Shown one piece after another: positions 1 to 64,000 of a stretch of 64,000 bases of DNA; within the stretch, counting starts at the first letter, position 1; every line of letters begins with the position of its first letter. A model generated the notes under the pieces. The model ran no database searches. It was given only the letters and a program-made list of their open reading frames with translations, and was not told where the DNA came from. The stretch covers positions 1-64,000 of the forward strand of contig PKEB01000012.1 of assembly GCA_002863125.1 (NCBI GenBank). Reading direction: 5' to 3'. Origin of the DNA: Flavobacteriales bacterium. Its GTDB lineage: Bacteria; Bacteroidota; Bacteroidia; Flavobacteriales_D; Sanyastnellaceae. The translations under genes were made by a program, and so were the position numbers.

Positions 1-1148
1 GCGGTGTTCTTGACAAACTTGTCGATCATCTGCTTCGCGAGATCCAAGGTGATGGCCTTTTTGTTCAGGCTGCTCTGTGCGATGAGTGAAATTAATGCTC
101 CCTCCAATTCACGCACATTCGATGTGATGCTGTAGGCCAAGTACTCAACCACTTCACGTGGCAGCTCGATGCCGTCGGCGTACATCATTTTCTCCAAGAT
201 GGCCATGCGGGTCTCCAATGAAGGAACCTGCAAGTCGGCACTCAATCCCCACTTGAAGCGGGAGAGGAGGCGCTGTTCCATCCCTTGCATTTCAACCGGT
301 GGCTTATCGCTTGTCAAAACAATTTGCTTACCTGTTTGGTGCAAGTGGTTAAAGATGTGGAAGAAGACGTCTTGGGTCTTCTCTTTGCCGCTGAAGAATT
401 GTACGTCATCAATGAGCAGCACATCCACCATTTGGTAGAAGTGACTGAAGTCATTGACGGAATTGTTCCGCACCGCATCAATGAACTGGTGGGTGAACTT
501 TTCCGAGCTAACGTAGAGCACGGTGAGTTCGGGATTGCGTTCCTTGATCTCCAAACCAATGGCGTGTGCAAGGTGCGTCTTACCGAGACCCGTAGACCCG
601 TAGATCAACAATGGATTGAATGAGGTGCCTCCAGGTTTGTTGGCCACGGCAAATCCCGCCGACCGAGCGAGGCGGTTGCATTCCCCTTCAATGAATTGTC
701 CGAAGTTGTAGTTGGGATTCAGGTTGGAATCGATGTTGAGCTTGCGCAGCCCCGGAATGACAAACGGATTCTTGATAGGGGTGTCGTGAATTCCAGCTGA
801 CATCGGGACAGCAGGATTCTGAGTGGCCTGGCGGTTGGCCATGGGCATCTTGACAGCATAAGGGCTCGCGTGGCTGGTGCCTGTTGCTCCAGTGTTCTCC
901 ATGATGATGCTGTATTCGAGGCGTGCATCCGGGCCGAGTTCCTTGTGGATGGTCTTGCTCAGCAGTTGGATGTAGTGTTCTTCCAACCACTCGTAGAAAA
1001 ATTGCGACGGTACTTGGATGGTCAATACCTTGTCCTCAAGCTTGAGTGCTTTGATGGGGGCAAACCAGGTCTTGTACGCTTGGCTGCTGATGTTGTCTTT
1101 GATTACTTCGAGGCAGTTGTTCCAAATGGACAAGTGGTCTTGGCTCAT
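1..1148 (-). CDS. dnaA: Chromosomal replication initiator protein DnaA (5' part, cut by window edge)
   Basis: DnaA is the AAA+ initiator that binds and melts the replication origin. The minus-strand frame opens at an ATG at 1148 and runs off the window at base 1, giving about 382 residues. Visible parts are an N-terminal DnaA domain I (about residues 1-85, starting MSQDHLSIWNNCLEVIK), a linker, then the AAA+ core with Walker A YGSTGLGKTHL and Walker B LLIDDVQFF. The C-terminal helix-turn-helix domain IV would lie outside the window. The gene has its own upstream region of 332 bases and diverges from a thioesterase gene. The identification is firm; only the 3' end is missing. Confidence 0.97.
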   Translation of the reverse strand, partial: MSQDHLSIWNNCLEVIKDNISSQAYKTWFAPIKALKLEDKVLTIQVPSQFFYEWLEEHYIQLLSKTIHKELGPDARLEYSIIMENTGATGTSHASPYAVKMPMANRQATQNPAVPMSAGIHDTPIKNPFVIPGLRKLNIDSNLNPNYNFGQFIEGECNRLARSAGFAVANKPGGTSFNPLLIYGSTGLGKTHLAHAIGLEIKERNPELTVLYVSSEKFTHQFIDAVRNNSVNDFSHFYQMVDVLLIDDVQFFSGKEKTQDVFFHIFNHLHQTGKQIVLTSDKPPVEMQGMEQRLLSRFKWGLSADLQVPSLETRMAILEKMMYADGIELPREVVEYLAYSITSNVRELEGALISLIAQSSLNKKAITLDLAKQMIDKFVKNT

Positions 1149-1480
1149 GGTGAAATGGGCTAGTTGGTCAGGTTGCAAAAAGAGTGGATGGATCGTTGGC
1201 TTCGGCCAAAAAAAAAAGCGGTGCCTAAATCCGCATGCAAGATTCTGATAAACTCCCGGAAAAAAAAATCGATTTGGGGTTGACTTTTTGGTTTTTTCGT
1301 TTGTGGCAAGCAACGTTCTAAAACTCAGCCAATTTTCGTCGATGATAATATATAGTTTGTAAAATATATAAAATTCAAGACTCTGAAAACGAGCGTTTTG
1401 ACTAACATCCACTTTTTATGAAGTCCCGGCAAAGTGGTATTTTCGTTCGTTGTAGCGCTTTTGCTCTTTATCCAAGAATT
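1149..1480. other. AT-rich intergenic region between divergent dnaA and thioesterase genes
   Basis: This 332-base gap has no credible gene. It contains an A10 run near 1207-1216, an A9 run near 1260-1268, and a very AT-rich stretch around 1340-1380 (TATATAGTTTG, then AAAATATATAAAATTC). It must carry the promoters of both divergent genes. The TATAGTTTG at 1351-1359 resembles a plus-strand -7 box with altered spacing. I found no good DnaA boxes; the nearest, TTATCCAAG, is two bases off TTATCCACA. An origin function is therefore not supported here. Confidence 0.5.
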
Positions 1481-1891
1481 ATGGTTCATAAGTACGAGAT
1501 GCGTGTACGGTATTCCGACACAGATCAAATGCAACGGCTTCATCACGCCGCCTACGTCGAGTACCTCGAAGTGGTTCGAATTGAGTTTCTCCGGGCGTTG
1601 GGATTTTCATACAGTCGGTTGGAGCAATCGGGTTACTTATTGCCTGTGAGCACCTTACGAGTAAAGTATCACAGAGGGGTCGAGTACGATGAAGTGCTAT
1701 CGTTTGACACCCGGGTTCAAGTCAACAGTGAAATCCGGTTGACGTTTGCAAGCGAAATTCGTGCAGCTGATGCGCTTGTTGCCACAGCGACCGTTGAACT
1801 GGCGTGCATTGATGCTGTTCGCCACCGTCCCTGCAGGCTGCCCGAGGATCTGTTACACGCCCTCCAAAAAGCATCAACGGAAGTTGAATAG
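1481..1891 (+). CDS. Acyl-CoA thioesterase, 4HBT hot-dog fold (YbgC/FadM type)
   Basis: A small single-domain hot-dog protein of 136 residues that should hydrolyse acyl-CoA thioesters. The N-terminus MVHKYEMRVRYSDTDQMQRL continues into a HHAAYVEYLEVVR segment. This is the family pattern DTDxMxxxHxxxYxxYxxxxR, with the conserved Asp and His near the active site. An in-frame start at 1418 would add 21 residues unlike the family, so the ATG at 1481 is preferred. Its 3' end overlaps the convergent glycosyltransferase gene by 18 bases. The exact substrate cannot be told from sequence. Confidence 0.85.
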   Translation: MVHKYEMRVRYSDTDQMQRLHHAAYVEYLEVVRIEFLRALGFSYSRLEQSGYLLPVSTLRVKYHRGVEYDEVLSFDTRVQVNSEIRLTFASEIRAADALVATATVELACIDAVRHRPCRLPEDLLHALQKASTEVE

Positions 1892-2977
1892 CGAGTGGAT
1901 TTCTTCGTGGGCGGTGCGTGCCACGTGGGGCCAGTAAAATTTCGTTGCGGTTGCATGCGCGAGTGTTCGGCCGCGCGCACCATCCTTTTGCCAATTCACC
2001 CAATGCGCTGAACGTTCTTCGGCATGCTCAAACAGAAAGGCATCCGGCACCCAGCTGGGGTAGGCTTGAGCCGATTTCAAAATAGGTATGACACCATGGG
2101 ACATGGCTTCTGCGACGCTTACGCCGAAATATTCTTGCACCGGTTCGTGCAGAACGAAGTCGCTTGATTCAAGCAAGGCCGTGTACGTTTCATGCGAATC
2201 CGCATACCCATCGTGTAGGATTCGGTCTTGGTAGCGCTGGCGAATGGATTGGAGTACCGGAGGCACTTCAGCAAATTGTTGCCCGCATAGGATGAGCTTG
2301 AAATCGTGTCCTTCGGCTTCGAGGTCATTGAGGTGTTCCGCGAATTTGTCGGGTCCTTTGTCGTTGGACCATCGGTGGTTCCACAGGATGGTCGGAGGCG
2401 CACCAATCGGGCGCTCAACGTCAACCGCAGCCGGCGCATCAATTCCGACGGGGAGCACGCTTGATTTATCCACCAAAGCGTTCATAGAATACCCTGTTTT
2501 GTAATCCGGCATGCGCTTGATGAACTGCTCGGCGGCGTGGATGAAAACGTCGCGGTGATAGGATGAATTGAACCAAACCCAATCGGCCGCCACAGCGGAC
2601 TGGATGTTGATGAATTGATAGGTGTGGTGAAGGCCACGAACTTTTTCAGCGTCCCCTTCATTCCAGGGGAAGGTCAATTGATTTTCGTGGAAATACTGGA
2701 CGACGGGAACGTTCCTCCACGCCGCGGGCAGTAGTCCTTTCAGGCTCGCTACATCTAGCATGTCTGTCGTGAGGATCAAATCGGGTAAGGATGACGCCGC
2801 CGCTGCCTGCCGCGCAAATTCACCACCTGCTCCGTGCATCCGCCATTTCCAAAACCTGCCGGGCATTGTCCACAGTTCCACAGCCGTCCCTGGAATCTGG
2901 GAGAGGTGCTTTTGCATGCCCTTGGCCCAGTGCGCATGGGAACCGGTGTGGTAAGGATCGAGGAGGAGTGCCTTCAT
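1874..2977 (-). CDS. Glycosyltransferase of the GTDC1/QTMAN family (tRNA-queuosine mannosyltransferase homologue)
   Basis: A 367-residue GT4-like glycosyltransferase of the family formerly called DUF3524, whose animal member QTMAN adds mannose to queuosine in tRNA-Asp. The N-terminus MKALLLDPYHTGSHAHWAKG and the segments YFHENQLTFPW, WNHRWSNDKGPD and VLHEPVQEYFGVSVAEAMSHG are characteristic. The last is the nucleotide-sugar E-x7-E region of GT4 enzymes. The ATG at 2977 shares ATGA with the stop of the upstream nuclease-like gene, suggesting translational coupling. A longer start at 3007 is possible but less family-like. The family call is good; activity on tRNA in this organism is inferred. 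Confidence 0.8.
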   Translation of the reverse strand: MKALLLDPYHTGSHAHWAKGMQKHLSQIPGTAVELWTMPGRFWKWRMHGAGGEFARQAAAASSLPDLILTTDMLDVASLKGLLPAAWRNVPVVQYFHENQLTFPWNEGDAEKVRGLHHTYQFINIQSAVAADWVWFNSSYHRDVFIHAAEQFIKRMPDYKTGYSMNALVDKSSVLPVGIDAPAAVDVERPIGAPPTILWNHRWSNDKGPDKFAEHLNDLEAEGHDFKLILCGQQFAEVPPVLQSIRQRYQDRILHDGYADSHETYTALLESSDFVLHEPVQEYFGVSVAEAMSHGVIPILKSAQAYPSWVPDAFLFEHAEERSAHWVNWQKDGARGRTLAHATATKFYWPHVARTAHEEIHSLFNFR

Positions 2978-3960
2978 TTGAACAACCAATCTACCACCTT
3001 TTTCCATCCGGTTCTTGCTGCGGGCGCCTGCACATCAAGCGCGGGAGCTCCGGCCTCAATCCATGCACTGTACCACAACGAACTGACCCGATGGCATGCC
3101 GCTGCCATGCGCCGTTCCACCTGACCATCAAGGGCAGTGTGGTAGTCTGCTGCAAACTCGGGGCTCCGCATCAGTTGCCGGACGCGGCCCCGCTCGACAT
3201 AGGCATCGATGCGTTGGCCTTCGAAAGATGCGCGGGTTTGTTGTTCGAACGAGAATACGGAATCGAGGCAGGCATGGCTTTCCAGCACGGATTGCCAAAT
3301 AAGGTCATCGGGCCTTTCGACCCAGAGCGCCTGTGGCCCCGTGGGGAACAGGTTGTAATTGGCCATGAAGGCTTCGGGCAATTGCGTTTCCCAAAGCGCG
3401 TGGATGCCATTTTGGGCGGTTTGCTTTCCATCGTAATTCCCCGATGTATGCAACGGTACATGCAGGTCACTGATGTAGTGGGCCAAATCCACGGCAAGGC
3501 GCAGAACGGCTGCTTCGTCCTTCCGGTCAAATGCGCCAATCAACCTGCGGTAGGTGCGCAAGGCGTGCCATGGCCCGATGCCGTGAGCGTGCAGGCTGTC
3601 TTCTGACCAACGTTGAACGGCTTCGTCGTAAGCCATGGGAAACCACGAGCGCAAGGTATCCAGCGACGGGCTGTACCGATCGAGGTCGATGTAATGCCGA
3701 ATACCCTCGCCCGCAACTGTGTGTTTGCGCAAATCGGCATCGTTCACGTGCTCGTGCAGCCAGGCACCGTGCGCCTTAAAAAATGTATGAAGGGGAGGAG
3801 GCAAGTGATGGATGGCGGCATCGACAATTGTTCGGTGCGCCGCAAATCCCCACGCAGCACAGGGGGATGTAATCAGCAAGCTGATGCACAAGAAACCGCA
3901 GCAGTGGATTTTAAGAAGCGTTCGCCGAAGTCGTCGCTTCTTGCAGTGAAGAGGAGGCAT
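2974..3960 (-). CDS. S1/P1-nuclease-like, zinc-dependent secreted protein
   Basis: A secreted all-helical protein of the S1/P1 nuclease / zinc phospholipase C superfamily. After a basic N-terminus and a hydrophobic signal (about residues 15-36, ending near SPCAAWGF) comes WGFAAHRTI, where the mature N-terminal Trp and a His normally bind zinc. It is followed by RHYIDLD, DLAHYISDLHVPLHTSGNYDG and HALWETQLPE, which supply the remaining Asp/His/Glu ligands. The ATG at 3960 lies inside comB, giving an out-of-frame overlap of about 50 bases. A start at 3990 is also open. Whether it cuts nucleic acid or phospholipid cannot be decided from sequence. Confidence 0.8.
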   Translation of the reverse strand: MPPLHCKKRRLRRTLLKIHCCGFLCISLLITSPCAAWGFAAHRTIVDAAIHHLPPPLHTFFKAHGAWLHEHVNDADLRKHTVAGEGIRHYIDLDRYSPSLDTLRSWFPMAYDEAVQRWSEDSLHAHGIGPWHALRTYRRLIGAFDRKDEAAVLRLAVDLAHYISDLHVPLHTSGNYDGKQTAQNGIHALWETQLPEAFMANYNLFPTGPQALWVERPDDLIWQSVLESHACLDSVFSFEQQTRASFEGQRIDAYVERGRVRQLMRSPEFAADYHTALDGQVERRMAAACHRVSSLWYSAWIEAGAPALDVQAPAARTGWKKVVDWLFK

Positions 3961-4684
3961 CGTTTTCGTCCAATCGCACCAAATATCCATCGCGCAGGAT
4001 GGGAATGGTTGTCAGGTTGTTGGGCGTCAAACAGTACTTCACGTCTTCGTTCAAGTTGAGTCTTCGCAGCCGTCGGCGGTGCGAGGACGCGCGCAGGAAC
4101 GCGAACATGTTATCGCGGGCGGAGCGGTAAATGAACTTCGCCGCAATGGTGCTGTCTTCATCGGCCTTGAACCGACCGCTCTCAATGAGTTGGTCTGCAA
4201 TGGCGCCAGCACAGATGGTGTCTTCGAGGTTGAACTTGTCTTTCCAGCCCGATGCAAGGACGAGTACATTTTGATCCTGCTCCAACAGCCAATCGCAGAG
4301 TGCATTGAGGTTATTGAGGGCACCAATGACCACGGTGTCTTTCTCGCTGGCGATGTCAATGGCCTTGGTGCCGTTGGTCGTTGTCAAGACCACAGATTTC
4401 CCTGCGAGCTCTTCCTTGCGTTCGATGTAGGCGATGGGGCTGTTGCCCAAGTCAAACCCAGGGACGATTTCACCATTGCGTTCTGCTGCTCCGATGTGGC
4501 CTTTTGCCTTCCACTCCTCAGCTGCGGTCACCGATGCGACGGGTTTGATGCGTTCCACGCCGTTCTCCAAGGCCGTGCAGATGGCCGAGGTCGCACGCAA
4601 CACGTCAATGACGACCACCAATTCAAAGTTCTCCCGGTACAGCGGGTAATCCGCAGGAGAAAAACATACTTCAACGTAATTCAA
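3911..4684 (-). CDS. comB: 2-phosphosulfolactate phosphatase family protein (ComB)
   Basis: A 257-residue ComB-family protein. ComB releases phosphate from 2-phosphosulfolactate in archaeal coenzyme M synthesis; the bacterial role is less clear. Family segments visible are VVVIDVLRATSAICTALENG near the N-terminus, LTTTNGTKAI, and VLVLASGWKDKFNLEDTICAG. The start appears to be TTG (positions 4684-4682); no better ATG lies upstream and MNYVEVCFSPADYPLY is a plausible N-terminus. The C-terminal tail (ENDASSSLQEATTSANAS) is low-complexity and lies in the overlap with the next gene. The family assignment is firm and the pathway is not. Confidence 0.85.
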   Translation of the reverse strand: MNYVEVCFSPADYPLYRENFELVVVIDVLRATSAICTALENGVERIKPVASVTAAEEWKAKGHIGAAERNGEIVPGFDLGNSPIAYIERKEELAGKSVVLTTTNGTKAIDIASEKDTVVIGALNNLNALCDWLLEQDQNVLVLASGWKDKFNLEDTICAGAIADQLIESGRFKADEDSTIAAKFIYRSARDNMFAFLRASSHRRRLRRLNLNEDVKYCLTPNNLTTIPILRDGYLVRLDENDASSSLQEATTSANAS

Positions 4685-4736
4685 AAGCCTCGATTCAGGT
4701 GGGTGAAAACGTAAGATACGAATTTCAGTGGAACGT

Positions 4737-5828
4737 CTATTTCTTCAGAAATCCGGGGCGCACCACTTCAGCAGGGATGGCGTTTTTGCGAATGCGCACA
4801 TAGACGGTGTTGCCCAAGTGGGCTTCGCTGCTCGTGATGTACCCCATGGCAATGCTGTGCCCCAACGTGGGGAAACTGGTTCCAGAGGTGACGCGGCCGA
4901 TCGTTTCGCCGTCTGCGTTTTCAATGGTGTAGCCTGTGCGCGGGATGCCGCGCTCCGTGATGACGAGTCCGCGGAGCAATTCCGGTGATCCGGATTCCTT
5001 CTCAGCTTGGAGCCGCTCGCTGTCGATGAACGGCTTTGTGAATTTCGTGATCCAGCCCAGTCCAGCCGCAATGGGGGAAGTGGAATCGTCAATGTCATTG
5101 CCATACAAGCAAAATCCGGCCTCGATCCGCAGGGTGTCGCGTGCACCCAATCCACAGGGCTGAACGTTGGCGTTCATCAGTGCCTGCCATACAGGCGCAG
5201 CGTCGTCGTTTTTGAGGTACAGCTCGAACCCTCCGGCCCCGGTGTACCCAGTGGCGCTGATGAGGCACGGGCGACCGCAGACGGTTCCAAAATCAAACGT
5301 GTAGTACCCCATGGCAGCGACGTCCGGCCCCGAGCTCAATGGGGCAAGTACCGAAGTGGCGTCAGGGCCTTGCAAAGCAATCAGGGACCAAGCATTGGAT
5401 TCGTCCGTGACCACTGCGTCGAAGGAATTGTGGTCGTGAATCCACTGGAAGTCTTTCAGGCGATTCGAAGCATTGACGACCAGCATGTACTCGTCCTCCG
5501 CAATGCAGTATACCAGCAGGTCATCGACGATGCCTCCTTGGCCATTGGGCATGCAGCTGTATTGGACTTTGCCCGGAGTGAGTTTGCTGGCGTCGTTGCT
5601 GGTGACGTGCTGAATCAAATCCAACGCTTGGGCACCTCGAACACGAAACTCGCCCATGTGCGAAACATCAAACATGCCACAAGCTTCTCGCACGGCGTTG
5701 TGCTCAATGACCAGACCGGCGTAAGACACGGGCATTTCGAATCCCGCATAGGGAACCATTTTCGCACCTGCTGCTTGGTGTTCCTTGTGCAGGGCAGTCA
5801 GGGTGAGTGGGGAAGTCATTTCATCCAT
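4737..5828 (-). CDS. gcvT: Aminomethyltransferase, glycine cleavage system T protein
   Basis: GcvT transfers the methylene group from the aminomethyl-lipoyl H protein to tetrahydrofolate, releasing ammonia. The 363-residue length is normal. Family blocks are AGAKMVPYAGFEMPVSYAG, GMFDVSHMGEFRVRG, LLVYCIAEDEYMLVVNASN, TGYTGAGGFELYL and LGARDTLRIEAGFCLYGNDID. The C-terminal beta-barrel region ends with TSGTSFPTLGHSIAMGYI. Either ATG at 5828 or 5819 could be used; a TAATTTCG box ends 7 bases before the first. gcvH and gcvP are not in the window. Confidence 0.96.
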   Translation of the reverse strand: MDEMTSPLTLTALHKEHQAAGAKMVPYAGFEMPVSYAGLVIEHNAVREACGMFDVSHMGEFRVRGAQALDLIQHVTSNDASKLTPGKVQYSCMPNGQGGIVDDLLVYCIAEDEYMLVVNASNRLKDFQWIHDHNSFDAVVTDESNAWSLIALQGPDATSVLAPLSSGPDVAAMGYYTFDFGTVCGRPCLISATGYTGAGGFELYLKNDDAAPVWQALMNANVQPCGLGARDTLRIEAGFCLYGNDIDDSTSPIAAGLGWITKFTKPFIDSERLQAEKESGSPELLRGLVITERGIPRTGYTIENADGETIGRVTSGTSFPTLGHSIAMGYITSSEAHLGNTVYVRIRKNAIPAEVVRPGFLKK

Positions 5829-5835
5829 GAGGGCG

Positions 5836-5843
5836 CGAAATTA
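5836..5843 (-). promoter_or_regulatory. Candidate -7 box of gcvT
   Basis: On the minus strand this reads TAATTTCG, one base from the Bacteroidota -7 consensus TAnnTTTG, and ends 7 bases before the ATG at 5828. No TTTG -33 element is visible at the expected spacing. If active, the gcvT transcript would have almost no leader. Confidence 0.4.
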
Positions 5844-5845
5844 CG

Positions 5846-6469
5846 TCAAGTTCCGGGAGGGGTCACCAAGTCGTCCAAGCGATGCGATAATTCCTGCGGC
5901 CCGAGCACAAACAGGGCGTCAAGAATGGCGCACCCCGGTATGAATCCGTGTTGCTGTTCGAACACCTGTGCGTAGCGATGGAAGGTCCACCCTTCGCCGC
6001 TCAGCGCCTTTTTGAACCGGAGGTCATGTGAGACGAGTCCCATCGCTGGGGCTGCATCGGCCGACGCGGGAATGGCCCATCCACAGGTGGCACAGACCCA
6101 ATGAATGCTCGCTTCACACCACGCATGGAGTGTTTTGGTGTGCTCGTCTTTTTTTGGCAAATGCGCACTCCACAGGGTTTGAAGTTCATCCTCGAAAAAC
6201 GCAAAGAAGGGACTCCCACCGTAAGCGGTTTTCAATGAACGCCAACTTTGCGTGGGTAGGAGGTGATCAGAAAGCAGCAATTCCCCTTCCGCCTCCGCAT
6301 GCTGTACGGGAAACGTGATACTTTGCTTGCCTTGCGGTCCGGCGATGACCACTCGGTTCTGAAGCGATTGCTTCTGAAACGTTGCTCCGGCATCGATGAG
6401 TGCCCCTTGCCGTGCGAGCGCCCACCAGTGCAGCGGTGGAAACGGACAGAGGGGAAGAATGCCGGTCAC
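5846..6469 (-). CDS. WbqC-like family protein
   Basis: A 207-residue protein resembling the WbqC-like family common in Bacteroidota, some members of which are linked to amino-sugar or surface-polysaccharide loci. The N-terminus (GTG start) reads VTGILPLCPFPPLHWWALA, matching the family's PxYFPPxxWY opening. Internal matches are FQKQSLQNRVVIAGPQGKQ and ITFPVQ. The GTG at 6469 shares GTGA with the lepB stop codon, which decides the start and implies coupled translation. It is the last gene of the parA-parB-DUF5683-lepB cluster. The biochemical function is unknown. Confidence 0.8.
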   Translation of the reverse strand: MTGILPLCPFPPLHWWALARQGALIDAGATFQKQSLQNRVVIAGPQGKQSITFPVQHAEAEGELLLSDHLLPTQSWRSLKTAYGGSPFFAFFEDELQTLWSAHLPKKDEHTKTLHAWCEASIHWVCATCGWAIPASADAAPAMGLVSHDLRFKKALSGEGWTFHRYAQVFEQQHGFIPGCAILDALFVLGPQELSHRLDDLVTPPGT

Positions 6470-8049
6470 TTGACGCTTTTGAACATGCGGTCCCAGCGGA
6501 TTTTGCTCTCGCCGTGCTGGGCTGCATTTTGCTTGGAGAACCAGACAAACGAGGCGCGTCCAACAATGTGGGTTTCGGGCACAAAGCCCCACATGCGCGA
6601 GTCGGCGGAACGGTGCCGGTTGTCGCCCATCATCCAATAGTAGTCCAGGCCAAACGTATACGTTGTTGCGGGTTGACCATCGATGCGCACGTCATCGCCT
6701 ACGATTTCGAGGTCATGTCCTTCGTAGGTCGAAATGGCACGGCGGTACAGCGCAATGTTACGGGGTGTCAGTTCGATGGTCATACCCCGGGAGGGCAAGG
6801 TGATAGGACCGAAATTATCCGGGTCCCAAGCATTGAATTCAGGCAGGTAGGCATTGGGGAACATTTCCAATCGTCCGCGGCGGTAACTCAGGTCAACACG
6901 CTCGATGCTCGTTGCCATGCCGCTGTTTTCCAATTGGGTCTTCTCTTCTTCGGTCAGCGCCCAAACCGCCTCGAGGGCGCGGTTCTCCATGGAGCCGTCG
7001 ATATTGGTTAGGCCCAATCCCTTGTGGGCTCGGCGCTTCTCCATGGGGGATGGAAAGGTGATGGTGTACTCGTACTGGACACCGGCCGGCGGATCCAATG
7101 CTTCTCCGTTGATGAAGAGTTGCCCATCCTCTGCCGAAATGGTCTCACCCGGCAGGGCGACGCACCGCTTCACGTAGTTCTCTGTTTTGTCTAAGGGGCG
7201 CGCTCGGATGCCAAAGCGCTTTTCAAGGGCGGCCCGGGCTTGGGCTTCGTACGGTACCGGGTCGTTTACATACGTTTCTACGTTTCCACCGGCGCGTTTG
7301 ATTGCTTCCATGCGCAGGATGGCGTAGTAATCGTGCCCAGCCCATTGCGGATCGACCACAATGGTGTCGCCGTGGGGAAAGTTGAACACCACGGCGTCGT
7401 AGCGTTCCACCTCCCGAATGCCCGGAAGGCGTTTGTACGGTAGGGCGAACCACTCGGTGTAGCTCGGCACCATGGAACCCGGCAGCGCGTTGTGAATGAG
7501 TGGCACCGAAACAGGCGTTTGCGGCACCTTCGGACCGTAACTGGTTTTGCTCACGTAGAGGTAATCCCCGACAAGCATGCTGCCTTCCATGGAACCGGTC
7601 GGAATCATGAAGGCCTCGAAAATGAACGTGCGAACCACGGTGGCAACCACCAGCGCCCACAAGATGCTCTCGCCCCATTCGCGTCCGGTTGATTTTTTGA
7701 TGTTGGTCCAATCCCGCTTACCGACGTATTTGAACCCGGAGCGGCTCAAGACGGGCAGGAACACCCAGGGCAATGCCCCCTGTTTCCATTGATCAACGGT
7801 CGATCGATCGCCAAATGCGATGCCCAATTCAACGTGCATGATGACCAACATGATGAGGTTTACCCCCGGGATTACCAGCAGGATGATCCAATACCAAGGG
7901 CGTCCGATGGCTTTGAGCCATGTCCAATAGTTCAATCCCGGAATGAAACCGTGGGATTTGTTGAGTCCGGCCCGTTCGAACAGGGCGGGGAGAAAAACGA
8001 TGTGCTCAAGGAGCAGGATGCCAAGTAAAATCCAGGGGATCAATTCCAT
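6466..8049 (-). CDS. lepB: Signal peptidase I
   Basis: Membrane serine protease that removes signal peptides from exported proteins. The 527-residue length is long compared with many LepB proteins. N-terminal hydrophobic segments lie at about residues 1-25 and 50-75, with another anchor near 125-145 (ESILWALVVATVVRTF). The catalytic Ser is in IPTGSMEGSMLVGDYL and the Lys general base in VKRCVALPGETIS. The C-terminal signature is YYWMMGDNRHRSADSR. A large insert of about 150 residues separates the Lys box from the GDNR box. It is translationally coupled to the WbqC-like gene downstream. Confidence 0.96.
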   Translation of the reverse strand: MELIPWILLGILLLEHIVFLPALFERAGLNKSHGFIPGLNYWTWLKAIGRPWYWIILLVIPGVNLIMLVIMHVELGIAFGDRSTVDQWKQGALPWVFLPVLSRSGFKYVGKRDWTNIKKSTGREWGESILWALVVATVVRTFIFEAFMIPTGSMEGSMLVGDYLYVSKTSYGPKVPQTPVSVPLIHNALPGSMVPSYTEWFALPYKRLPGIREVERYDAVVFNFPHGDTIVVDPQWAGHDYYAILRMEAIKRAGGNVETYVNDPVPYEAQARAALEKRFGIRARPLDKTENYVKRCVALPGETISAEDGQLFINGEALDPPAGVQYEYTITFPSPMEKRRAHKGLGLTNIDGSMENRALEAVWALTEEEKTQLENSGMATSIERVDLSYRRGRLEMFPNAYLPEFNAWDPDNFGPITLPSRGMTIELTPRNIALYRRAISTYEGHDLEIVGDDVRIDGQPATTYTFGLDYYWMMGDNRHRSADSRMWGFVPETHIVGRASFVWFSKQNAAQHGESKIRWDRMFKSVK

Positions 8050-8060
8050 TTTTCAATTCT

Positions 8061-8654
8061 TTAAAAGGCCCGATGTGCTCGTTTCGAACGCTCGAAGTTC
8101 GTGAATTTATGCCCTGGGCGTTGCCAACGTATCACAAGTCCGGGTGCGAGTAACGCCGCAGTATGGGGTGCAGGAACGGGACGGAGGTGCAGGGCTAAGT
8201 TTTCACTGACATCGAAAGACAGCAGGTTGGCATCGACGTGGGCGTCGAGGATGCTCAGAGCATGGACACCGACCAAGGCAAACCAACTGAGGTCGCGGTT
8301 TCGCCGGTAAAAGGCTTCTTCGCTGCGAGCGGATTGCAATGTGTTGAAATCCGTGGCCGGATCGTTTTCCAGTTCGATGAGGTGAGCCCGGGCAGCGTCC
8401 AATTGCGTTAAATTGTAATCAATGGAGCTGATGCAATAAGCCATGCCGCCCCACACCACAGGGGCTTTCCAATATTTGCGGTTGGCAATTTGACCGGCGC
8501 CGGGGATGAATGTGGCCAATCGCGTCACGCGTTTAATGCGCCGATCTTCAAGGGAATCTTGGGCCGGTATGGCATCGTTCTGCCCCCAAAGCGAGGCAGT
8601 GGGCGATAGCGTGCACAATGCGCAAGCCCAAGCGACAATCCGCAACGTTCGCAT
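8061..8654 (-). CDS. DUF5683 domain membrane protein
   Basis: A secreted or membrane protein of 197 residues with an N-terminal signal (MRTLRIVAWACALCTLSP). The Bacteroidota DUF5683 core follows: RRVTRLATFIPGAGQIANRKYWKAP as seen around residues 40-65, then VWGGMAYCI. The start is the ATG at 8654, whose A is also the last base of the parB TGA stop (TGATG); a TTG one codon upstream is less likely. It sits between parB and lepB, its usual neighbourhood in this phylum. In many relatives a dapB gene is also present in this cluster, and it is absent here. Function unknown. Confidence 0.8.
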   Translation of the reverse strand: MRTLRIVAWACALCTLSPTASLWGQNDAIPAQDSLEDRRIKRVTRLATFIPGAGQIANRKYWKAPVVWGGMAYCISSIDYNLTQLDAARAHLIELENDPATDFNTLQSARSEEAFYRRNRDLSWFALVGVHALSILDAHVDANLLSFDVSENLALHLRPVPAPHTAALLAPGLVIRWQRPGHKFTNFERSKRAHRAF

Positions 8655-9553
8655 CAAAGTCCAAGCAAGTTGAGGAGGTTGTCCAACTCGGTGGCATCCT
8701 TGAAATTCAACTCAATTTTACCGCCGCCTTCTTTGTCCTTTCGCAGGTGGGAGCGCTGGCCGTACTTCAATCGGAGATCGGCTTGAACCTGTTGTTCATC
8801 GAAGGTGAGTACGGGTTTGGATTTGGAGCGGGAAGTGGCTTTGCTTTTGCGGACACGGGCCAATTCTTCTACGGCGCGGACCGAAAGCTGCTCTGATTCA
8901 ATGCGATTGAAAACAGCCTTTTGCCATGCGGGATCATCGATGGCAATAAGGGCACGTGCGTGGCCCATGCTGATGGTTTTGTGCCGAACGGCGAGTTGCA
9001 TTTCTGCGGGGAGCTGCAACAAGCGAACGTAATTGGTGATGGTGGAGCGGTTCTTGCCCAGGCGTACCCCAAGGTCTTCGTGCGTGAGTTCGCACTCGTC
9101 GATCAATCGTTTGAACGAAATGGCAATTTCGATGGCGTGCAGGTCTTCGCGTTGAATGTTCTCAACCAACGCCATTTCGAGGAGGGTTTGGTCGTTGACT
9201 TCGCGGATGTAAGCCGGCACTTCTTCGAGTCCGGCCAACTGCGCTGCGCGAAACCTCCGTTCGCCGGAGATGATCTGGTACTTGTCGGCTCGAACCTTGT
9301 GCACCGTGATGGGCTGGATGATGCCCAATTCGCGGATGCTTTGAGCGAGCTCTTCCAACAGGTTCGGGTCAAATTCCCGTCGAGGTTGCTCGGGGTTGTT
9401 GTCGATTTGTGAAATGGTCAACGAGCAGATGTTGCCGGCCATTGAGCCAATCACAGGAGGAGCATCCTTTGGTTTTGGATCACCCGTTGCCGGGGCAGGA
9501 GCGCCGGGGAGCAAGGCGCCAAGACCTCTTCCGAGTGCTTCTTTCTTGGACAT
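8654..9553 (-). CDS. parB: Chromosome partitioning protein ParB
   Basis: ParB binds parS centromere sites, spreads as a CTP-dependent clamp, and works with ParA in chromosome segregation. The 299-residue protein opens with the usual MSKKEALGRGLGALLPG. The ParB/sulfiredoxin nuclease-like domain includes PEQPRREFD and the CTP-binding ISGERRFRAAQLAG. A helix-turn-helix region (LTHEDLGVRLGKNRSTITNYVRLLQLP) and a C-terminal dimerisation segment follow. It lies 14 bases after parA and overlaps DUF5683 by one base. No convincing parS palindrome was found in the window. Confidence 0.97.
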   Translation of the reverse strand: MSKKEALGRGLGALLPGAPAPATGDPKPKDAPPVIGSMAGNICSLTISQIDNNPEQPRREFDPNLLEELAQSIRELGIIQPITVHKVRADKYQIISGERRFRAAQLAGLEEVPAYIREVNDQTLLEMALVENIQREDLHAIEIAISFKRLIDECELTHEDLGVRLGKNRSTITNYVRLLQLPAEMQLAVRHKTISMGHARALIAIDDPAWQKAVFNRIESEQLSVRAVEELARVRKSKATSRSKSKPVLTFDEQQVQADLRLKYGQRSHLRKDKEGGGKIELNFKDATELDNLLNLLGL

Positions 9554-9567
9554 GCCGTACGGGAGGG

Positions 9568-10377
9568 TCAGTTGGAAACAGGGATGATCTTTTCCTCATC
9601 CGTCATTTGCGTCATCTGGTTGCGCTGGAGGATTTCTCGGGCGAGGTTCAAGTAATTGATGGAACCTTTGGATGAGGCGTCGTGCATGATGATGGACTCT
9701 CCAAAGCTCGGGGCTTCGCCCAAACGCGTGTTCCGGTGGATGATGGTCTTCATCACCAGGTCTTGGAAGTGCGTACGCACCTCGTCAACGACTTGGTTCG
9801 CCAGCCGCAGGCGGGTGTCGTACATGGTCAACAAAATGCCTTCGACTTCGAGCGAATCGTTCAACCCGTTTTGCACGATTTTGATGGTGTTGAGTAATTT
9901 GCCCAATCCTTCGAGCGCGAAATACTCGCACTGAACAGGAATGAGAACGGCGTCCGCTGCGACGAGGGAGTTGATGGTAATCAAGCCAAGACTGGGTGAG
10001 CAATCGATGATGATGAAGTCATAATCGTCGCGCACGGTGTCCAATGCCTTGCGCAACTGGTGCTCGCGCTCTGCTTTGGAAATCAATTCAATTTCAGCGC
10101 CTACCAAATCAATGCGCGCCGGAAGCAAGTCGAGATTGGGGCTTGACGTGGCTACAATGGAGTCAGCCACGTTGGTGTCACCGAGAAGGGCCTCGTAGGT
10201 GCCTTTGTTGACGGTGTGCAGGTCGATGCCCAGGCCGGACGTCGCATTGGCTTGTGGATCGGCGTCAATCAAGAGGGTCTTGTATTCCAAAACACCGAAA
10301 CATGCGCCCAAGTTGATGGCCGTGGTGGTTTTTCCTACCCCTCCTTTTTGATTCGCGACTGCTATGACTTTGCCCAT
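9568..10377 (-). CDS. parA: Chromosome partitioning ATPase ParA (Soj)
   Basis: A Walker-type ATPase that forms a dynamic nucleoid-bound gradient to move ParB-parS complexes. At 269 residues it has normal length. The deviant Walker A motif is VANQKGGVGKTTTAINLG, with the signature Lys at position 2 of KGGVGKTT. Other blocks are LLIDADPQANATSGLG and FIIIDCSPSLGLITINSL. The ATG at 10377 places MGKVIAVANQ at the N-terminus as in the family; an upstream start at 10419 adds 14 unlikely residues. It is the first gene of a par operon read toward lower coordinates. Confidence 0.97.
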   Translation of the reverse strand: MGKVIAVANQKGGVGKTTTAINLGACFGVLEYKTLLIDADPQANATSGLGIDLHTVNKGTYEALLGDTNVADSIVATSSPNLDLLPARIDLVGAEIELISKAEREHQLRKALDTVRDDYDFIIIDCSPSLGLITINSLVAADAVLIPVQCEYFALEGLGKLLNTIKIVQNGLNDSLEVEGILLTMYDTRLRLANQVVDEVRTHFQDLVMKTIIHRNTRLGEAPSFGESIIMHDASSKGSINYLNLAREILQRNQMTQMTDEEKIIPVSN

Positions 10378-10482
10378 GACGTTCTGTTTGTGCTGTTGGG
10401 TTCGCAAGGACCGTTCCAAGTTGTGAATTCAACGTGAAATCCGGAGATTTTCGTACGCAAACGGATACCTTTTGACCCCTCT

Positions 10483-10490
10483 CAAAGGTA
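10483..10490 (-). promoter_or_regulatory. Candidate -7 box for the parA operon
   Basis: The minus strand reads TACCTTTG here, an exact TAnnTTTG. It lies about 106 bases upstream of the parA ATG and just downstream of the DUF3276 terminator hairpin. No clear -33 box is present. A transcript from here would have a leader of roughly 100 bases. Confidence 0.45.
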
Positions 10491-10506
10491 GCAGGTTGAA
10501 AAGAGA

Positions 10507-10540
10507 AGCGCGCGAAAAGTTATTCACCGTTTCGCGCGCT
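10507..10540 (-). terminator. Intrinsic terminator after DUF3276 gene
   Basis: A perfect 11-base-pair inverted repeat, AGCGCGCGAAA (10507-10517) and TTTCGCGCGCT (10530-10540), encloses a 12-base loop. On the minus strand it is followed by the pyrimidine-rich TTCTCTTTTC. It lies 45 bases beyond the DUF3276 stop and before parA, so it separates the two transcription units. Confidence 0.75.
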
Positions 10541-10585
10541 ATTGTGCAGTATGCAGGAGGCCTTCAAGGGGCCATTCAATCGGGG

Positions 10586-10963
10586 TTAGAGGTCATCAAA
10601 GCTGATGTCATCCGCGGCATTTTCGCCCTCTGTTTCGCTCGATTCTTCGGCAACGGGCTCGGCCTCTGCCTTGGCCTTGCGCTCCGCAATGGGATCGCGG
10701 TAATTGCCCGTGGCCATCAATTCGTCAATCTTTTGGACTGCGTCAACAAACCCTTCCTCGAAGTTTTCGAAATCTTCTCGGTACAGGAAAATCTTGTGCT
10801 TCTGGTAGTGCACGTTGCCATCGTCATCAAACCGGCGTTTGCTCTCCGTAATGGTCATGTACAAATCCTGGCCACGGGTGGCTTTGACATCGAAGAAGTA
10901 CGTGCGTTTTCCGGCGCGGACGGGGCGGGAATAGATTTCCTCTCGGTTGTTTTGATCGCTCAT
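10586..10963 (-). CDS. DUF3276 family PUR-domain nucleic-acid-binding protein
   Basis: A 125-residue protein of the DUF3276 family, whose fold resembles the eukaryotic PUR-alpha repeat; family members such as Borrelia BpuR bind DNA and RNA. The core is EEIYSRPVRAGKRTYFFDVK, a TRGQDLYMTITESKRRF segment, and KIFLYREDFENFEEGF. The last 35 residues are acidic and low-complexity (from about residue 90), a common tail in this family. It stands alone between the PKD-domain gene and the par operon, with its own terminator. The DNA target is unknown. Confidence 0.88.
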   Translation of the reverse strand: MSDQNNREEIYSRPVRAGKRTYFFDVKATRGQDLYMTITESKRRFDDDGNVHYQKHKIFLYREDFENFEEGFVDAVQKIDELMATGNYRDPIAERKAKAEAEPVAEESSETEGENAADDISFDDL

Positions 10964-11038
10964 CTTGCTAACTCTATCGTTGCTAATATATTCGACCCGG
11001 TGTAAGAACCAAAACGAAAGCGATAAATCTGCACGGCT

Positions 11039-13747
11039 TCAGCGCAGCAGCTGGAGGTGTCCGCGGTAGGTATGGGGCAGGGCCAGTAGGTCCAAAATGA
11101 AGGCTTCGTAGTAGTACAGGCCATCTGGAGCAAAATGCACGCCATCGCCCACTTGGCCTAACCACGGTTCATTCTGAGAATACGTTTGCCACACCAATTC
11201 ACCCCATCGGTTGTAGATGTTGAGTCGGTAGTCCGAGACACCGAGGGCCACGGGTAACCAAACATCGTTGAGGCCGTCGTGATCGGGCGTAAAGGCGTTG
11301 GGTGCATAAAACACCGTTCCGGAGACAGCCACTTGGCCAATGGCTGTGTTGGTGCAGCCGGCTTCGTTGATCACGGTTTGCACGACGTCAAAGTAGCCAC
11401 CGTCGCTGAACGTGTATGTTCCACTGCATTCGCTGGAGGATCCCCCGTCACCGAAGTTGTAATAACAGGACACATTGCCCGTCGCCAACGTTTCGTATTC
11501 GATGACCGGATTGAGGATGTCCACTTGGTTGGGGGTGATGTTGAAGCCGGCACTGGGAACGGCTTGTACCTCGACCAATCCCGACTGGGTGAGCAGCAAT
11601 TCTTGGCTGCAGTAGCCTGTGGAATTCATGGTCAGCGTGACGCTGTACGTCCCGGGATTTTCATAGACATGAACCGGATTCGCTGAGACGGAGGTGGTGC
11701 CGTCTCCGAAATCCCACAGGTAAGTCGTTGCCGTTTCCGTCTCGCTCGTGTTGTTAAACGACACCGAATGCGGCGGGCATCCGATGGGAGGTCCGCCTTG
11801 AAAACCAATGCTCGGGTCGGCGATGACCCAAATCTCTTCGGTTGCAGTGACTTCGCACCCGTTGGCGATGGCCGTCACTTCTACCGTGTATGTGCCGGGT
11901 TCGGCGTAGACGAGGTTGGAAACCGAAGCGCCGCTGACGGTTGCGCTCACCGTTTCCCCCCCAAAGTCCCACGAATAGGTCGTGATGGGGTCGTTTTCCA
12001 CCAACGGCATCAAGGAGAAGTTGTTGGTCGAAAAGCACTCGGGGTCGGGCGCTTCAAAGGCCGGGTCAATCTCAGGGAAAATCTCCACCGTGGAGTAAGC
12101 GGTATCAGCGCACGTGTAGGGCGTGGTAACGATGAGTTCGACCGTGTAGACACCATCGCCTGGGTAGGTGTAGGATGGCGATTCTTCTGTTGACGTGTCG
12201 TCGTTTGTGCCGGGCACGCCAAAATCCCAGAACCAGTTCTCTCCGTTCAGTGACAGGTTTTCAAAATCGAAGTCGAATCCTTGGCAGAATGAGCTCTGGT
12301 CGGCAACGCTAGCCACGGGTGATTCGGGCGCGTCCCACTCAAAATTGACGGAGGATTCGCAACCGAAATGTTCGGCCTCGAGGGTGATGGTCCAATTGTC
12401 CGCGTTTGCGAACGTCACCCAGTCCGTGGTCAATCCCTCTTGACTGCTGGGGAGCCCACCAATCAGGTTCCAAGATAAATTGGTGTTGTCGGTAAACGCT
12501 CCGTTGGCCTGTAAGTCAAAGGCCTCAACTCCATTCAAGCATTCAAAATCAATGACTTCCACATCGAGGTCGAGGGGTTCATAAACATAAAAAACCTGCG
12601 ACGAGGTGTCGGCACATGGCCAGGTTGGATTGGCGATCAACGTGACGGTGTACACGCCGGTGTCCGGGTACGTGTACATCGGGTCACTCAAGGTGCTGAC
12701 GTCCGTGTCGATGTCGGGCACGCCGAAATCCCATAGCAAACTCTGGGCGCCAATGCTGTTCTCGGTGAATCCGATGGTTTCTCCGATGCACAGCTGGTTG
12801 TCTGTTTGCGGTTGAACTGCTGAAATGATGGTCGGGTCGCACATCACCACGTTGAACTGGAAATCGCGCATGACCGTGCTCAGCAATTCGCCGTCTCGGT
12901 ACTCGGAAACGCAAATACCGATGACGTAGGCACCGGGTGTTGTTGGGAATCCGGTAATCTGACCAGTCGCCGGGTCAATCTCGAAGGGCGGACTGGAAGG
13001 AATGGGATCCGTAGCGCTGAAACCTCCGCCCCAAGGAATCGGTGTAAAAGAGGAGGCGGGTTCAGGGTTGGGCGAGGGATCGTTTGGCGATCCACCATCG
13101 AGCGGTGTACAAAACGAATACACCAATGAATCCCCATCTGCATCCGTCGCGCTCTGATCCAAGAAGAAGTCAAAGTTGGTGCAAATGGCTTCGGGCGGGT
13201 ACACGTTGAATTGAGGACTGTTGTTCGGGCTGCTGTCGTCTGTAAACGGCGGAATTTGGGTGGTCAGGGTGATCCCGACGTCCCCGGGATTGGGAATATT
13301 GGCGATGCCCGGGTTCCGGCAACAGCGCTGGAAGATTAGATCATAGCCCGTATCACTCGCAGGCAGGTTCACGACAATGGTGTACTCCAACCGTTGCATG
13401 CACAGGTCAGGCGGCAAGTTGCCACAGGGGTTTTCCAGCACGGTTTCGAGGGGCTCGATGGATGCCTCGACCAAATCGACATTGTACAGAGCATACAAAT
13501 TGTTCAGTTCGTACACACCCAATTTGATTGTCGGATCGAGGTTGGTTCCCCCGTTCTGCCAGCCGCTCGGTTCGATGCTGCTGTTGTAGCATTCCCGGTA
13601 GAAAATCAAGGTGATTTCAAAATCACCACCGCCGAGGTAGTTGTAGAAAATCTCCCCACCCATGGCATGCGCCGCCCGTCCTTGCGTCGCTTGCAGGGCG
13701 CACAAGAGGAACAGCATCACCTTCCCAAAGACAGCAGGCAACTTCAT
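11039..13747 (-). CDS. Large PKD-domain cell-surface protein with gliding-motility-associated (type B) T9SS C-terminal domain
   Basis: A 902-residue secreted protein. A signal peptide covers about residues 1-26 (MKLPAVFGKVMLFLLCALQ). The N-terminal module AHAMGGEIFYNYLGGGDFEI is typical of large Bacteroidota surface proteins. At least four PKD-type repeats follow, each with the marker YTYPDTGVYTV or a variant (YTYPGDGVYTVEL, YAEPGTYTVEV, HVYENPGTYSVTL). The last 80 residues begin VFYAPNAFTPDHDGLNDVW, the hallmark of the gliding-motility-associated C-terminal domain that directs T9SS export. The ligand or adhesive role is not predictable. Confidence 0.9.
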   Translation of the reverse strand: MKLPAVFGKVMLFLLCALQATQGRAAHAMGGEIFYNYLGGGDFEITLIFYRECYNSSIEPSGWQNGGTNLDPTIKLGVYELNNLYALYNVDLVEASIEPLETVLENPCGNLPPDLCMQRLEYTIVVNLPASDTGYDLIFQRCCRNPGIANIPNPGDVGITLTTQIPPFTDDSSPNNSPQFNVYPPEAICTNFDFFLDQSATDADGDSLVYSFCTPLDGGSPNDPSPNPEPASSFTPIPWGGGFSATDPIPSSPPFEIDPATGQITGFPTTPGAYVIGICVSEYRDGELLSTVMRDFQFNVVMCDPTIISAVQPQTDNQLCIGETIGFTENSIGAQSLLWDFGVPDIDTDVSTLSDPMYTYPDTGVYTVTLIANPTWPCADTSSQVFYVYEPLDLDVEVIDFECLNGVEAFDLQANGAFTDNTNLSWNLIGGLPSSQEGLTTDWVTFANADNWTITLEAEHFGCESSVNFEWDAPESPVASVADQSSFCQGFDFDFENLSLNGENWFWDFGVPGTNDDTSTEESPSYTYPGDGVYTVELIVTTPYTCADTAYSTVEIFPEIDPAFEAPDPECFSTNNFSLMPLVENDPITTYSWDFGGETVSATVSGASVSNLVYAEPGTYTVEVTAIANGCEVTATEEIWVIADPSIGFQGGPPIGCPPHSVSFNNTSETETATTYLWDFGDGTTSVSANPVHVYENPGTYSVTLTMNSTGYCSQELLLTQSGLVEVQAVPSAGFNITPNQVDILNPVIEYETLATGNVSCYYNFGDGGSSSECSGTYTFSDGGYFDVVQTVINEAGCTNTAIGQVAVSGTVFYAPNAFTPDHDGLNDVWLPVALGVSDYRLNIYNRWGELVWQTYSQNEPWLGQVGDGVHFAPDGLYYYEAFILDLLALPHTYRGHLQLLR

Positions 13748-13828
13748 ATGCTAGAGGTACGACACGGGCGTTGAAAACGTTGGAGCGAAAATATAACATC
13801 CGTGGTGCCGGTTTGGTTGCAATCGCCG

Positions 13829-13836
13829 TAACTTTC
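13829..13836 (+). promoter_or_regulatory. Candidate -7 box of DEAD-box helicase gene
   Basis: TAACTTTC, one base from TAnnTTTG, ends exactly 4 bases before the GTG at 13841. The same spacing is seen at several other genes here and favours the GTG over the in-frame ATG at 13862. No -33 element is seen at 18-20 bases. Confidence 0.4.
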
Positions 13837-13840
13837 AAGC

Positions 13841-15169
13841 GTGGAAGAAGAAAATAAGCGCATGCGCTTTGATGCGATGCCCATGCACCCCGATGTGCTT
13901 GATGCACTGGATGCCATGGGGTTTGAAGAAGCAACCCCCATTCAAGAACAGGCCATACCAACCATCCTTAAAGGCAAGGATTTTCTTGGCATTGCCCAAA
14001 CGGGAACGGGCAAGACGGCGGCTTTTTTGTTGCCGACCATTGATCGGATCCTCGATACAGAGGACAATGGCAAGACCAAAGCACTGATTGTCGTGCCTAC
14101 CCGCGAATTGGCGATGCAAATCGACCAAGCGGTGGAGGGGTTTGGTTATTACGCCAAGGTCACAAGTTTGGCCATTTATGGTGGCGGCAGTGCCCATGAT
14201 TTTAGCCGAGAAAAGAAGGCCTTGACCGATGGTGCGGACATCATCATTGCCACGCCGGGTCGTTTCTTGTCTCACCTGACGCTTGGGTATGTGGATTTGT
14301 CGGAATTGCAATGCTTGATTTTGGATGAGGCGGACCGCATGCTCGACATGGGCTTTGTGGGGGACATCATGCGCATTGCCGAAAAATGCCGCGACGATCG
14401 ACAGACCCTGCTGTTCAGCGCTACCATGCCAGACCGCATTGAGGACCTAGCCAGTGACCTTCAAAAGGACCCGGAAGTCGTGAAGCTGGCGCTTTCCAAG
14501 CCTGCTGAGAAGATCAAGCAAGGCGCCTACGTGCTTTTTGATCACCAGAAAGACGAGGTCCTTGTGGAAGTGTTGAAGGACCGGAATGTGGCATCGGGCA
14601 TTGTGTTCACTTCACGAAAGAAGACGGTTGGGCAGGTCATCCGGGTGCTGCGCAAGGCGGGCATTAAATGCGAACGCATCTCATCCGATTCCGAACAAAG
14701 CGAACGGGAGGAGGTCATGCTCGGCTTTCGACAGCGCAAATTCCCGATCCTCGTAGCGACCGATGTGGTCAGCCGAGGCATCGACATCGACAACATCGAG
14801 TTGGTGGTCAATTACGATGTGCCGCCCAATGAAGAGGATTACGTGCACCGCATTGGCCGTACCGCGCGGGCCAACCGCGATGGGGAGGGCATCACATTGG
14901 TCAATCCTGATGACCAGCAACGATTCGGCCGCATTGAGCGGCTGATTGAACGTTCAGTGGACAAGCTGGACTTGCCAGGAAAAGTGGGCAAGGGCCCGGA
15001 GTATGATCCCAAAGGCGGACGACGCAGAGGCGGTGGAGGTCACCGAGGTGGCAAGGGGCCGCGCAACCGCCACCACCAAGGCAAAGGCAACAACCACCGA
15101 AAGCCCAAGCGCAAAGGCGGCAACCGCCACCACGGCAAAGGTCCAAAGCCATCCGGTCATGGCGGATGA
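13841..15169 (+). CDS. DEAD-box ATP-dependent RNA helicase (RhlE-like)
   Basis: A 442-residue cytoplasmic RNA helicase. Motifs in order are: Q motif (GFEEATPIQEQAIP), motif I AQTGTGKT, Ia PTRELAMQ, II LDEADRMLDMGF, III SAT, IV IVFTSRKK, V ATDVVSRGIDI and VI HRIGRTAR. A tail of about 65 residues rich in Gly, Arg, Lys and His follows (RRRGGGGHRGGKGPRNRHH), probably for RNA binding. The start is taken as GTG 13841 because of the box 4 bases upstream; ATG 13862 is the alternative. The gene overlaps msrB by 11 bases. Confidence 0.95.
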   Translation: MEEENKRMRFDAMPMHPDVLDALDAMGFEEATPIQEQAIPTILKGKDFLGIAQTGTGKTAAFLLPTIDRILDTEDNGKTKALIVVPTRELAMQIDQAVEGFGYYAKVTSLAIYGGGSAHDFSREKKALTDGADIIIATPGRFLSHLTLGYVDLSELQCLILDEADRMLDMGFVGDIMRIAEKCRDDRQTLLFSATMPDRIEDLASDLQKDPEVVKLALSKPAEKIKQGAYVLFDHQKDEVLVEVLKDRNVASGIVFTSRKKTVGQVIRVLRKAGIKCERISSDSEQSEREEVMLGFRQRKFPILVATDVVSRGIDIDNIELVVNYDVPPNEEDYVHRIGRTARANRDGEGITLVNPDDQQRFGRIERLIERSVDKLDLPGKVGKGPEYDPKGGRRRGGGGHRGGKGPRNRHHQGKGNNHRKPKRKGGNRHHGKGPKPSGHGG

Positions 15170-15560
15170 TGAGCGAGCATTCAAGCCGAAGACGGAGCAG
15201 GAATGGTTGGATGCGCTGGGCGCTGAGGCGTACCGGGTTATGCGCCAAAACGGCACCGAGCGCCCGTTCTCATCGCCGCTTCACCAGACCGGTCACGAAG
15301 GTGAATTTCTATGCAAAGGGTGCGGAACCAAACTGTTCGATGCCTCGGCTCAGTTTGATTCCGGATGTGGCTGGCCCAGTTTCGATCGAGAGGCGTCGAA
15401 AGGGGCCATGAAGGAGGTGCTTGACAAAAGCCATGGCATGGTTCGCGTCGAAGTTCGGTGTGCTACGTGCGATGGCCACCTCGGACATCTGTTTCCCGAC
15501 GGACCAACAGCGACGGGCATGCGTTACTGCATCAATGGCGTTTGCTTGATCCCTCAGTAA
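15159..15560 (+). CDS. msrB: Peptide-methionine (R)-S-oxide reductase
   Basis: MsrB reduces the R epimer of methionine sulfoxide in oxidised proteins. The 133-residue protein has two zinc CxxC pairs (CKGCG and CATCDGHLGH), the substrate-site block FDSGCGWPSFDRE, and the catalytic Cys in MRYCINGVCLIP. The ATG at 15159 lies inside the helicase 3' end in a different frame, so the two are probably co-transcribed. Its stop overlaps the convergent Spy-like gene by 7 bases. A second Cys four residues after the catalytic RYC could act as a resolving residue; this is inferred. Confidence 0.94.
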   Translation: MADDERAFKPKTEQEWLDALGAEAYRVMRQNGTERPFSSPLHQTGHEGEFLCKGCGTKLFDASAQFDSGCGWPSFDREASKGAMKEVLDKSHGMVRVEVRCATCDGHLGHLFPDGPTATGMRYCINGVCLIPQ

Positions 15561-16063
15561 CGCTGCGGGACACGCGGGCTGCGATTGCCGGGACGTTGGC
15601 CATTGCCTGATTCGCTTCCTTTCATCCGCCGTTTCATCACCTGCGTTCTGAATTCTCGCTCGACTTGTTTGATCATGCCTGCGCGGCGGTATCCGATGAA
15701 TGCTGCGACGTGGTCGATGGCTCCATGCCGGAGTTCCAAATCTTCTAGTTGCAATTGTTTCAGTTCTTGAATCAATTCAGCTGCTTCTGCGTCTGATTCC
15801 GTGGATTTCAGCTTAGTTTCAATTGCGCGAACGGCTTTGCCGTTGGCTTTGAGTTTTTCCTCTTTCTCATTCCAGGCGGGCCAGAAAAGGGTGCTTTCCT
15901 CTGGGGTCAGGGACAACTCTTCCTCAAAATAAGCTACGCGCAACGCCTGCATGCGGTCTTCCCGCGATTCTTTCTGCGATGGAGGCGTCTGGGCAAGGGC
16001 CAGCATCGGCACCATGAAAAACAGGGTCAAAAAAGACAGTGAACTATGCATCGGTGATTTCAT
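15554..16063 (-). CDS. Spy/CpxP-like periplasmic helical protein
   Basis: A secreted 169-residue protein with a signal peptide (MKSPMHSSLSFLTLFFMVPMLALAQ). A helical, highly charged body follows that contains LTPEES, like the LTxxQ motif of Spy/CpxP proteins, and the segment FWPAWNEKEEKLKA. Proteins of this kind often follow an ECF sigma gene in Bacteroidota. Here it is third in a cassette with an ECF sigma factor and a small membrane protein, overlapping the latter by 20 bases. A stress-sensing or chaperone role is inferred from context. The C-terminus is basic and disordered-looking. Confidence 0.65.
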   Translation of the reverse strand: MKSPMHSSLSFLTLFFMVPMLALAQTPPSQKESREDRMQALRVAYFEEELSLTPEESTLFWPAWNEKEEKLKANGKAVRAIETKLKSTESDAEAAELIQELKQLQLEDLELRHGAIDHVAAFIGYRRAGMIKQVEREFRTQVMKRRMKGSESGNGQRPGNRSPRVPQRY

Positions 16064-16379
16064 TTAAAACGGTTTCAAACAAGATGTCATCATCCATCCA
16101 AGTTTCGATTTCTGCATCATCCAGTGGAATGGACTGTACGGGGATTCTGCCCCACAAGCACGCAAACGACTCGCATGCTTCAGGGTTTTGCGGGAGGACG
16201 AAGAACAAACCTATGGCCAAGGTGGCAGCTACGCCCGAAGCCCACGGGTATCGCCCCGAATCACCGACATCATTCGACTCGAGTTCATTTACCGGAGATG
16301 AAGCCCGAGTCCAGATGGTTTTTTGCTGTTGCTTGAAAAACCCTTCCGGTGTGGTGTATGGTGTATTCTTTTGGGGCAT
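16044..16379 (-). CDS. Small single-pass membrane protein, candidate anti-sigma factor
   Basis: A 111-residue protein with an N-terminal YTTPEGFFKQQQ element of the kind found in Bacteroidota proteins beside ECF sigma genes. It has one hydrophobic segment (about residues 47-64, GVAATLAIGLFFVLP) and an acidic C-terminal region. It is encoded between the ECF sigma gene (37 bases upstream) and the Spy-like gene, which it overlaps. Position and topology suggest it holds the sigma factor at the membrane, but no recognisable zinc anti-sigma motif is present. This is an inference from context. Confidence 0.55.
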   Translation of the reverse strand: MPQKNTPYTTPEGFFKQQQKTIWTRASSPVNELESNDVGDSGRYPWASGVAATLAIGLFFVLPQNPEACESFACLWGRIPVQSIPLDDAEIETWMDDDILFETVLNEITDA

Positions 16380-16416
16380 GACTTACGTCAGTAAGACGAA
16401 AAGTAGTGCAAAAGGT

Positions 16417-16980
16417 TTAATCGGAGCTGAAAGTCAGGTGGGCTCGGACTTTGTTCTTGGCATGAAAATACGAGGCTTTCGCAGCCCCTTCTGATGTGCC
16501 AGTGAGTTCGGCAATATCCGTAAAGGCCATTTCCTGAAAATACCGGAGCGTAAATACCTCACGCTGTCGGGCGGGGAGGAGTTGAAGCGCGGCATGGAGC
16601 ATACGCTCGGCTTCATCCCCGTCAAAAAAGGGATCGGCCTCAAGCCGGGCTTCCCAGTCGGAAGCATCTGCATGGGCTTGGCGCAAGGCCAATTGTTTGC
16701 GCGATCGAAGTGCATCCAATCCTTTGCGGCGCGCGATGGTGTACAGCCACGTTGAGAACTTGGCCTCGCCCCGAAAGGTGTCGATGGAACGGAACACCTG
16801 CAGGAACGTCTCCTGCGTAGCATCGGCCGCATCGTCGTGCTCATTCAACATATTGCGCAAAAAGGAGTAAATGGGAACATGCCAGGCGCCCATCATGGCG
16901 GCAAACGCCTGTTCACGCTTCAATCCCGTGGCATGGACTAAATCTTCGAGCCAGTCAGGTTGAGGTGAGGTGCCATGCAT
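16417..16980 (-). CDS. ECF-type RNA polymerase sigma factor
   Basis: A 187-residue sigma-70 family protein of the extracytoplasmic function class. Region 2 spans about residues 30-100 (YSFLRNMLNEHDDAADATQETFLQVF, shown here as two joined motifs; then KFSTWLYTIARRKGLD). Region 4 spans about 130-180 (LPARQREVFTLRYFQEMAFTDIA with a GTSEGAAKASYFHAKNK recognition helix). It leads a three-gene cassette with a small membrane protein and a Spy-like protein. Target promoters cannot be predicted from this window. Confidence 0.93.
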   Translation of the reverse strand: MHGTSPQPDWLEDLVHATGLKREQAFAAMMGAWHVPIYSFLRNMLNEHDDAADATQETFLQVFRSIDTFRGEAKFSTWLYTIARRKGLDALRSRKQLALRQAHADASDWEARLEADPFFDGDEAERMLHAALQLLPARQREVFTLRYFQEMAFTDIAELTGTSEGAAKASYFHAKNKVRAHLTFSSD

Positions 16981-17011
16981 TGTGTATAGGACGGGTCAAT
17001 GGCGCAATCGT

Positions 17012-18217
17012 TTAACCGCCCTTCTTTCGCCCCAAAACCGCCCACAGCAAAAGGCCTGCAATGAAAGTCAGGGTGGAAATCACTTCGGCTTGGGTCACAG
17101 CCATGCCCAGTACGTCCAATTCCACATTGACCCGGATTTTTTCAATGAAAAAGCGTTCCAATCCATTGAAAACGCAATACAACGCGAACAACCGCCCTGG
17201 AACGGCAATGCGTTTGCGCACACTCCACAGCAGTGCGAAAATCAGCACGGCCATGAGGGTTTCATAAAAGGCGGTGGGGTAGACTCCCGGGTCGAGGTAA
17301 GTTCCGTATCCATCAAAAATCGGCCACGGATCTTCAGGGCCGATGAGCTTGCCGGTGTACCCTGCGGGGCGGGCACCGTACACGCCATTCACGTTGTTGG
17401 GAAATGCGTACGACCACATCCAATCTGGCAGAAAGCCCATCCAGTCGGGTTTGGGATGCGGGTTCGGAATGCCCCAGTCACCGTCCCCGCTGACTTGGCA
17501 ACCAATGCGACCGATGCCATACGCGAGCATCAATCCCGGTGCCGTGGCGTCAGCAAGCGGGAGAAATTTCAAGTTGTTCCGTCGCGCGTACAGATACACG
17601 GCCAAGCCGCCGACGATCAGACCGCCGTAGATGGTCAAACCACCGAGAAAGTTTTGCAAGGAGGGCTCGCGAAAAAACCGAACCATTTCTTCGGGGTATT
17701 CCAGGAGGTGAAACAGCTTTGCGCCTGAAATGCCTCCGATCGCGGCAGCCGTTACGATGCCGCCAACGTGTTGGCTGGCAGGAACTTCCACGGTTTTATT
17801 GATGGGTTTTATACCTGATTTTTGGGCTTCCCAATAACGCCATCCTGCGAAAAGAGCAGCGAGTACCAGCCCGATTACGGGGCTGCCTTCAAGGCTGAAG
17901 AGGTGGCGCTGCGGCATACCGGTTTGAAACAACTCCCCGGCGTTGACTGCGAGGTAGATGAACTTCCATCCCAAGATGAAACCGACCAAAGCCTGCGTGA
18001 GGTATTCCGTCCAAGCGACCGGTCCCCCGATGGTCACCGTGGTTGATGTGGGCTGAAAGATGCCTGAACGCTGTTTCCGGTCCATTTCCTTGCGCAGGGT
18101 GAATGCCGCAGCAACAAAGGCCAAGGCCACGAACAGACCAAAGCTGTTGATCAGTTTCAGAGCGGGAATTTCCCATCCGAAGAGGTCGAGCAAGGCATGG
18201 TAAAGGGTGGGGTACAT
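17012..18217 (-). CDS. lgt: Prolipoprotein diacylglyceryl transferase
   Basis: An integral membrane enzyme that attaches diacylglycerol to the lipobox Cys of prolipoproteins. The 401-residue protein has at least seven hydrophobic segments and the Lgt signature GRIGCQVSGDGDWG. It also has the conserved GGLTIYGGLIVGG, corresponding to the HGGLIGG region of other Lgt proteins but with Tyr in place of His, and YPTAFYETLMA near the C-terminus. It is longer than the E. coli enzyme because of additions near the N-terminus and around residues 245-285. It lies three bases after mtaB, so the two probably share a transcript. Confidence 0.92.
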   Translation of the reverse strand: MYPTLYHALLDLFGWEIPALKLINSFGLFVALAFVAAAFTLRKEMDRKQRSGIFQPTSTTVTIGGPVAWTEYLTQALVGFILGWKFIYLAVNAGELFQTGMPQRHLFSLEGSPVIGLVLAALFAGWRYWEAQKSGIKPINKTVEVPASQHVGGIVTAAAIGGISGAKLFHLLEYPEEMVRFFREPSLQNFLGGLTIYGGLIVGGLAVYLYARRNNLKFLPLADATAPGLMLAYGIGRIGCQVSGDGDWGIPNPHPKPDWMGFLPDWMWSYAFPNNVNGVYGARPAGYTGKLIGPEDPWPIFDGYGTYLDPGVYPTAFYETLMAVLIFALLWSVRKRIAVPGRLFALYCVFNGLERFFIEKIRVNVELDVLGMAVTQAEVISTLTFIAGLLLWAVLGRKKGG

Positions 18218-18220
18218 GGG

Positions 18221-19528
18221 TCAGGCGGGCGTGGGGTTCGCAATGGTGCCGGAAGCGTAGCCTGCGGCATGAACGGTGTGAATCTGGACGGGTGCAATTT
18301 GGTTGGCTTCAACGGCTTGGGCATCGATGCCAACGCGCACGTACTCGGGGGTATAGCCGAAGCGCAATCCGTCTTCGGTACTTTCCTCGAACAGCACTGG
18401 TTTTGACGCACCTACGAAGCGGTCATAGTGTTGGCGCTGCATCTTCAATGACAGCATGCGCAATTGCTTGGTGCGTGCTTTGCGCACTTCCACGGGCACC
18501 GACTCCTCCATCCGAGGAGCGGTTGTTCGGGCCCTTTCCGAATACGTGAATACGTGGAGGTAGCTGATCGGGAGGTCCAACAAGAAGGCTTGGGTCTCTG
18601 CAAACGCTGCCTCGCTTTCATTCGGGAACCCTGTGATGACGTCGACGCCAATGCTCGCGTCGGGAAGGACGTTGCGAATGGCCTCGATGCGTTCCCGATA
18701 CAGCGCCGTTCGGTACCGCCTCCGCATCGACTTGAGCACGGGGTCCGAACCGCTTTGGAGCGGGATGTGGAAGTGGGGTTGGAACTTGCTGCTCTCCGCG
18801 ACGTGGGCGATGATCTCCGGGGTCAAGAGGTTAGGTTCGATGCTGCTGATGCGGAACCGCTCGGCAGGCACCTCGTTGTCGAGGGCTTGGACCAAGTCCA
18901 AAAACGATTCGCCGGTCGATTTGCCGAAATCACCGATGTTCACCCCGGTCAGTACAATCTCCTTGGCTCCTTGATCTGTAGCTTGCCGGGCTGTGGCCAC
19001 GGTTTCTTGTACAGAGGCATTGCGGGAGCGGCCTCGTGCCAGTGGAATGGTGCAGAATGAACAGAAATAGTCGCACCCATCCTGGACCTTCAGAAAGGTC
19101 CGCGTGCGGTCTTGGCTGGAGAATCCCGGGATGAAAGAGCGCACTTCTTTGATCGGACCTACGGCGACCTCGGCTTGTGCTTTTTTGGCGCTGATGTGCT
19201 GGAGGAGGTTGAATTTTTCCGAAGCGCCCAGGACGATGTCCACCCCGTCAATTTCGCTGATTTCTCGGGGCTTCAATTGCGCATAGCAACCGATGACAGC
19301 GATGAACGCCTTGGGGTTGCTGTTGAGGGCGCGACGCACAGCATTGCGGCATTTGGCATCGGCTTGCTCAGTGACGCTGCAGGTGTTGATGACCACCACG
19401 TCTGGGGCGTCGTCGATCCCAACCCGCGCATACCCGGCTTCGCCCAAATCCCGGGCAATGGTGGACGTCTCTGAGAAGTTCAGTTTGCAGCCAAGGGTGT
19501 GAAATGCAGCTGTTCCGCCGGGAGTCAT
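18221..19528 (-). CDS. mtaB: tRNA (N6-threonylcarbamoyladenosine(37)-C2)-methylthiotransferase MtaB
   Basis: A radical SAM methylthiotransferase of 435 residues that converts t6A37 to ms2t6A37 in tRNA. The N-terminal UPF0004 domain carries cluster cysteines in HTLGCKLNFSE, NTCSVTEQADAKCRN and VIGCYAQLKP. The radical SAM CxxxCxxC is in QDGCDYFCSFCTIPLARG, and a TRAM-like C-terminal region follows. The HTLGCKLN start distinguishes MtaB from MiaB and RimO. A TAAATTCG box ends 4 bases before the ATG. Confidence 0.93.
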   Translation of the reverse strand: MTPGGTAAFHTLGCKLNFSETSTIARDLGEAGYARVGIDDAPDVVVINTCSVTEQADAKCRNAVRRALNSNPKAFIAVIGCYAQLKPREISEIDGVDIVLGASEKFNLLQHISAKKAQAEVAVGPIKEVRSFIPGFSSQDRTRTFLKVQDGCDYFCSFCTIPLARGRSRNASVQETVATARQATDQGAKEIVLTGVNIGDFGKSTGESFLDLVQALDNEVPAERFRISSIEPNLLTPEIIAHVAESSKFQPHFHIPLQSGSDPVLKSMRRRYRTALYRERIEAIRNVLPDASIGVDVITGFPNESEAAFAETQAFLLDLPISYLHVFTYSERARTTAPRMEESVPVEVRKARTKQLRMLSLKMQRQHYDRFVGASKPVLFEESTEDGLRFGYTPEYVRVGIDAQAVEANQIAPVQIHTVHAAGYASGTIANPTPA

Positions 19529-19532
19529 GGTG

Positions 19533-19540
19533 CGAATTTA
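19533..19540 (-). promoter_or_regulatory. Candidate -7 box of mtaB-lgt
   Basis: The minus strand reads TAAATTCG followed by CACC and the ATG at 19528. This is one base from TAnnTTTG at a 4-base distance. No -33 box is evident. Confidence 0.4.
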
Positions 19541-19630
19541 ATCGAGTTTCCAGCGGCTTGAACACTTGAGCGTTCGATTTGGTTTTATTCAGAGCTATAT
19601 TGCACAACCTGTTTAATGTAACGACACCCT

Positions 19631-22438
19631 ATGCGACACATTTTCTTTACCATCACTTTTGCACTTGCCTGTGGCTTGGTGCTCGGCCAAACTTTCTCGA
19701 ACGGCTCGGGAACTTTGCCTGATAGCTACAACAGCGGCAACTGCGTTGGATTCACCGATATGGACAACGACGGCCTCGATGACATCGTGGTGTTGGACCA
19801 ATCAAAGACCGTTAAAGTTTTATACCAAGATGCTTCCGGTGGATTCACTGAGGTGGATTACGGAAACGTGTCGAACAGCAACCAATGGGGCATGACCATT
19901 GGTGATTACGACAACGATGGCCACAAAGACGTTTTTGCTGGTGGCGCGTATGACGGAGTGCACGTAAAGCACATTGATGCTGTGGGTTCATCGAGTGACA
20001 TGGACCTGGCGAATGGCTCGATGTTCATGCAGGCATGCAATTTTGCCGACATCGACAACGACGGTCAATTGGACGCGTTTGGGTGCCACGACGATGCGCT
20101 GTCTCGCATGTGGAAAGGCAACGGAAGCGATTTGGACATCGATGCCACGCTGATCGATTTGACAGACTACGATTATTCTGACTACCCGAACACCGACCAC
20201 AGCGGCAACTACGGCACGGTGTTCAGTGACTTTGACAACGACGGCGATGTTGACTTGGTGATTGCGAAATGCCGCCAGTTCGTCAATGATCCGTTCGATC
20301 CGCGTCGCGTCAACCAAATCTGGATGAACAATGGAGACGGCACGTGGGCTGAAGTAGCAGAGGAACGCGGGTTGGTGTTGAATGAGCAAAGCTGGACGGT
20401 GGACTTTGCCGACTACGACAACGACGGCGATTTCGACTGCTTCTTGACCAATCACTCGACCACCATGACGTTGTTGGAGAACGATGGAAACGGATTCTTC
20501 ACGGACATCACGCAAGCTGCGGGATTGGATTTTGATGGTTTCGCGTTGCAGGCCAAAATGGCGGATTTCGACAACGACGGATTTGTAGACGTTCTGGTAG
20601 CAGGTGGCATCCACCGCTACTACCGCAACAACGGTGACGGTACCTTCACACAGGACAACGCCTTTTCATCCGGTGACACCATGCACAGCTTCGCGCTGGG
20701 TGACGTGAACCGAGACGGTTCGATTGACGTCTATGCGAGCTACGGCAACGGATACAACTCCCCCGACAACGGCAATGACGACATTCTCTGGCTCAACTCG
20801 GGAAATGACAACCACTGGATTGCATTCGACCTCGAGGGAATTGTCTCGAACAAAGACGCTGTCGGAACCAAGGTGGTGCTGACGGGTGACTTTGGGACGA
20901 TGATCCGTGAAGTACGTGCTGGAGAGAGCTACGGCATCACAAACACGTTTGCGTGCATGTTTGGTTTGGGTGCGCACGAGGTGGTTGAAACGGCGACCAT
21001 CAAGTGGCCCAGCGGCATGGAAACAACCATTGAAAATCCGGCCATTGACCAGTACCACAACTTCTTGGAGGCGCCGTGCATGACGGACGTCGAACTGTCG
21101 GTTCCTTCGGAATTGGTTTTGTGCCCCGGTGAAACGCTTGAGTTGTCAGTGAATGGAACCTTCGCGTCGTATGCCTGGTCGACGGGTGATGAGACGGCTT
21201 CCATTGAAGTGGGAGAAGCAGGCCTCTACAGCGTAGTTGTATACGATGCAGATGGATGCGCAGCCATTTCGGAATCCGTTGCGGTTGAGGTCATCACGGC
21301 CCAAGCGCCGGAAGTTCAAGTTGTTGGTGAACTTACCTTCTGTGATGGCAATGCTGTTGAATTCATTGGACCCAATGGAGCCGAATGGATGTGGTCGAAC
21401 GGAGAAACAACGCAAAGCATCTCGGTAACGGAGTCGGGCACTTACTCGCTCATTTTGTTGGACGAATGCGGCAATGACAATCCTTCTGAAGAATTCGTCG
21501 TGGAGGTATTGGATGCTCCTGACGTTCCTACCATCACCGTTCCCGATGCAGTGAATGCGGATGAGCCCTTTACATTGACGTCTTCGTCAGCGTCGACCCG
21601 GTGGTATGACGATGAGATGGCTGTTGATCCTTTGTTCATTGGTGAGGCTTACGAAACTTCGCTTGCGGAGACGACCACATTGTGGGTGGAAGACATCAAT
21701 GATTCCGGATTGGAGGAAGGCAATGGCGGCCGCATGGGCATGGGGCAAGGCCAATACCACGACAATAGCGTGCGATGGTTGCTTTTCGATGCGTATGAGG
21801 ACCTGGTGATTCATACCGTGGATGTGTATGCCAACGGCGCCGGCGAGCGCGAAATTGGTGTCATTGATGCCGAAGGCACTGTATTGGCATCGGGGGTGTT
21901 TGACTTGACCGATGGCTTGAACACGTTGACGTTGGATTTTGAAGTGCCCGCCGGAACCAACTACGGTTTGCGCTCATTCGCGGATGACCCGCAATTGTGG
22001 CGCGATGGCCCAGGCACGGACATGGCCTACCCCTACGAATTGGGAGCCTTGGGGTCCATCACCCAGAGTACAGCGGGAGGCAACAATGCCTACAATTACT
22101 ACTACTTCTTCTACAATTGGGTGGTGCAAACGCCATTTGACGGTTGTCCATCCGATCGCATTCCTGTGACCATCACCGTGGTCGGAATGGAGGAAGTCAG
22201 CAGTGCCTTCCAATCCCTCTATCCCAACCCGACAAACGGTGCAGTTCAACTCACGACGAACGATTCCTTCGCCCGGGCGGAGTGGAGCTTACTCAACGGT
22301 TTGGGTCAGTTGGTCGCAGCTGGACAACTCAATGGAACCGTGAATGTGTTGGACTTCAGCCACCAGGCGGTAGGTCAATACATGCTGCAGCTGCGCAACG
22401 AGACAGACGTACAGACGTTTAAACTCATCATTGAGTAA
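19631..22438 (+). CDS. FG-GAP/VCBS-repeat and ASPIC/UnbV-domain secreted protein with T9SS type A sorting domain
   Basis: A 935-residue exported protein with signal peptide MRHIFFTITFALACGLVLGQ. At least seven FG-GAP/VCBS blades carry calcium-binding D-x-D-N-D-G loops (DMDNDGLDD, DYDNDGHKD, DIDNDGQLD, DFDNDGDVD, DYDNDGDFD, DFDNDGFVD, DVNRDGSID), predicting a beta-propeller. An ASPIC/UnbV-like domain follows (about residues 390-470, ending TIKWPSGMETTI), then Ig-like repeats with SWSTG-type motifs and a central galactose-binding-like region. The C-terminal LYPNPTNGAVQL marks a T9SS type A signal. The ligand is unknown. Transcription ends at a strong terminator shared with the convergent yigZ. 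Confidence 0.88.
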   Translation: MRHIFFTITFALACGLVLGQTFSNGSGTLPDSYNSGNCVGFTDMDNDGLDDIVVLDQSKTVKVLYQDASGGFTEVDYGNVSNSNQWGMTIGDYDNDGHKDVFAGGAYDGVHVKHIDAVGSSSDMDLANGSMFMQACNFADIDNDGQLDAFGCHDDALSRMWKGNGSDLDIDATLIDLTDYDYSDYPNTDHSGNYGTVFSDFDNDGDVDLVIAKCRQFVNDPFDPRRVNQIWMNNGDGTWAEVAEERGLVLNEQSWTVDFADYDNDGDFDCFLTNHSTTMTLLENDGNGFFTDITQAAGLDFDGFALQAKMADFDNDGFVDVLVAGGIHRYYRNNGDGTFTQDNAFSSGDTMHSFALGDVNRDGSIDVYASYGNGYNSPDNGNDDILWLNSGNDNHWIAFDLEGIVSNKDAVGTKVVLTGDFGTMIREVRAGESYGITNTFACMFGLGAHEVVETATIKWPSGMETTIENPAIDQYHNFLEAPCMTDVELSVPSELVLCPGETLELSVNGTFASYAWSTGDETASIEVGEAGLYSVVVYDADGCAAISESVAVEVITAQAPEVQVVGELTFCDGNAVEFIGPNGAEWMWSNGETTQSISVTESGTYSLILLDECGNDNPSEEFVVEVLDAPDVPTITVPDAVNADEPFTLTSSSASTRWYDDEMAVDPLFIGEAYETSLAETTTLWVEDINDSGLEEGNGGRMGMGQGQYHDNSVRWLLFDAYEDLVIHTVDVYANGAGEREIGVIDAEGTVLASGVFDLTDGLNTLTLDFEVPAGTNYGLRSFADDPQLWRDGPGTDMAYPYELGALGSITQSTAGGNNAYNYYYFFYNWVVQTPFDGCPSDRIPVTITVVGMEEVSSAFQSLYPNPTNGAVQLTTNDSFARAEWSLLNGLGQLVAAGQLNGTVNVLDFSHQAVGQYMLQLRNETDVQTFKLIIE

Positions 22439-22464
22439 AGCGTCTTAGCTTTTTGATACGAAAG

Positions 22465-22493
22465 ACGGTGGCTTCAGGGCCACCGTTTTTTTT
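22465..22493 (+). terminator. Rho-independent terminator of the FG-GAP gene
   Basis: Stem ACGGTGGC (22465-22472) and GCCACCGT (22479-22486) encloses loop TTCAGG and is followed by a run of eight T. It lies 26 bases after the stop of the plus-strand gene and directly beyond the yigZ stop on the other strand. Confidence 0.88.
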
Positions 22494-22496
22494 GCC

Positions 22497-23096
22497 TTAG
22501 GATAGGATTTCGCAGCCGTACAATTCGTCCAGAGCTCGGTACAACGCGGGGTACTGAGACGCACGTATGCTGAGGCTGACTGTGCAGGCATCGGTAAACG
22601 TTTGGTCCACCACGCGTGCGCGGTGCCTTTCACCCAATGCCATGACCGCCCCGATCAAATCGTAGGGGCACCGAACGGTCACCGATTCTTCGATGAAGCG
22701 TTGCACAATTTGGCTGTTTTCGAGGGCCATCAGGGTGGCCGTCCTGTATGCGTCGATCAAGCCGCCAACACCGAGTTTCGTTCCGCCGAAGTACCGTACG
22801 ACGACGCCGAGGCAGTTCGTGACTTCTTTTGATTTGAGCGCGCCGAGGATGGGTGGGCCAGCGCTGTTGGCGGGTTCTCCGTCATCCGACGTGCGCCACG
22901 CATCGCCCGTTGGCCCCATTCGATAGGCGTAGGCGTGATGCCGGGCGTCGTGGTGCTTTTTGCGCAGCGCTTCGAGTTGGGCCTTGGCTTCTTCAACGTT
23001 GTTGATCGGGAAGACGTAACCGTAGTGTTTTGATCCCTTGACTTTGTACAGGGCATCAGCAGGCGCGTGGATTGTGTGAAATACATCTTCGCCCAT
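22497..23096 (-). CDS. yigZ: YigZ/IMPACT family protein
   Basis: A cytoplasmic protein of about 199 residues with the IMPACT (UPF0029) domain. Its markers are ARHHAYAYRMG, SDDGEPANSAGPPIL and NCLGVVVRYFGGTKLGVGGL. A C-terminal ferredoxin-like domain follows. Eukaryotic IMPACT modulates Gcn2, while the bacterial role is not settled. The ATG at 23096 overlaps the stop of the dehydratase gene by one base (TGATG); a GTG one codon earlier is also possible. Order and coupling suggest co-transcription with the upstream capD-like gene. Confidence 0.9.
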   Translation of the reverse strand: MGEDVFHTIHAPADALYKVKGSKHYGYVFPINNVEEAKAQLEALRKKHHDARHHAYAYRMGPTGDAWRTSDDGEPANSAGPPILGALKSKEVTNCLGVVVRYFGGTKLGVGGLIDAYRTATLMALENSQIVQRFIEESVTVRCPYDLIGAVMALGERHRARVVDQTFTDACTVSLSIRASQYPALYRALDELYGCEILS

Positions 23097-24940
23097 CACC
23101 CTTTGTATTCCGGGATGAGCGCGGCAAGGAGCTCGCGCGTGGCGCTGTGGTTGCCCTGGTCTGTTGCCAATGCTGCAATGGCTTCCATATCGGTTGACGC
23201 GAGGGTTCCTAGCGTCTGGGCCCGCATGATTTTTTCGTGGTGTGTGGGCAGGAGGGATTCCCGTTGGGAAAGCAATTCTTCGTGCATCTTCTCGCCGGGG
23301 CGCAGCCCGGTGATGACCACTTCAATATCGCGTCCAGCTTCCATACCAGCCAAGGCAATCATTTTGTTGGCAAGGTCCAGAATGCGCACGGATTCGCCCA
23401 TGTCAAAAACAAACACGTTGTTTTTCTCCCCTATGGCCGAGGCTTCCAGCACGAGGGATACGGCTTCGGGAATGGTCATGAAATAGCGCGTGACTTCGGC
23501 ATCGGTGACGGTGATGGGGCCGCCGCGCTCGATTTGTTGTTTGAACAAGGGAATGACCGAGCCGTTGCTGCCAAGTACGTTTCCGAAACGCGTGATGACA
23601 CAGCGAATGTCTGCCTTGGAGCCCTCGTGCAAAACGAGCAACTCCGCCAGTCGTTTCGTGCATCCCATGACGCTGGTTGGGTTCACGGCTTTGTCCGTGG
23701 AGATCATGACAAACCGGTCACAACCGGCTTCAATGGCGGCACGCAGCGCCCGTTGCGTACCCAAGACATTGGTTTCAAAAGCCTGCCACGGTTGTTTCTC
23801 CATCAAAGGCACGTGCTTGTATGCAGCGGCGTGGAAGACAATGTCAGGCTTAAAGGCCACCAGGGTCTCTGAAAGCTGTTTTCCGTCCCGGATGTCACCG
23901 ACTTGCAGATCAACGGCGTCTTGGCTGCCCGTGCGGTTCAGTTCTACGTGCAAATCGTGCAGTGGCGTTTCGGCCTGGTCAATGGCCAGTACCGCTGCGG
24001 GCCGATGGATGAGCACTTGACGAACGATTTCAGAACCAATGGACCCTGCGGCACCGGTGATGCAGATGCGCTTGCCCCGGATGCTGCTTTGTGCGGCTTC
24101 AGCTGATAAGGCGATGGGGGTGCGGCCGAGGAGGTCTTCAATGTTCAGTTCTCGGATTTGGCCCACTGAAAGCTCTCCATTGATCCACTTGTCCACCGGT
24201 GGAACATCAAGGGGACTCACGCCGTGTTTGAGTGCGAGATCCACCATGCTTCGCCGCCGCTCAGCACTGAGGTTTTGGATGCTCAAGATGACGCGGTCGA
24301 CGCCACCGCGCATGAAGAGGCGTTCGGCTTCGTCGGCGTTGAACACGTCTACGCCTTCGAGTTTCTTGCCCACCTTCGTGCGGTCATCGTCAATGAAGGC
24401 GACCACGCGCATGCTGGATTCGCCGAGTTCGCGGTCAATGGTGTGTTTGGCGATGAGCCCAGCTTCACCTGCGCCAAAAATGGCCACAAGGGTTTGTGCG
24501 CCCGGAACCCGTCGGTTGTAGACATACAGCCACTTCACAAACCAGCGCCCGGAAATCATGGCGCCGGAAGCGATGAGCCACTCGATGCCAACAATCGAAA
24601 ACGGGATCAAGTACGTACCGCCCCCTGCGGAAGCGGTCACGAAATTGGCCGCTACGAAGCAAGCGCTTCCCGTCAGATTGGAAATGAGCAACCGGCGTGC
24701 GTCGGCGAGCCCCGTATGCCGAATGATTCCCGCATAGGTTCGGTAGGCCAGGGCACATCCAAGGCGAACGATCAGGAAGAAGGGCAAAAAGGCTTTCCAT
24801 ACGGCCCATTCGTGCGGAGGGATGGCGAATTCAAAACGCAGCAGCGCCGCCGCGTAAAGTGCAAAAACCGCAATGCAAAGGTCGATGCCTGTCACCATCC
24901 AGCGCGGCGCATGGGACTGGGGAAGCATTCGTTTCAGCAT
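23096..24940 (-). CDS. Membrane nucleotide-sugar 4,6-dehydratase (CapD/WbpM/PglF family)
   Basis: A 614-residue membrane-bound SDR enzyme that would make UDP-4-keto-6-deoxy-GlcNAc for capsule, O-antigen or glycoprotein sugars. N-terminal hydrophobic segments (residues 10-110) anchor it. A first Rossmann-like domain holds IFGAGEAGLIAKHTI, and the catalytic SDR domain begins at ITGAAGSIGSEIVRQ. The segment FHAAAYKHVPLME and STDKAVNPTSVMGCTKR match the long-dehydratase class, in which the usual catalytic Tyr is replaced by Met. PGEKMHEELLS lies near the C-terminus. No other capsule genes are adjacent, so the final product is unknown. Confidence 0.9.
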   Translation of the reverse strand: MLKRMLPQSHAPRWMVTGIDLCIAVFALYAAALLRFEFAIPPHEWAVWKAFLPFFLIVRLGCALAYRTYAGIIRHTGLADARRLLISNLTGSACFVAANFVTASAGGGTYLIPFSIVGIEWLIASGAMISGRWFVKWLYVYNRRVPGAQTLVAIFGAGEAGLIAKHTIDRELGESSMRVVAFIDDDRTKVGKKLEGVDVFNADEAERLFMRGGVDRVILSIQNLSAERRRSMVDLALKHGVSPLDVPPVDKWINGELSVGQIRELNIEDLLGRTPIALSAEAAQSSIRGKRICITGAAGSIGSEIVRQVLIHRPAAVLAIDQAETPLHDLHVELNRTGSQDAVDLQVGDIRDGKQLSETLVAFKPDIVFHAAAYKHVPLMEKQPWQAFETNVLGTQRALRAAIEAGCDRFVMISTDKAVNPTSVMGCTKRLAELLVLHEGSKADIRCVITRFGNVLGSNGSVIPLFKQQIERGGPITVTDAEVTRYFMTIPEAVSLVLEASAIGEKNNVFVFDMGESVRILDLANKMIALAGMEAGRDIEVVITGLRPGEKMHEELLSQRESLLPTHHEKIMRAQTLGTLASTDMEAIAALATDQGNHSATRELLAALIPEYKG

Positions 24941-24951
24941 GCCATCAGCGG

Positions 24952-25695
24952 TTACCCTTCAAAGCAAATGGACAAGATGAAAGAGCGGGTTTTGAGCGAT
25001 TGCAACGGTGCCGAGTAACGGCTATCGTCTTGAATCAAAATGTTGCGGTTGCCCAGTTCAAACTTGCCTTCGATGCTGAATTTGAAAAAAGGGAGGAAGA
25101 TGTCCACGCCTGCTCCTAAATCGAAGGAACTGTTCCCGGACTCCAATCGCAAAATGAAGTCGCTTGCAAGTTGCTGATTGGTCTCCTCTTGCGACTGCAT
25201 GTCCCTACTGAATTTCCCACCAAAAAGTGCATACGCGGCGTAGTTGCCGATCCGGTCGGTTCGGAGTTTGAGCAGCAAGGGAAAGTTCAGGTAGACGGAT
25301 TCCGTGCGGCGCACCTTCAAGTCCGTTCCGCCGCCTTCCTCAAAGCGGTATTCCAGCGAGCGGTCTTGGAATGAAAGCCCAGGAATGAAGCGAACGTGCA
25401 GGTTTTTCGTTGCGTCCCACGAAGCCACCAAGCCCAAGTCGAATCCAGCTTGGGGTTGATTGATGATGGATTGCAGGCTATCGCTGAAGCTGTAGTCAGG
25501 GGTGAGCGCAAGGTTAAAGTCCGATCGATTACCGGACAAAGCGAAACCAAAATGGTACTTCTTGGTGTCAAATGCGGCGAGATTCTTCCGCCCTTGCTGC
25601 GCAGCCACTGGGCCAAGGGCGGCCACCAACGCCACCCCAATTGCCAGCAAATGTTTGCGAGAAGGGAATAGATTGAAAAGCGCTGAAGGATACAT
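24952..25695 (-). CDS. porT: PorT-like outer-membrane beta-barrel protein (T9SS)
   Basis: A 247-residue outer-membrane barrel. The signal peptide is in MYPSALFNLFPSRKHLLAIG through GPVAAQ. The mature part starts YHFGFALSGNRSDFNLAL, like PorT/SprT proteins needed for type IX secretion. It has alternating beta-strands and ends RSFILSICFEG with an aromatic-rich last strand. The ATG at 25695 was chosen because upstream residues in the longer frame lack any signal. Other Bacteroidota barrels look similar, so PorT is probable rather than proven. T9SS cargo elsewhere in the window shows that the system exists. Confidence 0.65.
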   Translation of the reverse strand: MYPSALFNLFPSRKHLLAIGVALVAALGPVAAQQGRKNLAAFDTKKYHFGFALSGNRSDFNLALTPDYSFSDSLQSIINQPQAGFDLGLVASWDATKNLHVRFIPGLSFQDRSLEYRFEEGGGTDLKVRRTESVYLNFPLLLKLRTDRIGNYAAYALFGGKFSRDMQSQEETNQQLASDFILRLESGNSSFDLGAGVDIFLPFFKFSIEGKFELGNRNILIQDDSRYSAPLQSLKTRSFILSICFEG

Positions 25696-25745
25696 AAGGC
25701 GTGAAAGCGTTGTAAATCTACAAACGGATGACCAGCTCCTGTATT

Positions 25746-26294
25746 TCATTTGGGGTGTGCATTCCAAATGCTCGGCATCACTGCGGCGAAAATGGCGGAG
25801 AGGATTGCGGCCGTAAAAATCCACACCATCAAGACAGTGCCAATGAAGAAGAGGGGGGAGAAAAAGACTTCGAGGTTTGCCGCTTGTTGAGTGAAGATTT
25901 CTTCGGCGGATTGGTGTCCCAAAGCAGCGTTGGAATCCTGAACTGCGCCCAGTGCGTTGGGGTCGTTTACAAATTCTTGCAGCAGTTGAAGCTGCTCCTT
26001 TTTTCGTTGATTGATGGTCTCGGGCACCAAGGCGTAGTACCAGATTCCCATGGAACACGACAGCACCAATCCATACAAAACGGTTGTTTTGGCCACATTT
26101 TTCCACCGCTGAATGAAGGTGGATTCACTTCGGTGCACGTAGGACAGAAGCGCCGCAATCCCTGTGACGCAAGCGAGGTTCCAAAAGATGCCTGCTTGAT
26201 TGGATTGCTCCCACGTCCACGTGCCCAAACCGTATAGCTTGATGGCAAACCAGGCAGCAATGCCCGTTCCGAAAAGCAAGCGGATTTTAGCCAT
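25746..26294 (-). CDS. DUF4199 family membrane protein
   Basis: A 182-residue inner-membrane protein with four hydrophobic segments, near residues 4-22, 35-52, 68-90 and 140-170. A soluble loop rich in Gln and Glu (about 92-135) lies between the last two. This topology and the loop position match the Bacteroidota DUF4199 family. The ATG overlaps the 3' end of rho by 8 bases, so it is likely read from the rho transcript. It is followed 50 bases later by the PorT-like gene. Function unknown. Confidence 0.7.
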
Positions 26295-28008
26295 TCATGG
26301 AGGATAGGAACTCTTCGTTGCTTCGGGTTTGTTCCATGCGTTCCTTCATGAATTCCATGGCCTCGATGGGGTTCATGTCCGCGAGGTGCTTGCGCAAAAT
26401 CCAAATACGTTGCAAGGTTTCCTTATCCAGCAAGAGGTCTTCGCGTCGGGTGCCGGACGTCAGAATGTCAATGGCCGGGTAGATGCGGCGGTTGGAGATG
26501 CGGCGATCCAACTGCAATTCCATGTTACCGGTGCCTTTGAATTCCTCGAAGATGACTTCGTCCATTTTCGAACCAGTCTCGGTCAGTGCCGTTGCGATAA
26601 TGGAGAGTGAGCCACCATTCTCAATGTTACGAGCGGCGCCAAAGAAACGCTTGGGCTTCTGAAGGGCATTGGCTTCAACACCACCGCTGAGGATTTTGCC
26701 TGAGCTCGGCGAAACTGTGTTGTAGGCACGTGCCAAACGGGTGATGGAGTCCAAGAGAATGCAAACGTCGTGTCCGCATTCCACCATGCGCTTGGCCTTT
26801 TCCAAAACGAGGTTGGCGATGCGCACGTGCCGGTCGGCGGGTTCGTCAAATGTCGACGCAATCACCTCGGCGTTCACGCTGCGCTTCATGTCGGTGACTT
26901 CTTCCGGGCGCTCATCGATGAGCAAAATCAAGAGGTACACCTCCGGGTGGTTCAAGGCGATGGCGTTGGCCACGTCCTTGAGCAAGGTGGTTTTACCAGT
27001 CTTCGGTTGCGAAACCAGCATACCGCGCTGTCCCTTGCCTACAGGAGCAAATAGATCCATCAAGCGGGTGCTGATGTTGCCACCGCGTGTGCTCAAATTG
27101 AATCGCTCTTGCGGGAACAGGGGCGTCAAAAATTTGAATGGAATGCGGTCTCGAACCCATTCCGGAGAGCGGCCGTTGATGCTCATAACATCAATGAGCG
27201 GGTAGAATTTCTCCCCGATTCGAGGGGGTCGAACTTTGGCAATAACCGTGTCGCCGGTTTGCAGTGAAAACTGCTTGATCTGGCGAGAGGTTACGTAGAC
27301 GTCATCCGGAGAGTTCAGGTAGTTGTAATCCGCCGAACGCAAAAATCCGTAGCCTTCTTGCTGGATTTCAAGCACGCCTTCCGCTGTGATGATGCCGTCG
27401 AAGTCGAATCCGTGTTCATCCGGCTCGCTCAAAAACTTGTCGCGGTTGTTGCGGCGGTCGTTGCGGCGATCGTTGTTGCGGCGATCGTTGTGGCGGTCGT
27501 TGTTACGGCGGTCGTTGTTGCGGCGGTCGTTGCGGCGGTCGTTGTTGCGATCGTTGTTGCGCCGGTCGTTATCACGGTCATTCCGCCGCTCATTGCCTTT
27601 GTCTTCCTTTGAAGCCTCCTTTCCGTCTTCAGACTTGGAGTTTTCGGTTGATTCCTCTGCTGCTTTCCGTCGGGCCCGTCGTTCTCGAATGGCGTCTCCC
27701 GGTTTGCGCTCCTTTTTCTCATCAGCTGCGTTGGAAGAATCCTCGGACTTCTTCGCTCGCGGCTCGTCCTTTGCGTCCGATTCGGACTTCTTGGCGCGGG
27801 TGTTTCGGGTGCGTTTGTTGGCGTCACCGTCTTTCTTGGGTTTTGCAGGCGCTTTCTTTGCTGCTGCAGGTTGCAACGCCTGTTCGTCCAAAATGCTGTA
27901 AACCAAATCTTGCTTTTTCAGCTTCTCAGCGCGGGCTACGCCGAGTTTTTTCGCAATTTCCTTGAGTTCAGGAACCTTTTTTGCGTTCAATTCAATGATG
28001 TCGTACAT
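26287..28008 (-). CDS. rho: Transcription termination factor Rho with long basic/Asn-rich insert
   Basis: A hexameric RNA helicase that ends untranslated transcripts, 573 residues against about 420 in E. coli. The N-terminal Rho_N helical domain covers residues 1-45. A charged low-complexity insert follows at about 50-195, including Arg/Asn/Asp hexads at 139-190. The cold-shock RNA-binding domain ([15 protein letters not shown]) is near 212-285, and Walker [12 protein letters not shown] lies near 335. [25 protein letters not shown] and the R-loop region complete the motor. The 158-base upstream gap holds a small hairpin close to the start, which could be an autoregulatory leader. Confidence 0.97.
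27439..27594 (-). repeat. Degenerate in-frame repeat encoding Arg-Asn-Asp units in Rho
   Basis: About 156 bases made of tandem units of 9-18 bases. They encode variants of RRNNDRRND and RRNDRRNND (Rho residues 139-190), read on the minus strand as mixes of CGC/CGC/AAC/AAC/GAC codons. It is coding low-complexity sequence, prone to length change by slippage. Confidence 0.85.
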
Positions 28009-28057
28009 CCAGTATGTGTGTAATCTTGTTAGGTGCGCTACGCTTTTAGCAGTTCCT

Positions 28058-28074
28058 GTTTCCTCTGTGGAAAC
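28058..28074 (-). other. Small hairpin in the rho leader
   Basis: GTTTCC (28058-28063) and GGAAAC (28069-28074) form a perfect 6-base-pair stem with a 5-base loop, 50 bases upstream of the rho ATG. It might contribute to leader control of rho; evidence is limited to the inverted repeat. Confidence 0.3.
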
Positions 28075-28105
28075 GTCAACTTAGAAAGTAGTTAGGGAAA
28101 AGAAT

Positions 28106-28124
28106 GCTGTACCTCCTGTACAGC
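28106..28124 (-). terminator. Probable terminator of the phosphoesterase gene
   Basis: GCTGTAC (28106-28112) and GTACAGC (28118-28124) form a perfect 7-base-pair stem with a 5-base loop. On the minus strand it is followed by ATTCTTTTCCC. It lies 42 bases after the phosphoesterase stop and upstream of rho. The weak T-run lowers certainty. Confidence 0.5.
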
Positions 28125-28166
28125 CCACATGCCTGCTCCTCGCATAGACATGACAAGTATACGCAA

Positions 28167-28700
28167 TTATTCTTGGTTTGGTGCCTTTTTCGTGCGATTG
28201 CCGAGTTCAACGACGTGCATTTGTTCCAACTGCCCACCTGTCACGGAGAATTTGATCAACGTGCGTTTCTTGTGAAATCCGTGCAGACCTGCGGCCCCTG
28301 GATTCATGTAGAGGCCCCCAAAACTCGGGTCGCTTTGGACCTTCAGCAAATGACTGTGGCCGCATATGAACAAATCGGGTCGGGTGGCATTGAGCAAGCT
28401 CCTGATGCCCTTGGCGTAGCGGCCGGGCCGCCCGCCGATGTGGGTCATGCAGAAGCGAAGCCCTTGAACTTCCCAATGCAGGGTTTCGGCGGTTTCGGAA
28501 CGCATCCGGTGGTCGTCAATGTTGCCAAACACCACCCGTACGTGTGCACCAAGCTGCTGCATGGCATCCAAAACGTCCAAGCTGCCCACATCGCCGGCAT
28601 GCCAAATTTCATCGCAGCCGCTCAAGTGGTGAGTGATGCGATCGTCCCAATGGCCGTGTGTGTCCGATAACAACCCAATGTGGACGGTGTTCTTCGGCAT
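28167..28700 (-). CDS. YfcE/MJ0936-type metallophosphoesterase
   Basis: A 177-residue calcineurin-like phosphodiesterase. Metal-binding motifs are in order: GLLSDTHGHWDD, WHAGDVGSLDVL, VFGNIDDHRM, FCMTHIGG and ICGHSHLLKV, giving the full D-x-H / GD / GNxD / H / GHxH set. The ATG at 28700 begins MPKNTVHIGLLSDTHGH. Residues upstream in the longer open frame do not match the family. It diverges from the PorE-like gene with a 38-base gap. Natural substrate unknown; relatives cleave phosphodiesters such as bis-p-nitrophenyl phosphate. Confidence 0.92.
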   Translation of the reverse strand: MPKNTVHIGLLSDTHGHWDDRITHHLSGCDEIWHAGDVGSLDVLDAMQQLGAHVRVVFGNIDDHRMRSETAETLHWEVQGLRFCMTHIGGRPGRYAKGIRSLLNATRPDLFICGHSHLLKVQSDPSFGGLYMNPGAAGLHGFHKKRTLIKFSVTGGQLEQMHVVELGNRTKKAPNQE

Positions 28701-28704
28701 GGTG

Positions 28705-28734
28705 TTTGGTTTGGTGCAAGGACGCCTATTTTCG
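28705..28734 (+). promoter_or_regulatory. Bacteroidota-type promoter of the PorE-like gene
   Basis: TTTG (28705-28708), an 18-base spacer and TATTTTCG (28727-28734) match the -33 TTTG / -7 TAnnTTTG pattern with one mismatch. The -7 box ends 4 bases before the ATG at 28739. This is the best two-part promoter in the window. Confidence 0.6.
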
Positions 28735-28738
28735 GAAC

Positions 28739-30679
28739 ATGTACAAACGCTTTGCCAACCGCTCGTTGAATGCTCCATCGCTTTCCAAATTCCTGCGAAC
28801 GGGATGGATGTTGGTCCTTTCGCTTGTGTTCGCATGTGGCGTTGTTGCCCAAACAAAGGTTCCCAAACGCGCGCAAAGGCAGTTGGATGCTGCCGTGGAA
28901 AAATACATGAGCCGAGACCTTCAAGGGGCTTTCGACGCTGTTGAAGAGGCGCTGGAGACTTTTCCGGAATTCGCAGACGCGTGGATGCTCAAAAGCCAAT
29001 TGCACGAGGGACATTCGGAGTGGGCAGCCGCGGCAGATGCCTTAAGTCGGGCCATTCAAAACAACCCGTCATTGGCACAGAAATGGCGCGAGAAGCGGGC
29101 ACGACTTGAGTTCAATGCAGGTCGCTACGCTCAAGCGCTTGGACTGATTGAGGAAGTTGCCCTTGGGGACTCGCTGCTGGATGCGTCCATCCGCTTTGCT
29201 GCCAATGCCATTCAATCGCCAGTGGAGTTGACCTTGGCTCCGCTGGAAGGTTCCGTGAACAGCGCTGCGCCTGAATACTACCCGGCGCTGTATGCAACCG
29301 GTGACCGCATGATATTTACCCGTCAAATTGGAGGGGACGCTCGCATGACGGGCCAAGAGGACTTCTTTGAGGCAGCGCTTGCGGAGGATGGTACATGGAA
29401 TGTTGAGCGCGCACTGGTCGAAATCAATACCCCCGGGAACGAAGGGGCGCCGACCGTTCGCGGCGATGGGCGGCAGCTCATTTTTACCGCCTGCGACGGC
29501 CTCGATGGTGGATATGGAAGGCGCACGGGCGAAGGCAGTTGCGATTTGTTCTATGCGGACTTCAATGCCGTCGAGAACCGATTCCAGCGGGAAATGAACC
29601 TAACCGCGGTGAACAGCAAAGCTTGGGAAAGCCAGCCTTCGCTGAGTGCCGATGGACACTGGTTGTTTTTTGTGCGGGCCTACCGAACCCAAGATGGCCG
29701 GGTAGTGCAGGATATTTATCAGTCTGAACACCAAGGCGATGGCCTTTGGAGCCGTCCGTCGCGGCTGCCTCCGACCATCAACACCCCCGGCCGAGAGGAA
29801 AACCCGGTGCTTCACAGCGACGGCAAAACGCTGTATTTCGCGTCAAATGGTCATCCCGGAATGGGGGGGCTGGACCTGTTTGTTTCCCGCCGTCAACCGG
29901 ATGGTTCCTGGTCGCAAGCGGAAAACCTTGGATTCCCCATCAACTCGAACGGTGATGAGAACAGCTTGCAGGTGTTTCCAGACGGCCGTACGGCGCTGTT
30001 TGCGACCGATCGTGACGCTCCTGGAAACCTCGACCTGTGGCAATTTGAGTTGCCGGGACACGCCGCGGCGGAATCGGTTGCATTGTGGCGTGGTGAAGTC
30101 CGGGATGCGGATTCAGCGCGTCCCATTCAGGCGTCGGTACAGGTGTTGGACAGCCTTGGGAATGCCATGGGCATGCAGATGAGTTCGCCGGTTGATGGGG
30201 CATTCACGCTGACCTTTCCGGCTACGGAACGGGTGATTCTACAGATCGATGAAGAAGGTTATGGGTTTTACTCAAAAACCCTCGATCCATTGGAAGGGCA
30301 GGAGCCATTCGTTTCGATCCGGCTGCAACCCCTTGAGATAGGAACCGTGTTGGTGCTCAACGATGTGCGCTTTGAACGGTCTTCATCGGCCTTGGACGCC
30401 CGTTTCCAGCCGGACCTTGAGCAATTGGCGCGTACCTTGCTCCGGTCTGAAGTGCGCATTCGCATCGCCGGCCATACGGATGGAGAGGGGAGTGCTGAGC
30501 GCAATCAACTCCTCAGCGAGGAACGCGCCCAGGCCGTAGCGCATTTTCTTGAAGCATATGGAATCGCCACCGATCGAATGGAAACCGTCGGCTATGGCAT
30601 GTCACAGCCCATCGCCTCGAATGACACTGCCGAGGGACGCGCGCGCAATCGGCGCACGGAGATCGAGATCATCCAGTAA
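28739..30679 (+). CDS. porE: PorE-like OmpA-family protein (TPR, beta-propeller, regulatory domain, OmpA)
   Basis: A 646-residue exported protein with four modules, as in Porphyromonas PorE. After a signal segment (WMLVLSLVFACGVVAQ) come TPR-like helices at about residues 45-130 (YMSRDLQGAFDAVEEALE). A PD40/WD40-like propeller covers about 160-430 (blades with DGKTLYFASNGHPGMGGLDL and FPDGRTALFATDR). A carboxypeptidase-regulatory-like domain spans about 440-510 and a C-terminal OmpA peptidoglycan-binding domain the rest (IRIAGHTDGEGSAERNQLLS, NRRTEIEI). PorE anchors the T9SS rings to peptidoglycan. Other OmpA proteins share this layout, so the name is probable. The ATG at 28739 sits 4 bases after the -7 box. 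Confidence 0.75.
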   Translation: MYKRFANRSLNAPSLSKFLRTGWMLVLSLVFACGVVAQTKVPKRAQRQLDAAVEKYMSRDLQGAFDAVEEALETFPEFADAWMLKSQLHEGHSEWAAAADALSRAIQNNPSLAQKWREKRARLEFNAGRYAQALGLIEEVALGDSLLDASIRFAANAIQSPVELTLAPLEGSVNSAAPEYYPALYATGDRMIFTRQIGGDARMTGQEDFFEAALAEDGTWNVERALVEINTPGNEGAPTVRGDGRQLIFTACDGLDGGYGRRTGEGSCDLFYADFNAVENRFQREMNLTAVNSKAWESQPSLSADGHWLFFVRAYRTQDGRVVQDIYQSEHQGDGLWSRPSRLPPTINTPGREENPVLHSDGKTLYFASNGHPGMGGLDLFVSRRQPDGSWSQAENLGFPINSNGDENSLQVFPDGRTALFATDRDAPGNLDLWQFELPGHAAAESVALWRGEVRDADSARPIQASVQVLDSLGNAMGMQMSSPVDGAFTLTFPATERVILQIDEEGYGFYSKTLDPLEGQEPFVSIRLQPLEIGTVLVLNDVRFERSSSALDARFQPDLEQLARTLLRSEVRIRIAGHTDGEGSAERNQLLSEERAQAVAHFLEAYGIATDRMETVGYGMSQPIASNDTAEGRARNRRTEIEIIQ

Positions 30680-32735
30680 CCGTCCAGCGCCACGACAACC
30701 AGATCGTCCGCGGTGGTGCGGGATTGAAGTAGCGTCCACCAAAGGCGTTGGTCTGCAACCAGCCTGAAAAGTCAGCATTCAAGGCATTTCGCACGCCCAG
30801 CTGAACGGCGTGAACGCCCCGGGTGTACTCAATGGAGGTGTTGAGTCGGTGCTGGGGTTCAGTCCAATCGTCCTGGGTGTTGTGCAATTTGATGCTGTCA
30901 AACCACTGGTGCTGCCACCGCCATGCCCACGGGCCGTTGGACAGGCGCCCGGTGGTTCCAATGCTTTGACGCGGTGTTCCCGGCAAAACCGAAGCGTAGG
31001 GTTCAAAGGCGTGCCGGTTGACGTTTACCCATCCGCTGACATCGAGGGTTGTGGCCTTGCCGATGGCGTGCGAAACGTGCGTTGATGCTTCCACACCGGA
31101 CATCCGCAGCCCTTCCACATTGTCCATGAAAATACCGTCAGCCGGTCCAGGAACTTGGGCTATGGCATTATTTACGCGTTGGTGGTACGCTTGAAGAGCA
31201 CAGTCTACAGTCCATCGGTTCGCAGCGCGGGTCCAACGTGCTCCCCACTCAAGGGTGTGGGCTTGTTCGGATTTCAGGTTGTACGGCTGGTACCCCTCCG
31301 GATCGACCAATTCAAATGTAGTAGGGTGGCTTCCGCCGCTTCCCCATTGGGCAAACATTCGCAACTGAGGCGTGGCTTGGTAGGCTACTTGAACAAATGG
31401 CAGCGCTTGGAAAGTCGCATAGTCCTCCGCATAAATCCCCGTGCTGTCGCCCACGATTCGACGCAGGCCATCGGTTGTCCGACCGAAATTTTCTACGGCG
31501 AGTTGTGCATCGACTTGCCATCGATTATCCCATTCAAACCGGCTGCCGACTCCGGCCCAATGGCTGTGCGTGTAGGAATCAATCGCATACCGAAGCGCAT
31601 TCGCGGCGTAGTCATTGTCCCGCTCTTCGATGTTCAACCACTCATACCGTCCGATGATGGACTGGTCCAGGGTCAGCTTTCCTTTGGAACCGATGGCCCA
31701 AGATTGAGCCCTCCACCACCGCAAGGAGACGAACTCCTCCGTTTCGTCCTTGAGGCCATTGAAAAAGGGCGAAGTGCCAAAAGGGTTGGCTTTGTTGGAT
31801 AGTTGACCGTAGAGCCAAAGTCCGTTTCGGCTGCGCTCTTTCTGAGCTGTTCGGCTCCATCCGGCCCATGTTCGTTTGCGGTTGACATGGGCATCGTAAC
31901 CGGCACCGGGACCTTTTGTGGGGTCCTGCATTGCATCATCCTCATTCAATCCACCGGGCAGTCCCCATTCGGCCTCCATCCAACCGATCGAAGTGCGTTG
32001 CTGTGCGCCTGACTTTTCCGTACGAAGCAGCTGCATTTCTGCCTGGTTCCTTCGGTTGTATTCCTGTTCTCGGAAACCGGGCGTGTCGTTCCAAAACAGC
32101 TGCAGGTGGAGAATGCTGGACTTGGTTTGGTTGAGGCACTGGGTGTGCGCAAAACCCGCTTCTTCTGACCAGCCGCCTGCTGCGCCCTCACCTGGGCTGC
32201 GTACGATAGTATACCCGCGGGTGGTGTTTTGCAAAACAGAGGAAGGGGCCAAGCTCGAGGCGATCAGTGCCCCTCCGTAAGCGTTGCCATACAGCGCGCC
32301 GACTGGTCCTTTTACCACTTCCAATCGGTGAAGCCACTGTGGATTCCACATTTCCAAGGGGCTGTTGCCACTGGCATTGGTCAGTACAAATCCATCCATG
32401 AGCATCAAGACGTTGCGCACACCAAAAGGGGAGCGCAGTCCACTGCTTCGCATCTGAAGCCTTCTCGAACCTCCGGTTCCACGGGTCTCCATGAAGACCC
32501 CGGGGATGGCGTTCAAAGCGTCCTGCAAATCCGGAGAATGGCCATTTTGCAAGGCCGTGACGTCAAGCAAGCTCACATTGGCCGCTGTTTGTTCAGCGGT
32601 GGAAGGAATGCGAAGCGCTAAGACCTCAGCCTGTTTGACAGCCGTGGTATCTGCAGGGTAGTTGGTGTGTGCCCCGAGCGCAACCGGGGCGCAAAGATGT
32701 GCAATGCATGCAATCCCGATCAGCGGCCGAATCAT
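30669..32735 (-). CDS. TonB-dependent outer-membrane receptor
   Basis: A 688-residue TonB-dependent transporter. The signal peptide (MIRPLIGIACIAHLCAPVALG) is followed by a plug domain with ALNAIPGVFMETRGTGGSRRLQMRSS (given as joined motifs), GVRNVLMLMDGFVLTNASG and LEVVKGPVGALYGNAYGG. A 22-strand-type barrel ends PPRTIWLSWRWTVTG. No carboxypeptidase-like N-terminal domain is seen, so it is not SusC type; siderophore or vitamin receptors are the nearest class. The ATG at 32735 shares ATGA with the stop of the sugar dehydrogenase gene. The 3' end overlaps the convergent porE-like gene by 11 bases. Substrate unknown. Confidence 0.85.
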   Translation of the reverse strand: MIRPLIGIACIAHLCAPVALGAHTNYPADTTAVKQAEVLALRIPSTAEQTAANVSLLDVTALQNGHSPDLQDALNAIPGVFMETRGTGGSRRLQMRSSGLRSPFGVRNVLMLMDGFVLTNASGNSPLEMWNPQWLHRLEVVKGPVGALYGNAYGGALIASSLAPSSVLQNTTRGYTIVRSPGEGAAGGWSEEAGFAHTQCLNQTKSSILHLQLFWNDTPGFREQEYNRRNQAEMQLLRTEKSGAQQRTSIGWMEAEWGLPGGLNEDDAMQDPTKGPGAGYDAHVNRKRTWAGWSRTAQKERSRNGLWLYGQLSNKANPFGTSPFFNGLKDETEEFVSLRWWRAQSWAIGSKGKLTLDQSIIGRYEWLNIEERDNDYAANALRYAIDSYTHSHWAGVGSRFEWDNRWQVDAQLAVENFGRTTDGLRRIVGDSTGIYAEDYATFQALPFVQVAYQATPQLRMFAQWGSGGSHPTTFELVDPEGYQPYNLKSEQAHTLEWGARWTRAANRWTVDCALQAYHQRVNNAIAQVPGPADGIFMDNVEGLRMSGVEASTHVSHAIGKATTLDVSGWVNVNRHAFEPYASVLPGTPRQSIGTTGRLSNGPWAWRWQHQWFDSIKLHNTQDDWTEPQHRLNTSIEYTRGVHAVQLGVRNALNADFSGWLQTNAFGGRYFNPAPPRTIWLSWRWTVTG

Positions 32736-34132
32736 TTGGCGCGCGCTACTTGGAAGGTGGCCGTTCGTGTGCCGTTGGCGTGGGTCAAGGCAATGAAGTA
32801 AGAGCCGGTGGACCACCCTTTCGTATCCAACGTCAGGAGTTTGTTGTTCACTTGCCCTTGGGCCACCGCTTCACCGGTGAAAGCGTAAACCGTGTACTCC
32901 ACGTTCCGCAGCTCATTTTCCCACTCGAATTGAATGCGATCGGTGCAGGGGTTTGGGAATGCCATGGGTTTCAAATCTTCGGGACGTTCTGAAACGGTTG
33001 AAGCGAACGCCTCATTTCGAAACTCCTTGATGATGTTGGGTCCGCTTCCCGGGTAGGATGGGCCATTGAAGGCAACGTACACCGAACCCGTGTATGGATT
33101 GACGGCGACATCGCGAATCCGTTGATTGAAACTCGAGAAGTACTGGTCCTCGCTTGTTACGCTCAAGCCGTCCTCCGAAAGGTGCAGGACACTCAACCGC
33201 TCGTATTGCCCTCCCAATCCTCCAAGCACAGAAAGAAGCACAGTGTGCTGCCATTCCGGAATGGCCTCGTGGTTGTAGTATTCAATCCCGTTCACAGCAA
33301 TGCACGGTGTCCACGCCTTCAGGGGTTCAATGACGTTGTTCTCCTCGCAAAACGCCTCTTCTGCAATGGTGTTGCAGAAGCCCTCCACTTGCGGCCAGCC
33401 GTAGTTTCCACCGGCTTCAACGATGTTGAATTCATCATTGGAATTCTGCCCATGCTCGCTGGCATAGACGATGCCGTTGGGACCCAATGCCAAGCCTTGG
33501 CTGTTGCGGTTTCCGAGGGTGTAGATGTACGAGTCGGGGAAGGGGTTGTCGTCTGGAATGCTTCCGTCCAAGTTCAATCGCAATGTCTTGCCTTGCAGCG
33601 AATTCATCGACTGGGAAAGTCCCGATGAACCGACGTCTCCTGCAGTCATGAGGAGGGTGTTGTCCGGCAATACGAGCAACCGGCTGCCGTTGTGAATGCC
33701 GCCCGCATCGATGGTGAGCAGGAACTGCTCGTTGACGAGCTCCGTTCCATTCCAATCAAAAACACTAAGGTATTCTTGGCCGTTCCACGAACTGCCCGCG
33801 CAGTACACCACGTAGACTTTCGGTGTGGTTTCCCAATCGGGGTGCATCGCCATGCCCAACATGCCCGGTTCACCGTTTCCTCCGTTCATGACGTTTTTTT
33901 CAAGAACGGTGGTGTAGTCTCCTGTCGTTGGGTCGATGCGCAACACCTCGCCTTTGCGCGATGTCATCCATAGGTGGTCATCCGGTCCCCACAGGATTTC
34001 CCAAGGGATTTGCATGCCGGTAACCAAGTCGTATTCGGTCAACGTCGTGTTGCCGATTTCCCACGTGGTTTGACTAGTTGCGGCCGCCGAAGCCAAACCG
34101 AAGACGCCGAGAAGTAGAGATTTCAATTTCAT
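32732..34132 (-). CDS. PQQ-dependent sugar dehydrogenase-like protein with T9SS type A sorting domain
   Basis: A 466-residue secreted beta-propeller of the glucose/sorbosone dehydrogenase family, which oxidises sugars with PQQ. The signal peptide is MKLKSLLLGVFGLASAAATS. Family segments are PWEILWGPDDHLWMTSRKGE, GMLGMAMHPDW, GGIHNGSRLLV, TLGNRNSQGLALGPNG, SEHGQNSNDEFN and GGNYGWPQVEG. The last 80 residues are a T9SS signal (MAFPNPCTDRIQFEW, GSYFIAL). It is coupled to the TonB receptor downstream. No PQQ biosynthesis genes are in the window. Confidence 0.88.
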   Translation of the reverse strand: MKLKSLLLGVFGLASAAATSQTTWEIGNTTLTEYDLVTGMQIPWEILWGPDDHLWMTSRKGEVLRIDPTTGDYTTVLEKNVMNGGNGEPGMLGMAMHPDWETTPKVYVVYCAGSSWNGQEYLSVFDWNGTELVNEQFLLTIDAGGIHNGSRLLVLPDNTLLMTAGDVGSSGLSQSMNSLQGKTLRLNLDGSIPDDNPFPDSYIYTLGNRNSQGLALGPNGIVYASEHGQNSNDEFNIVEAGGNYGWPQVEGFCNTIAEEAFCEENNVIEPLKAWTPCIAVNGIEYYNHEAIPEWQHTVLLSVLGGLGGQYERLSVLHLSEDGLSVTSEDQYFSSFNQRIRDVAVNPYTGSVYVAFNGPSYPGSGPNIIKEFRNEAFASTVSERPEDLKPMAFPNPCTDRIQFEWENELRNVEYTVYAFTGEAVAQGQVNNKLLTLDTKGWSTGSYFIALTHANGTRTATFQVARAK

Positions 34133-34136
34133 GACC

Positions 34137-34144
34137 GAAATTTA
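34137..34144 (-). promoter_or_regulatory. Candidate -7 box of the sugar dehydrogenase gene
   Basis: The minus strand reads TAAATTTC, then GGTC, then the ATG at 34132. It is one base off TAnnTTTG at a 4-base distance. No -33 element is seen. Confidence 0.4.
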
Positions 34145-34162
34145 AGGCACAAACTGCTACTC

Positions 34163-34699
34163 ATGATGGTCAAGATGTTTCGTTTCGTGTCCCCTTTGCT
34201 CTTGTTGTTCAGTGGGTTAATGATGAGTTCACCTGCCAACGGCCAAGCTCCGGATTGGATGTTTGCACTCGAGGGTGCTTACGTTGGTCGCTTTGAAATG
34301 CCAGCGGGTGAAGGAGAGAACATGCGGACCGTGGATGCCCGAATGGATGGAAAACGCAGCGGCGCTGAAGATGGGTTTGTTCTGCAATTTGCACGGGAAT
34401 CCGAAGATGGCATCGTAAAAGAGGCGCAAATGTGGTCATGGAATGCCTCAGCAGGTGCCTTGGATGTGACGGCCATTCAAGATGGTCAACGCATCGAGAC
34501 CCAATGGTTTGCTGCGCCGAAAGGCCTTGCTGTTAATCTTACCCGTGGGGGTGCTGTGGACGGTGCAGCAGCCATTGAACGGCTGCGCTTGGAGCGCTTA
34601 CCAGCCCAACTTCGTCTGACCAAACAATACAACCTGGGCGACGGGGAATGGACCTTGCAGTGGCGGTACATCCTCGACGATTTCGTCGCCGAAGACTGA
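34163..34699 (+). CDS. Secreted protein of unknown function
   Basis: A 178-residue protein not recognised beyond export. The signal peptide is MMVKMFRFVSPLLLLFSGLMMSSPANG with probable cleavage after NGQA. The mature part is rich in beta-strand pattern (WMFALEGAYVGRFEMP; LRLTKQYNLGDGEWTLQWRY), reminiscent of small lipocalin-like or adhesin-like barrels, but no family motif is clear. It is divergent from the sugar dehydrogenase gene (30-base gap) and its stop is 8 bases from the convergent amylase gene. Codon usage and coding pattern look normal, so it is a real gene. Confidence 0.65.
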   Translation: MMVKMFRFVSPLLLLFSGLMMSSPANGQAPDWMFALEGAYVGRFEMPAGEGENMRTVDARMDGKRSGAEDGFVLQFARESEDGIVKEAQMWSWNASAGALDVTAIQDGQRIETQWFAAPKGLAVNLTRGGAVDGAAAIERLRLERLPAQLRLTKQYNLGDGEWTLQWRYILDDFVAED

Positions 34700-34707
34700 C
34701 CACATCC

Positions 34708-37110
34708 TCACTTTCGATTCCGGACACTTGGACGCACGTCAAACGCCGCCGCGCCCCAAGCGTTAATGGCGAATCCACCCGAAGCAGTGGCATCCAATGT
34801 GCCCACCAATGGTTGGAGCGGTTCTCCCGTATCAAGTGCGAGGTCATAAGGCTGCCCCGTGGTGTTGATGAGCACCCACGTGTTTTCACTCAAGTAGCTG
34901 CGGTGAATGGCGAGCAAACCCGGTGCCAGTTCCGTGTAGGACGTCTGTCCGTAGAGCATGCTCATACGTGATGTGCGCAACGCGACCCACATTTGGGTCC
35001 ACGCGTGCATCCACGATTCCTGTTCGTTCCAGCCGTCAAAGCGCATCATGCGGCGGTTGTCGGGATCATTGCCACCGACGTCCGCAATTTCATCGCCGTA
35101 GTAAATGCAAGGAATGCCCGGGCTCGACATCAAAAAGGCCATGAGCCAGCTCATCTTCCGGTATCCGACGTTGCCTTGGTGTTCGATTTCACGGGTCCAT
35201 CCAGCCAACTTGGTGTCTTCCGATGGGTCGAGTGCCCCGTCCGCAAGGGAGGTGAAACGGGGACGGTCTTGGTTGCCCGTGATGTTGCCCATGAGGTGGT
35301 GGGCACCGTAGGTATCCAAACTTTGGTTTGCCACCGCAATCAATGCCGATAAATTGGCCGTTTCAGCAGTAAAGGCCGCGACCAAGGCGTCGTAGAGGTT
35401 GAAATCAAACTGAGCATCCAACATGCCATTTGAGAGGTAGCTGCGAATCAACTCCGGTGCGCCGTATGTCTCGCCGATTTGAAACAGGGGCTGTTGCTGC
35501 TTGCTGCGCACTTTCTGCGTTAGCGTTCTCCAAAACACCTCAGGGATGTGCTTCGTCGCATCGTGCCGGAAGCCGTCGATGTTGGTGTTTTCCACCCACC
35601 ATACCGCGCTGTCGGTCATGGTTTGGTAGACCTCAGGTCGCTCCAAGTCCAAGGTGGGCATGAAGGTGTCAAACCAGGTGGTCAAGCGCTGTTCGTCCCA
35701 CAGTTGGGTGTTTAACGAGCCATCGGGCAAATACAGGTTGGTGACCCAGTCGGGGTGTTCTTGGTAAATGGGATGTTCTTCGTGCACGTGGTTGGCCACG
35801 TAATCGACCAAAATGTTTTGGTCCCTTTCGTGAATGGCCTCGACCAACGCATTGAACTCCTCCATCGTCCCAAACCGGCGGTCTGTTCCGGTCGAAGCGA
35901 TGGGCCAATAGCCATGGTAGCCACTGAATTTACTCGTGACGTCCGTATTGGGGTCCGACCAGTAGCCCCAGGCTCCGTCGGGGTTGGGGGTGATGGGGCT
36001 GACCCAGATGGTGTTGGCCCCAAGGTCTTGGATGTAGTCCAGCGATGAAGCGATGCCCGCGAAGTCCCCTCCGTAGTGGTTGGCTTCCGGTCGAATGCCG
36101 GGGTCCTCGCACGTCCAGTCGTTTGTCGCGTCGCCGTTTTTGAATCGATCGACCATCAAGAAGTACATGACCATGGCGTGCCAATCGTGCCGGTTGAGCT
36201 GCCCCGTCTGGGTGATGGGTTCACCCGCTTGCAGGGGGATGAGTTGGGACTGACTCTTGTTGGATTCGGTGGCAGTCCAAATGCGCACAAATGAGCGCTC
36301 GTCAGCATAAGCGGCCGCGGGGATGCCCAATGAGAATAAACCGGTCGAATCCGTTCGGCCAAATCCATAGATCTCATTGTTCCACCACGCGTAGAAGTGT
36401 GCGTTGGGGGCGGTGCGTCCCAAAAAGCCGGCGGCCTGCTGGACATTCCCCGATGACACGCTTGGAATGTATTCCACGTTCATCGGTAAGGGCGGTTCGT
36501 CTGAACCCAACTGAAGGACGGAGTTGAATCCGCCAAATCCGTTGGGGACCCGGTTCAGATGAGAAGGGTCTGGTTGCTCTACACCGTCAATGACCAGTTG
36601 ATATAAGTGGGTTCCTTTGTGGAGCATCAAGCCCACCTTGTGGTAGCCTTGGCTTCCGTCCATTTCGATGGGATTGGCTTGCCAATTGGTGAAGCTTCCG
36701 ATGACTTGAACCGATGCATGTGGCTGGTACGATGTGAGCAGAAGCTCAATCGGTTCCTTGGTTGTTTTGAAAACCGGAACTTCCGCATGCGCTCCACCGG
36801 ACCACAGTTGGAGAAAGCCAATCTGCCGGCGCGGTTGTTCGGTCAAGTGTACCACGCGGTCTTCGCCTACTTGGGTGATGGGCAGCAATGCTCCGTTTTC
36901 CCATTTCACCGAGTCAATGGCGGGCAGTACGCCGACAAAATCACTCAAATACAGCGTGGTGGTGTCGGCATTCATCTGAATGGGTGTCAACGGCCGCGAA
37001 ACCGATTGGGAAGCAGGCTCATGAGTGCAGCCAATCCAAAGGGCGCTAAATAAGGCAGCAAAAAGCCATGCGGCGGCATGGCTTTTCAAAGGGATGTGGA
37101 TTCGAGTCAT
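34708..37110 (-). CDS. Surface lipoprotein GH13 alpha-amylase/neopullulanase-like enzyme
   Basis: An 800-residue glycoside hydrolase family 13 enzyme. The N-terminus has a lipoprotein signal with lipobox LWIGC near residue 28, so it should be membrane-anchored. One or two Ig-like/CBM48-like domains follow (SYQPHASVQVIGSFTNWQ). The catalytic barrel contains region I DYVANHVHEEHP, region II GFRHDATKHI (nucleophile Asp), region III FQIGETYG (acid Glu) and region IV NITGNQDRPRF, in which the usual His before the Asp is Gln. ATG 37110 is chosen over a TTG at 37122. It is the last gene of the susCD operon, probably cleaving starch or maltodextrins. Confidence 0.9.
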   Translation of the reverse strand: MTRIHIPLKSHAAAWLFAALFSALWIGCTHEPASQSVSRPLTPIQMNADTTTLYLSDFVGVLPAIDSVKWENGALLPITQVGEDRVVHLTEQPRRQIGFLQLWSGGAHAEVPVFKTTKEPIELLLTSYQPHASVQVIGSFTNWQANPIEMDGSQGYHKVGLMLHKGTHLYQLVIDGVEQPDPSHLNRVPNGFGGFNSVLQLGSDEPPLPMNVEYIPSVSSGNVQQAAGFLGRTAPNAHFYAWWNNEIYGFGRTDSTGLFSLGIPAAAYADERSFVRIWTATESNKSQSQLIPLQAGEPITQTGQLNRHDWHAMVMYFLMVDRFKNGDATNDWTCEDPGIRPEANHYGGDFAGIASSLDYIQDLGANTIWVSPITPNPDGAWGYWSDPNTDVTSKFSGYHGYWPIASTGTDRRFGTMEEFNALVEAIHERDQNILVDYVANHVHEEHPIYQEHPDWVTNLYLPDGSLNTQLWDEQRLTTWFDTFMPTLDLERPEVYQTMTDSAVWWVENTNIDGFRHDATKHIPEVFWRTLTQKVRSKQQQPLFQIGETYGAPELIRSYLSNGMLDAQFDFNLYDALVAAFTAETANLSALIAVANQSLDTYGAHHLMGNITGNQDRPRFTSLADGALDPSEDTKLAGWTREIEHQGNVGYRKMSWLMAFLMSSPGIPCIYYGDEIADVGGNDPDNRRMMRFDGWNEQESWMHAWTQMWVALRTSRMSMLYGQTSYTELAPGLLAIHRSYLSENTWVLINTTGQPYDLALDTGEPLQPLVGTLDATASGGFAINAWGAAAFDVRPSVRNRK

Positions 37111-37125
37111 GTGGTGATGCAATGC

Positions 37126-37977
37126 TTATTCACAGTCGAGCAAGGAGATGATTTCGAAAGGGGGTGGCCCGGGAGGATAGGTAAATCCTTCACGGACGAT
37201 GTAGTACCAAATTTCAGACAACGACTCGCCTTCATTGAGGATGCCTGCGAACAGGTCCTCTGGAATCATCGTGGTTCGGAATTTGCCTTCTCCAATGGAG
37301 GTCAATTTCAATTCGGGGTACGCATATACGTCGGTTTCTGGAGCGTACTCGTAACTCGTGAAGGCGTCGACTTTGCCCAGCAAGTAGATGTAGCAATCGT
37401 CATCGCCCATGTTTTGCAATCCTTCGTACAGCACCTCTTTGGTGTTATCGTAGGTGATGGTCAAGAAATCATCGGGCTCACGCAATTCAGGGAACACGCA
37501 GATGCGAGCAGCGCACAACTGCGGAATGATGTCCACGTGCATGTCTTCCGACTTGGCTTCAAAGCTGAATCCGTCGACGGGGTTGCCGTTTTTGAGCTTG
37601 GCCAAGCACGAGATGCCGCGGGCGAACAGCTGGGGTCCATCGACGCCGTAGTATTCCGTTGGTACAAAGGTCATGGAGTACAATTTCGGCCCCACCTTCG
37701 TCAATTGTTGGTGATCGGCGCTGTTGTCCCAATCGCCATTGCCGGCTGCAGGTCCGGAGGGGTCCCACGTCCACAGGTAAACCGTCGTGTCCGGGAAAGC
37801 GTCCAGGATGGCGGAGAGCCCGTTGTTTTGGATGCCGTCTTCGCTCTGGTTCATATCGATGAACAATGTCAACTCAGAGTTGGCGTCGGTTGGTGAAGGA
37901 AGAACGTATGCCTTTTGAGCGTGGGCCGTTGCGTGCATGCAGGCAAAGGCGAGCAGGGAGAATAAGATCTTCTTCAT
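37126..37977 (-). CDS. Secreted protein in starch locus (possibly DUF4961-like)
   Basis: A 283-residue exported protein (signal MKKILFSLLAFACMHATAHAQ) with beta-rich sequence. Repeated elements such as DTTVYLWTWDPSGP and DDDCYIYLLGKVDAF look like modules that handle sugar polymers in other Sus loci. It may belong to DUF4961, often beside DUF5004 and SusD in Flavobacteriia; I recall this association but cannot verify it. Its ATG overlaps the stop of the preceding lipoprotein gene by one base. It could replace SusE/SusF as a starch-binding protein; this is inferred from position. Confidence 0.55.
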   Translation of the reverse strand: MKKILFSLLAFACMHATAHAQKAYVLPSPTDANSELTLFIDMNQSEDGIQNNGLSAILDAFPDTTVYLWTWDPSGPAAGNGDWDNSADHQQLTKVGPKLYSMTFVPTEYYGVDGPQLFARGISCLAKLKNGNPVDGFSFEAKSEDMHVDIIPQLCAARICVFPELREPDDFLTITYDNTKEVLYEGLQNMGDDDCYIYLLGKVDAFTSYEYAPETDVYAYPELKLTSIGEGKFRTTMIPEDLFAGILNEGESLSEIWYYIVREGFTYPPGPPPFEIISLLDCE

Positions 37978-38477
37978 CAGTTCAGTCGATTGAATTCAAA
38001 CGTGTAAATGTTGGTGGCTGTTCCGCCGCAATCGCGTCGGTATTCGATGGCGAGCTGTTGGTCAAACTCGCGAACCATACCACCGAGGTTGTAAACCAAC
38101 GTATCTGCGGTTGAGAACAACTCGAGGTAGGTGGGGTACAGGTCATCGTCAAAGCCCCATGTGCCGCCTTCACCGAAGTAATTCTTGCCCATTTCCAACG
38201 CAACGGAGTAGGTACGGTCGGCATTGAAGGTCAACTGAAGCGGTGTGACGGTACCGTCGATGTAGAAGGCACTGAGGTCGCGCGTTTCCTTGACGGGGCT
38301 ATTCAGGTCCTGCTGGGTGAAGCTGCTGAGCTCCCACGTGCCCGCCATCCCGGCAACCTTGTCGAATGGATCGCCCAATTCGCCCGTGGATTCAGGCTTG
38401 CACGAATTGAAGGCAATGGCCACAATGGCCAAAATCAATACGGCGCTCAATGAAGTGTATGTGGTATTCATGTTCAT
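37977..38477 (-). CDS. DUF5004-like lipoprotein in starch locus
   Basis: A 166-residue lipoprotein. The signal and lipobox are in MNMNTTYTSLSAVLILAIVA followed by FNSC near residue 25. The remainder is a lipocalin-like barrel opening with AGMAGTWELSSFTQQD and containing LQLTFNADRTYSVAL, typical of DUF5004 and related lipocalin-like families. The ATG at 38477 leaves an 11-base gap after susD. It probably sits on the cell surface with SusCD. The role is inferred from its place in the operon. Confidence 0.6.
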   Translation of the reverse strand: MNMNTTYTSLSAVLILAIVAIAFNSCKPESTGELGDPFDKVAGMAGTWELSSFTQQDLNSPVKETRDLSAFYIDGTVTPLQLTFNADRTYSVALEMGKNYFGEGGTWGFDDDLYPTYLELFSTADTLVYNLGGMVREFDQQLAIEYRRDCGGTATNIYTFEFNRLN

Positions 38478-38488
38478 TCGAAATTGGA

Positions 38489-39853
38489 TTAAAGGCAACC
38501 GCCTTCTTCGTTCAACTCAAAGCCTTGCACGGTGGATTCCGTGTTGGAGAACTGCAAGCTCATGCCTGGACAGTCCCACGCGGCATCGCGGATGGTGATG
38601 TCTTCGCCCATGGCGCCGCGTCGCAGCAACTGGTCAGTCCAGAGCCCTTCACAGGCGGTTTCTTTGCGGAATTCGTCGCGTGCCGCGTCGATGACTTCCT
38701 GCGCCGTGGCAGTTTCACTCAAATCATTGTTGCCTGCGCCGAAAGCTCTGGCGCGAATGGCGTTGATATCGGCAATGGCCGTGGCCAAATCTGAATTCAA
38801 CTCCCCGTGCGCTTCAGCACGGATCAGGTGCATCAACGTCAAGTGAGCGAGGGGTACGTTGAAGTATTCTTTTTCGTTGAATCGATTGATCAGCGCTCTC
38901 GTACCTGCAGTTAACCAGGCTAATCGCCCGTCTCCGCCGCCCGCGAGGCTCATGAAGAAGGCAAAGTCCTCACTGAAGGCCAACTGCGGGCTCGGGTTGT
39001 TGTCCGAACGAAGGTTATCCCGGAACCAAGAGCTGCGGAAGTCATTCGGCATGCTGACGATGCCGAAGACTGTTTCCGTGTTGATGACATCCGTCTCAAA
39101 GCGGTCGAGGTCTTCATCCAAGGTGTAGCGCCCTGAATTGATAACATCGCTCGCGAAGTTCGCGGCTTCCTGGTAATTGCCCATGAGGAAATGGACCTGG
39201 GCCAGGTAAGCACGGGCCGCATCCTGCGTCGCGTAAACCCCATTTTCCACCGGCAGGTTTTCGGCAGCAAAATTCAGGTCTTCCACCACCTGAGCATACA
39301 CAGCTCCGACGCTCGCACGCGGCAGGGGGTCTTGGCTGGGTGCAATGCGCAAAGGCACGCCTGGGTGGCTGTTGTCCGCCGTGTACCCGTAAGGACGTGC
39401 ATACATTTTGACGGCTCCCCAGTGACAGATGGCACGGATGAAACGAGCTTCGGCTTCGAGGCGGGTTCGTTCAGCAGGATCTAAGTTTTCGACGATGTCG
39501 AAATTCTTGATGACCACATTCGATCGGTAAATCGCGTAGTAGAAATCCGTGTAAATGCCGCCATTGATGCCGGTAAAGAACGTGGTCTCCCGGTTGTAAA
39601 CAGCTGTGAAATCCAAGCTGTTGTCGGGCTCTCCAAAATTGGGGCCGCGGAGTTCGTTGACAATTTGGACCCGTCCACCGTAGAGGTTGGCGACAACATC
39701 GTAGTTGCTCACCAGCAAGCGCTGGAGGTCTTCTGCGTCCTGGATGGCGTCTTCCGCGAGGATGACATCCCCGGGTTCAAATTCGAGCAAGTGGTCGCAT
39801 GAGGTCAACCCAGCGGCCAATCCGGCAAAAAGAAGGAGGTGTTTGATGTTCAT
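38489..39853 (-). CDS. susD: SusD/RagB family starch-binding outer-membrane lipoprotein
   Basis: A 454-residue surface lipoprotein that forms the lid of the SusC transporter. The lipobox is GLTSC (residues 15-19). TPR-like helices and the SusD core follow: YYAIYRSNVVIKNFD, RTRLEAEARFIRAICHW, KMYARPYGYTADNSHPGVPL, AARAYLAQVHFLMGNY, and EFRKETACEGLWTDQLLRRG near the C-terminus. It lies 9 bases after susC. Amylases on both sides predict starch or maltodextrin as ligand; the name follows the family rather than proven substrate. Confidence 0.92.
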   Translation of the reverse strand: MNIKHLLLFAGLAAGLTSCDHLLEFEPGDVILAEDAIQDAEDLQRLLVSNYDVVANLYGGRVQIVNELRGPNFGEPDNSLDFTAVYNRETTFFTGINGGIYTDFYYAIYRSNVVIKNFDIVENLDPAERTRLEAEARFIRAICHWGAVKMYARPYGYTADNSHPGVPLRIAPSQDPLPRASVGAVYAQVVEDLNFAAENLPVENGVYATQDAARAYLAQVHFLMGNYQEAANFASDVINSGRYTLDEDLDRFETDVINTETVFGIVSMPNDFRSSWFRDNLRSDNNPSPQLAFSEDFAFFMSLAGGGDGRLAWLTAGTRALINRFNEKEYFNVPLAHLTLMHLIRAEAHGELNSDLATAIADINAIRARAFGAGNNDLSETATAQEVIDAARDEFRKETACEGLWTDQLLRRGAMGEDITIRDAAWDCPGMSLQFSNTESTVQGFELNEEGGCL

Positions 39854-39862
39854 GGTTGCCGA

Positions 39863-42800
39863 TTAGAAGTTGGTGGAAATGGAAAGGGTGAAGGCGCGCT
39901 CTTGAGGCGGCGTCAGGTAGGTGACGTTCGGGCTCATGTTACGGTCCTGTGCGTTTTCGAAGTCACGAACCACCTCCGGATCCAATCCGGGGAAGTTGGT
40001 GATGGTGAAGACGTTCGTTGCGTTCACCGCGATTCGGCAGTTCTGCAAACCGCTGTCCTGGCCCAGCGGGACATTGTAGCCCAAGGTCAAGTTGCGCAGG
40101 CGCAGGTAGGACGCATCGAAAATGAAGAGGCTAGTGTTCCACCAAGGGAAGCCCGAAGGCAAGCTGTAGTTGGTTTCATCAAGCGTCAAACGCGGGTATG
40201 TGGCGATGTCGCCCGGCTGTCTCCAGCGGTCGAGTTTTTCGTCGCGCATATTCCAGCCGGTGACCACACCGAGTTGTCGCTTTGCGGATGAGTCGAAGAT
40301 TTTGGCGCCGATGCTGAAGGTGGCGAGAGCACTCAAATCCCAGTTTCCATAACGGAATGTGTTGTTCATGCCACCAATCAAATCTGGCAGGCCGTCACCG
40401 ACGTACTGGCGGATGTCGTTGTTGTAGTCATAGGTCTCGTTCCCCTCGAGGTCGAGGTAGACAGGCAAGCCGTTTTCCGGATCGACGTGGCTGTGCTCCA
40501 CGAGGAAAAACGATCCGACCGGTCGGCCGACAATGACGCGGGAATCGTTCGTTCCGCCGCTGACAGCATCCGGGGTGTAGTTTCCGATGTCCACCAGTTC
40601 GTTGTAGTTCCGTGCCACGTTCAAGTCGGTGGTCCATTGGAATTTGCCAATGAGGTTCCGGGACTTAATAGAGAGTTCCACACCACGGTTCAAGATGGTC
40701 CCGACGTTGTCCCAGAAATTGGTGAAGCCGGTGCTGGCCGGCGTGCTCACGTTCATCAACACGTCGGTGGAGTATTTGTGGTAAAACACCAACTCCGTAG
40801 TGATGCGATCTTCCAACAACCCCAGTTCAACACTCGCATCGATGGTGCGCGAGGTTTCCCAGCGAAGTGTCGGATTCTCAGGCTGGATGGGGTAGAGGAT
40901 GGAATCGGCAGCATAGGTGATGCCGTTGTTGGCAGCGGAATACGTGCCGAAGCGTGCGTAATCTGGCAACGCTGCGTTCCCGGTGTAACCGATGCTCGAG
41001 CGGACCTTCAAAAAGCTGATGCGCTTGCTGTTGAACCAGTCTTCATCGGAAACGACCCAGCCCGCGGAAAGCGATGGGAAGAAGCCGTACCGGCTTTCGC
41101 GGCCGAAGCGCGAACTGCCATCAACACGAGCAGTTGCCTGGAAGAAGTAGCGATCTTTCAAGGTGTAGTTAACACGTCCGAAGTACGAGAGGAAGCTGTG
41201 CTGTGAGGGTAAATTGATTGTTGTGTTGACGTTGGCTGCGTCCTCCGACAACGAGTCATTTTCGAAAATGGGGCCTTCCACTTGGCCGTAGAATAGGCTG
41301 TAGCCGTAGTTGTCTGTGCGCTGGAATTCACTTCCCACCAAGAAATTCAAGGCTTGGGTGTCATCCAATTCCCAGCGGTAATCTGCCGTGGCACTGTAAT
41401 TCCAGTTCAAGACGTAGTTCGCGTAGCGGTTGGCGCTACCGAGTTCCGTTGTGATGGACAAGGCACCGGGGTTGAAGACGTCCTCGCGGAGGTGGAGGTA
41501 GTCAAAACCGCCACTGACCTTTAGGTTGAGGTTTGCAATGGGTGAGTAGATCAACTGCGCATTGCTGATGGAGCGGTCTTCGGTTGTTTTCCACTTCTTC
41601 AATTCACGAACGGCCACCGGATTCTTGGTTCCGCCCCATTCGTCAAACCACAAAAAGTACTCGCCGGCCTCGTGCTCGATGTTGCCGTTGGCGTCGTAGA
41701 CATCTTCATCGTAGCGAACAGGGTAGTAGGGAAGGGCGTTCGACATGGCGTCGCCCAAACCGCCTGACCAGGCGGCATCGATGCGGTTATTCTCGCCCCG
41801 GCTCAACGAAGAGCTGAGGAGGACCTTTACTTTGCTCAAAGGGCTCCAGTCGAGGTTGATGCGTCCGCTGGTGCGGTCGTAGCTGTTGCCGAGGAGGAAG
41901 CTTTGGTTGTTATCCTTGGAGAATCCTGCGTACAGATTGTATTTGTCGCCCCCTTGTCTTACGCCAAAATTCACAGCATTCTTGTTGCCGACGCCAATGG
42001 TCTGATCGACCCAATCGGTGTTCGTCTCCATGGCCCTGAGGTAGGCTTCTCGCCGGGTGGCGGGGTCATCTGCTGCCGAGCTCATATTCGGCAACCAGAC
42101 GTATCCGGTGCCGCCGTCGTTTTCCCAAGCCTCTTGGCGCAGGGCCAAGTAGGTTTCCGTGTCCATCATATTGGGACGCGTAGCAGCGGCGCCGATGCCA
42201 GCGCGCGTGCTAAATTCGAACGACGTGCCCTTCTTTCCGCGCTTGGTCGTGATGAGGATGACGCCGTTGGCGCCGCGCGAACCGTAAATTCCAGTAGCCG
42301 CCGCGTCCTTGAGGATTTCAACGGATTCGATGTCGTTGGGGTTGATGGCGGCCAGCGGATTGTTGTTGAGGGCGCCGCTGTTGCCGCGGAGGAAGTACTC
42401 CTGGGTGATGGGGATGCCATCGACAACGTACAGCGGATCTCCAGCTGCTGATACCGAGGCCACCCCACGAACGCGAATGAGGGAAGGTGCGCCGGCGACA
42501 CCCGATGATTGGCTGACTTGAACACCCGCCGCTTGTCCTTGAAGCGCTGCCTCAAATGACGGTGTTTGCACCCCAGTGATTTGCTTCGAATCGACTTTGA
42601 CAATGCTGCCCGTGACTTCCTTTTTGCGTTGAACGCCGTAGCCCACAACGACTACGTCTTCAATCAGGACTGCATCGTCGGCGAGGGAGACGTTCAATGT
42701 CTGGTCTTCGGTGCCCATGGTCACTTCCTTCGTTTGGCTGATGTAGCCGATGTAGGAAAATTGGACCGTGTGGGTGCCCGGTGATAGGCTTAAAACATAC

Positions 42801-42964
42801 GCACCGTCAGCGTCTGCAAATTGCCCGTTGGTACCATCGGCAACGACGGATGCGCCGGGAAGTGGATTGCCTTGAGCATCTGAAATCGTACCGCGCAGGG
42901 ACTGGGCCTGTAGCGTGCAGTACATGCCGAGAGTGGCAATCAGCGTAAGGGTGAATTTGGTCAT
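39863..42964 (-). CDS. susC: SusC/RagA family TonB-dependent transporter
   Basis: A 1033-residue outer-membrane importer. The signal peptide is MTKFTLTLIATLGMYCTLQAQ. A carboxypeptidase-regulatory-like domain covers about residues 22-100 (GTISDAQGNPLPGASVVADG). The plug has the SusC hallmark LYVVDGIPITQEY and SVEILKDAAATGIYGSRGAN, then a 22-strand barrel ends RAFTLSISTNF. The ATG at 42964 starts exactly at the signal peptide; an earlier in-frame start would read through the promoter and operator. Upstream lie a TTG/TACCTTCG promoter and the 17-base element shared with the regulator gene. Confidence 0.95.
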   Translation of the reverse strand: MTKFTLTLIATLGMYCTLQAQSLRGTISDAQGNPLPGASVVADGTNGQFADADGAYVLSLSPGTHTVQFSYIGYISQTKEVTMGTEDQTLNVSLADDAVLIEDVVVVGYGVQRKKEVTGSIVKVDSKQITGVQTPSFEAALQGQAAGVQVSQSSGVAGAPSLIRVRGVASVSAAGDPLYVVDGIPITQEYFLRGNSGALNNNPLAAINPNDIESVEILKDAAATGIYGSRGANGVILITTKRGKKGTSFEFSTRAGIGAAATRPNMMDTETYLALRQEAWENDGGTGYVWLPNMSSAADDPATRREAYLRAMETNTDWVDQTIGVGNKNAVNFGVRQGGDKYNLYAGFSKDNNQSFLLGNSYDRTSGRINLDWSPLSKVKVLLSSSLSRGENNRIDAAWSGGLGDAMSNALPYYPVRYDEDVYDANGNIEHEAGEYFLWFDEWGGTKNPVAVRELKKWKTTEDRSISNAQLIYSPIANLNLKVSGGFDYLHLREDVFNPGALSITTELGSANRYANYVLNWNYSATADYRWELDDTQALNFLVGSEFQRTDNYGYSLFYGQVEGPIFENDSLSEDAANVNTTINLPSQHSFLSYFGRVNYTLKDRYFFQATARVDGSSRFGRESRYGFFPSLSAGWVVSDEDWFNSKRISFLKVRSSIGYTGNAALPDYARFGTYSAANNGITYAADSILYPIQPENPTLRWETSRTIDASVELGLLEDRITTELVFYHKYSTDVLMNVSTPASTGFTNFWDNVGTILNRGVELSIKSRNLIGKFQWTTDLNVARNYNELVDIGNYTPDAVSGGTNDSRVIVGRPVGSFFLVEHSHVDPENGLPVYLDLEGNETYDYNNDIRQYVGDGLPDLIGGMNNTFRYGNWDLSALATFSIGAKIFDSSAKRQLGVVTGWNMRDEKLDRWRQPGDIATYPRLTLDETNYSLPSGFPWWNTSLFIFDASYLRLRNLTLGYNVPLGQDSGLQNCRIAVNATNVFTITNFPGLDPEVVRDFENAQDRNMSPNVTYLTPPQERAFTLSISTNF

Positions 42965-42983
42965 CAGAAATGATTTAGTGGGT

Positions 42984-43015
42984 CGAAGGTAAGGTGTGGT
43001 AGGTGTATTTTCAAC
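42984..43015 (-). promoter_or_regulatory. Candidate susC promoter
   Basis: On the minus strand GTTG (43015-43012), a 20-base spacer and TACCTTCG (42991-42984) resemble the -33/-7 pattern with one mismatch in each box. The predicted start gives a leader of about 15 bases before the ATG at 42964. The -33 box lies inside the 17-base putative operator. Confidence 0.5.
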
Positions 43016-43017
43016 AC
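43001..43017. promoter_or_regulatory. Putative operator copy 1, upstream of susC
   Basis: AGGTGTATTTTCAACAC, containing GTGT-N7-ACAC dyad symmetry. It is identical over all 17 bases to 48885-48901. It overlaps the -33 element of susC, so binding would affect initiation. The proposed binder is the Nudix-type regulator encoded at 48136-48849; this is inferred. Confidence 0.6.
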
Positions 43018-43035
43018 GAAGTGCTTCGGTAGTTG

Positions 43036-45858
43036 TCAACGGTTGTTTGAAAGCACCACGCGGGCAGTGAATTGTTGTTTTTCGGAACGGACCTGTACGG
43101 TGTACACGCCTTCCGATAACGTGTTGTTAACGAATTGAATAACATGTTCTTGGTGCTGGGAAGCAAGTGCGAATCCAGCTGTTACCTCGCGGCCATTCAG
43201 GTCAAAGATTTGCACAGAATTCAGGTCCACTTTCTCGGGGAATTCAATAGCAAACAGTCCCGCTGAGGGATTGGGATACGCCGCGGCATTTGACCGAACG
43301 ATTGTTGGCTCAGCGATGGCAGAGGGGAAATTCACAGGTTGGTCCACGTACACGTGGTATTCACCAGGGGCAAACGACATGAAGGCGCTTACGTCGGTTA
43401 CCTCAATCGCCTCGCCTGTGAAGTAATCGTACCACGTCCCCGTGTGCTGGAATCCGGGAATCATGCTGAGTTCACTTACGCGGAAATTGGCGACCACCAC
43501 GGCGTCCATGCTGCTGCCGTTGAGGTGCAGGCGCTTGCCATAGCCGCCTACATCCCAATTGTAATTGGTGCCTTGGAAAGGATCGGGGTAGTCCATTTTG
43601 AGTTGGCACAGGCCGGCAATGACTTGGTGGATGCGGTACCGATTGGGGTTGTCGCGGTAATCCCAGCGCACGGGTTTGGCTTGCGTACGGCAGTCGTCGC
43701 TGATGGTCACGCCGTCACTGCAAGTGTTGATGCTGTAATCGTACCCGAGTTCTTCAAATTGCCAGAGCAACTTGGGACCGGGCAGCAGAATGTTGAAGCA
43801 TTGAATGGCTTCTTGGCGTGCAAGGGCCGTGTTGAGGTCGGTCACTTGGTAGGAGCCTTCGCCATTGCCGTATTGCAAAGCCTTGTACATCAGGCGTTCT
43901 TCGTCATGGCTCTCCGGGTAGGAGACGACGCCCGGGTTCGACATGCTTTGGTTTTGGTAGCTCGCCCAGGCAAAATCGGATGGGTACCCCATGGAGGCTT
44001 CGTTGTACTCGTGCGTCACATTCGCCCACACCATGAATCCATCGTTGACCAGGGTTTGGTTTTCGGACAGGTCTACCCAGTGTTCCAGCACCATGTAGAC
44101 GTCGGATTCATCTTGCCAGAGGTGGTTGGCGTATTCATTGAGCAAATTGATGCGAGCTTGGTCGTAGCCCCACACGTTGCCCGGGGTTTGGGTCATGCCT
44201 TTGGAAAAGTCGAGGCGGTAGCCGTCGATGTGGTATTCATCAACCCAATATTTCAAGGCGCGTTTCATGAAATACTTCGTGGCGGGACTGTCGTGGTTCC
44301 AATCGAAGAACCATGTTTCCGGACTGGGCGAAACTTCATTGAACCACGGGTTGTTCGCAGCAGGCTGGAAGGACGAAGCATTCCAGTACATCTTCAAAAA
44401 CGGATTCGGGTAATCGGCATGGTTGAGCACCACATCGAGGAGCACTGCAATGCCGCGTTCGTGGCAAGCATTGACCAGTTGCTTGAACGTTGATTTGTCC
44501 CCGTATGCCTTGTCGAGCGCAAGGTAGAAGGTGGGGTTGTATCCCCAACTGTCGTTGCCGTTGAACTCATTGACAGGCATAAATTCAATTGCGTTGATGC
44601 CCAAGCGATCGAGGTAATCAAGGGTGTCAAGGATGGTCTGGTAGTTGCGCTCGTCGGTGAAATCGCGCACCAGCAATTCGTAAATCACCAGCGACGATTT
44701 GGCCGGTCGCTCAAAGTCCTGATCGGTCCAATTAAAATCCGGCGCGCCGGGTTGAAGGACGGACACCGGTGTGTTTTCAGTGAGCATGTTGGGGAATGCC
44801 GGCATGTCGGGGTATGTCTCCTCGGGGATCCATTGGTCGTTCCAGGGATCAATGACCAATTCCGTGTAGGGATCTGCCACGCGCATGTCGTCGGGCATGA
44901 TGTGGTAATGGAAACGGTATTCAGTTCCGGCTTCCAAGCCATCAATTTCAATCCAGTGCTTGTTGCCATCCGGAGTTTGGGTCATGAGGTAATCAAAACT
45001 CAATTGCCAGTCGTTGAAGTCACCCACCACGAAAACGAATTCCTTGCCCGGTGCGTGCAACTGCAAGAAGGTGCTCGTACTCGATGGGTAATGAATCCCG
45101 TCCTCAGAACCCGCGGGTGGCCATCCGGTGATGGGGGAGTCGGGCAACACAGTAATGCTGGCTTCATCCGACGCGGAACCCGCATCGGTCGTGCCGACTA
45201 AGGCGATGTTGAATTGTCCGGCGTCGTTGGCTTCGAAATCGTATGACAGGGACGTGCCCGTCACGGTGGTGACTACCTCTCCGTTGATTTCCAAGCTGAG
45301 TTCGCAGGATTCGCTCGCTTGGCCGAGGATGGTGTAGCTGTCCCCGAGGTCGAGTACCGCGTATCCGTTCTCTGGAGTCTGCAACGATGTGCTGAACGAT
45401 CCGCTACTGACTTCGTAAAAGATGTCGGAACCGTCTGCATTTCGTCCCACCAAAGTGCCGCTGCTGTTGCGGAAGACCATGGCCAAGCTCTCGACGGTTT
45501 CACCTTCGTCGAGTTGGTAGTAGTCGCTGAGGGTCAATCCATTGAAATCAAAAGTGTGGATTCCGTTTCCTTCCGGGTTCAGCAAAGCCAATGAGTCTGA
45601 AGTGCCCCAGGCGGTCTGCACGTTTTGCCAATCGCTCGGCCCGCTTGAATTGCTCGTGATGACCCCTGTGTGGATGTAAACGGGAATGACCCCTTGCAAT
45701 TCACCATTCCCCAGCGCACTGTTGTAGTACAGTGTGACTTGATCGTCCACGGTCGGGAAGGCGGGTTCGGTCCACACCAATTGTCCGTGCAGCAAGCTTG
45801 GAATGAGGATGCACAATGAGATGAAAAAACAGCTGTTGAATGGGCGGTGCGTGTTCAT
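43036..45858 (-). CDS. T9SS-exported GH13 alpha-amylase
   Basis: A 940-residue secreted amylase. Signal peptide MNTHRPFNSCFFISLCILIP, then N-terminal beta domains (about residues 25-240), and a CBM48-like module near 262-340 (VFVVGDFNDWQ). The GH13 barrel runs from about 385 to 760: region I LLDVVLNHADYP, region II YRLDFSKGMTQ (Asp nucleophile), region III MVLEHWVD (Glu), region IV YPESHDEERL (His-Asp). A T9SS type A signal ends it (AAYPNPSAGLFAIEFP). All catalytic residues are present. It is coupled by ATGA overlap to the upstream cotH gene and lies before the susC operator. Confidence 0.93.
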   Translation of the reverse strand: MNTHRPFNSCFFISLCILIPSLLHGQLVWTEPAFPTVDDQVTLYYNSALGNGELQGVIPVYIHTGVITSNSSGPSDWQNVQTAWGTSDSLALLNPEGNGIHTFDFNGLTLSDYYQLDEGETVESLAMVFRNSSGTLVGRNADGSDIFYEVSSGSFSTSLQTPENGYAVLDLGDSYTILGQASESCELSLEINGEVVTTVTGTSLSYDFEANDAGQFNIALVGTTDAGSASDEASITVLPDSPITGWPPAGSEDGIHYPSSTSTFLQLHAPGKEFVFVVGDFNDWQLSFDYLMTQTPDGNKHWIEIDGLEAGTEYRFHYHIMPDDMRVADPYTELVIDPWNDQWIPEETYPDMPAFPNMLTENTPVSVLQPGAPDFNWTDQDFERPAKSSLVIYELLVRDFTDERNYQTILDTLDYLDRLGINAIEFMPVNEFNGNDSWGYNPTFYLALDKAYGDKSTFKQLVNACHERGIAVLLDVVLNHADYPNPFLKMYWNASSFQPAANNPWFNEVSPSPETWFFDWNHDSPATKYFMKRALKYWVDEYHIDGYRLDFSKGMTQTPGNVWGYDQARINLLNEYANHLWQDESDVYMVLEHWVDLSENQTLVNDGFMVWANVTHEYNEASMGYPSDFAWASYQNQSMSNPGVVSYPESHDEERLMYKALQYGNGEGSYQVTDLNTALARQEAIQCFNILLPGPKLLWQFEELGYDYSINTCSDGVTISDDCRTQAKPVRWDYRDNPNRYRIHQVIAGLCQLKMDYPDPFQGTNYNWDVGGYGKRLHLNGSSMDAVVVANFRVSELSMIPGFQHTGTWYDYFTGEAIEVTDVSAFMSFAPGEYHVYVDQPVNFPSAIAEPTIVRSNAAAYPNPSAGLFAIEFPEKVDLNSVQIFDLNGREVTAGFALASQHQEHVIQFVNNTLSEGVYTVQVRSEKQQFTARVVLSNNR

Positions 45859-48143
45859 CGCAGAAGGATTTTATGGGTTGTCGTGCCGGCAGGGGCTTCG
45901 GTGGTAAGCAGGTAGAGGCCTGCCGCATATCCATGGATTGAAATGACTGCATTTGGGAATTCTCCGACCACGTGTCCGCTCATGTCGCGCAAGGTGCCGT
46001 GAGCAGCGGGAGGGAGGGAAACCAAACACGGTTGATTGCAAAGGGTTGGGATCACCACGGTAGGGTTGATTTGATTGCCCAAATGCACCGCGGTTCCATT
46101 GGCGCCGTTGGGCGTTGGTGGGTTGGAGGAGTTGGGGTTGAACCACACCCATTCCGGTGCAGCGTCGGTCATGCGGCCGTAACTAAAATCACCGATGGCG
46201 TCGGTCCAGTCAATCGCATCAACACCCCGCCAAATTTCATCGTCCTGGATGAAGAGGTACACTTCATCTTCGCCGCCAGCCAGCGTGAAATTGGCGTGCA
46301 GCGGACCAGCCTCTGTGTTGTCGTCGCACCAGATGAGCAAGTGCTGCCCGGGCTCCAACGTGACACTTGGAAGCGGCCATCGCCAAGGTTCCATGCGCCG
46401 GTTGCTGAGAAACATTCCATTGCAATTGTAGGGTACGTCTCCAGCGTTAATGAGCTCGACCCAATCTCCATCGTTTCCGTTTTCATCCGTAGCGAATCCG
46501 TCGTTGATGGGCATCACTTCGTTGATTCGGATGGGGTGGTCGGCAAATGTGCTCCAGACCCGGGTCATCGCACAGGGCGAATGGTGGATCGCACCAGCAG
46601 GGTCTGTGATTGCGGCCTGCCAGAAGACATCTTCCGCGCCGTTGAGCGGGACGATGTGTGTCCAGCCATATCCGTGCAATCCACCACCTGCGGGATTGAG
46701 CGCAACGGTCTCGACGTTGCCGTCCTGATCGATGGTTGCCTCCACATTCCAACCGGTCGGCTCGGTCAATTCGTGTGCCCAGCATTCGATGCGCAGCGAA
46801 TCATTGAAGACCGGCCCTTCTGCCCAGCACTGCACGATTGGAACGACGTCGGTCGGGATGGGGTCGGACTGGATTTCGGCCCAAAAAATTCGAGAATTCG
46901 CATAGTCCAGCGGAGAATGTGCCACGTGGTTGCCCCAGGCATCCATGATGGAATTTTCGAAATCTGCAGCATCAAAACCGTAGCTCTGCGGGTAGTATTC
47001 GTCATCCTGCACCGCGGCGATCAACAGGTCAACCAGCCATGTTCCACGCGCCTCGATCCAATCGGCGGTGTAGTAGGCATCCATCCACCAATGGATGTAC
47101 CATGTAAACCGGTCGCGGTACGACTCCACTTCCAAGAGGCGCGTGTACAGCGCACGGTCGTTTTCGGTCGTCCAGCTGTAAATGTCCTGGTCGGTCCACT
47201 CGCCAAACCACTGAATGCCCGCAGTGTTGTCCATGTCGTACGGGATGTACATCAGCCGTCCGTCCGTGGTGCGTTCATAGAGGTAGAAGTTGTTTTTGTT
47301 GCCGATGTAATTGTCCCAGTGTCCAAACAGGATTTCACCTGCGGCCGCTTTGAGGTAGGCGTCCACATCAAAAATTGCTTCCAACGCACATGGCAGTTCG
47401 TCCAAAGGCGAATTGTTCAGTACATCGATGAACTCGGCGAGGCTGCTGTAATCGTCATTGACTTGGTTGGTCTTCAATTCGTAGACGCGTTGGTCGGACC
47501 AGCTGGGGGTGAATTTGTAGGCGTCCGGGTTGTCGCTCACGAAAGCGAGGTTGGCCGGATACGTGCATTTCCACAAGTTGCCGTGTGCATGGTCGAACCG
47601 CTTTTCCAACCATTCGCCATCGATGTGCTCCGTGTTGGAATACAGCCCGAAATAGTCGCCGTTGATGAAGAGCTTGACATGGGTGCTGCGGGAGACGGGA
47701 ACCCCAGCGTCACGCAGGCATTCCCAAGCCAGCCGAGCGCGCATGGCGCTTGGGTCGTTGTGCTCCCCGTTGAGGTTCATCTTCTTCAATTCTTCCCACG
47801 TTTGATCGGGGTCGAAGGTGTTGAAGGAGATTTTGTACGACTTTTTGGGGGCGGCGCGCGAAGTATTTCCACGCAGGCGAAAACCGACGTTTTCAATGGT
47901 GTCTGTCCCGAGGGGGCTGACGTACACAAACACTGCGGGGTGCTCGACGTTGGAGTACCAGTTTTCTTGCTCGAGCATCCAATCCAATTGATCACACGTC
48001 ACGTGGACCTCCGGCAGGGCTTCGCTTAGGTAGGCTGTGCCGTCCAGTGGATGCCAGTTGATTCCAATTTCCTGAGCGGACGCAGCAAGAGCGCCGCACA
48101 GGCCAAGCAACACCCCAAGCCACTGTTGCGTGCCTTTATGCAT
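45855..48143 (-). CDS. Secreted CotH-kinase-like protein with lamin-tail domain and probable T9SS signal
   Basis: A 762-residue exported protein with signal MHKGTQQWLGVLLGLCGALA. The CotH kinase-like fold covers about residues 50-390: FRLRGNTSRAAPKKSYKISF, KKMNLNGEHNDPSAMR, then the conserved HWDNYIGNKNNFYLYE and YIPYDMDNTAG, where the Asp/Asn residues bind metal and ATP in CotH. A lamin-tail domain lies near 545-660 (INEVMPINDGFATDENGNDG). The C-terminal segment (ISIHGYAAGLYLLTTE) looks like a T9SS sorting end. ATG 48143 is chosen over a TTG at 48149. Finding this family in a starch locus is unusual; its substrate is unknown. Confidence 0.82.
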   Translation of the reverse strand: MHKGTQQWLGVLLGLCGALAASAQEIGINWHPLDGTAYLSEALPEVHVTCDQLDWMLEQENWYSNVEHPAVFVYVSPLGTDTIENVGFRLRGNTSRAAPKKSYKISFNTFDPDQTWEELKKMNLNGEHNDPSAMRARLAWECLRDAGVPVSRSTHVKLFINGDYFGLYSNTEHIDGEWLEKRFDHAHGNLWKCTYPANLAFVSDNPDAYKFTPSWSDQRVYELKTNQVNDDYSSLAEFIDVLNNSPLDELPCALEAIFDVDAYLKAAAGEILFGHWDNYIGNKNNFYLYERTTDGRLMYIPYDMDNTAGIQWFGEWTDQDIYSWTTENDRALYTRLLEVESYRDRFTWYIHWWMDAYYTADWIEARGTWLVDLLIAAVQDDEYYPQSYGFDAADFENSIMDAWGNHVAHSPLDYANSRIFWAEIQSDPIPTDVVPIVQCWAEGPVFNDSLRIECWAHELTEPTGWNVEATIDQDGNVETVALNPAGGGLHGYGWTHIVPLNGAEDVFWQAAITDPAGAIHHSPCAMTRVWSTFADHPIRINEVMPINDGFATDENGNDGDWVELINAGDVPYNCNGMFLSNRRMEPWRWPLPSVTLEPGQHLLIWCDDNTEAGPLHANFTLAGGEDEVYLFIQDDEIWRGVDAIDWTDAIGDFSYGRMTDAAPEWVWFNPNSSNPPTPNGANGTAVHLGNQINPTVVIPTLCNQPCLVSLPPAAHGTLRDMSGHVVGEFPNAVISIHGYAAGLYLLTTEAPAGTTTHKILLR

Positions 48144-48849
48144 TTTCAATCTGATCGGGATTGAAGCTGAACAGCTGGGCAGGCTTGTGCATGACGCCTT
48201 GTTGCTTCTCGTCGAGCGGAACCACGTGGCTCATTTTCTTGACGTTTTTCCGGAAATTCCGCTTGTCGAACTTTTTGTCCAGCACGGTTTCATACAAGTC
48301 TTGGAGTTGGCTCAAGGTGAATTTCTTCGGGAGCAATTCAAAACTGATGTGGTGGGTTTCCAATTGGGTTTGCAGCGCTTCGATGGCTCCATTTAAAATG
48401 CTGTTGTGGTCAAATGCGAGGGGACCGACTTCGTTGACATCGACCCAGCTGACCCCACCCGCGAAAGAGGCAGGTTGCGGAGAATGGTCATGGAGGCTCA
48501 CGAGTCCGAAGTAGCCTACCGTAATGACGCGCTGATCGGGTAGAGTACGCACAGATCGAAGCCAAGTTCTATCCTTGTGGTCTTTCACGCGGTCGGGGTC
48601 TCCATAGGCATGGAATTGTTTCAAATACACGCCGTTGACTTGGGTCAGCTCGAACAGCACCCGCTCGGCAGCGGCCTCCAGCCCTTCGTCAATCAGGATG
48701 AGGTCGCCCGGAAGCTGCGACATGGGACGTCCCTGTGCATGGGCATAGGTGTCTTCTTTTTGATTGATCAACAGGACCTTAAGGCCATCGTCATCGTACC
48801 CGAAAAGAACACAATCGACGGAAAGGTGCAAGGACTCATTTGGTTGCAT
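48136..48849 (-). CDS. Nudix-fold transcriptional regulator (NrtR-like), candidate starch-locus regulator
   Basis: A 237-residue protein with an N-terminal Nudix-like domain (about residues 1-150) and a C-terminal winged helix (about 160-230, FTLSQLQDLYETVLDKKFDK, RNFRKNVKKM). This is the layout of NrtR and of the Bacteroides sugar regulators AraR and XylR. The Nudix box region LPGDLILIDEGLEAAAERV keeps a Gly and Glu, but the catalytic REUxEE core reads RVLFEL, so hydrolysis is unlikely and ligand sensing is expected. It is the first gene of the minus-strand starch locus and diverges from pfkA. Identical 17-base elements precede its own promoter region and susC. Confidence 0.85.
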   Translation of the reverse strand: MQPNESLHLSVDCVLFGYDDDGLKVLLINQKEDTYAHAQGRPMSQLPGDLILIDEGLEAAAERVLFELTQVNGVYLKQFHAYGDPDRVKDHKDRTWLRSVRTLPDQRVITVGYFGLVSLHDHSPQPASFAGGVSWVDVNEVGPLAFDHNSILNGAIEALQTQLETHHISFELLPKKFTLSQLQDLYETVLDKKFDKRNFRKNVKKMSHVVPLDEKQQGVMHKPAQLFSFNPDQIENA

Positions 48850-48850
48850 A

Positions 48851-48865
48851 GTGTCAAAAGTACAA
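48851..48865 (-). promoter_or_regulatory. Regulator promoter: exact -7 box inside a weaker operator-like site
   Basis: The minus strand reads TTGTACTTTTGACAC. It holds an exact TAnnTTTG (TACTTTTG, 48862-48855) ending 5 bases before the regulator ATG, with TTTA at the -33 position. The same 15 bases match the operator core GTGTATTTTCAACAC at 11 positions, suggesting possible autoregulation. Confidence 0.45.
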
Positions 48866-48884
48866 TAAACCCCATTGGGAATAA

Positions 48885-48901
48885 AGGTGTATTTTCAACA
48901 C
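48885..48901. promoter_or_regulatory. Putative operator copy 2, between the regulator gene and pfkA
   Basis: AGGTGTATTTTCAACAC, identical to 43001-43017, with GTGT-N7-ACAC symmetry. It lies 36 bases upstream of the regulator start and 82 bases upstream of pfkA on the opposite side, so it could control either or both directions. Confidence 0.6.
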
Positions 48902-48982
48902 TTAGTATGGGATTGTGTCATTTCAGGTGTTAACTTCGCGGCCGTTCCGTACAAAACCGGAACATGAGACTAGAGCGTTCAA

Positions 48983-49954
48983 ATGAAGAAAATCGCAGTA
49001 TTAACGTCGGGCGGTGATGCACCTGGAATGAATGCTGCCATTCGCGCAGTGGTGCGGACAGCAGTTTATCATGGATGCGAGGCGGTGGGTGTTTTCCAAG
49101 GGTATCAAGGATTGATTGATGGCGACTTCAAGCGGCTGCATGTACGTTCGGTTGCCAAGATCCTCGGTCGAGGCGGCACCATCTTGAAGTCTGCGCGTTG
49201 TGAAACATTTAGAACCGAAGAGGGCCGCCGCAAGGCGCACCAAGCGTTGCTTGAGAATGAAGTGGATGCGTTGGTGGTCATTGGAGGAAACGGAACGTTC
49301 ACAGGGGCCATGCTGTTGGCAAGAGAAACGGGCTTCCCCATCATCGGCTTGCCGGGAACCATTGACAATGATTTGTCCGGTACGGATTTCACCATCGGCT
49401 TTGACACGGCGACCAATACGGTTGTCGAGGCGGTCGACAAAATCCGCGACACGGCCGACAGCCATAACCGGTTGTTTTTTGTTGAGGTCATGGGCCGAGA
49501 CAGTGGCTTTATTGCGTTGAATACAGGCATTGCAACGGGTGCTGTAGCGGTCATGACGCCGGAATCAGGATTGTCCATTCAAGACTTGGTGGACATTCTA
49601 AATTTGGGCCAAGCATCGAATAAGACGTCGAGCATTGTCATTGTCGCAGAAGGTCACCCGGAAGGCGGCGCATTTGAAATCGCAACCAAGGTGCATGCCA
49701 TTGACAACAAATACGAGACACGTGTCACCGTTCTGGGGCACTTGCAACGCGGCGGGGACCCCAGTTGTGCGGACCGCGTGTTGGCATCGCGCATGGGTGT
49801 CGCAGCTGTCGAAGGATTGCTCTCCGGTAAAAAGTCCGTCATGGCGGGGGTGGTGAACGACCAATTGGTGTACTACCCGTTCGAAGAAGCTGTGATCAAC
49901 AAAACGGCCACCTTGGAAGACGAGGTCCGCATTGCAAAAATACTCTCCATCTAA
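48983..49954 (+). CDS. pfkA: ATP-dependent 6-phosphofructokinase
   Basis: A 323-residue glycolytic enzyme phosphorylating fructose-6-phosphate. It opens [19 protein letters not shown] (ATP-binding), with catalytic [14 protein letters not shown], substrate MGRDSG and C-terminal [17 protein letters not shown]. The motif GGDGS of E. coli reads GGNGTF here. Gly at the position that discriminates ATP from pyrophosphate is kept, which favours ATP; the Asp-to-Asn change appears common in this phylum. It heads a five-gene plus-strand operon with gapA, a sugar kinase, pgmB and a GH65 enzyme. Confidence 0.95.
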
Positions 49955-49976
49955 CCGAATAGAATTTAACCCTACT

Positions 49977-50960
49977 ATGAAAAAAATTGCCATCAATGGT
50001 TTTGGCCGAATCGGCCGACTGGCCTTCCGTCAAATGTTGGACCGCAGCGACCTCGCGGTTGTTGCCATTAATGACTTGACTGATGTCGACACCCTTGCGC
50101 ACTTGCTGAAGTTTGACAGCATCCACGGACGATTCAACGGAACGGTTGAAGTCGCCGGTGGAAACCTGGTTGTCAACGGTTCGACCATCAACATTTCGGC
50201 TGAGCGCGATCCGTCGAACCTCCCATGGGGTTCCCTCGGCATCGATGTGGTTGTGGAATCGACCGGTGTGTTTACGAGCAAGGAGAAGGCGGGCTTGCAC
50301 CTCGAAGCCGGTGCAGGCAAGGTGGTCATCTCTGCACCTGCGAAGGGTGAACTCAAGACCGTGGTATTGGGTGTGAACGACGACATTTTGACCGCCGACG
50401 ACCGCATTGTTTCCAATGCCTCATGCACTACGAATTGCTTGGCGCCGATGGCCAAGGTGTTGGACGATGAGTTTGGTGTGGAGCATGGCTTGATTACCAC
50501 CATCCACGCCTACACAGCAGACCAGCGCATTCAGGATGCACCGCACAAGGACTTGCGCCGAGCGCGGGCCGCTGCGTTGAGCATGATTCCAACGTCAACC
50601 GGTGCGGCTAAGGCAGTCGGATTGGTATTGCCGCAGTTGGCCGGCAAGTTGGATGGCCTTGCGGTGCGTGTTCCCACGCCCACGGGTTCGGTCACGGATT
50701 TGACGGTGATCCTCAAGCAGGAAGTCACTGCAGAGCAAGTCAATGCTGCAATGCAGCGCGCCTCATCAGGTGCGATGAAAGGGGTGCTCGAATACTCCAC
50801 GGATCCGCTCGTTTCGGTGGACATCGTCGGTAACCCACACAGCTGCATCTTCGACTCAGGTCTCACGAAGGCCATGGGCAAGACGGTCAAAGTCTTTGGC
50901 TGGTACGATAATGAGGCCGGCTATGCCACCCGTGTAGCTGACTTGGTAGAGCGACTGTAA
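49977..50960 (+). CDS. gapA: Glyceraldehyde-3-phosphate dehydrogenase, type I
   Basis: A 327-residue NAD(P)-dependent enzyme of glycolysis. N-terminal dinucleotide fold [16 protein letters not shown], catalytic Cys in [12 protein letters not shown], and the His-containing [14 protein letters not shown]. Further signatures are [20 protein letters not shown] and the C-terminal [15 protein letters not shown] 49977 follows pfkA by 22 bases and gives the standard N-terminus. An in-frame start at 49932 would overlap pfkA and adds 15 unrelated residues. Its place in a maltodextrin operon links uptake with lower glycolysis. Confidence 0.96.
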
Positions 50961-50984
50961 TCTTTCAGACTAAACCCTACGGTT

Positions 50985-51845
50985 TTGAAAATCTTAATAG
51001 CAGACAGCGGTTCCACCAAGTGCGACTGGATGGTGATCGATGAGCAGGGGAATGCCCTGTCGGAATTTCACACCATGGGATTCAATCCCTATTTCCACAA
51101 TGCGGACTTGGTGGAATCTAAAATGCGCGAAACCAATGAAGCGATGGCCCTCGCACCAGACGTGTCGAAGGTGTACTTCTATGGAGCTGGTAGCAGCTCT
51201 GAAGCGTTGTGTGCCATCATTCGGGAAGGATTGGAACGCGTTTTTACCGCAGCAGATGTGCATGTCGGGCACGACCTCGACGGAGCTGCATACAGCACGT
51301 ATGCTGGGGATCCGGCAATTACATGCATCATCGGGACAGGCTCGAACTCTTGCTATTTCGATGGGAAGGTGACTTCCGAAAAAGTTCCCGCGTTGGCTTA
51401 CATTCTCGGCGATGAGGCTAGCGGTTCGTGGTTCGGTAAGCGATTGTTGGCCCTCCACCTCTACCACAAGTTGGATCCAACCGTGGATGCGGATTTTGTG
51501 AGCACGTTTGGTTTCAGCAAGGACGACATTGTCAATCGGGTGTACCAGGAACCAAACGCCAACGTATTCTTGGCGTCTTTCATGACGTTCATTGGTCGTC
51601 ACCAAGAGGTGCCACAGATTATCTCCTTGCTGGAGGAAGGTTTCCAAGCCTTCATCGACGTGCACGTCAAGTGTTACCCCAATTACCGTGAAGTCCCGGT
51701 TCACTTTGTCGGTTCCGTCGCGTACCATTTTCAGCCTGTGCTCCGCCATGTTTGCGAGCGAGAAGGCATCGAGGTTGGGCAGATCATCAAGCGCCCAATT
51801 GACGGCTTGGCGGACTACCATGTCAAGTACATTTTGAACGATTGA
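50985..51845 (+). CDS. BadF/BadG/BcrA/BcrD-type sugar kinase (N-acetylglucosamine kinase-like)
   Basis: A 286-residue ASKHA-fold kinase related to eukaryotic N-acetylglucosamine kinase. The N-terminal phosphate-1 motif is ADSGSTKCDWMVID, phosphate-2 lies in CIIGTGSNSCYFDG, and the adenosine motif is in VHFVGSVAYHFQPVL. ILGDEASGSWFGKRLL is family-specific. The start codon is TTG (50985), 24 bases after gapA; no in-frame ATG fits. In this operon the free glucose released by maltose phosphorolysis would need a kinase, so a glucokinase role is a reasonable inference, but GlcNAc is equally possible by homology. Confidence 0.82.
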   Translation: MKILIADSGSTKCDWMVIDEQGNALSEFHTMGFNPYFHNADLVESKMRETNEAMALAPDVSKVYFYGAGSSSEALCAIIREGLERVFTAADVHVGHDLDGAAYSTYAGDPAITCIIGTGSNSCYFDGKVTSEKVPALAYILGDEASGSWFGKRLLALHLYHKLDPTVDADFVSTFGFSKDDIVNRVYQEPNANVFLASFMTFIGRHQEVPQIISLLEEGFQAFIDVHVKCYPNYREVPVHFVGSVAYHFQPVLRHVCEREGIEVGQIIKRPIDGLADYHVKYILND

Positions 51846-51848
51846 CCA

Positions 51849-52502
51849 ATGAGGGACATTCACGCATGCATTTTCGATTTAGATGGTGTGATTGTCGATA
51901 CGGCATCCCATCACTTTGTTGCATGGCGTCGCCTGGCCGATGAGCTCGGTGTTCCCTTTTCATCGGAAGACAATGAAGCCCTGAAAGGAGTTTCAAGGGT
52001 GGATAGCCTCGAGTACATCCTGAACAAAGGGGGATTGGTGCTCGATCCGGCCACTAAGGTGCGCCTGATGGACCGCAAAAATGCCCACTACCTTAAACTC
52101 GCGGGTAAGACTTCGCCAGCAGATGCGCTGCCCGGCGTTGTGGAATTGATTGATAGCCTGAAGGAGCAGGGCTTGAAAGTGGCCTTAGGATCTTCGTCAA
52201 AAAACGCCGAAATGATCCTGACCCGGTTGAATTTGATTGATCGCTTTGACGCGTTGGTCGATGGCAACCACATCACCCTTTCGAAGCCCGATCCGGAGGT
52301 ATTCATCAGTGGAGCGAAAGCCTTGGGCATCCCGCCTGAGCATTGCCTTGTTTTTGAAGATGCGCAGTCCGGCATCGATGCCGCCAACGCAGGCGGATTC
52401 CCGGTCATCGGAATTGGAAACACGGAAGCTCTGACGAAGGCCGTAGCGGTGATTCCCGGATTTGGCGACTACACATGGGACAGCATCTGTGCCCTTTTGT
52501 AA
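51849..52502 (+). CDS. pgmB: Beta-phosphoglucomutase
   Basis: A 217-residue HAD-superfamily enzyme converting beta-glucose-1-phosphate to glucose-6-phosphate. HAD motif I is FDLDGVIVDTA, with nucleophile Asp10 and acid/base Asp12. Motif II is ALGSSSKN, the Lys is in TLSKPDPEVFI, and motif IV VFEDAQSGIDAA. The cap domain has LKGVSRVDSLEYIL, close to the LKGVSRxxSL signature of beta-PGM. It lies 3 bases after the kinase gene and 16 bases before the GH65 gene, whose product it would consume. Confidence 0.94.
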   Translation: MRDIHACIFDLDGVIVDTASHHFVAWRRLADELGVPFSSEDNEALKGVSRVDSLEYILNKGGLVLDPATKVRLMDRKNAHYLKLAGKTSPADALPGVVELIDSLKEQGLKVALGSSSKNAEMILTRLNLIDRFDALVDGNHITLSKPDPEVFISGAKALGIPPEHCLVFEDAQSGIDAANAGGFPVIGIGNTEALTKAVAVIPGFGDYTWDSICALL

Positions 52503-52518
52503 CCAGCATTTGATTGAC

Positions 52519-54816
52519 ATGGCAGGCACGGTAGACCATTGGGAATTGGGACTCTCCACGTGGGATCCATCATGGGTCCAAGGCTTCGAGTCCATTTTGT
52601 CCATTGGAAACGGGCGCATCGGCCAACGGGCCAACTTTGAAGAGGCCTACTCCGGTGGTTCGCTGCAAGGCTCATACCTCGCAGGCGTTTACTACCCGGA
52701 CAAGACGAAAGTGGGGTGGTGGAAAAACGGATATCCCGAGTACTTCGCCAAGGTGTTGAATTCCACGAATTGGATTGGCATCGATGTGAAAGTGGATGGG
52801 GAGCCCTTGGACTTGGCCAAAGCCCAATCCGTCGACCAATTCGTCTGGGGGCTGAATATGCAGGATGGGATCCTGAAGCGCAGCTTTTCGTGTACCATGC
52901 AGAATGGCGCTGCCATTCAAGTTGTAGTGGAACGATTCTGTTCCATGCACAATCCCGAATTGGGTTGCCTTCGGTACCGCGTGGAGGCGGGTGGTCACCT
53001 CGTTGAAGTCATGCCATACCTTGACGCAGGTGTGACCAATGCGGATTCCAATTGGAACGATGCCTTCTGGTCCATTCACGAGGTAACGCACCAAGGACCC
53101 GGAAAAGCGTGCGTTCGTGCGGAAACGAACAAAACCCACTTCGGTGCGGCATTTGCGATGAATGCGTTGGTCCACGTAACGGATTCTTTGGGGCAGCGTG
53201 AACTCGCGCAAACTCACTTGGACTCCGACGCCTCGCGCGTGGGCATTGGATTTCAGGCTCAGTTGTTAAGCGGAGAGACGCTGACCCTCGAAAAGTATGT
53301 AGGCATATGCACCACCCTCCAGCATGAAGCGCAGGAGTTGGTCGACGCAGCTTCAACACACAGTGATGCAGCTGCTGCGTCCGGTTGGGAATCACTCGTT
53401 GAAAGCCACCAAAAAGCGTGGGCAAGCATTTGGAGCCAAGCGGACATCGAGATTGCCGGAGATGTGGCTTCACAGCAAGCCATCCGGTTCAATATTTTTC
53501 ACCTGAATCAGACCTACCGCGGCGATGATGCTCGATTGAACATCGGTCCCAAAGGATTTACCGGTGAGAAATATGGGGGAGCCAGTTATTGGGACACCGA
53601 AGCCTACTGCATCCCATTTTACCTCGCGGGTCATCCTGAACACGTGGCGCGCCAGTTGTTAGTCTACCGCTTCAATCATTTGGAAAAGGCCATCGAGAAC
53701 GCCGAAAAATTAGGCTTCTCGGACGGCGCGGCGTTGTACCCCATGGTGACCATGAATGGGGAGGAGTGCCACAACGAGTGGGAAATTACATTCGAGGAAA
53801 TCCATCGCAACGGCGCGATGTCGTATGCCATTTGGAATTACGTCAATTACACCGGCGACCGAGATTACCTCAGAACGCACGGTTTTGCCGTTTTGCTCGG
53901 TGTAGCCCGGTTTTGGCAACAACGGGTGCAATGGTCAGCTGATAAGAACGCTTATGTCATCTTGGGCGTAACCGGTCCCAATGAATACGAGAATAACGTC
54001 AACAACAATTGGTACACCAATTACCTCGCGGCGTGGTGCATGCGGTATGCGCTGGAAGTGGCCCAATGGCTCAAATCGGAGCATCCGAGCGACTGGTCCA
54101 GGTTGACGTCGGAATACACGATTTCCGAAGCACCGACGTTTGAGGTGTGGTCCCAGATTCCCGACCAAATGTACCTGCCGCAATTGGAAGGTACCGAAGT
54201 CCGATTGCAGCAAGACGGCTTTATGGACAAGGAGCAACTTTCAGTGGATGATTTGAGCGAGGAGCAACGTCCAATCAACCAGAAATGGAGTTGGGATCGG
54301 ATCTTGCGTTCCATCTTCATCAAGCAGGCTGATGTGCTGCAAGGACTCTACTTCTTCTGGGATGATTTCTCGCTGGAAACCCACCGTGTGAATTACGAAT
54401 TCTACGAGCCGAAAACGGTCCACGAATCGAGCCTTTCACCCTGTGTTCACTCCATCATTGCTTCGCGCCTGGATCGGATGGATGATGCGTACAAGCACTA
54501 CCTCCGGACGTCACGCCTTGACCTTGATGATTACAACAAAGAAGTGCACGAAGGCCTCCACATTACTTCAATGGCCGGTACCTGGTTGTCTGTAGTTGAA
54601 GGGTTTGGCGGCTTTGATGTCAGAGATGGCATGCCCCGTTTCAGTGGTAAACTCCCAGCAGCTTGGCAAGGCCTGCGTTTTAAGATCAACTTTCGAAACC
54701 GATTGCTGGACGTGGTTGTGTCGGAGGAAGGAACCAGTGTTGCATTGATTGCCGGTCAGCCGATTGACGTGGAAGTCAATGGTCAAGTAAAGCGATTGGA
54801 CGCGCAGGGGCACTGA
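52519..54816 (+). CDS. Glycoside hydrolase family 65 enzyme, probable maltose phosphorylase
   Basis: A 765-residue cytoplasmic GH65 protein. Maltose phosphorylase splits maltose with phosphate into beta-glucose-1-phosphate and glucose. The N-terminal beta domain contains SIGNGRIGQRANFEE. The (alpha/alpha)6 barrel has KYGGASYWDTEAYCIPFYL, the catalytic Glu in VTGPNEYENNVNNNWYTN, and the phosphate-binding HEGLHITSMAGTWL. The ATG at 52519 is preferred over a TTG at 52462 inside pgmB. Adjacent pgmB and amylases favour maltose over trehalose or kojibiose, which are also handled by GH65. Confidence 0.9.
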   Translation: MAGTVDHWELGLSTWDPSWVQGFESILSIGNGRIGQRANFEEAYSGGSLQGSYLAGVYYPDKTKVGWWKNGYPEYFAKVLNSTNWIGIDVKVDGEPLDLAKAQSVDQFVWGLNMQDGILKRSFSCTMQNGAAIQVVVERFCSMHNPELGCLRYRVEAGGHLVEVMPYLDAGVTNADSNWNDAFWSIHEVTHQGPGKACVRAETNKTHFGAAFAMNALVHVTDSLGQRELAQTHLDSDASRVGIGFQAQLLSGETLTLEKYVGICTTLQHEAQELVDAASTHSDAAAASGWESLVESHQKAWASIWSQADIEIAGDVASQQAIRFNIFHLNQTYRGDDARLNIGPKGFTGEKYGGASYWDTEAYCIPFYLAGHPEHVARQLLVYRFNHLEKAIENAEKLGFSDGAALYPMVTMNGEECHNEWEITFEEIHRNGAMSYAIWNYVNYTGDRDYLRTHGFAVLLGVARFWQQRVQWSADKNAYVILGVTGPNEYENNVNNNWYTNYLAAWCMRYALEVAQWLKSEHPSDWSRLTSEYTISEAPTFEVWSQIPDQMYLPQLEGTEVRLQQDGFMDKEQLSVDDLSEEQRPINQKWSWDRILRSIFIKQADVLQGLYFFWDDFSLETHRVNYEFYEPKTVHESSLSPCVHSIIASRLDRMDDAYKHYLRTSRLDLDDYNKEVHEGLHITSMAGTWLSVVEGFGGFDVRDGMPRFSGKLPAAWQGLRFKINFRNRLLDVVVSEEGTSVALIAGQPIDVEVNGQVKRLDAQGH

Positions 54817-54826
54817 AGCCATTGCC

Positions 54827-55501
54827 TCATTCGGAATCGGAGAGGCCCCAAGCGCTGTTGGCCGCCCCGGGGGTACCTCCAAACAACAAAGAAAAGGTCC
54901 ATGAATCCGCAGCGTCGTTGGCCAGGCCGACGTCGAACCATTCCAAACTCGGACCTTGGCCATCCGGTGCTGTGGACCATCCGTCATCGTCTTCGTAAGC
55001 TACAGCTATTTGGATGGCAGCATCCGGAGATCGGAGTTCAACGGTCTCGCCCGTATTGTTGAGGCCTTCACCGCTGTTCCACTCAGCACAGTGCGCGCCA
55101 TTGGGCAAAACCGTTAACAGGGAATCCAAGTTGCGGGCAACCGTGAAGAATCCGAGGCCGGGAATGGTGTCGTTGGTTTGGAACGTCAGGGCCACGGCAT
55201 TGGCCAATTGCCAGCCCTCCAGCGCGACCGATTCGACGTTGGGATTGTAGAGTTCCAGAAATTCCCAGTCGCTGTCGTTTCCTTGTGCGGAATTCGGGTT
55301 GTAATGAATCTCCGACACGTTCAATTGGGGGTAGGAGGTGCTCAGGATTTCGCAGCTATCGCCATAGTGAACAAGCAGGGTCAATAAATCGTGCAAATCA
55401 ACGGTCTGATCGTTGTTCAAATCACCCGTGCACTGTGCGTGTAGCGATTGCGTCGTGGCCAAGATTGCAAGGGCGGCCAACCCCATAACGTTTCTCCTCA
55501 T
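54827..55501 (-). CDS. Secreted lamin-tail-domain protein with dockerin-like calcium loop
   Basis: A 224-residue exported protein with signal MRRNVMGLAALAILATTQSL. Right after it, GDLNNDQTVDLHDLLTLL resembles a single dockerin/EF-hand calcium loop. A lamin-tail domain follows (NVSEIHYNPNSAQGNDSDW, FLELYNPNVESVALEGWQL, FGGTPGAANSAWG). It has no sulfatase or nuclease module and no T9SS signal. ATG 55501 is taken because it leads directly into the signal peptide; an earlier start at 55528 is open. It is convergent with the GH65 gene (10-base gap). Function unknown, perhaps binding or anchoring. Confidence 0.75.
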   Translation of the reverse strand: MRRNVMGLAALAILATTQSLHAQCTGDLNNDQTVDLHDLLTLLVHYGDSCEILSTSYPQLNVSEIHYNPNSAQGNDSDWEFLELYNPNVESVALEGWQLANAVALTFQTNDTIPGLGFFTVARNLDSLLTVLPNGAHCAEWNSGEGLNNTGETVELRSPDAAIQIAVAYEDDDGWSTAPDGQGPSLEWFDVGLANDAADSWTFSLLFGGTPGAANSAWGLSDSE

Positions 55502-55591
55502 GCGTTCTGTTTTGTGGGAACAAATCAAGAACAGGAAGAGGCGGCAGTTTTTAAGACCTTATCGGCGGGGGTTGGTCTTTTACAGGCGGCT

Positions 55592-56368
55592 TCAGGCGTT
55601 GAGCTCCAACGAGACGGGGCAGTGGTCTGAGCCGAATACCGCGGTGTGGATGGCGGGGTTGTTGATGCTGGAAGTCAATCGCTCGCTCACGAGAACGTAA
55701 TCCAATCGCCATCCGACGTTTTTCTCACGGGCACCACCTCGATAACTCCACCAGGAATAACCAATTTCATTGGGATGCGCGTCCCTCCATGTATCGCGCA
55801 GGTTCGCTTGTTCGAGCAAATTGCTCATGCCATCAATCTCGTCCTGGGTGTACCCTGGAGTCTTGTTGTAATTGGCATCGGGCCGGGCGAGGTCAATGGC
55901 GTTGTGGGCCACGTTGAGATCTCCGGTTACCACGACGGGCTTTTGCGCATCGAGCCGTTGGATGTATTCGAGAAAGGCCTGATCCCATTGCTTCCGGAAC
56001 GGGAGCCGTTTGAGGCCAGATGAAGAATTCGGCGTGTACACCGTTACGAAAAAGAAGGTGTCGAACTCTGCACACAATACACGGCCCTCTTGGTCCAATT
56101 CTTCGACCCCAATTCCAGCTTGGACGGAGAGGGGAGTGGTTTTGGTCAAAATGGCGGTTCCTGAGTATCCTTTCTTGACGGCTGAGCTGGAATAAACCTC
56201 ATACCCTGCCGTGCCATCGAGGCCGAAAAGTGCTTCTCGAACCTGGTCGTCTTGGGCCTTGGTCTCTTGGAGCCCCAATACGTCGGGGTCCAACGCTTTG
56301 AGGATTTCTCCAAAATCCTTTTTCACCACGGCACGGATGCCATTCACGTTCCACGAATACAGTTTCAT
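55592..56368 (-). CDS. xth: Exodeoxyribonuclease III family AP endonuclease
   Basis: A 258-residue DNA-repair enzyme that cuts at abasic sites and removes 3' nucleotides. Motifs are MKLYSWNVNGIRA, VLGLQETKAQ (metal Glu), VYTPNSSSGLKRLPFR, VTGDLNVAHNAIDLARP (Asp/Asn), and C-terminal VFGSDHCPVSLEL with the catalytic Asp-His. WRLDYVLVS contains the conserved Asp before it. It shares an ATGA overlap with the stop of the upstream arginyl-transferase-like gene. Confidence 0.95.
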   Translation of the reverse strand: MKLYSWNVNGIRAVVKKDFGEILKALDPDVLGLQETKAQDDQVREALFGLDGTAGYEVYSSSAVKKGYSGTAILTKTTPLSVQAGIGVEELDQEGRVLCAEFDTFFFVTVYTPNSSSGLKRLPFRKQWDQAFLEYIQRLDAQKPVVVTGDLNVAHNAIDLARPDANYNKTPGYTQDEIDGMSNLLEQANLRDTWRDAHPNEIGYSWWSYRGGAREKNVGWRLDYVLVSERLTSSINNPAIHTAVFGSDHCPVSLELNA

Positions 56369-57438
56369 GCGGGCGGAATTTTATCGGTTCGGGTGGACCA
56401 AAATTGAATGTGTCGCAGCATTTCTGTGAGGTTGCCCTCCGCAATGGGCACGCCGTATTCCATCAGGTGCGTGAGGTACGTTTGGTGATCGCCGAATTCC
56501 CGGGCTTGTTCCATGTTGATGAAATGTTGTTCATCTGGGCACGGATTGATGTGAGAAAGGATGTAGCTGTCACGCTCTGCACAGTAACCAATGGCGCACA
56601 TGCCATCGAGGTCGTGTCCGAGTTCCAGGATCCACGGCAGATGCAAGAACCGATCTTTCCAAAGCGGCATGTAGCCCATGCTGAAATAGGGGTAGTACCA
56701 GGTTATGGCCGGAATGTTCTCTTCCCGCAGTGCACTGGCGAGTTGGTGCATGGCCGTGCGAAGGCGATGGGCAACGCTTTGCTCCTTATTGAAATTGGCG
56801 TACTTGCCCCACCGCTTGTTCGGTGTGTAGTACTCCATTTCGCCAAGTTTCAATTTGTAGTCGAATGCGGAAGGCAAATCGAGCACGTATCCTGGATAGT
56901 ACCACTTTCGCCCGGTGTGTTGGCCGAACTCAACTTCCTTCAGCATCGTGTACATGCCCAAGCTGTATTCGCTGTATTCCTCATCGTACAGCGCAAGCAA
57001 GGAAGCCATGGACCGGTCCCCGAGGTCGAAAAATGATACGGCGATCAGGCGGTCGCCATCGTAAACACAGACCTCTTGGGTATCAAACACCGTTGAATGA
57101 AAACCGGCGTGCAGGTATTCGTCCAACGTGTCGTGGATGAAACCTTTGAAGCGGACCTTGTGCGCCGTGTAGAGCCGTTGCCGGCTCTGGCTGATTTTGG
57201 CTGGGCCGATGGCCACGGTGAACCGCTTCTCAACCTTTCGCTTGATTTTGCGCTGTGACTTACTGAGCGTGTGCTTGCGCAGGTCGAGGCGGATGTTGAC
57301 GACTGAATATACCCGTGCATCAATGCACAACAGGTCCATTTTGTACAACATAACCGATCCCCGGAACCACCCCGACGCGAGGTACTGATCGTACCGCGTA
57401 TGGGTCAGTTTTCGGGGGAAGTGGGTTTGTACGAGCAC
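56365..57438 (-). CDS. Arginyl-tRNA--protein transferase-like protein (ATE/Bpt C-terminal domain family)
   Basis: A 357-residue cytoplasmic protein with the GNAT-like fold of the aminoacyl-tRNA-protein transferase C-terminal domain. Visible blocks are GWFRGSVMLYKMDLLCID, YTAHKVRFKGFIHDTLDEYL, VCVYDGDRLIAVSFFDLGD, and SLGMYTMLKEVEFGQHTGRKWYYPGYVLD in joined segments. The start is GTG (57438), giving MLVQTHFPRKLTHTRY. It lacks the N-terminal Cys-rich domain of canonical ATE1. Related Bacteroidota proteins are usually annotated as arginyl transferases; activity is unproven. A link to ClpS, encoded at 60283, is conceivable since both act in N-degron pathways. Confidence 0.75.
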   Translation of the reverse strand: MLVQTHFPRKLTHTRYDQYLASGWFRGSVMLYKMDLLCIDARVYSVVNIRLDLRKHTLSKSQRKIKRKVEKRFTVAIGPAKISQSRQRLYTAHKVRFKGFIHDTLDEYLHAGFHSTVFDTQEVCVYDGDRLIAVSFFDLGDRSMASLLALYDEEYSEYSLGMYTMLKEVEFGQHTGRKWYYPGYVLDLPSAFDYKLKLGEMEYYTPNKRWGKYANFNKEQSVAHRLRTAMHQLASALREENIPAITWYYPYFSMGYMPLWKDRFLHLPWILELGHDLDGMCAIGYCAERDSYILSHINPCPDEQHFINMEQAREFGDHQTYLTHLMEYGVPIAEGNLTEMLRHIQFWSTRTDKIPPA

Positions 57439-57449
57439 GCTTGGGCGGA

Positions 57450-58445
57450 TTAGTCAGACGTAGCGTTCATCAATTCCTTCAAACCACCCACACTGCTCAT
57501 CAAGCCGCTTGCTTCGTAGGGCATGAAGACGGTTTTGCTTCCAGCTCCGCCTTCCTTCAACACTTCTTCAATTGTCTCAATGTATTTCACCGCAATCAGG
57601 TACTGCGTGGGGTCGGCCTTGGTGTCGGCCACGGCCGCAGCAATTTTCTGAATGGCTTCGGCCTCGGCTTGAGCAACGGCCAAGCGGGCAGTGGCCTCGC
57701 CTTCCGCCTTCAAGATTCGGGCTTGCTTTTCGCCTTCGGCTTGGTTGATGTCTGCGCCCTTCTGTCCCTCTGCTTCCAAAATGGCCGCGCGCTTTGTCCC
57801 TTCAGCTTCAATGATTTGGGCGCGGCGCGTGCGTTCAGCGCGCATCTGCTTCTCCATGGCCTCCTTGATGTCCACGGGCGGGTTGATGTCCTGCAATTCG
57901 ACTCGGTTCACCTTGACCCCCCACTTATTGGTCGCTTCATCCAAAATGGAACGCAGTTTCATGTTGATGGTGTCGCGGGAAGTCAAGCATTCATCCAGTT
58001 CCAACTCACCGATGACGTTCCGCAAGGTGGTTTGAGTCAGCTTCTCAATGGCATTGGGCAGGTTGTTGATTTCATAGACCGCCTTGACCGGGTCTGTGAT
58101 TTGGAAGTAAATCAGCGCATTGATTTCGGTGACCACATTGTCCTTCGTGATGACCCCTTGTTTGGGGAAATCAAAAACAGTTTCGCGCAAGTCCACGCGG
58201 TCTTTCAGTTTGTACTGCACCACCTTCTGCCCATTGGGCCGTTCGGCGATGACACGCCATGCGATGTTACGTGGTCGGTCAATGATGGGGATGATGACGT
58301 TGATGCCAGCAGTGAGGGTGGTTCGATACTTACCAAGGCGCTCAATGACCATGGATTCGCTTTGGCGAACGATCCGAACGCCTTTGACGATGATGACCGT
58401 GGCTAATAGAAAAAATAACGTAGCGAGGACGGTTCCAGCTGTCAT
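57450..58445 (-). CDS. SPFH/band-7 (stomatin/QmcA-like) membrane protein
   Basis: A 331-residue membrane-anchored SPFH protein with one N-terminal hydrophobic segment (residues 3-24). The band-7 domain follows at about 25-180 (VIERLGKYRTTLTAGINVIIP, EINALIYFQITDPVKAVYEI). The helical Ala/Glu-rich region has AEAEAIQKIAAAVADTKADP. Such proteins form oligomeric membrane scaffolds. It directly follows an NfeD gene with an ATGA overlap, the usual pairing for this family. Role in microdomain or protease control is inferred from family. Confidence 0.92.
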   Translation of the reverse strand: MTAGTVLATLFFLLATVIIVKGVRIVRQSESMVIERLGKYRTTLTAGINVIIPIIDRPRNIAWRVIAERPNGQKVVQYKLKDRVDLRETVFDFPKQGVITKDNVVTEINALIYFQITDPVKAVYEINNLPNAIEKLTQTTLRNVIGELELDECLTSRDTINMKLRSILDEATNKWGVKVNRVELQDINPPVDIKEAMEKQMRAERTRRAQIIEAEGTKRAAILEAEGQKGADINQAEGEKQARILKAEGEATARLAVAQAEAEAIQKIAAAVADTKADPTQYLIAVKYIETIEEVLKEGGAGSKTVFMPYEASGLMSSVGGLKELMNATSD

Positions 58446-58900
58446 GTCGAGGAAGGTTTCAATGAGACAATAAGGGTGTTGCTTTCGACTTTGTTGATGA
58501 CCGCGATTTTACCCGAAGTAGCACGGCTGGCTTCTTCCCGAGCGAGCAGTTCGGCGCGCCAGTCGTCGCCGTCTACCTTGCATCGGCCCATTCCGGACGA
58601 CGGGTCAAATGCTTGGGTAATGATGCATTCTCTTCCCAGCAGCGCATCCACGCCAGAGAGGCGTTCGTTGCCAGAGAACCCCATTTTGAGGGCAAATGGA
58701 CGCAAGAAAACAAAAGCCAACAAGGCAGTCAGCGCGGAAACCACCAGTTGCATTTCAAACGATACGTTCAACGCGGCTGCAACAGCTCCTCCCAAACTCC
58801 CCAAACCAAGGCACGCCAAGACGAATCCTGGCACGAATACCTCAAGCACCATAAGGCCGAGTCCGACCGCAATCCAGATTTGCCACGCTTCCCATACCAT
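58442..58900 (-). CDS. NfeD family membrane protein
   Basis: A 152-residue protein of the short NfeD type. Hydrophobic segments lie at residues 4-25 and 27-75 (GLGLMVLEVFVPGFVLACLG; LVVSALTALLAFVFLRPF). A C-terminal soluble OB-fold follows (LGRECIITQAFDPSSGMGRC, KVDGDDWRAELL). The ATG at 58900 gives a proper membrane N-terminus; residues before it in the open frame do not fit. Paired with the downstream SPFH gene, it probably forms a membrane complex with it. Confidence 0.88.
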   Translation of the reverse strand: MVWEAWQIWIAVGLGLMVLEVFVPGFVLACLGLGSLGGAVAAALNVSFEMQLVVSALTALLAFVFLRPFALKMGFSGNERLSGVDALLGRECIITQAFDPSSGMGRCKVDGDDWRAELLAREEASRATSGKIAVINKVESNTLIVSLKPSST

Positions 58901-58905
58901 GCTTC

Positions 58906-58913
58906 GAAAGTTA
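58906..58913 (-). promoter_or_regulatory. Candidate -7 box of the NfeD-SPFH pair
   Basis: The minus strand reads TAACTTTC, ending 5 bases before the ATG at 58900 and overlapping the coaE stop codon. It is one base off TAnnTTTG, and no -33 box is found. Confidence 0.38.
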
Positions 58914-59579
58914 AGGCATTTTGCGGTCACGTGAAGCATGGGTATCGACCAGTTTCTTGTGCAGGTCGAGCACCTGGCGCAGCAGGTGGTTATCATCTGC
59001 GTTGTCCACCACAAAATGTGCATGTTCCCTCCGTGCTTCATCCGAAAGCTGCTGCTGCATTCGTTGTTCGATTTGAGAAGGATCGGTGTCCAGCCGTTCC
59101 GAAGCTCGGGCCAAACGCACAGCTTGAGGAGCTTGGACGACTGCAACCGAGTCGCATTGTTTGTGCCCCCCAGTTTCGATTAGAATGGCCGCTTCGCGAA
59201 CGACATAAGGCGCATTGGACTGCTTCGATTGGAAGGCATGCCAGTCTAGGAAATCCCGGGCGACGGCCGGGTGGACGACTGCGTTCAATTCTGCGAGTGC
59301 CTCGGAATTGGAAAACACGATATCTGCCAGCGCCTTGCGGTCAATGTCAATGAGTCGACCATCTTGATAGCATCCGCATGTTTCTCCGAATCGGTCCACA
59401 ACCCACGCACGCAAATCAGCATGGCGTTGGTAGAGCGACTTGGCCCGAGCATCGGCGTCGAAAACAGGAATGCCAAGGCTCTCCAAAATTCCCGCAACAG
59501 TGGTTTTTCCGCTACCAATCCCCCCCGTCAAGCCCACAACAGGCAAAAGGTGGGATGAGGATGTGGAAAAATCGTGCAT
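58911..59579 (-). CDS. coaE: Dephospho-CoA kinase
   Basis: The last enzyme of coenzyme A synthesis, 222 residues. P-loop is GLTGGIGSGKTTVAGIL, followed by GIPVFDADARAKSLY (conserved D-x-D), HPAVARDFLDWH, and the adenylate-kinase-like lid region ARASERLDTDPSQIEQRMQQ. The C-terminal HFVVDNADDNHLL is also typical. ATG 59579 places the P-loop near residue 20, the expected spot. It diverges from rpe across 44 bases. Confidence 0.95.
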   Translation of the reverse strand: MHDFSTSSSHLLPVVGLTGGIGSGKTTVAGILESLGIPVFDADARAKSLYQRHADLRAWVVDRFGETCGCYQDGRLIDIDRKALADIVFSNSEALAELNAVVHPAVARDFLDWHAFQSKQSNAPYVVREAAILIETGGHKQCDSVAVVQAPQAVRLARASERLDTDPSQIEQRMQQQLSDEARREHAHFVVDNADDNHLLRQVLDLHKKLVDTHASRDRKMP

Positions 59580-59610
59580 GCAGCAAAGGTCGATCAATTC
59601 ATTCAATGCC

Positions 59611-59619
59611 TGACCTTTG
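59611..59619 (+). promoter_or_regulatory. Candidate -7 box of rpe
   Basis: TGACCTTTG, then CACC, then ATG at 59624. The last eight bases, GACCTTTG, match TAnnTTTG except for G in place of the first T. The 12-base string ACCTTTGCACCA is repeated before glnS at the same distance from the ATG. Confidence 0.4.
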
Positions 59620-59623
59620 CACC

Positions 59624-60286
59624 ATGGGACACCTTTTAGCACCTTCGATTCTGGCAGCGGACTTTGCCAATTTGCAACGTGATGTCGAGACCGTCAACGC
59701 GTCGGAGGCGGACTGGTTTCATTTGGATGTCATGGACGGCGTGTTCGTTCCCAACATCAGCTTTGGCATACCGGTGATCAAAGCCATTGCCAAACACGCC
59801 AAAAAGCCGCTGGATGTGCACCTCATGATCGTCGATCCCGATCGGTACATCGATGCGTTTCATGACTTGGGAGCCGACGTGTTGACCGTGCATTATGAGG
59901 CGTGCCCCCACCTTCACCGCACCCTCCAGGCCATCCGGGCCAAGGGGATGAAAGCAGGGGTCGCCTTGAATCCGCATACACCGGTATCCCTGCTGCAGGA
60001 TGTCATAGGGGAGTTCGATCTGGTCTGCTTGATGTCGGTCAATCCGGGATTCGGAGGGCAGAAATTCATCGAGCGTACGTACCAGAAAGTCCGCGAATTG
60101 CGGGGGATGATAAACGAAGCAGGTACATCTGCGATGATCGAAATCGATGGGGGCGTCGGGTCCAACAACTGGGCAAAACTCGTCGACGCGGGAGCGGATG
60201 TCTTGGTTGCGGGATCATCGACATTCAATGCACCCGTCCCGGCCGATGCGATCCGCGAGATGAAAGGATTGCCCGTTGAGGCTTAA
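59624..60286 (+). CDS. rpe: Ribulose-phosphate 3-epimerase
   Basis: A 220-residue TIM-barrel enzyme interconverting ribulose-5-phosphate and xylulose-5-phosphate. Motifs are LAPSILAADFANL, WFHLDVMDGVFVPNISFG (catalytic Asp and metal His), DVHLMIVDPDRYI, LMSVNPGFGGQKFI and MIEIDGGVGSNN (second catalytic Asp). The C-terminal phosphate site VLVAGSSTFNA completes it. ATG 59624 is fixed by family alignment and the box upstream. Its 3' end overlaps convergent clpS by 4 bases. Confidence 0.96.
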   Translation: MGHLLAPSILAADFANLQRDVETVNASEADWFHLDVMDGVFVPNISFGIPVIKAIAKHAKKPLDVHLMIVDPDRYIDAFHDLGADVLTVHYEACPHLHRTLQAIRAKGMKAGVALNPHTPVSLLQDVIGEFDLVCLMSVNPGFGGQKFIERTYQKVRELRGMINEAGTSAMIEIDGGVGSNNWAKLVDAGADVLVAGSSTFNAPVPADAIREMKGLPVEA

Positions 60287-60612
60287 GCTTCGATTTCGGC
60301 CGTTAAATCCGCATTTAACAGCTTCGTGCACTTGGGTTCGAGCTCGTCGTACGTGCCACTCAGAACCGTGCACTTTCCCTTGAAGTGAACCAGCAAGGCA
60401 CATTGTTCGGCCTGCGTGGGATTGTGACCGCACACCGAAATCAACATGTCGATGACGTGGTCAAACGTGTTGTGTTCGTCGTTGTACAAGACCAGATTGA
60501 AACCGGCTGTTTCCACCGTTTCCAAAACGGGGTCCACAGCCACCTCTTCCAAGGTGCTGGAATGCACAGTGCTGAATGTTTGTGTCGTGGAAATACGGTC
60601 CTGTGACTTCAT
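60283..60612 (-). CDS. clpS: ATP-dependent Clp protease adaptor ClpS
   Basis: A 109-residue adaptor delivering N-degron substrates to ClpAP. The ClpS core is NLVLYNDEHNTFDHVIDML, with the substrate-pocket NDE/H region, followed by GHNPTQAEQCALLVHFKGK. The ATG at 60612 follows an exact TATTTTTG box by 6 bases. Upstream residues in the open frame from 60663 are not family-like. Its 3' end overlaps rpe. Confidence 0.93.
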   Translation of the reverse strand: MKSQDRISTTQTFSTVHSSTLEEVAVDPVLETVETAGFNLVLYNDEHNTFDHVIDMLISVCGHNPTQAEQCALLVHFKGKCTVLSGTYDELEPKCTKLLNADLTAEIEA

Positions 60613-60618
60613 TATTGA

Positions 60619-60626
60619 CAAAAATA
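60619..60626 (-). promoter_or_regulatory. Candidate -7 box of clpS
   Basis: The minus strand reads TATTTTTG, an exact TAnnTTTG, ending 6 bases before the clpS ATG. A -33 TTTG is not seen at 19-20 bases. Confidence 0.45.
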
Positions 60627-60689
60627 GACCAATGTGAGTAGGTTGTCGGTTTTTGGAGAACAAACATCACATCAGGGGGTTCTAATGAT

Positions 60690-61391
60690 ATGAGTAAAGC
60701 CAAGGTGTTGTTTATCACTCCAGCCATTGCGAAATCTGGACACGGCGTTTCCCAAGTACTAACGGATTTGGGTTACGAAGTGAGCAGCGCTTCTACACCG
60801 GAAGAAACGGTGTTGACGGCAATGGAACTAGATCCTCAAGTCATTATTTGGCCAGACGCCTTGAATGGCGAAAATGCCTGGAGCCGGGTGAAGAACATCC
60901 TCGAATCCAAAAACCCGCTTATTTCATTGGCCAATGATTTCAATGCGGCAGCGTTGGAGGACGATGCAGCAGCGGTGCAAACCAACGAAACTCCTGGAGC
61001 AGTAAATGTACCGTTGGCAACGATGAATGCCTTAGTCGAGCAACTGGAACAAATCGGTGCACACGGAACGGGTAATCACCAGTTTTACACGAAAGTGGGC
61101 AACAAGTTGCGACGGATTGAGCTGGATGAAATCCGATACATCCAGGTAGAAGGCAAGTACAGCGCCATTCAATTGGAATCGCGGCAGTACCATGTAAAAG
61201 CCTCGTTGAAAGACCTGCTGCTGATTCTCGCGTCCGATGAATTTGTCCGCGTCAGCCGAAACTTCGTGGTGAACTTAAAGCACATCGATCACATTGATGT
61301 CTACCAGAGCACCGTTCACGTCGCAGGCGAGGATGTCCCAGTGAGCCGAACGTACAAGGACAACTTGATGAAAAACGTTCGACTTCTTTGA
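60690..61391 (+). CDS. LytTR-domain response-regulator-like protein with degenerate receiver
   Basis: A 233-residue putative DNA-binding regulator. Residues 1-110 look like a receiver fold (KAKVLFITPAIAKSGHGVSQ), but the region where the phospho-acceptor Asp should lie reads VIIWPDALNG, without the usual hydrophobic-D-x-xMP arrangement, and the Asp pair after strand 1 is missing. Residues 135-233 form a LytTR domain (YTKVGNKLRRIELDEIRYIQ; FVRVSRNFVVNLKHIDHI; VPVSRTYKDNL). No sensor kinase is adjacent. It is probably controlled by protein contact or level; that is inferred. Confidence 0.8.
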   Translation: MSKAKVLFITPAIAKSGHGVSQVLTDLGYEVSSASTPEETVLTAMELDPQVIIWPDALNGENAWSRVKNILESKNPLISLANDFNAAALEDDAAAVQTNETPGAVNVPLATMNALVEQLEQIGAHGTGNHQFYTKVGNKLRRIELDEIRYIQVEGKYSAIQLESRQYHVKASLKDLLLILASDEFVRVSRNFVVNLKHIDHIDVYQSTVHVAGEDVPVSRTYKDNLMKNVRLL

Positions 61392-61424
61392 GTCGAACCT
61401 GCGCCATTCCCAAGGTTAGAGCGT

Positions 61425-61432
61425 TACCTTTG
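61425..61432 (+). promoter_or_regulatory. Candidate -7 box of glnS
   Basis: TACCTTTG, an exact TAnnTTTG, is followed by CACC and the ATG at 61437, a 4-base distance. No -33 TTTG is visible. Confidence 0.45.
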
Positions 61433-61436
61433 CACC

Positions 61437-63116
61437 ATGTCGAATACGTCCATGGAAAGCGAGGACTCAGCACGCTCACTGAACTTTATCGAGCAGAAGA
61501 TTGAGGCAGACATAGCCGCCGGCAAACACGGCGGGCAAGTTCACACCCGATTTCCACCGGAACCCAACGGCTACTTGCACATCGGTCATGCCAAAGCCAT
61601 CTGTGTGAGCTTCGGACTTGCGCAGAAATACAGCGGCAAGACCAACTTGCGTTTCGACGATACCAATCCGGAAAAGGAAAGCGTCGAATACGTCAATGCC
61701 ATCCGAGAAGACATTGCTTGGTTAGGGTTTGAATGGAACGGTGGGGAGTTCTACACCAGCGATTATTTCCAGCAGCTCTTTGAATACGCCTGTGACTTGA
61801 TTAAGAAGAGCTTGGCTTACGTCGATGACCAAAGTGCAGAACAGATCGCCTCGCAAAAAGGCGCCCCTGGCACTCCGGGCACCAACAGCCCTTTCCGGGA
61901 GCGAACGCCCGAGGAAAACCTTCGCCTGTTCGAGGAAATGAAAGCTGGCCAATGCCAAGAAGGTGAGCGTGTGCTGCGTGCCAAGATTGACATGGCCCAT
62001 GACAACATGCTCATGCGCGACCCGGTTATTTATCGGGTGAAGTTTGTCGAGCACCACCGAACGGGAAAGGATTGGGTGATCTACCCGATGTATGATTTTG
62101 CGCACGGCCAATCGGATTCCATTGAACGCATTTCGCACAGCCTGTGTTCGTTGGAGTTTGAAAACCACCGGCCCCTGTACAACTGGTTCATTCAAGCATT
62201 GGATATCTACCCCAGCGAACAGACGGAATTCGCCCGGCTCAATTTGAATTATACCATCATGTCGAAGCGCAAGTTGCTGCGTCTGGTTGAGGAAGGGGTG
62301 GTAGACGGCTGGGACGATCCCCGCATGCCGACCATTTCCGGATTGCGACGGCGCGGGTACACCCCGGAGAGCATTCGTGTATTCGCAGAACGCGTAGGTG
62401 TCGCGAAGCGCAACAGTACCATCGATGTGAGTTTGTTGGAATGGTCGCTGAGGGACGATTTGAACCGCCGCGCACCACGCGTCATGGCGGTGTTGAACCC
62501 CATTCGTCTGGTTGTGCTGAATTACCCCGAAGGCCAAATGGAGATGCTGACAACCGTCAACAATCCAGAGGACGAGTCGGCGGGCACGCGTGAAATTCCG
62601 TTCGGGCGTGAGCTATGGATGGAAGCTGATGATTTCCGTGTGGATGTCAACAAGAAGTGGTTCCGGTTAGCACCAGGGCGAACGGTGCGTTTGAAATCCG
62701 CCTACATCGTTGAATACGCAGACCACATCGAGGATGAACACGGCAACGTGACCGAGGTTCATGTGAACTACATTCCGAACAGCCGCAGTGGCCAAGACAC
62801 GTCGGGTGTAAAGCCGAAGGGCACGCTCCACTGGGTTGCCGCGGACCAAGCTGAGGATGCGGAGGTGCGGTTGTACGACCGGCTGTTCCGCGAGGCTTCG
62901 CCAGAAGCCGATGGGGATTTCATGGACGCCTTGAATCCCAACAGCTTGGAAATTCTCAAAGGGTGCAAAGTGGAGCCTTCCTTGGCCCATGCCGAAGTGG
63001 GGACGGTCTTCCAATTCACTCGGTTGGGTTATTTCACCTTAGATTCGAAATACAGCACCCCGGGGTCACCCGTGTTCAACCGAGCCGTGACCCTCAAGGA
63101 CGGCTGGAAAGGTTAG
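61437..63116 (+). CDS. glnS: Glutaminyl-tRNA synthetase
   Basis: A 559-residue class I aminoacyl-tRNA synthetase charging tRNA-Gln. The HIGH-type motif is FPPEPNGYLHIGHAKAI and the KMSKS variant is IMSKRKLLRLV. Other family blocks are NLRFDDTNPEKE, YPMYDFAHGQSDSIE and WDDPRMPTISGLRRRGYTPE, and the C-terminal anticodon-binding barrels follow. Having glnS implies direct charging of tRNA-Gln; whether gatCAB is also present cannot be seen. A TACCTTTG box 4 bases upstream supports this start; an internal ATG at codon 6 is the alternative. Confidence 0.97.
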   Translation: MSNTSMESEDSARSLNFIEQKIEADIAAGKHGGQVHTRFPPEPNGYLHIGHAKAICVSFGLAQKYSGKTNLRFDDTNPEKESVEYVNAIREDIAWLGFEWNGGEFYTSDYFQQLFEYACDLIKKSLAYVDDQSAEQIASQKGAPGTPGTNSPFRERTPEENLRLFEEMKAGQCQEGERVLRAKIDMAHDNMLMRDPVIYRVKFVEHHRTGKDWVIYPMYDFAHGQSDSIERISHSLCSLEFENHRPLYNWFIQALDIYPSEQTEFARLNLNYTIMSKRKLLRLVEEGVVDGWDDPRMPTISGLRRRGYTPESIRVFAERVGVAKRNSTIDVSLLEWSLRDDLNRRAPRVMAVLNPIRLVVLNYPEGQMEMLTTVNNPEDESAGTREIPFGRELWMEADDFRVDVNKKWFRLAPGRTVRLKSAYIVEYADHIEDEHGNVTEVHVNYIPNSRSGQDTSGVKPKGTLHWVAADQAEDAEVRLYDRLFREASPEADGDFMDALNPNSLEILKGCKVEPSLAHAEVGTVFQFTRLGYFTLDSKYSTPGSPVFNRAVTLKDGWKG

Positions 63117-63125
63117 GCAGCACTG

Positions 63126-64000
63126 TTATTTTGGGGACAGGCCCATTTTGGCCGCCAACTCGAGCATGAGTTCTTTGGCCGGTCCCGGCTCATTGGGAAT
63201 CTCTCCGTCCAAAATGGCCTCCTTGATGGCGTTTTTCAAGTCGCCAATTGGCTTGCTCGGTGGAATACCGAAGGTTTCCATGATTTCTTCACCGGAGATG
63301 GGCGGCTGGAAATTGCGCAAGTGATCTTTCTCCTCGACGTCTTTCAATTTTTGTACCACGATGTCATAGTTGGCGAGGTAACGCTTGACGCGCGCTTCGT
63401 TTTTGGAGGTGATGTCCGCGCGGCACAGGATCATCAGGGCGTCTATGTCATCGCCTGCATCGAATAGCAATCGGCGTACTGCGCTGTCGGTGATTTGATT
63501 TTTGGTGAGCGCAATGGGCCGCAGGTGCAATAGCACAAGCTTTTGGACAAACTTCATTTTGTGGTCCAAAGGCAACTTCATTCGCTTGAAGATTTTGGGC
63601 ACCATGCGGGCGCCCTTGTCCTCGTGTCCGTGAAATGTCCAGCCTTGGTTGCGTTGAAAGCGTTTGGTGGCAGGCTTCGCAATGTCATGAAGGATGGCCG
63701 CCCAACGCAACCAAAGGTCGTTGGAGACTTTCGCCACGTTGTCCAACACTTCCAGCGTGTGGTAGAAGTTGTCTTTATGCCCAACACCATCGCGCCATTC
63801 CACGCCTTTGAGTGCCTCCATCTCGGGGAAGATGATGCCCAGCAATCCGCACTTGTCGAGCAACTTGAATCCAATCGAAGGCCGTGGGCTCAGGATGATC
63901 TTGTGCAGCTCGGTGTGGATCCGCTCTTGGCTGATGATCTCCATGCGGTTGGCATTTCGCTGAATGGAAGCGACGTTGGAGTCGGTGATGCGGAAGTGCA
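63126..64000 (-). CDS. cca: CCA-adding tRNA nucleotidyltransferase (3' part, cut by window edge)
   Basis: The reading frame is open to the window edge, giving about 290 C-terminal residues. The upstream part reads SNVASIQRNANRMEIISQER, the end of the neck region that follows the nucleotidyltransferase head. An HD domain follows with HTLEVLDNVAKVS, AILHDIAKP (His-Asp) and FHGHEDKGA, then the helical tail. This combination is the Bacteroidota CCA tRNA nucleotidyltransferase/poly(A) polymerase family with a C-terminal HD domain. The ATG at 63944 is internal and not the start. The catalytic head lies outside the window. Confidence 0.88.
   Translation of the reverse strand, partial: HFRITDSNVASIQRNANRMEIISQERIHTELHKIILSPRPSIGFKLLDKCGLLGIIFPEMEALKGVEWRDGVGHKDNFYHTLEVLDNVAKVSNDLWLRWAAILHDIAKPATKRFQRNQGWTFHGHEDKGARMVPKIFKRMKLPLDHKMKFVQKLVLLHLRPIALTKNQITDSAVRRLLFDAGDDIDALMILCRADITSKNEARVKRYLANYDIVVQKLKDVEEKDHLRNFQPPISGEEIMETFGIPPSKPIGDLKNAIKEAILDGEIPNEPGPAKELMLELAAKMGLSPK

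Follow-up and report, generated by a model that had tools for sequence, protein, structure and literature searches.

Marine Flavobacteriales consume much algal polysaccharide. SusR, HTCS and ECF sigma factors have been described for single polysaccharide loci; to our knowledge, little is known of how polysaccharide capture is joined to central metabolism in these bacteria. The locus considered here raises that question directly: within a 64,000-nucleotide stretch of Flavobacteriales DNA (the window), a starch locus and glycolysis genes flank the gene for a Nudix-fold regulator, and one short palindrome stands in two of the gaps. What is the palindrome, and which protein reads it? We place a probability of about 0.78 on the reading that TTAGTGT-N7-ACACTAA is the operator of the adjacent regulator, acting as a sugar-sensing repressor. 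We infer the binding, the effector and the direction of control; what we observe is that regulator and site are conserved together, that the site recurs at functionally linked promoters and that the recognition helix is identical with that of BtAraR (BT0354, the Bacteroides L-arabinose repressor).

The identified neighbours of the regulator gene are starch, maltose and glycolysis genes, not araMPRDAB (Table 1). Maltose as the GH65 substrate is inferred because a beta-phosphoglucomutase (bPGM) gene adjoins. That the BadF-type kinase is a glucokinase is a guess; a ROK/glucokinase gene adjoins gapA in locus L131. No Rfam family scored above cut-off between 34000 and 56000, and a structured pfkA 5' leader was rejected, 17 aligned genus leaders having no consensus fold.

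Table 1. Features of the locus, in window coordinates.
Feature	Position	Strand	Basis or remark
Second GH13 alpha-amylase with AMPK1_CBM	34708..37122	-	Pfam
283 aa protein, DUF4961-like	37126..37977	-	26.8 bits vs cut-off 27.1
173 aa protein, DUF5004	37977..38498	-	domain match
susD-like	38489..39853	-	SusD-like_3 and SusD_RagB (Pfam)
susC	39863..42964	-	TIGR04056 1e-217
susC -7 box TACCTTCG	42984..42991	-	-33 TTG in site 1, 20 nt away
Operator 1 (GTGT-N7-ACAC, predicted)	43003..43017	no strand	susC leader; exact match; contains -33 TTG; promoter spacing
GH13 alpha-amylase with T9SS sorting domain	43036..45858	-	domain matches
CotH-like protein with lamin-tail domain	45855..48149	-	Pfam CotH 1.9e-50, LTD 1.3e-09; overlaps regulator gene
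Regulator gene, 237 aa	48136..48849	-	degenerate Nudix domain and NrtR-type winged helix
Weaker copy	48851..48865	-	11/15 match; 7/8 arm bases; covers regulator's -7 box
Regulator -7 box TACTTTTG	48855..48862	-	promoter inspection
Operator 2 (GTGT-N7-ACAC, predicted)	48887..48901	no strand	divergent regulator/pfkA gap; exact; position kept in orthologous gaps
pfkA -7 box TAACTTCG	48931..48938	+	promoter inspection
pfkA	48983..49954	+	TIGR02482 8.6e-123
gapA	49932..50960	+	Gp_dh_N and Gp_dh_C
BadF-type sugar kinase	50985..51845	+	PF01869 1.2e-05, below its cut-off
bPGM	51849..52502	+	TIGR01990 1.2e-68
GH65, maltose phosphorylase type	52462..54816	+	domain matches

The first-pass annotation had drawn attention to an identical 17-mer, AGGTGTATTTTCAACAC, in two intergenic gaps. 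Both copies are exact (43001-43017 and 48885-48901), and no third place in the window lies within three mismatches (chance mean 0.15; two or more in 2 of 100 shuffles). Across the 2.27 Mb genome GTGTATTTTCAACAC is found exactly at the same two places only, with three further places at two mismatches. The 17-mer itself is nevertheless not the element: the arms are constant, the seven spacer bases differ from species to species, and the conserved unit is TTAGTGT-N7-ACACTAA, which rules out the identical 17-mer as the recognition unit. Nor is bare GTGT-N7-ACAC a rare motif on its own, occurring twice in the window against 1.3 expected. The motif being unremarkable by count, the evidence lies in placement and conservation.

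The relatives in which conservation was assessed include the best 80 of at least 559 candidates; second copies and weaker NrtR-like matches in the family genomes were left out. Before counting, we excluded leaders that were cut off (L042, L051, L093, L129, L144), a paralogue (L075) and duplicates (L091, L092); of the remaining 113, L120 was dropped because it shares a contig with L071, giving 112 distinct leaders, while the Markov control was kept on 113. GTGT-N7-ACAC is present in 88 of the 112 regulator leaders (Flavobacteriales and Bacteroidales; 17/17 within the genus) and the exact site is missing from 24; spacers other than seven occur in 0–2 leaders, and the control gave a mean of 0.54 and a maximum of 3. 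Where susC follows an amylase gene, 16 of 25 leaders carry the motif and nine do not. The conservation in orthologous leaders on which the first-pass proposal hung is thus present. The distance from site 2 to the start of the regulator gene is 38 bp, and to pfkA 82 bp. The weaker 11/15 copy, correctly reported over the regulator's -7 box, recurs in the genus, where 12 of 17 leaders have it with no more than one mismatch in the arms and 11 of those 12 place it 35–36 bp from the main site; its conservation is confounded because the same bases form the regulator promoter.

The protein beside the site was described earlier as NrtR-like, and its domains agree: an N-terminal Nudix domain and a C-terminal winged helix score above Pfam cut-offs (NrtR_WHD 4.2e-25, AraR_C 4.2e-10, NUDIX 1.2e-06). 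The PDB sequence match is BtAraR (5bs6, 3.7e-33), and the AlphaFold model aligns best with BtAraR 5dd4 (Z 24.7; SoNrtR 3gz5, Z 21.0). The RE-U-x-EE part of the Nudix signature reads R63 V64 L65 F66 E67 L68 and is impaired, as judged from sequence without enzyme data. By domains, fold, impaired signature and palindromic sites the protein qualifies as a member of the NrtR family, in the absence of binding data. Its recognition helix, DKRNFRK, is identical to that of BtAraR: DNA contacts K179, R180, N181 and K184 correspond to K196, R197, N198 and K201, and wing contacts K204 and R205 to H221 and K222. AraR sugar contacts R34, R86 and H131 correspond to Q30, R87 and H148; R34 is not kept, R87 and H148 are found in 43/43 aligned relatives, and position 30 is Q in 15/43 and R in 23/43. 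An extra helix (91-100) lies inside an insert absent from AraR, with D93 in 41/43 and W96 in 42/43 relatives. In a quick tree the regulator clade is separate from AraR; identity to BtAraR is 35%.

The exact motif occurs at 16 places in the genome, fewer than the 25 of the reversed control; ten are promoter-placed (one a tRNA-Gln false positive), compared with 2 of 25 in the control, and there is no clear sign of the element at many unrelated genes, which the first-pass annotation had named as grounds for refutation. The six matches in coding regions are likely to be chance; L082, L084 and the GH3|GH2 site L087 occur in this genome alone among those compared. Allowing up to one mismatch, the extended palindrome is found 24 times against 15 in the control in the 15 non-genus genomes of the family; the corresponding counts in the 22 genus genomes are 8 and 14. 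The arms stand at orthologous promoters of pfkA, pdhA and an AMPK1_CBM gene in 4/4 genus genomes, and in 3/4 at the regulator, susC, a sugar MFS transporter and two more starch-binding-type genes, one with CBM48/CBM20 and one with another CBM. Genus-shared places fall at starch, transport, glycolysis and pyruvate genes; others are a VTC-domain gene opposite pdhA, a TonB receptor, an unidentified gene (L248/L262) and a tRNA. An aldehyde dehydrogenase gene was rejected as a target (L079, L210, L247, L263), the motif sitting inside a tRNA-Gln gene; its letters are the best conserved of all, yet it is a false positive.

Among wider relatives the site stands at pgi in 5 of 11, and at the pyk operon in 8 of 17 loci with the regulator and 0 of 6 without (L330 and L333, lacking upstream sequence, are excluded), always 440–463 nt upstream of pyk; both sites are restricted to part of the family. 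At L103 and L146 it lies upstream of zwf in an Entner-Doudoroff operon, with pfkA not nearby. Of the extended-palindrome places outside the locus, twenty were inspected: eight are at glycolysis, starch or susC-type genes, three at LNS2-like genes and one each at PEPCK and glutamate dehydrogenase genes; for the remaining seven (L213, L215, L219, L221-L224) no sugar gene was recognised or no scan was made. Two unrelated gene families also appear, one before pyk (L216, L226, L228) and one LNS2-like (L227, L229, L231). The starch regulon proposed earlier is supported as to its starch genes but was drawn too narrowly, for the predicted regulon also takes in glycolysis, pyruvate and transport genes.

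Whether the site serves to repress or to activate may be judged from promoter geometry, with -33 and -7 boxes assigned on what we take to be the Bacteroidetes promoter form, TTG/TAnnTTTG. Site 1 does overlap the susC -33 box, as had been noted. In a hand-picked set of 22 promoters the -7 box starts 8–19 nt after the site centre in 11 and 18–19 nt before it in two, both pyk operons; few have a -33 TTG at a suitable distance. In 13 of 22, then, the site falls either inside the -33 to -7 interval or on the start, from which we infer that the protein represses and that a glucose-type sugar releases it. Nine promoters are off the blocking position, among them susC of G028 (26 nt) and five without a detectable -7 box; in the window genome the distances are 32 nt (regulator), 37 nt (pfkA) and 69 nt (pdhA). 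These last three would favor an activator, the same protein on the same operator recruiting RNA polymerase from just upstream of -33. We consider this unlikely, given the 13 promoters and the fact that BtAraR, which of the relatives with solved structures is the closest, releases DNA upon sugar binding (PMC4666351).

The signal and the reader may also be questioned. Were the protein a classical NrtR, sensing ADP-ribose or NAD, it would tune glycolysis to NAD state; its family and fold, the NAD-linked nature of glycolysis and pyruvate dehydrogenase, and the R retained at the SoNrtR R41 position in 23/43 relatives would accord with this. In the window protein, however, ADP-ribose contacts R41, K76 and R98 are replaced by Q30, L68 and D105 (mapped via PMC4666351), the NCBIfam ADPR-repressor equivalog (NF050029) scores 94.4 bits against a cut-off of 400, and NAD-synthesis genes are absent among the identified targets. 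We rate this reading very unlikely; on these residues NAD-type ligands, which had been suggested for binding assays, look unlikely. It is even harder to credit a real site with a different reader, such as the genome's second NrtR-like protein: this paralogue (G000:C26) has NrtR_WHD and the identical DKRNFRK helix, but no exact site occurs in the 13.4 kb surrounding it, it adjoins a metK-like gene (judged by eye), and six family genomes with a single NrtR-like match (G022, G025, G028, G032, G034, G036) still show the site by the regulator gene or pfkA. That a common 8-base motif has merely left two unconnected copies draws on the 1.3 expected in the window and on one shared match being a tRNA D-stem; the leader counts, with seven the sole spacer, refute it, and we give it almost no weight.

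If the adjacent regulator is indeed a repressor, its homodimer would bind both GTGT half-sites and block RNA polymerase at susC, at the gene of a sugar transporter and at the pfkA-gapA-kinase-bPGM-GH65 operon, as well as at the regulator gene itself. On starch uptake a glucose-type molecule (glucose, maltose or glucose phosphate) would fill the Nudix pocket, turning the winged helices and freeing the DNA. In this way the regulator would link starch capture and the phosphorolytic use of maltose with glycolysis and pyruvate oxidation. Targets would differ according to the pathway that the host uses: EMP genes or, in the two loci without pfkA nearby, zwf of the Entner-Doudoroff operon.

A broader interpretation, which we favor only slightly over its denial, is that a single Nudix-fold repressor acts as master switch for the glucose catabolism of Flavobacteriales. 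Until glucose is signalled, it would keep off starch capture, the transport and phosphorolysis of maltose, both the upper and the lower part of glycolysis, and pyruvate dehydrogenase; some lineages would have redirected it to Entner-Doudoroff genes, and Bacteroidales to the phosphorolysis of cellobiose (GH94, GH9). A cultured carrier of the clade in the GH94 branch is Marinifilum flexuosum DSM 21950. If true, such a switch would play in Bacteroidota the part of CggR, Cra, HexR or CceR, on a different fold. A single operator motif with predicted targets that reach from starch capture as far as pyruvate dehydrogenase would let the regulon be read in uncultured genomes, and a single purified protein with a 15-bp DNA would suffice to put the question to the test.

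Among known systems, HexR and CceR of Proteobacteria likewise place a single factor over glycolysis, Entner-Doudoroff and neighbouring genes (PMC5507952), but belong to the RpiR and LacI families and another phylum. SusR of Bacteroides controls a starch sus system, as predicted here; PMC3878776 presents it as a membrane protein with a periplasmic sensor, an activator for which direct repeats are predicted at a spacing of 67 or 77 bp, whereas the window protein has Nudix and winged-helix domains only (the scan included no SusR model). SoNrtR, the NAD regulator that binds ADP-ribose, shares fold and winged helix and differs in its ligand contacts. For starch or glycolysis, the literature searched yielded no regulator of the NrtR or Nudix type; most subscription journals lay outside its coverage. 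The novelty claimed earlier for a Nudix-fold starch regulator holds for the pathway but not for the protein type, since AraR and XylR are already Nudix-fold sugar regulators. BtXylR (BT0791) is a predicted sugar regulator of the NrtR family in Bacteroidetes and differs in pathway (xylose). BtAraR has the same fold, the same succession of domains, a degenerate Nudix box and the identical recognition helix, and its operator in the crystal (Table 2 of the BtAraR paper) reads GTGT-N7-ACAC, the form of the site proposed here; it controls susCD operons together with a matching catabolic operon, as we predict for the window regulator. It differs in clade, in lacking the extra helix, in the sugar contact R34 and in its targets, which for the window regulator are predicted to be starch, maltose and glycolysis genes. 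The NrtR fold would thus move among NAD, pentoses and, by our inference, glucose, with one DNA code kept in common with AraR.

The identical 17-base element that the first-pass annotation had reported at two sites of the starch locus is indeed exact at both, and there is no further copy within three mismatches elsewhere in the window; its 15-base core is found exactly, in the whole genome, only at the same two places. Conservation in orthologous leaders, on which that reading hinged, holds in related genomes. GTGT-N7-ACAC is present in 88 of all 112 leaders of regulator relatives examined (34/38 from related genomes, genus 17/17; 54/74 from named contigs), and in 84 of 107 after removing further leaders sharing a 60-mer. 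Other spacers between GTGT and ACAC (3–6, 8–11) occur in only 0–2 leaders each, and outside the genus the logo of 77 sites reads TTAGTGT-A/T-rich-ACACTAA. The susC leaders that follow an amylase carry the site in 16 of 25 cases (genus 10/15; outside 6/10), and at three of the nine loci lacking it (L056, L059, L061) a site precedes the amylase or CotH gene instead. One divergent regulator/pfkA site could serve both genes.

On the minus strand the gene order is regulator, CotH-like protein, T9SS GH13 amylase, susC, susD, DUF5004 protein, DUF4961-like protein and a second GH13; the plus strand carries pfkA, gapA, BadF-type kinase, beta-phosphoglucomutase and GH65. By the known chemistry of such enzymes, starch would be cleaved and imported, and GH65 would phosphorolyse maltose to glucose and glucose-1-phosphate; both would yield glucose-6-phosphate, which enters glycolysis at PfkA and GapA. 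The CotH-like protein, which has a lamin-tail domain, separates the regulator from the amylase in the genus, as it does in several genomes of the family (L036–L064). In the window and the genus leaders the regulator −7 box ends ~5 nt 5′ of the ATG, which suggests a leaderless mRNA. The motif TTCGC-nn-CCGTTC, at and just after the pfkA −7 box, is kept in most genus leaders; no consensus RNA fold was found for this stretch in those leaders.

Coordinates of features in the window and in loci of other contigs or genomes
Feature	Location	Position
17-mer, susC leader	window	43001-43017
17-mer, regulator/pfkA gap	window	48885-48901
Regulator (minus strand)	window	48136-48849
CotH-like protein	window	45855-48149
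Regulator −7 box and stretch up to the ATG	window	48850-48862
TTCGC-nn-CCGTTC	window	within 48930-48948
Paralogue	L075 (contig C26, window's genome)	8726-9412
LNS2-like protein	L227	2017-2442
LNS2-like protein	L229	2513-2941
LNS2-like protein	L231	2604-3026
Palindrome, glutamate dehydrogenase	L225 (genome G044)	2582
Palindrome, PEP carboxykinase	L220 (genome G051)	2574

The window's genome holds 16 exact GTGT-N7-ACAC places, 10 of them promoter-placed, compared with 2 of 25 for the reversed control CACA-N7-TGTG; with a tRNA match removed the comparison is 9/15 vs 2/25 (Fisher p 0.0007). Promoter-placed fractions in the genus genomes G015, G010 and G018 are 9/10, 9/14 and 13/24 (tRNA match counted, reversed control unclassified). 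Orthologous targets with conserved arms are pfkA, pdhA (pdhC behind) and an AMPK1_CBM protein in all four genomes; three of the four share as targets the regulator, susC, a sugar MFS transporter and a CBM48/CBM20 T9SS protein. Next to the MFS gene, a CBM protein has a site in three genomes, the window's not among them; a TonB receptor and one unidentified gene have sites in two each.

When 60 relatives were searched with the motif alone, eight of the 20 places inspected lay at promoters of pgi, pyk operons, amylase, CBM48 or susC-type genes. When pgi and pyk were then counted with fixed denominators across 27 genomes, 11 gave a pgi match; every one of these also has the regulator, and five carry the site at pgi. 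The pyk operon has a site in 8 of 17 genomes with the regulator vs 0 of 6 without (p 0.058, Fisher; not independent, since some of these genomes prompted the test), all eight at one place 440–463 nt upstream. In loci L103 and L146, which have no pfkA within the stretch examined, sites fall between regulator and gapA and ahead of zwf; in L103 zwf is followed by pgl, edd and eda (in L146 just zwf was scanned). At L131 a ROK/glucokinase gene occupies the BadF place. A palindrome also lies 3–49 bp upstream of a gene for an LNS2-like protein of ~140 aa (67–81% identity across three genera), and others precede glutamate dehydrogenase and PEP carboxykinase genes, possible further targets.

The position of the site relative to the −7 box was determined for 22 hand-picked promoters. 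The box starts 8–19 nt after the site centre in 11 (susC and MFS of the window's genome, an amylase, a CBM48, two zwf and five pfkA outside the genus) and 18–19 nt before it in two pyk operons; at such positions RNA polymerase would be blocked, so that bound regulator is predicted to act in this way at 13 promoters. The box lies 26 nt from the site at susC of genome G028. In the window's genome the distance is 32 nt for the regulator, 37 nt for pfkA and 69 nt for pdhA; at such distances the regulator might activate or block distally. In five promoters no box was recognised. BtAraR, the NrtR-family L-arabinose repressor BT0354, leaves DNA upon binding L-arabinose (PMC4666351); from this analogy and the blocking positions we infer a repressor released by sugar. 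Glucose, maltose or glucose phosphate would fit the shared targets, although this is a guess; ADP-ribose does not fit the regulator's residues, judged from sequence. Overall, we assign a probability of about 0.78 to the explanation that the site is the operator of the adjoining Nudix-fold regulator, a sugar-released repressor, in the absence of binding or effector data; the nine promoters that show no box at a blocking position lower our confidence slightly.

In a quick maximum-likelihood tree (63 rows, SH-aLRT support only), all members of a 30-row clade (support 99) except L142 adjoin pfkA, gapA, BadF or GH65. A clade of 16 rows (support 97), mostly Bacteroidales going by record titles, includes 10 that adjoin a GPH symporter and GH94, six of these also GH9, and smaller BadF or GH65 groups lie between the two clades. 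The branch thus appears to go with phosphorolysis of glucose disaccharides, one version alpha and the other beta. Among relatives whose neighbours are GH94 phosphorylase and a GPH symporter, in some cases also GH9, those at L143, L152, L155, L159 and L162 have GTGT-N7-ACAC in their leaders and those at L148 and L149 lack it; the GH94-associated relatives are probably a cellobiose/beta-glucan regulator. AraR falls separately, with AraR-like second copies, while the placement of SoNrtR and the paralogue, both long branches, is unsure. The paralogue is NrtR-like and its DKRNFRK helix is identical to the regulator's; no NUDIX domain was matched in it at E 0.001, and no exact operator was found nearby. 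Paralogue-like matches are present in many genus genomes.

The regulator (237 aa) comprises NUDIX, NrtR_WHD and AraR_C domains. BtAraR is its nearest solved structure by sequence (3.7e-33) and, for its structure model (pLDDT 85.4), also by fold (5dd4, Z 24.7, rmsd 2.6, 215 aligned), followed by SoNrtR (Z 21.0). The Nudix box is degenerate in both regulator and AraR, and the BtAraR crystal operator likewise has GTGT-N7-ACAC at its centre (PMC4666351). With a derived numbering offset (+3), checked by eye against residues named in that paper, the BtAraR helix contacts K179, R180, N181 and K184 are unchanged as K196, R197, N198 and K201, whereas wing contacts K204 and R205 become H221 and K222. 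Arabinose contacts R86 and H131 correspond to R87 and H148, identical in 43/43 relatives, but R34 is replaced by Q30, a position where 23 of the 43 have R and 15 have Q. Unlike AraR, the regulator has an insert containing an additional helix (91–100), with D93 in 41/43 and W96 in 42/43 relatives.

The first-pass annotation had regarded a Nudix-fold starch regulator as new, which stands for the pathway only. No NrtR-type regulator of starch or glycolysis was found in the literature searched, whose coverage is partial, and the terms starch, maltose, glycolysis and Flavobacteri do not occur in PMC4666351. On the other side, AraR and XylR are NrtR-type sugar regulators already described in Bacteroidetes, with susCD operons among the predicted targets of AraR. 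The protein type is therefore already known; what is new is the predicted regulon, broader and more central than those of known NrtR-type sugar regulators.
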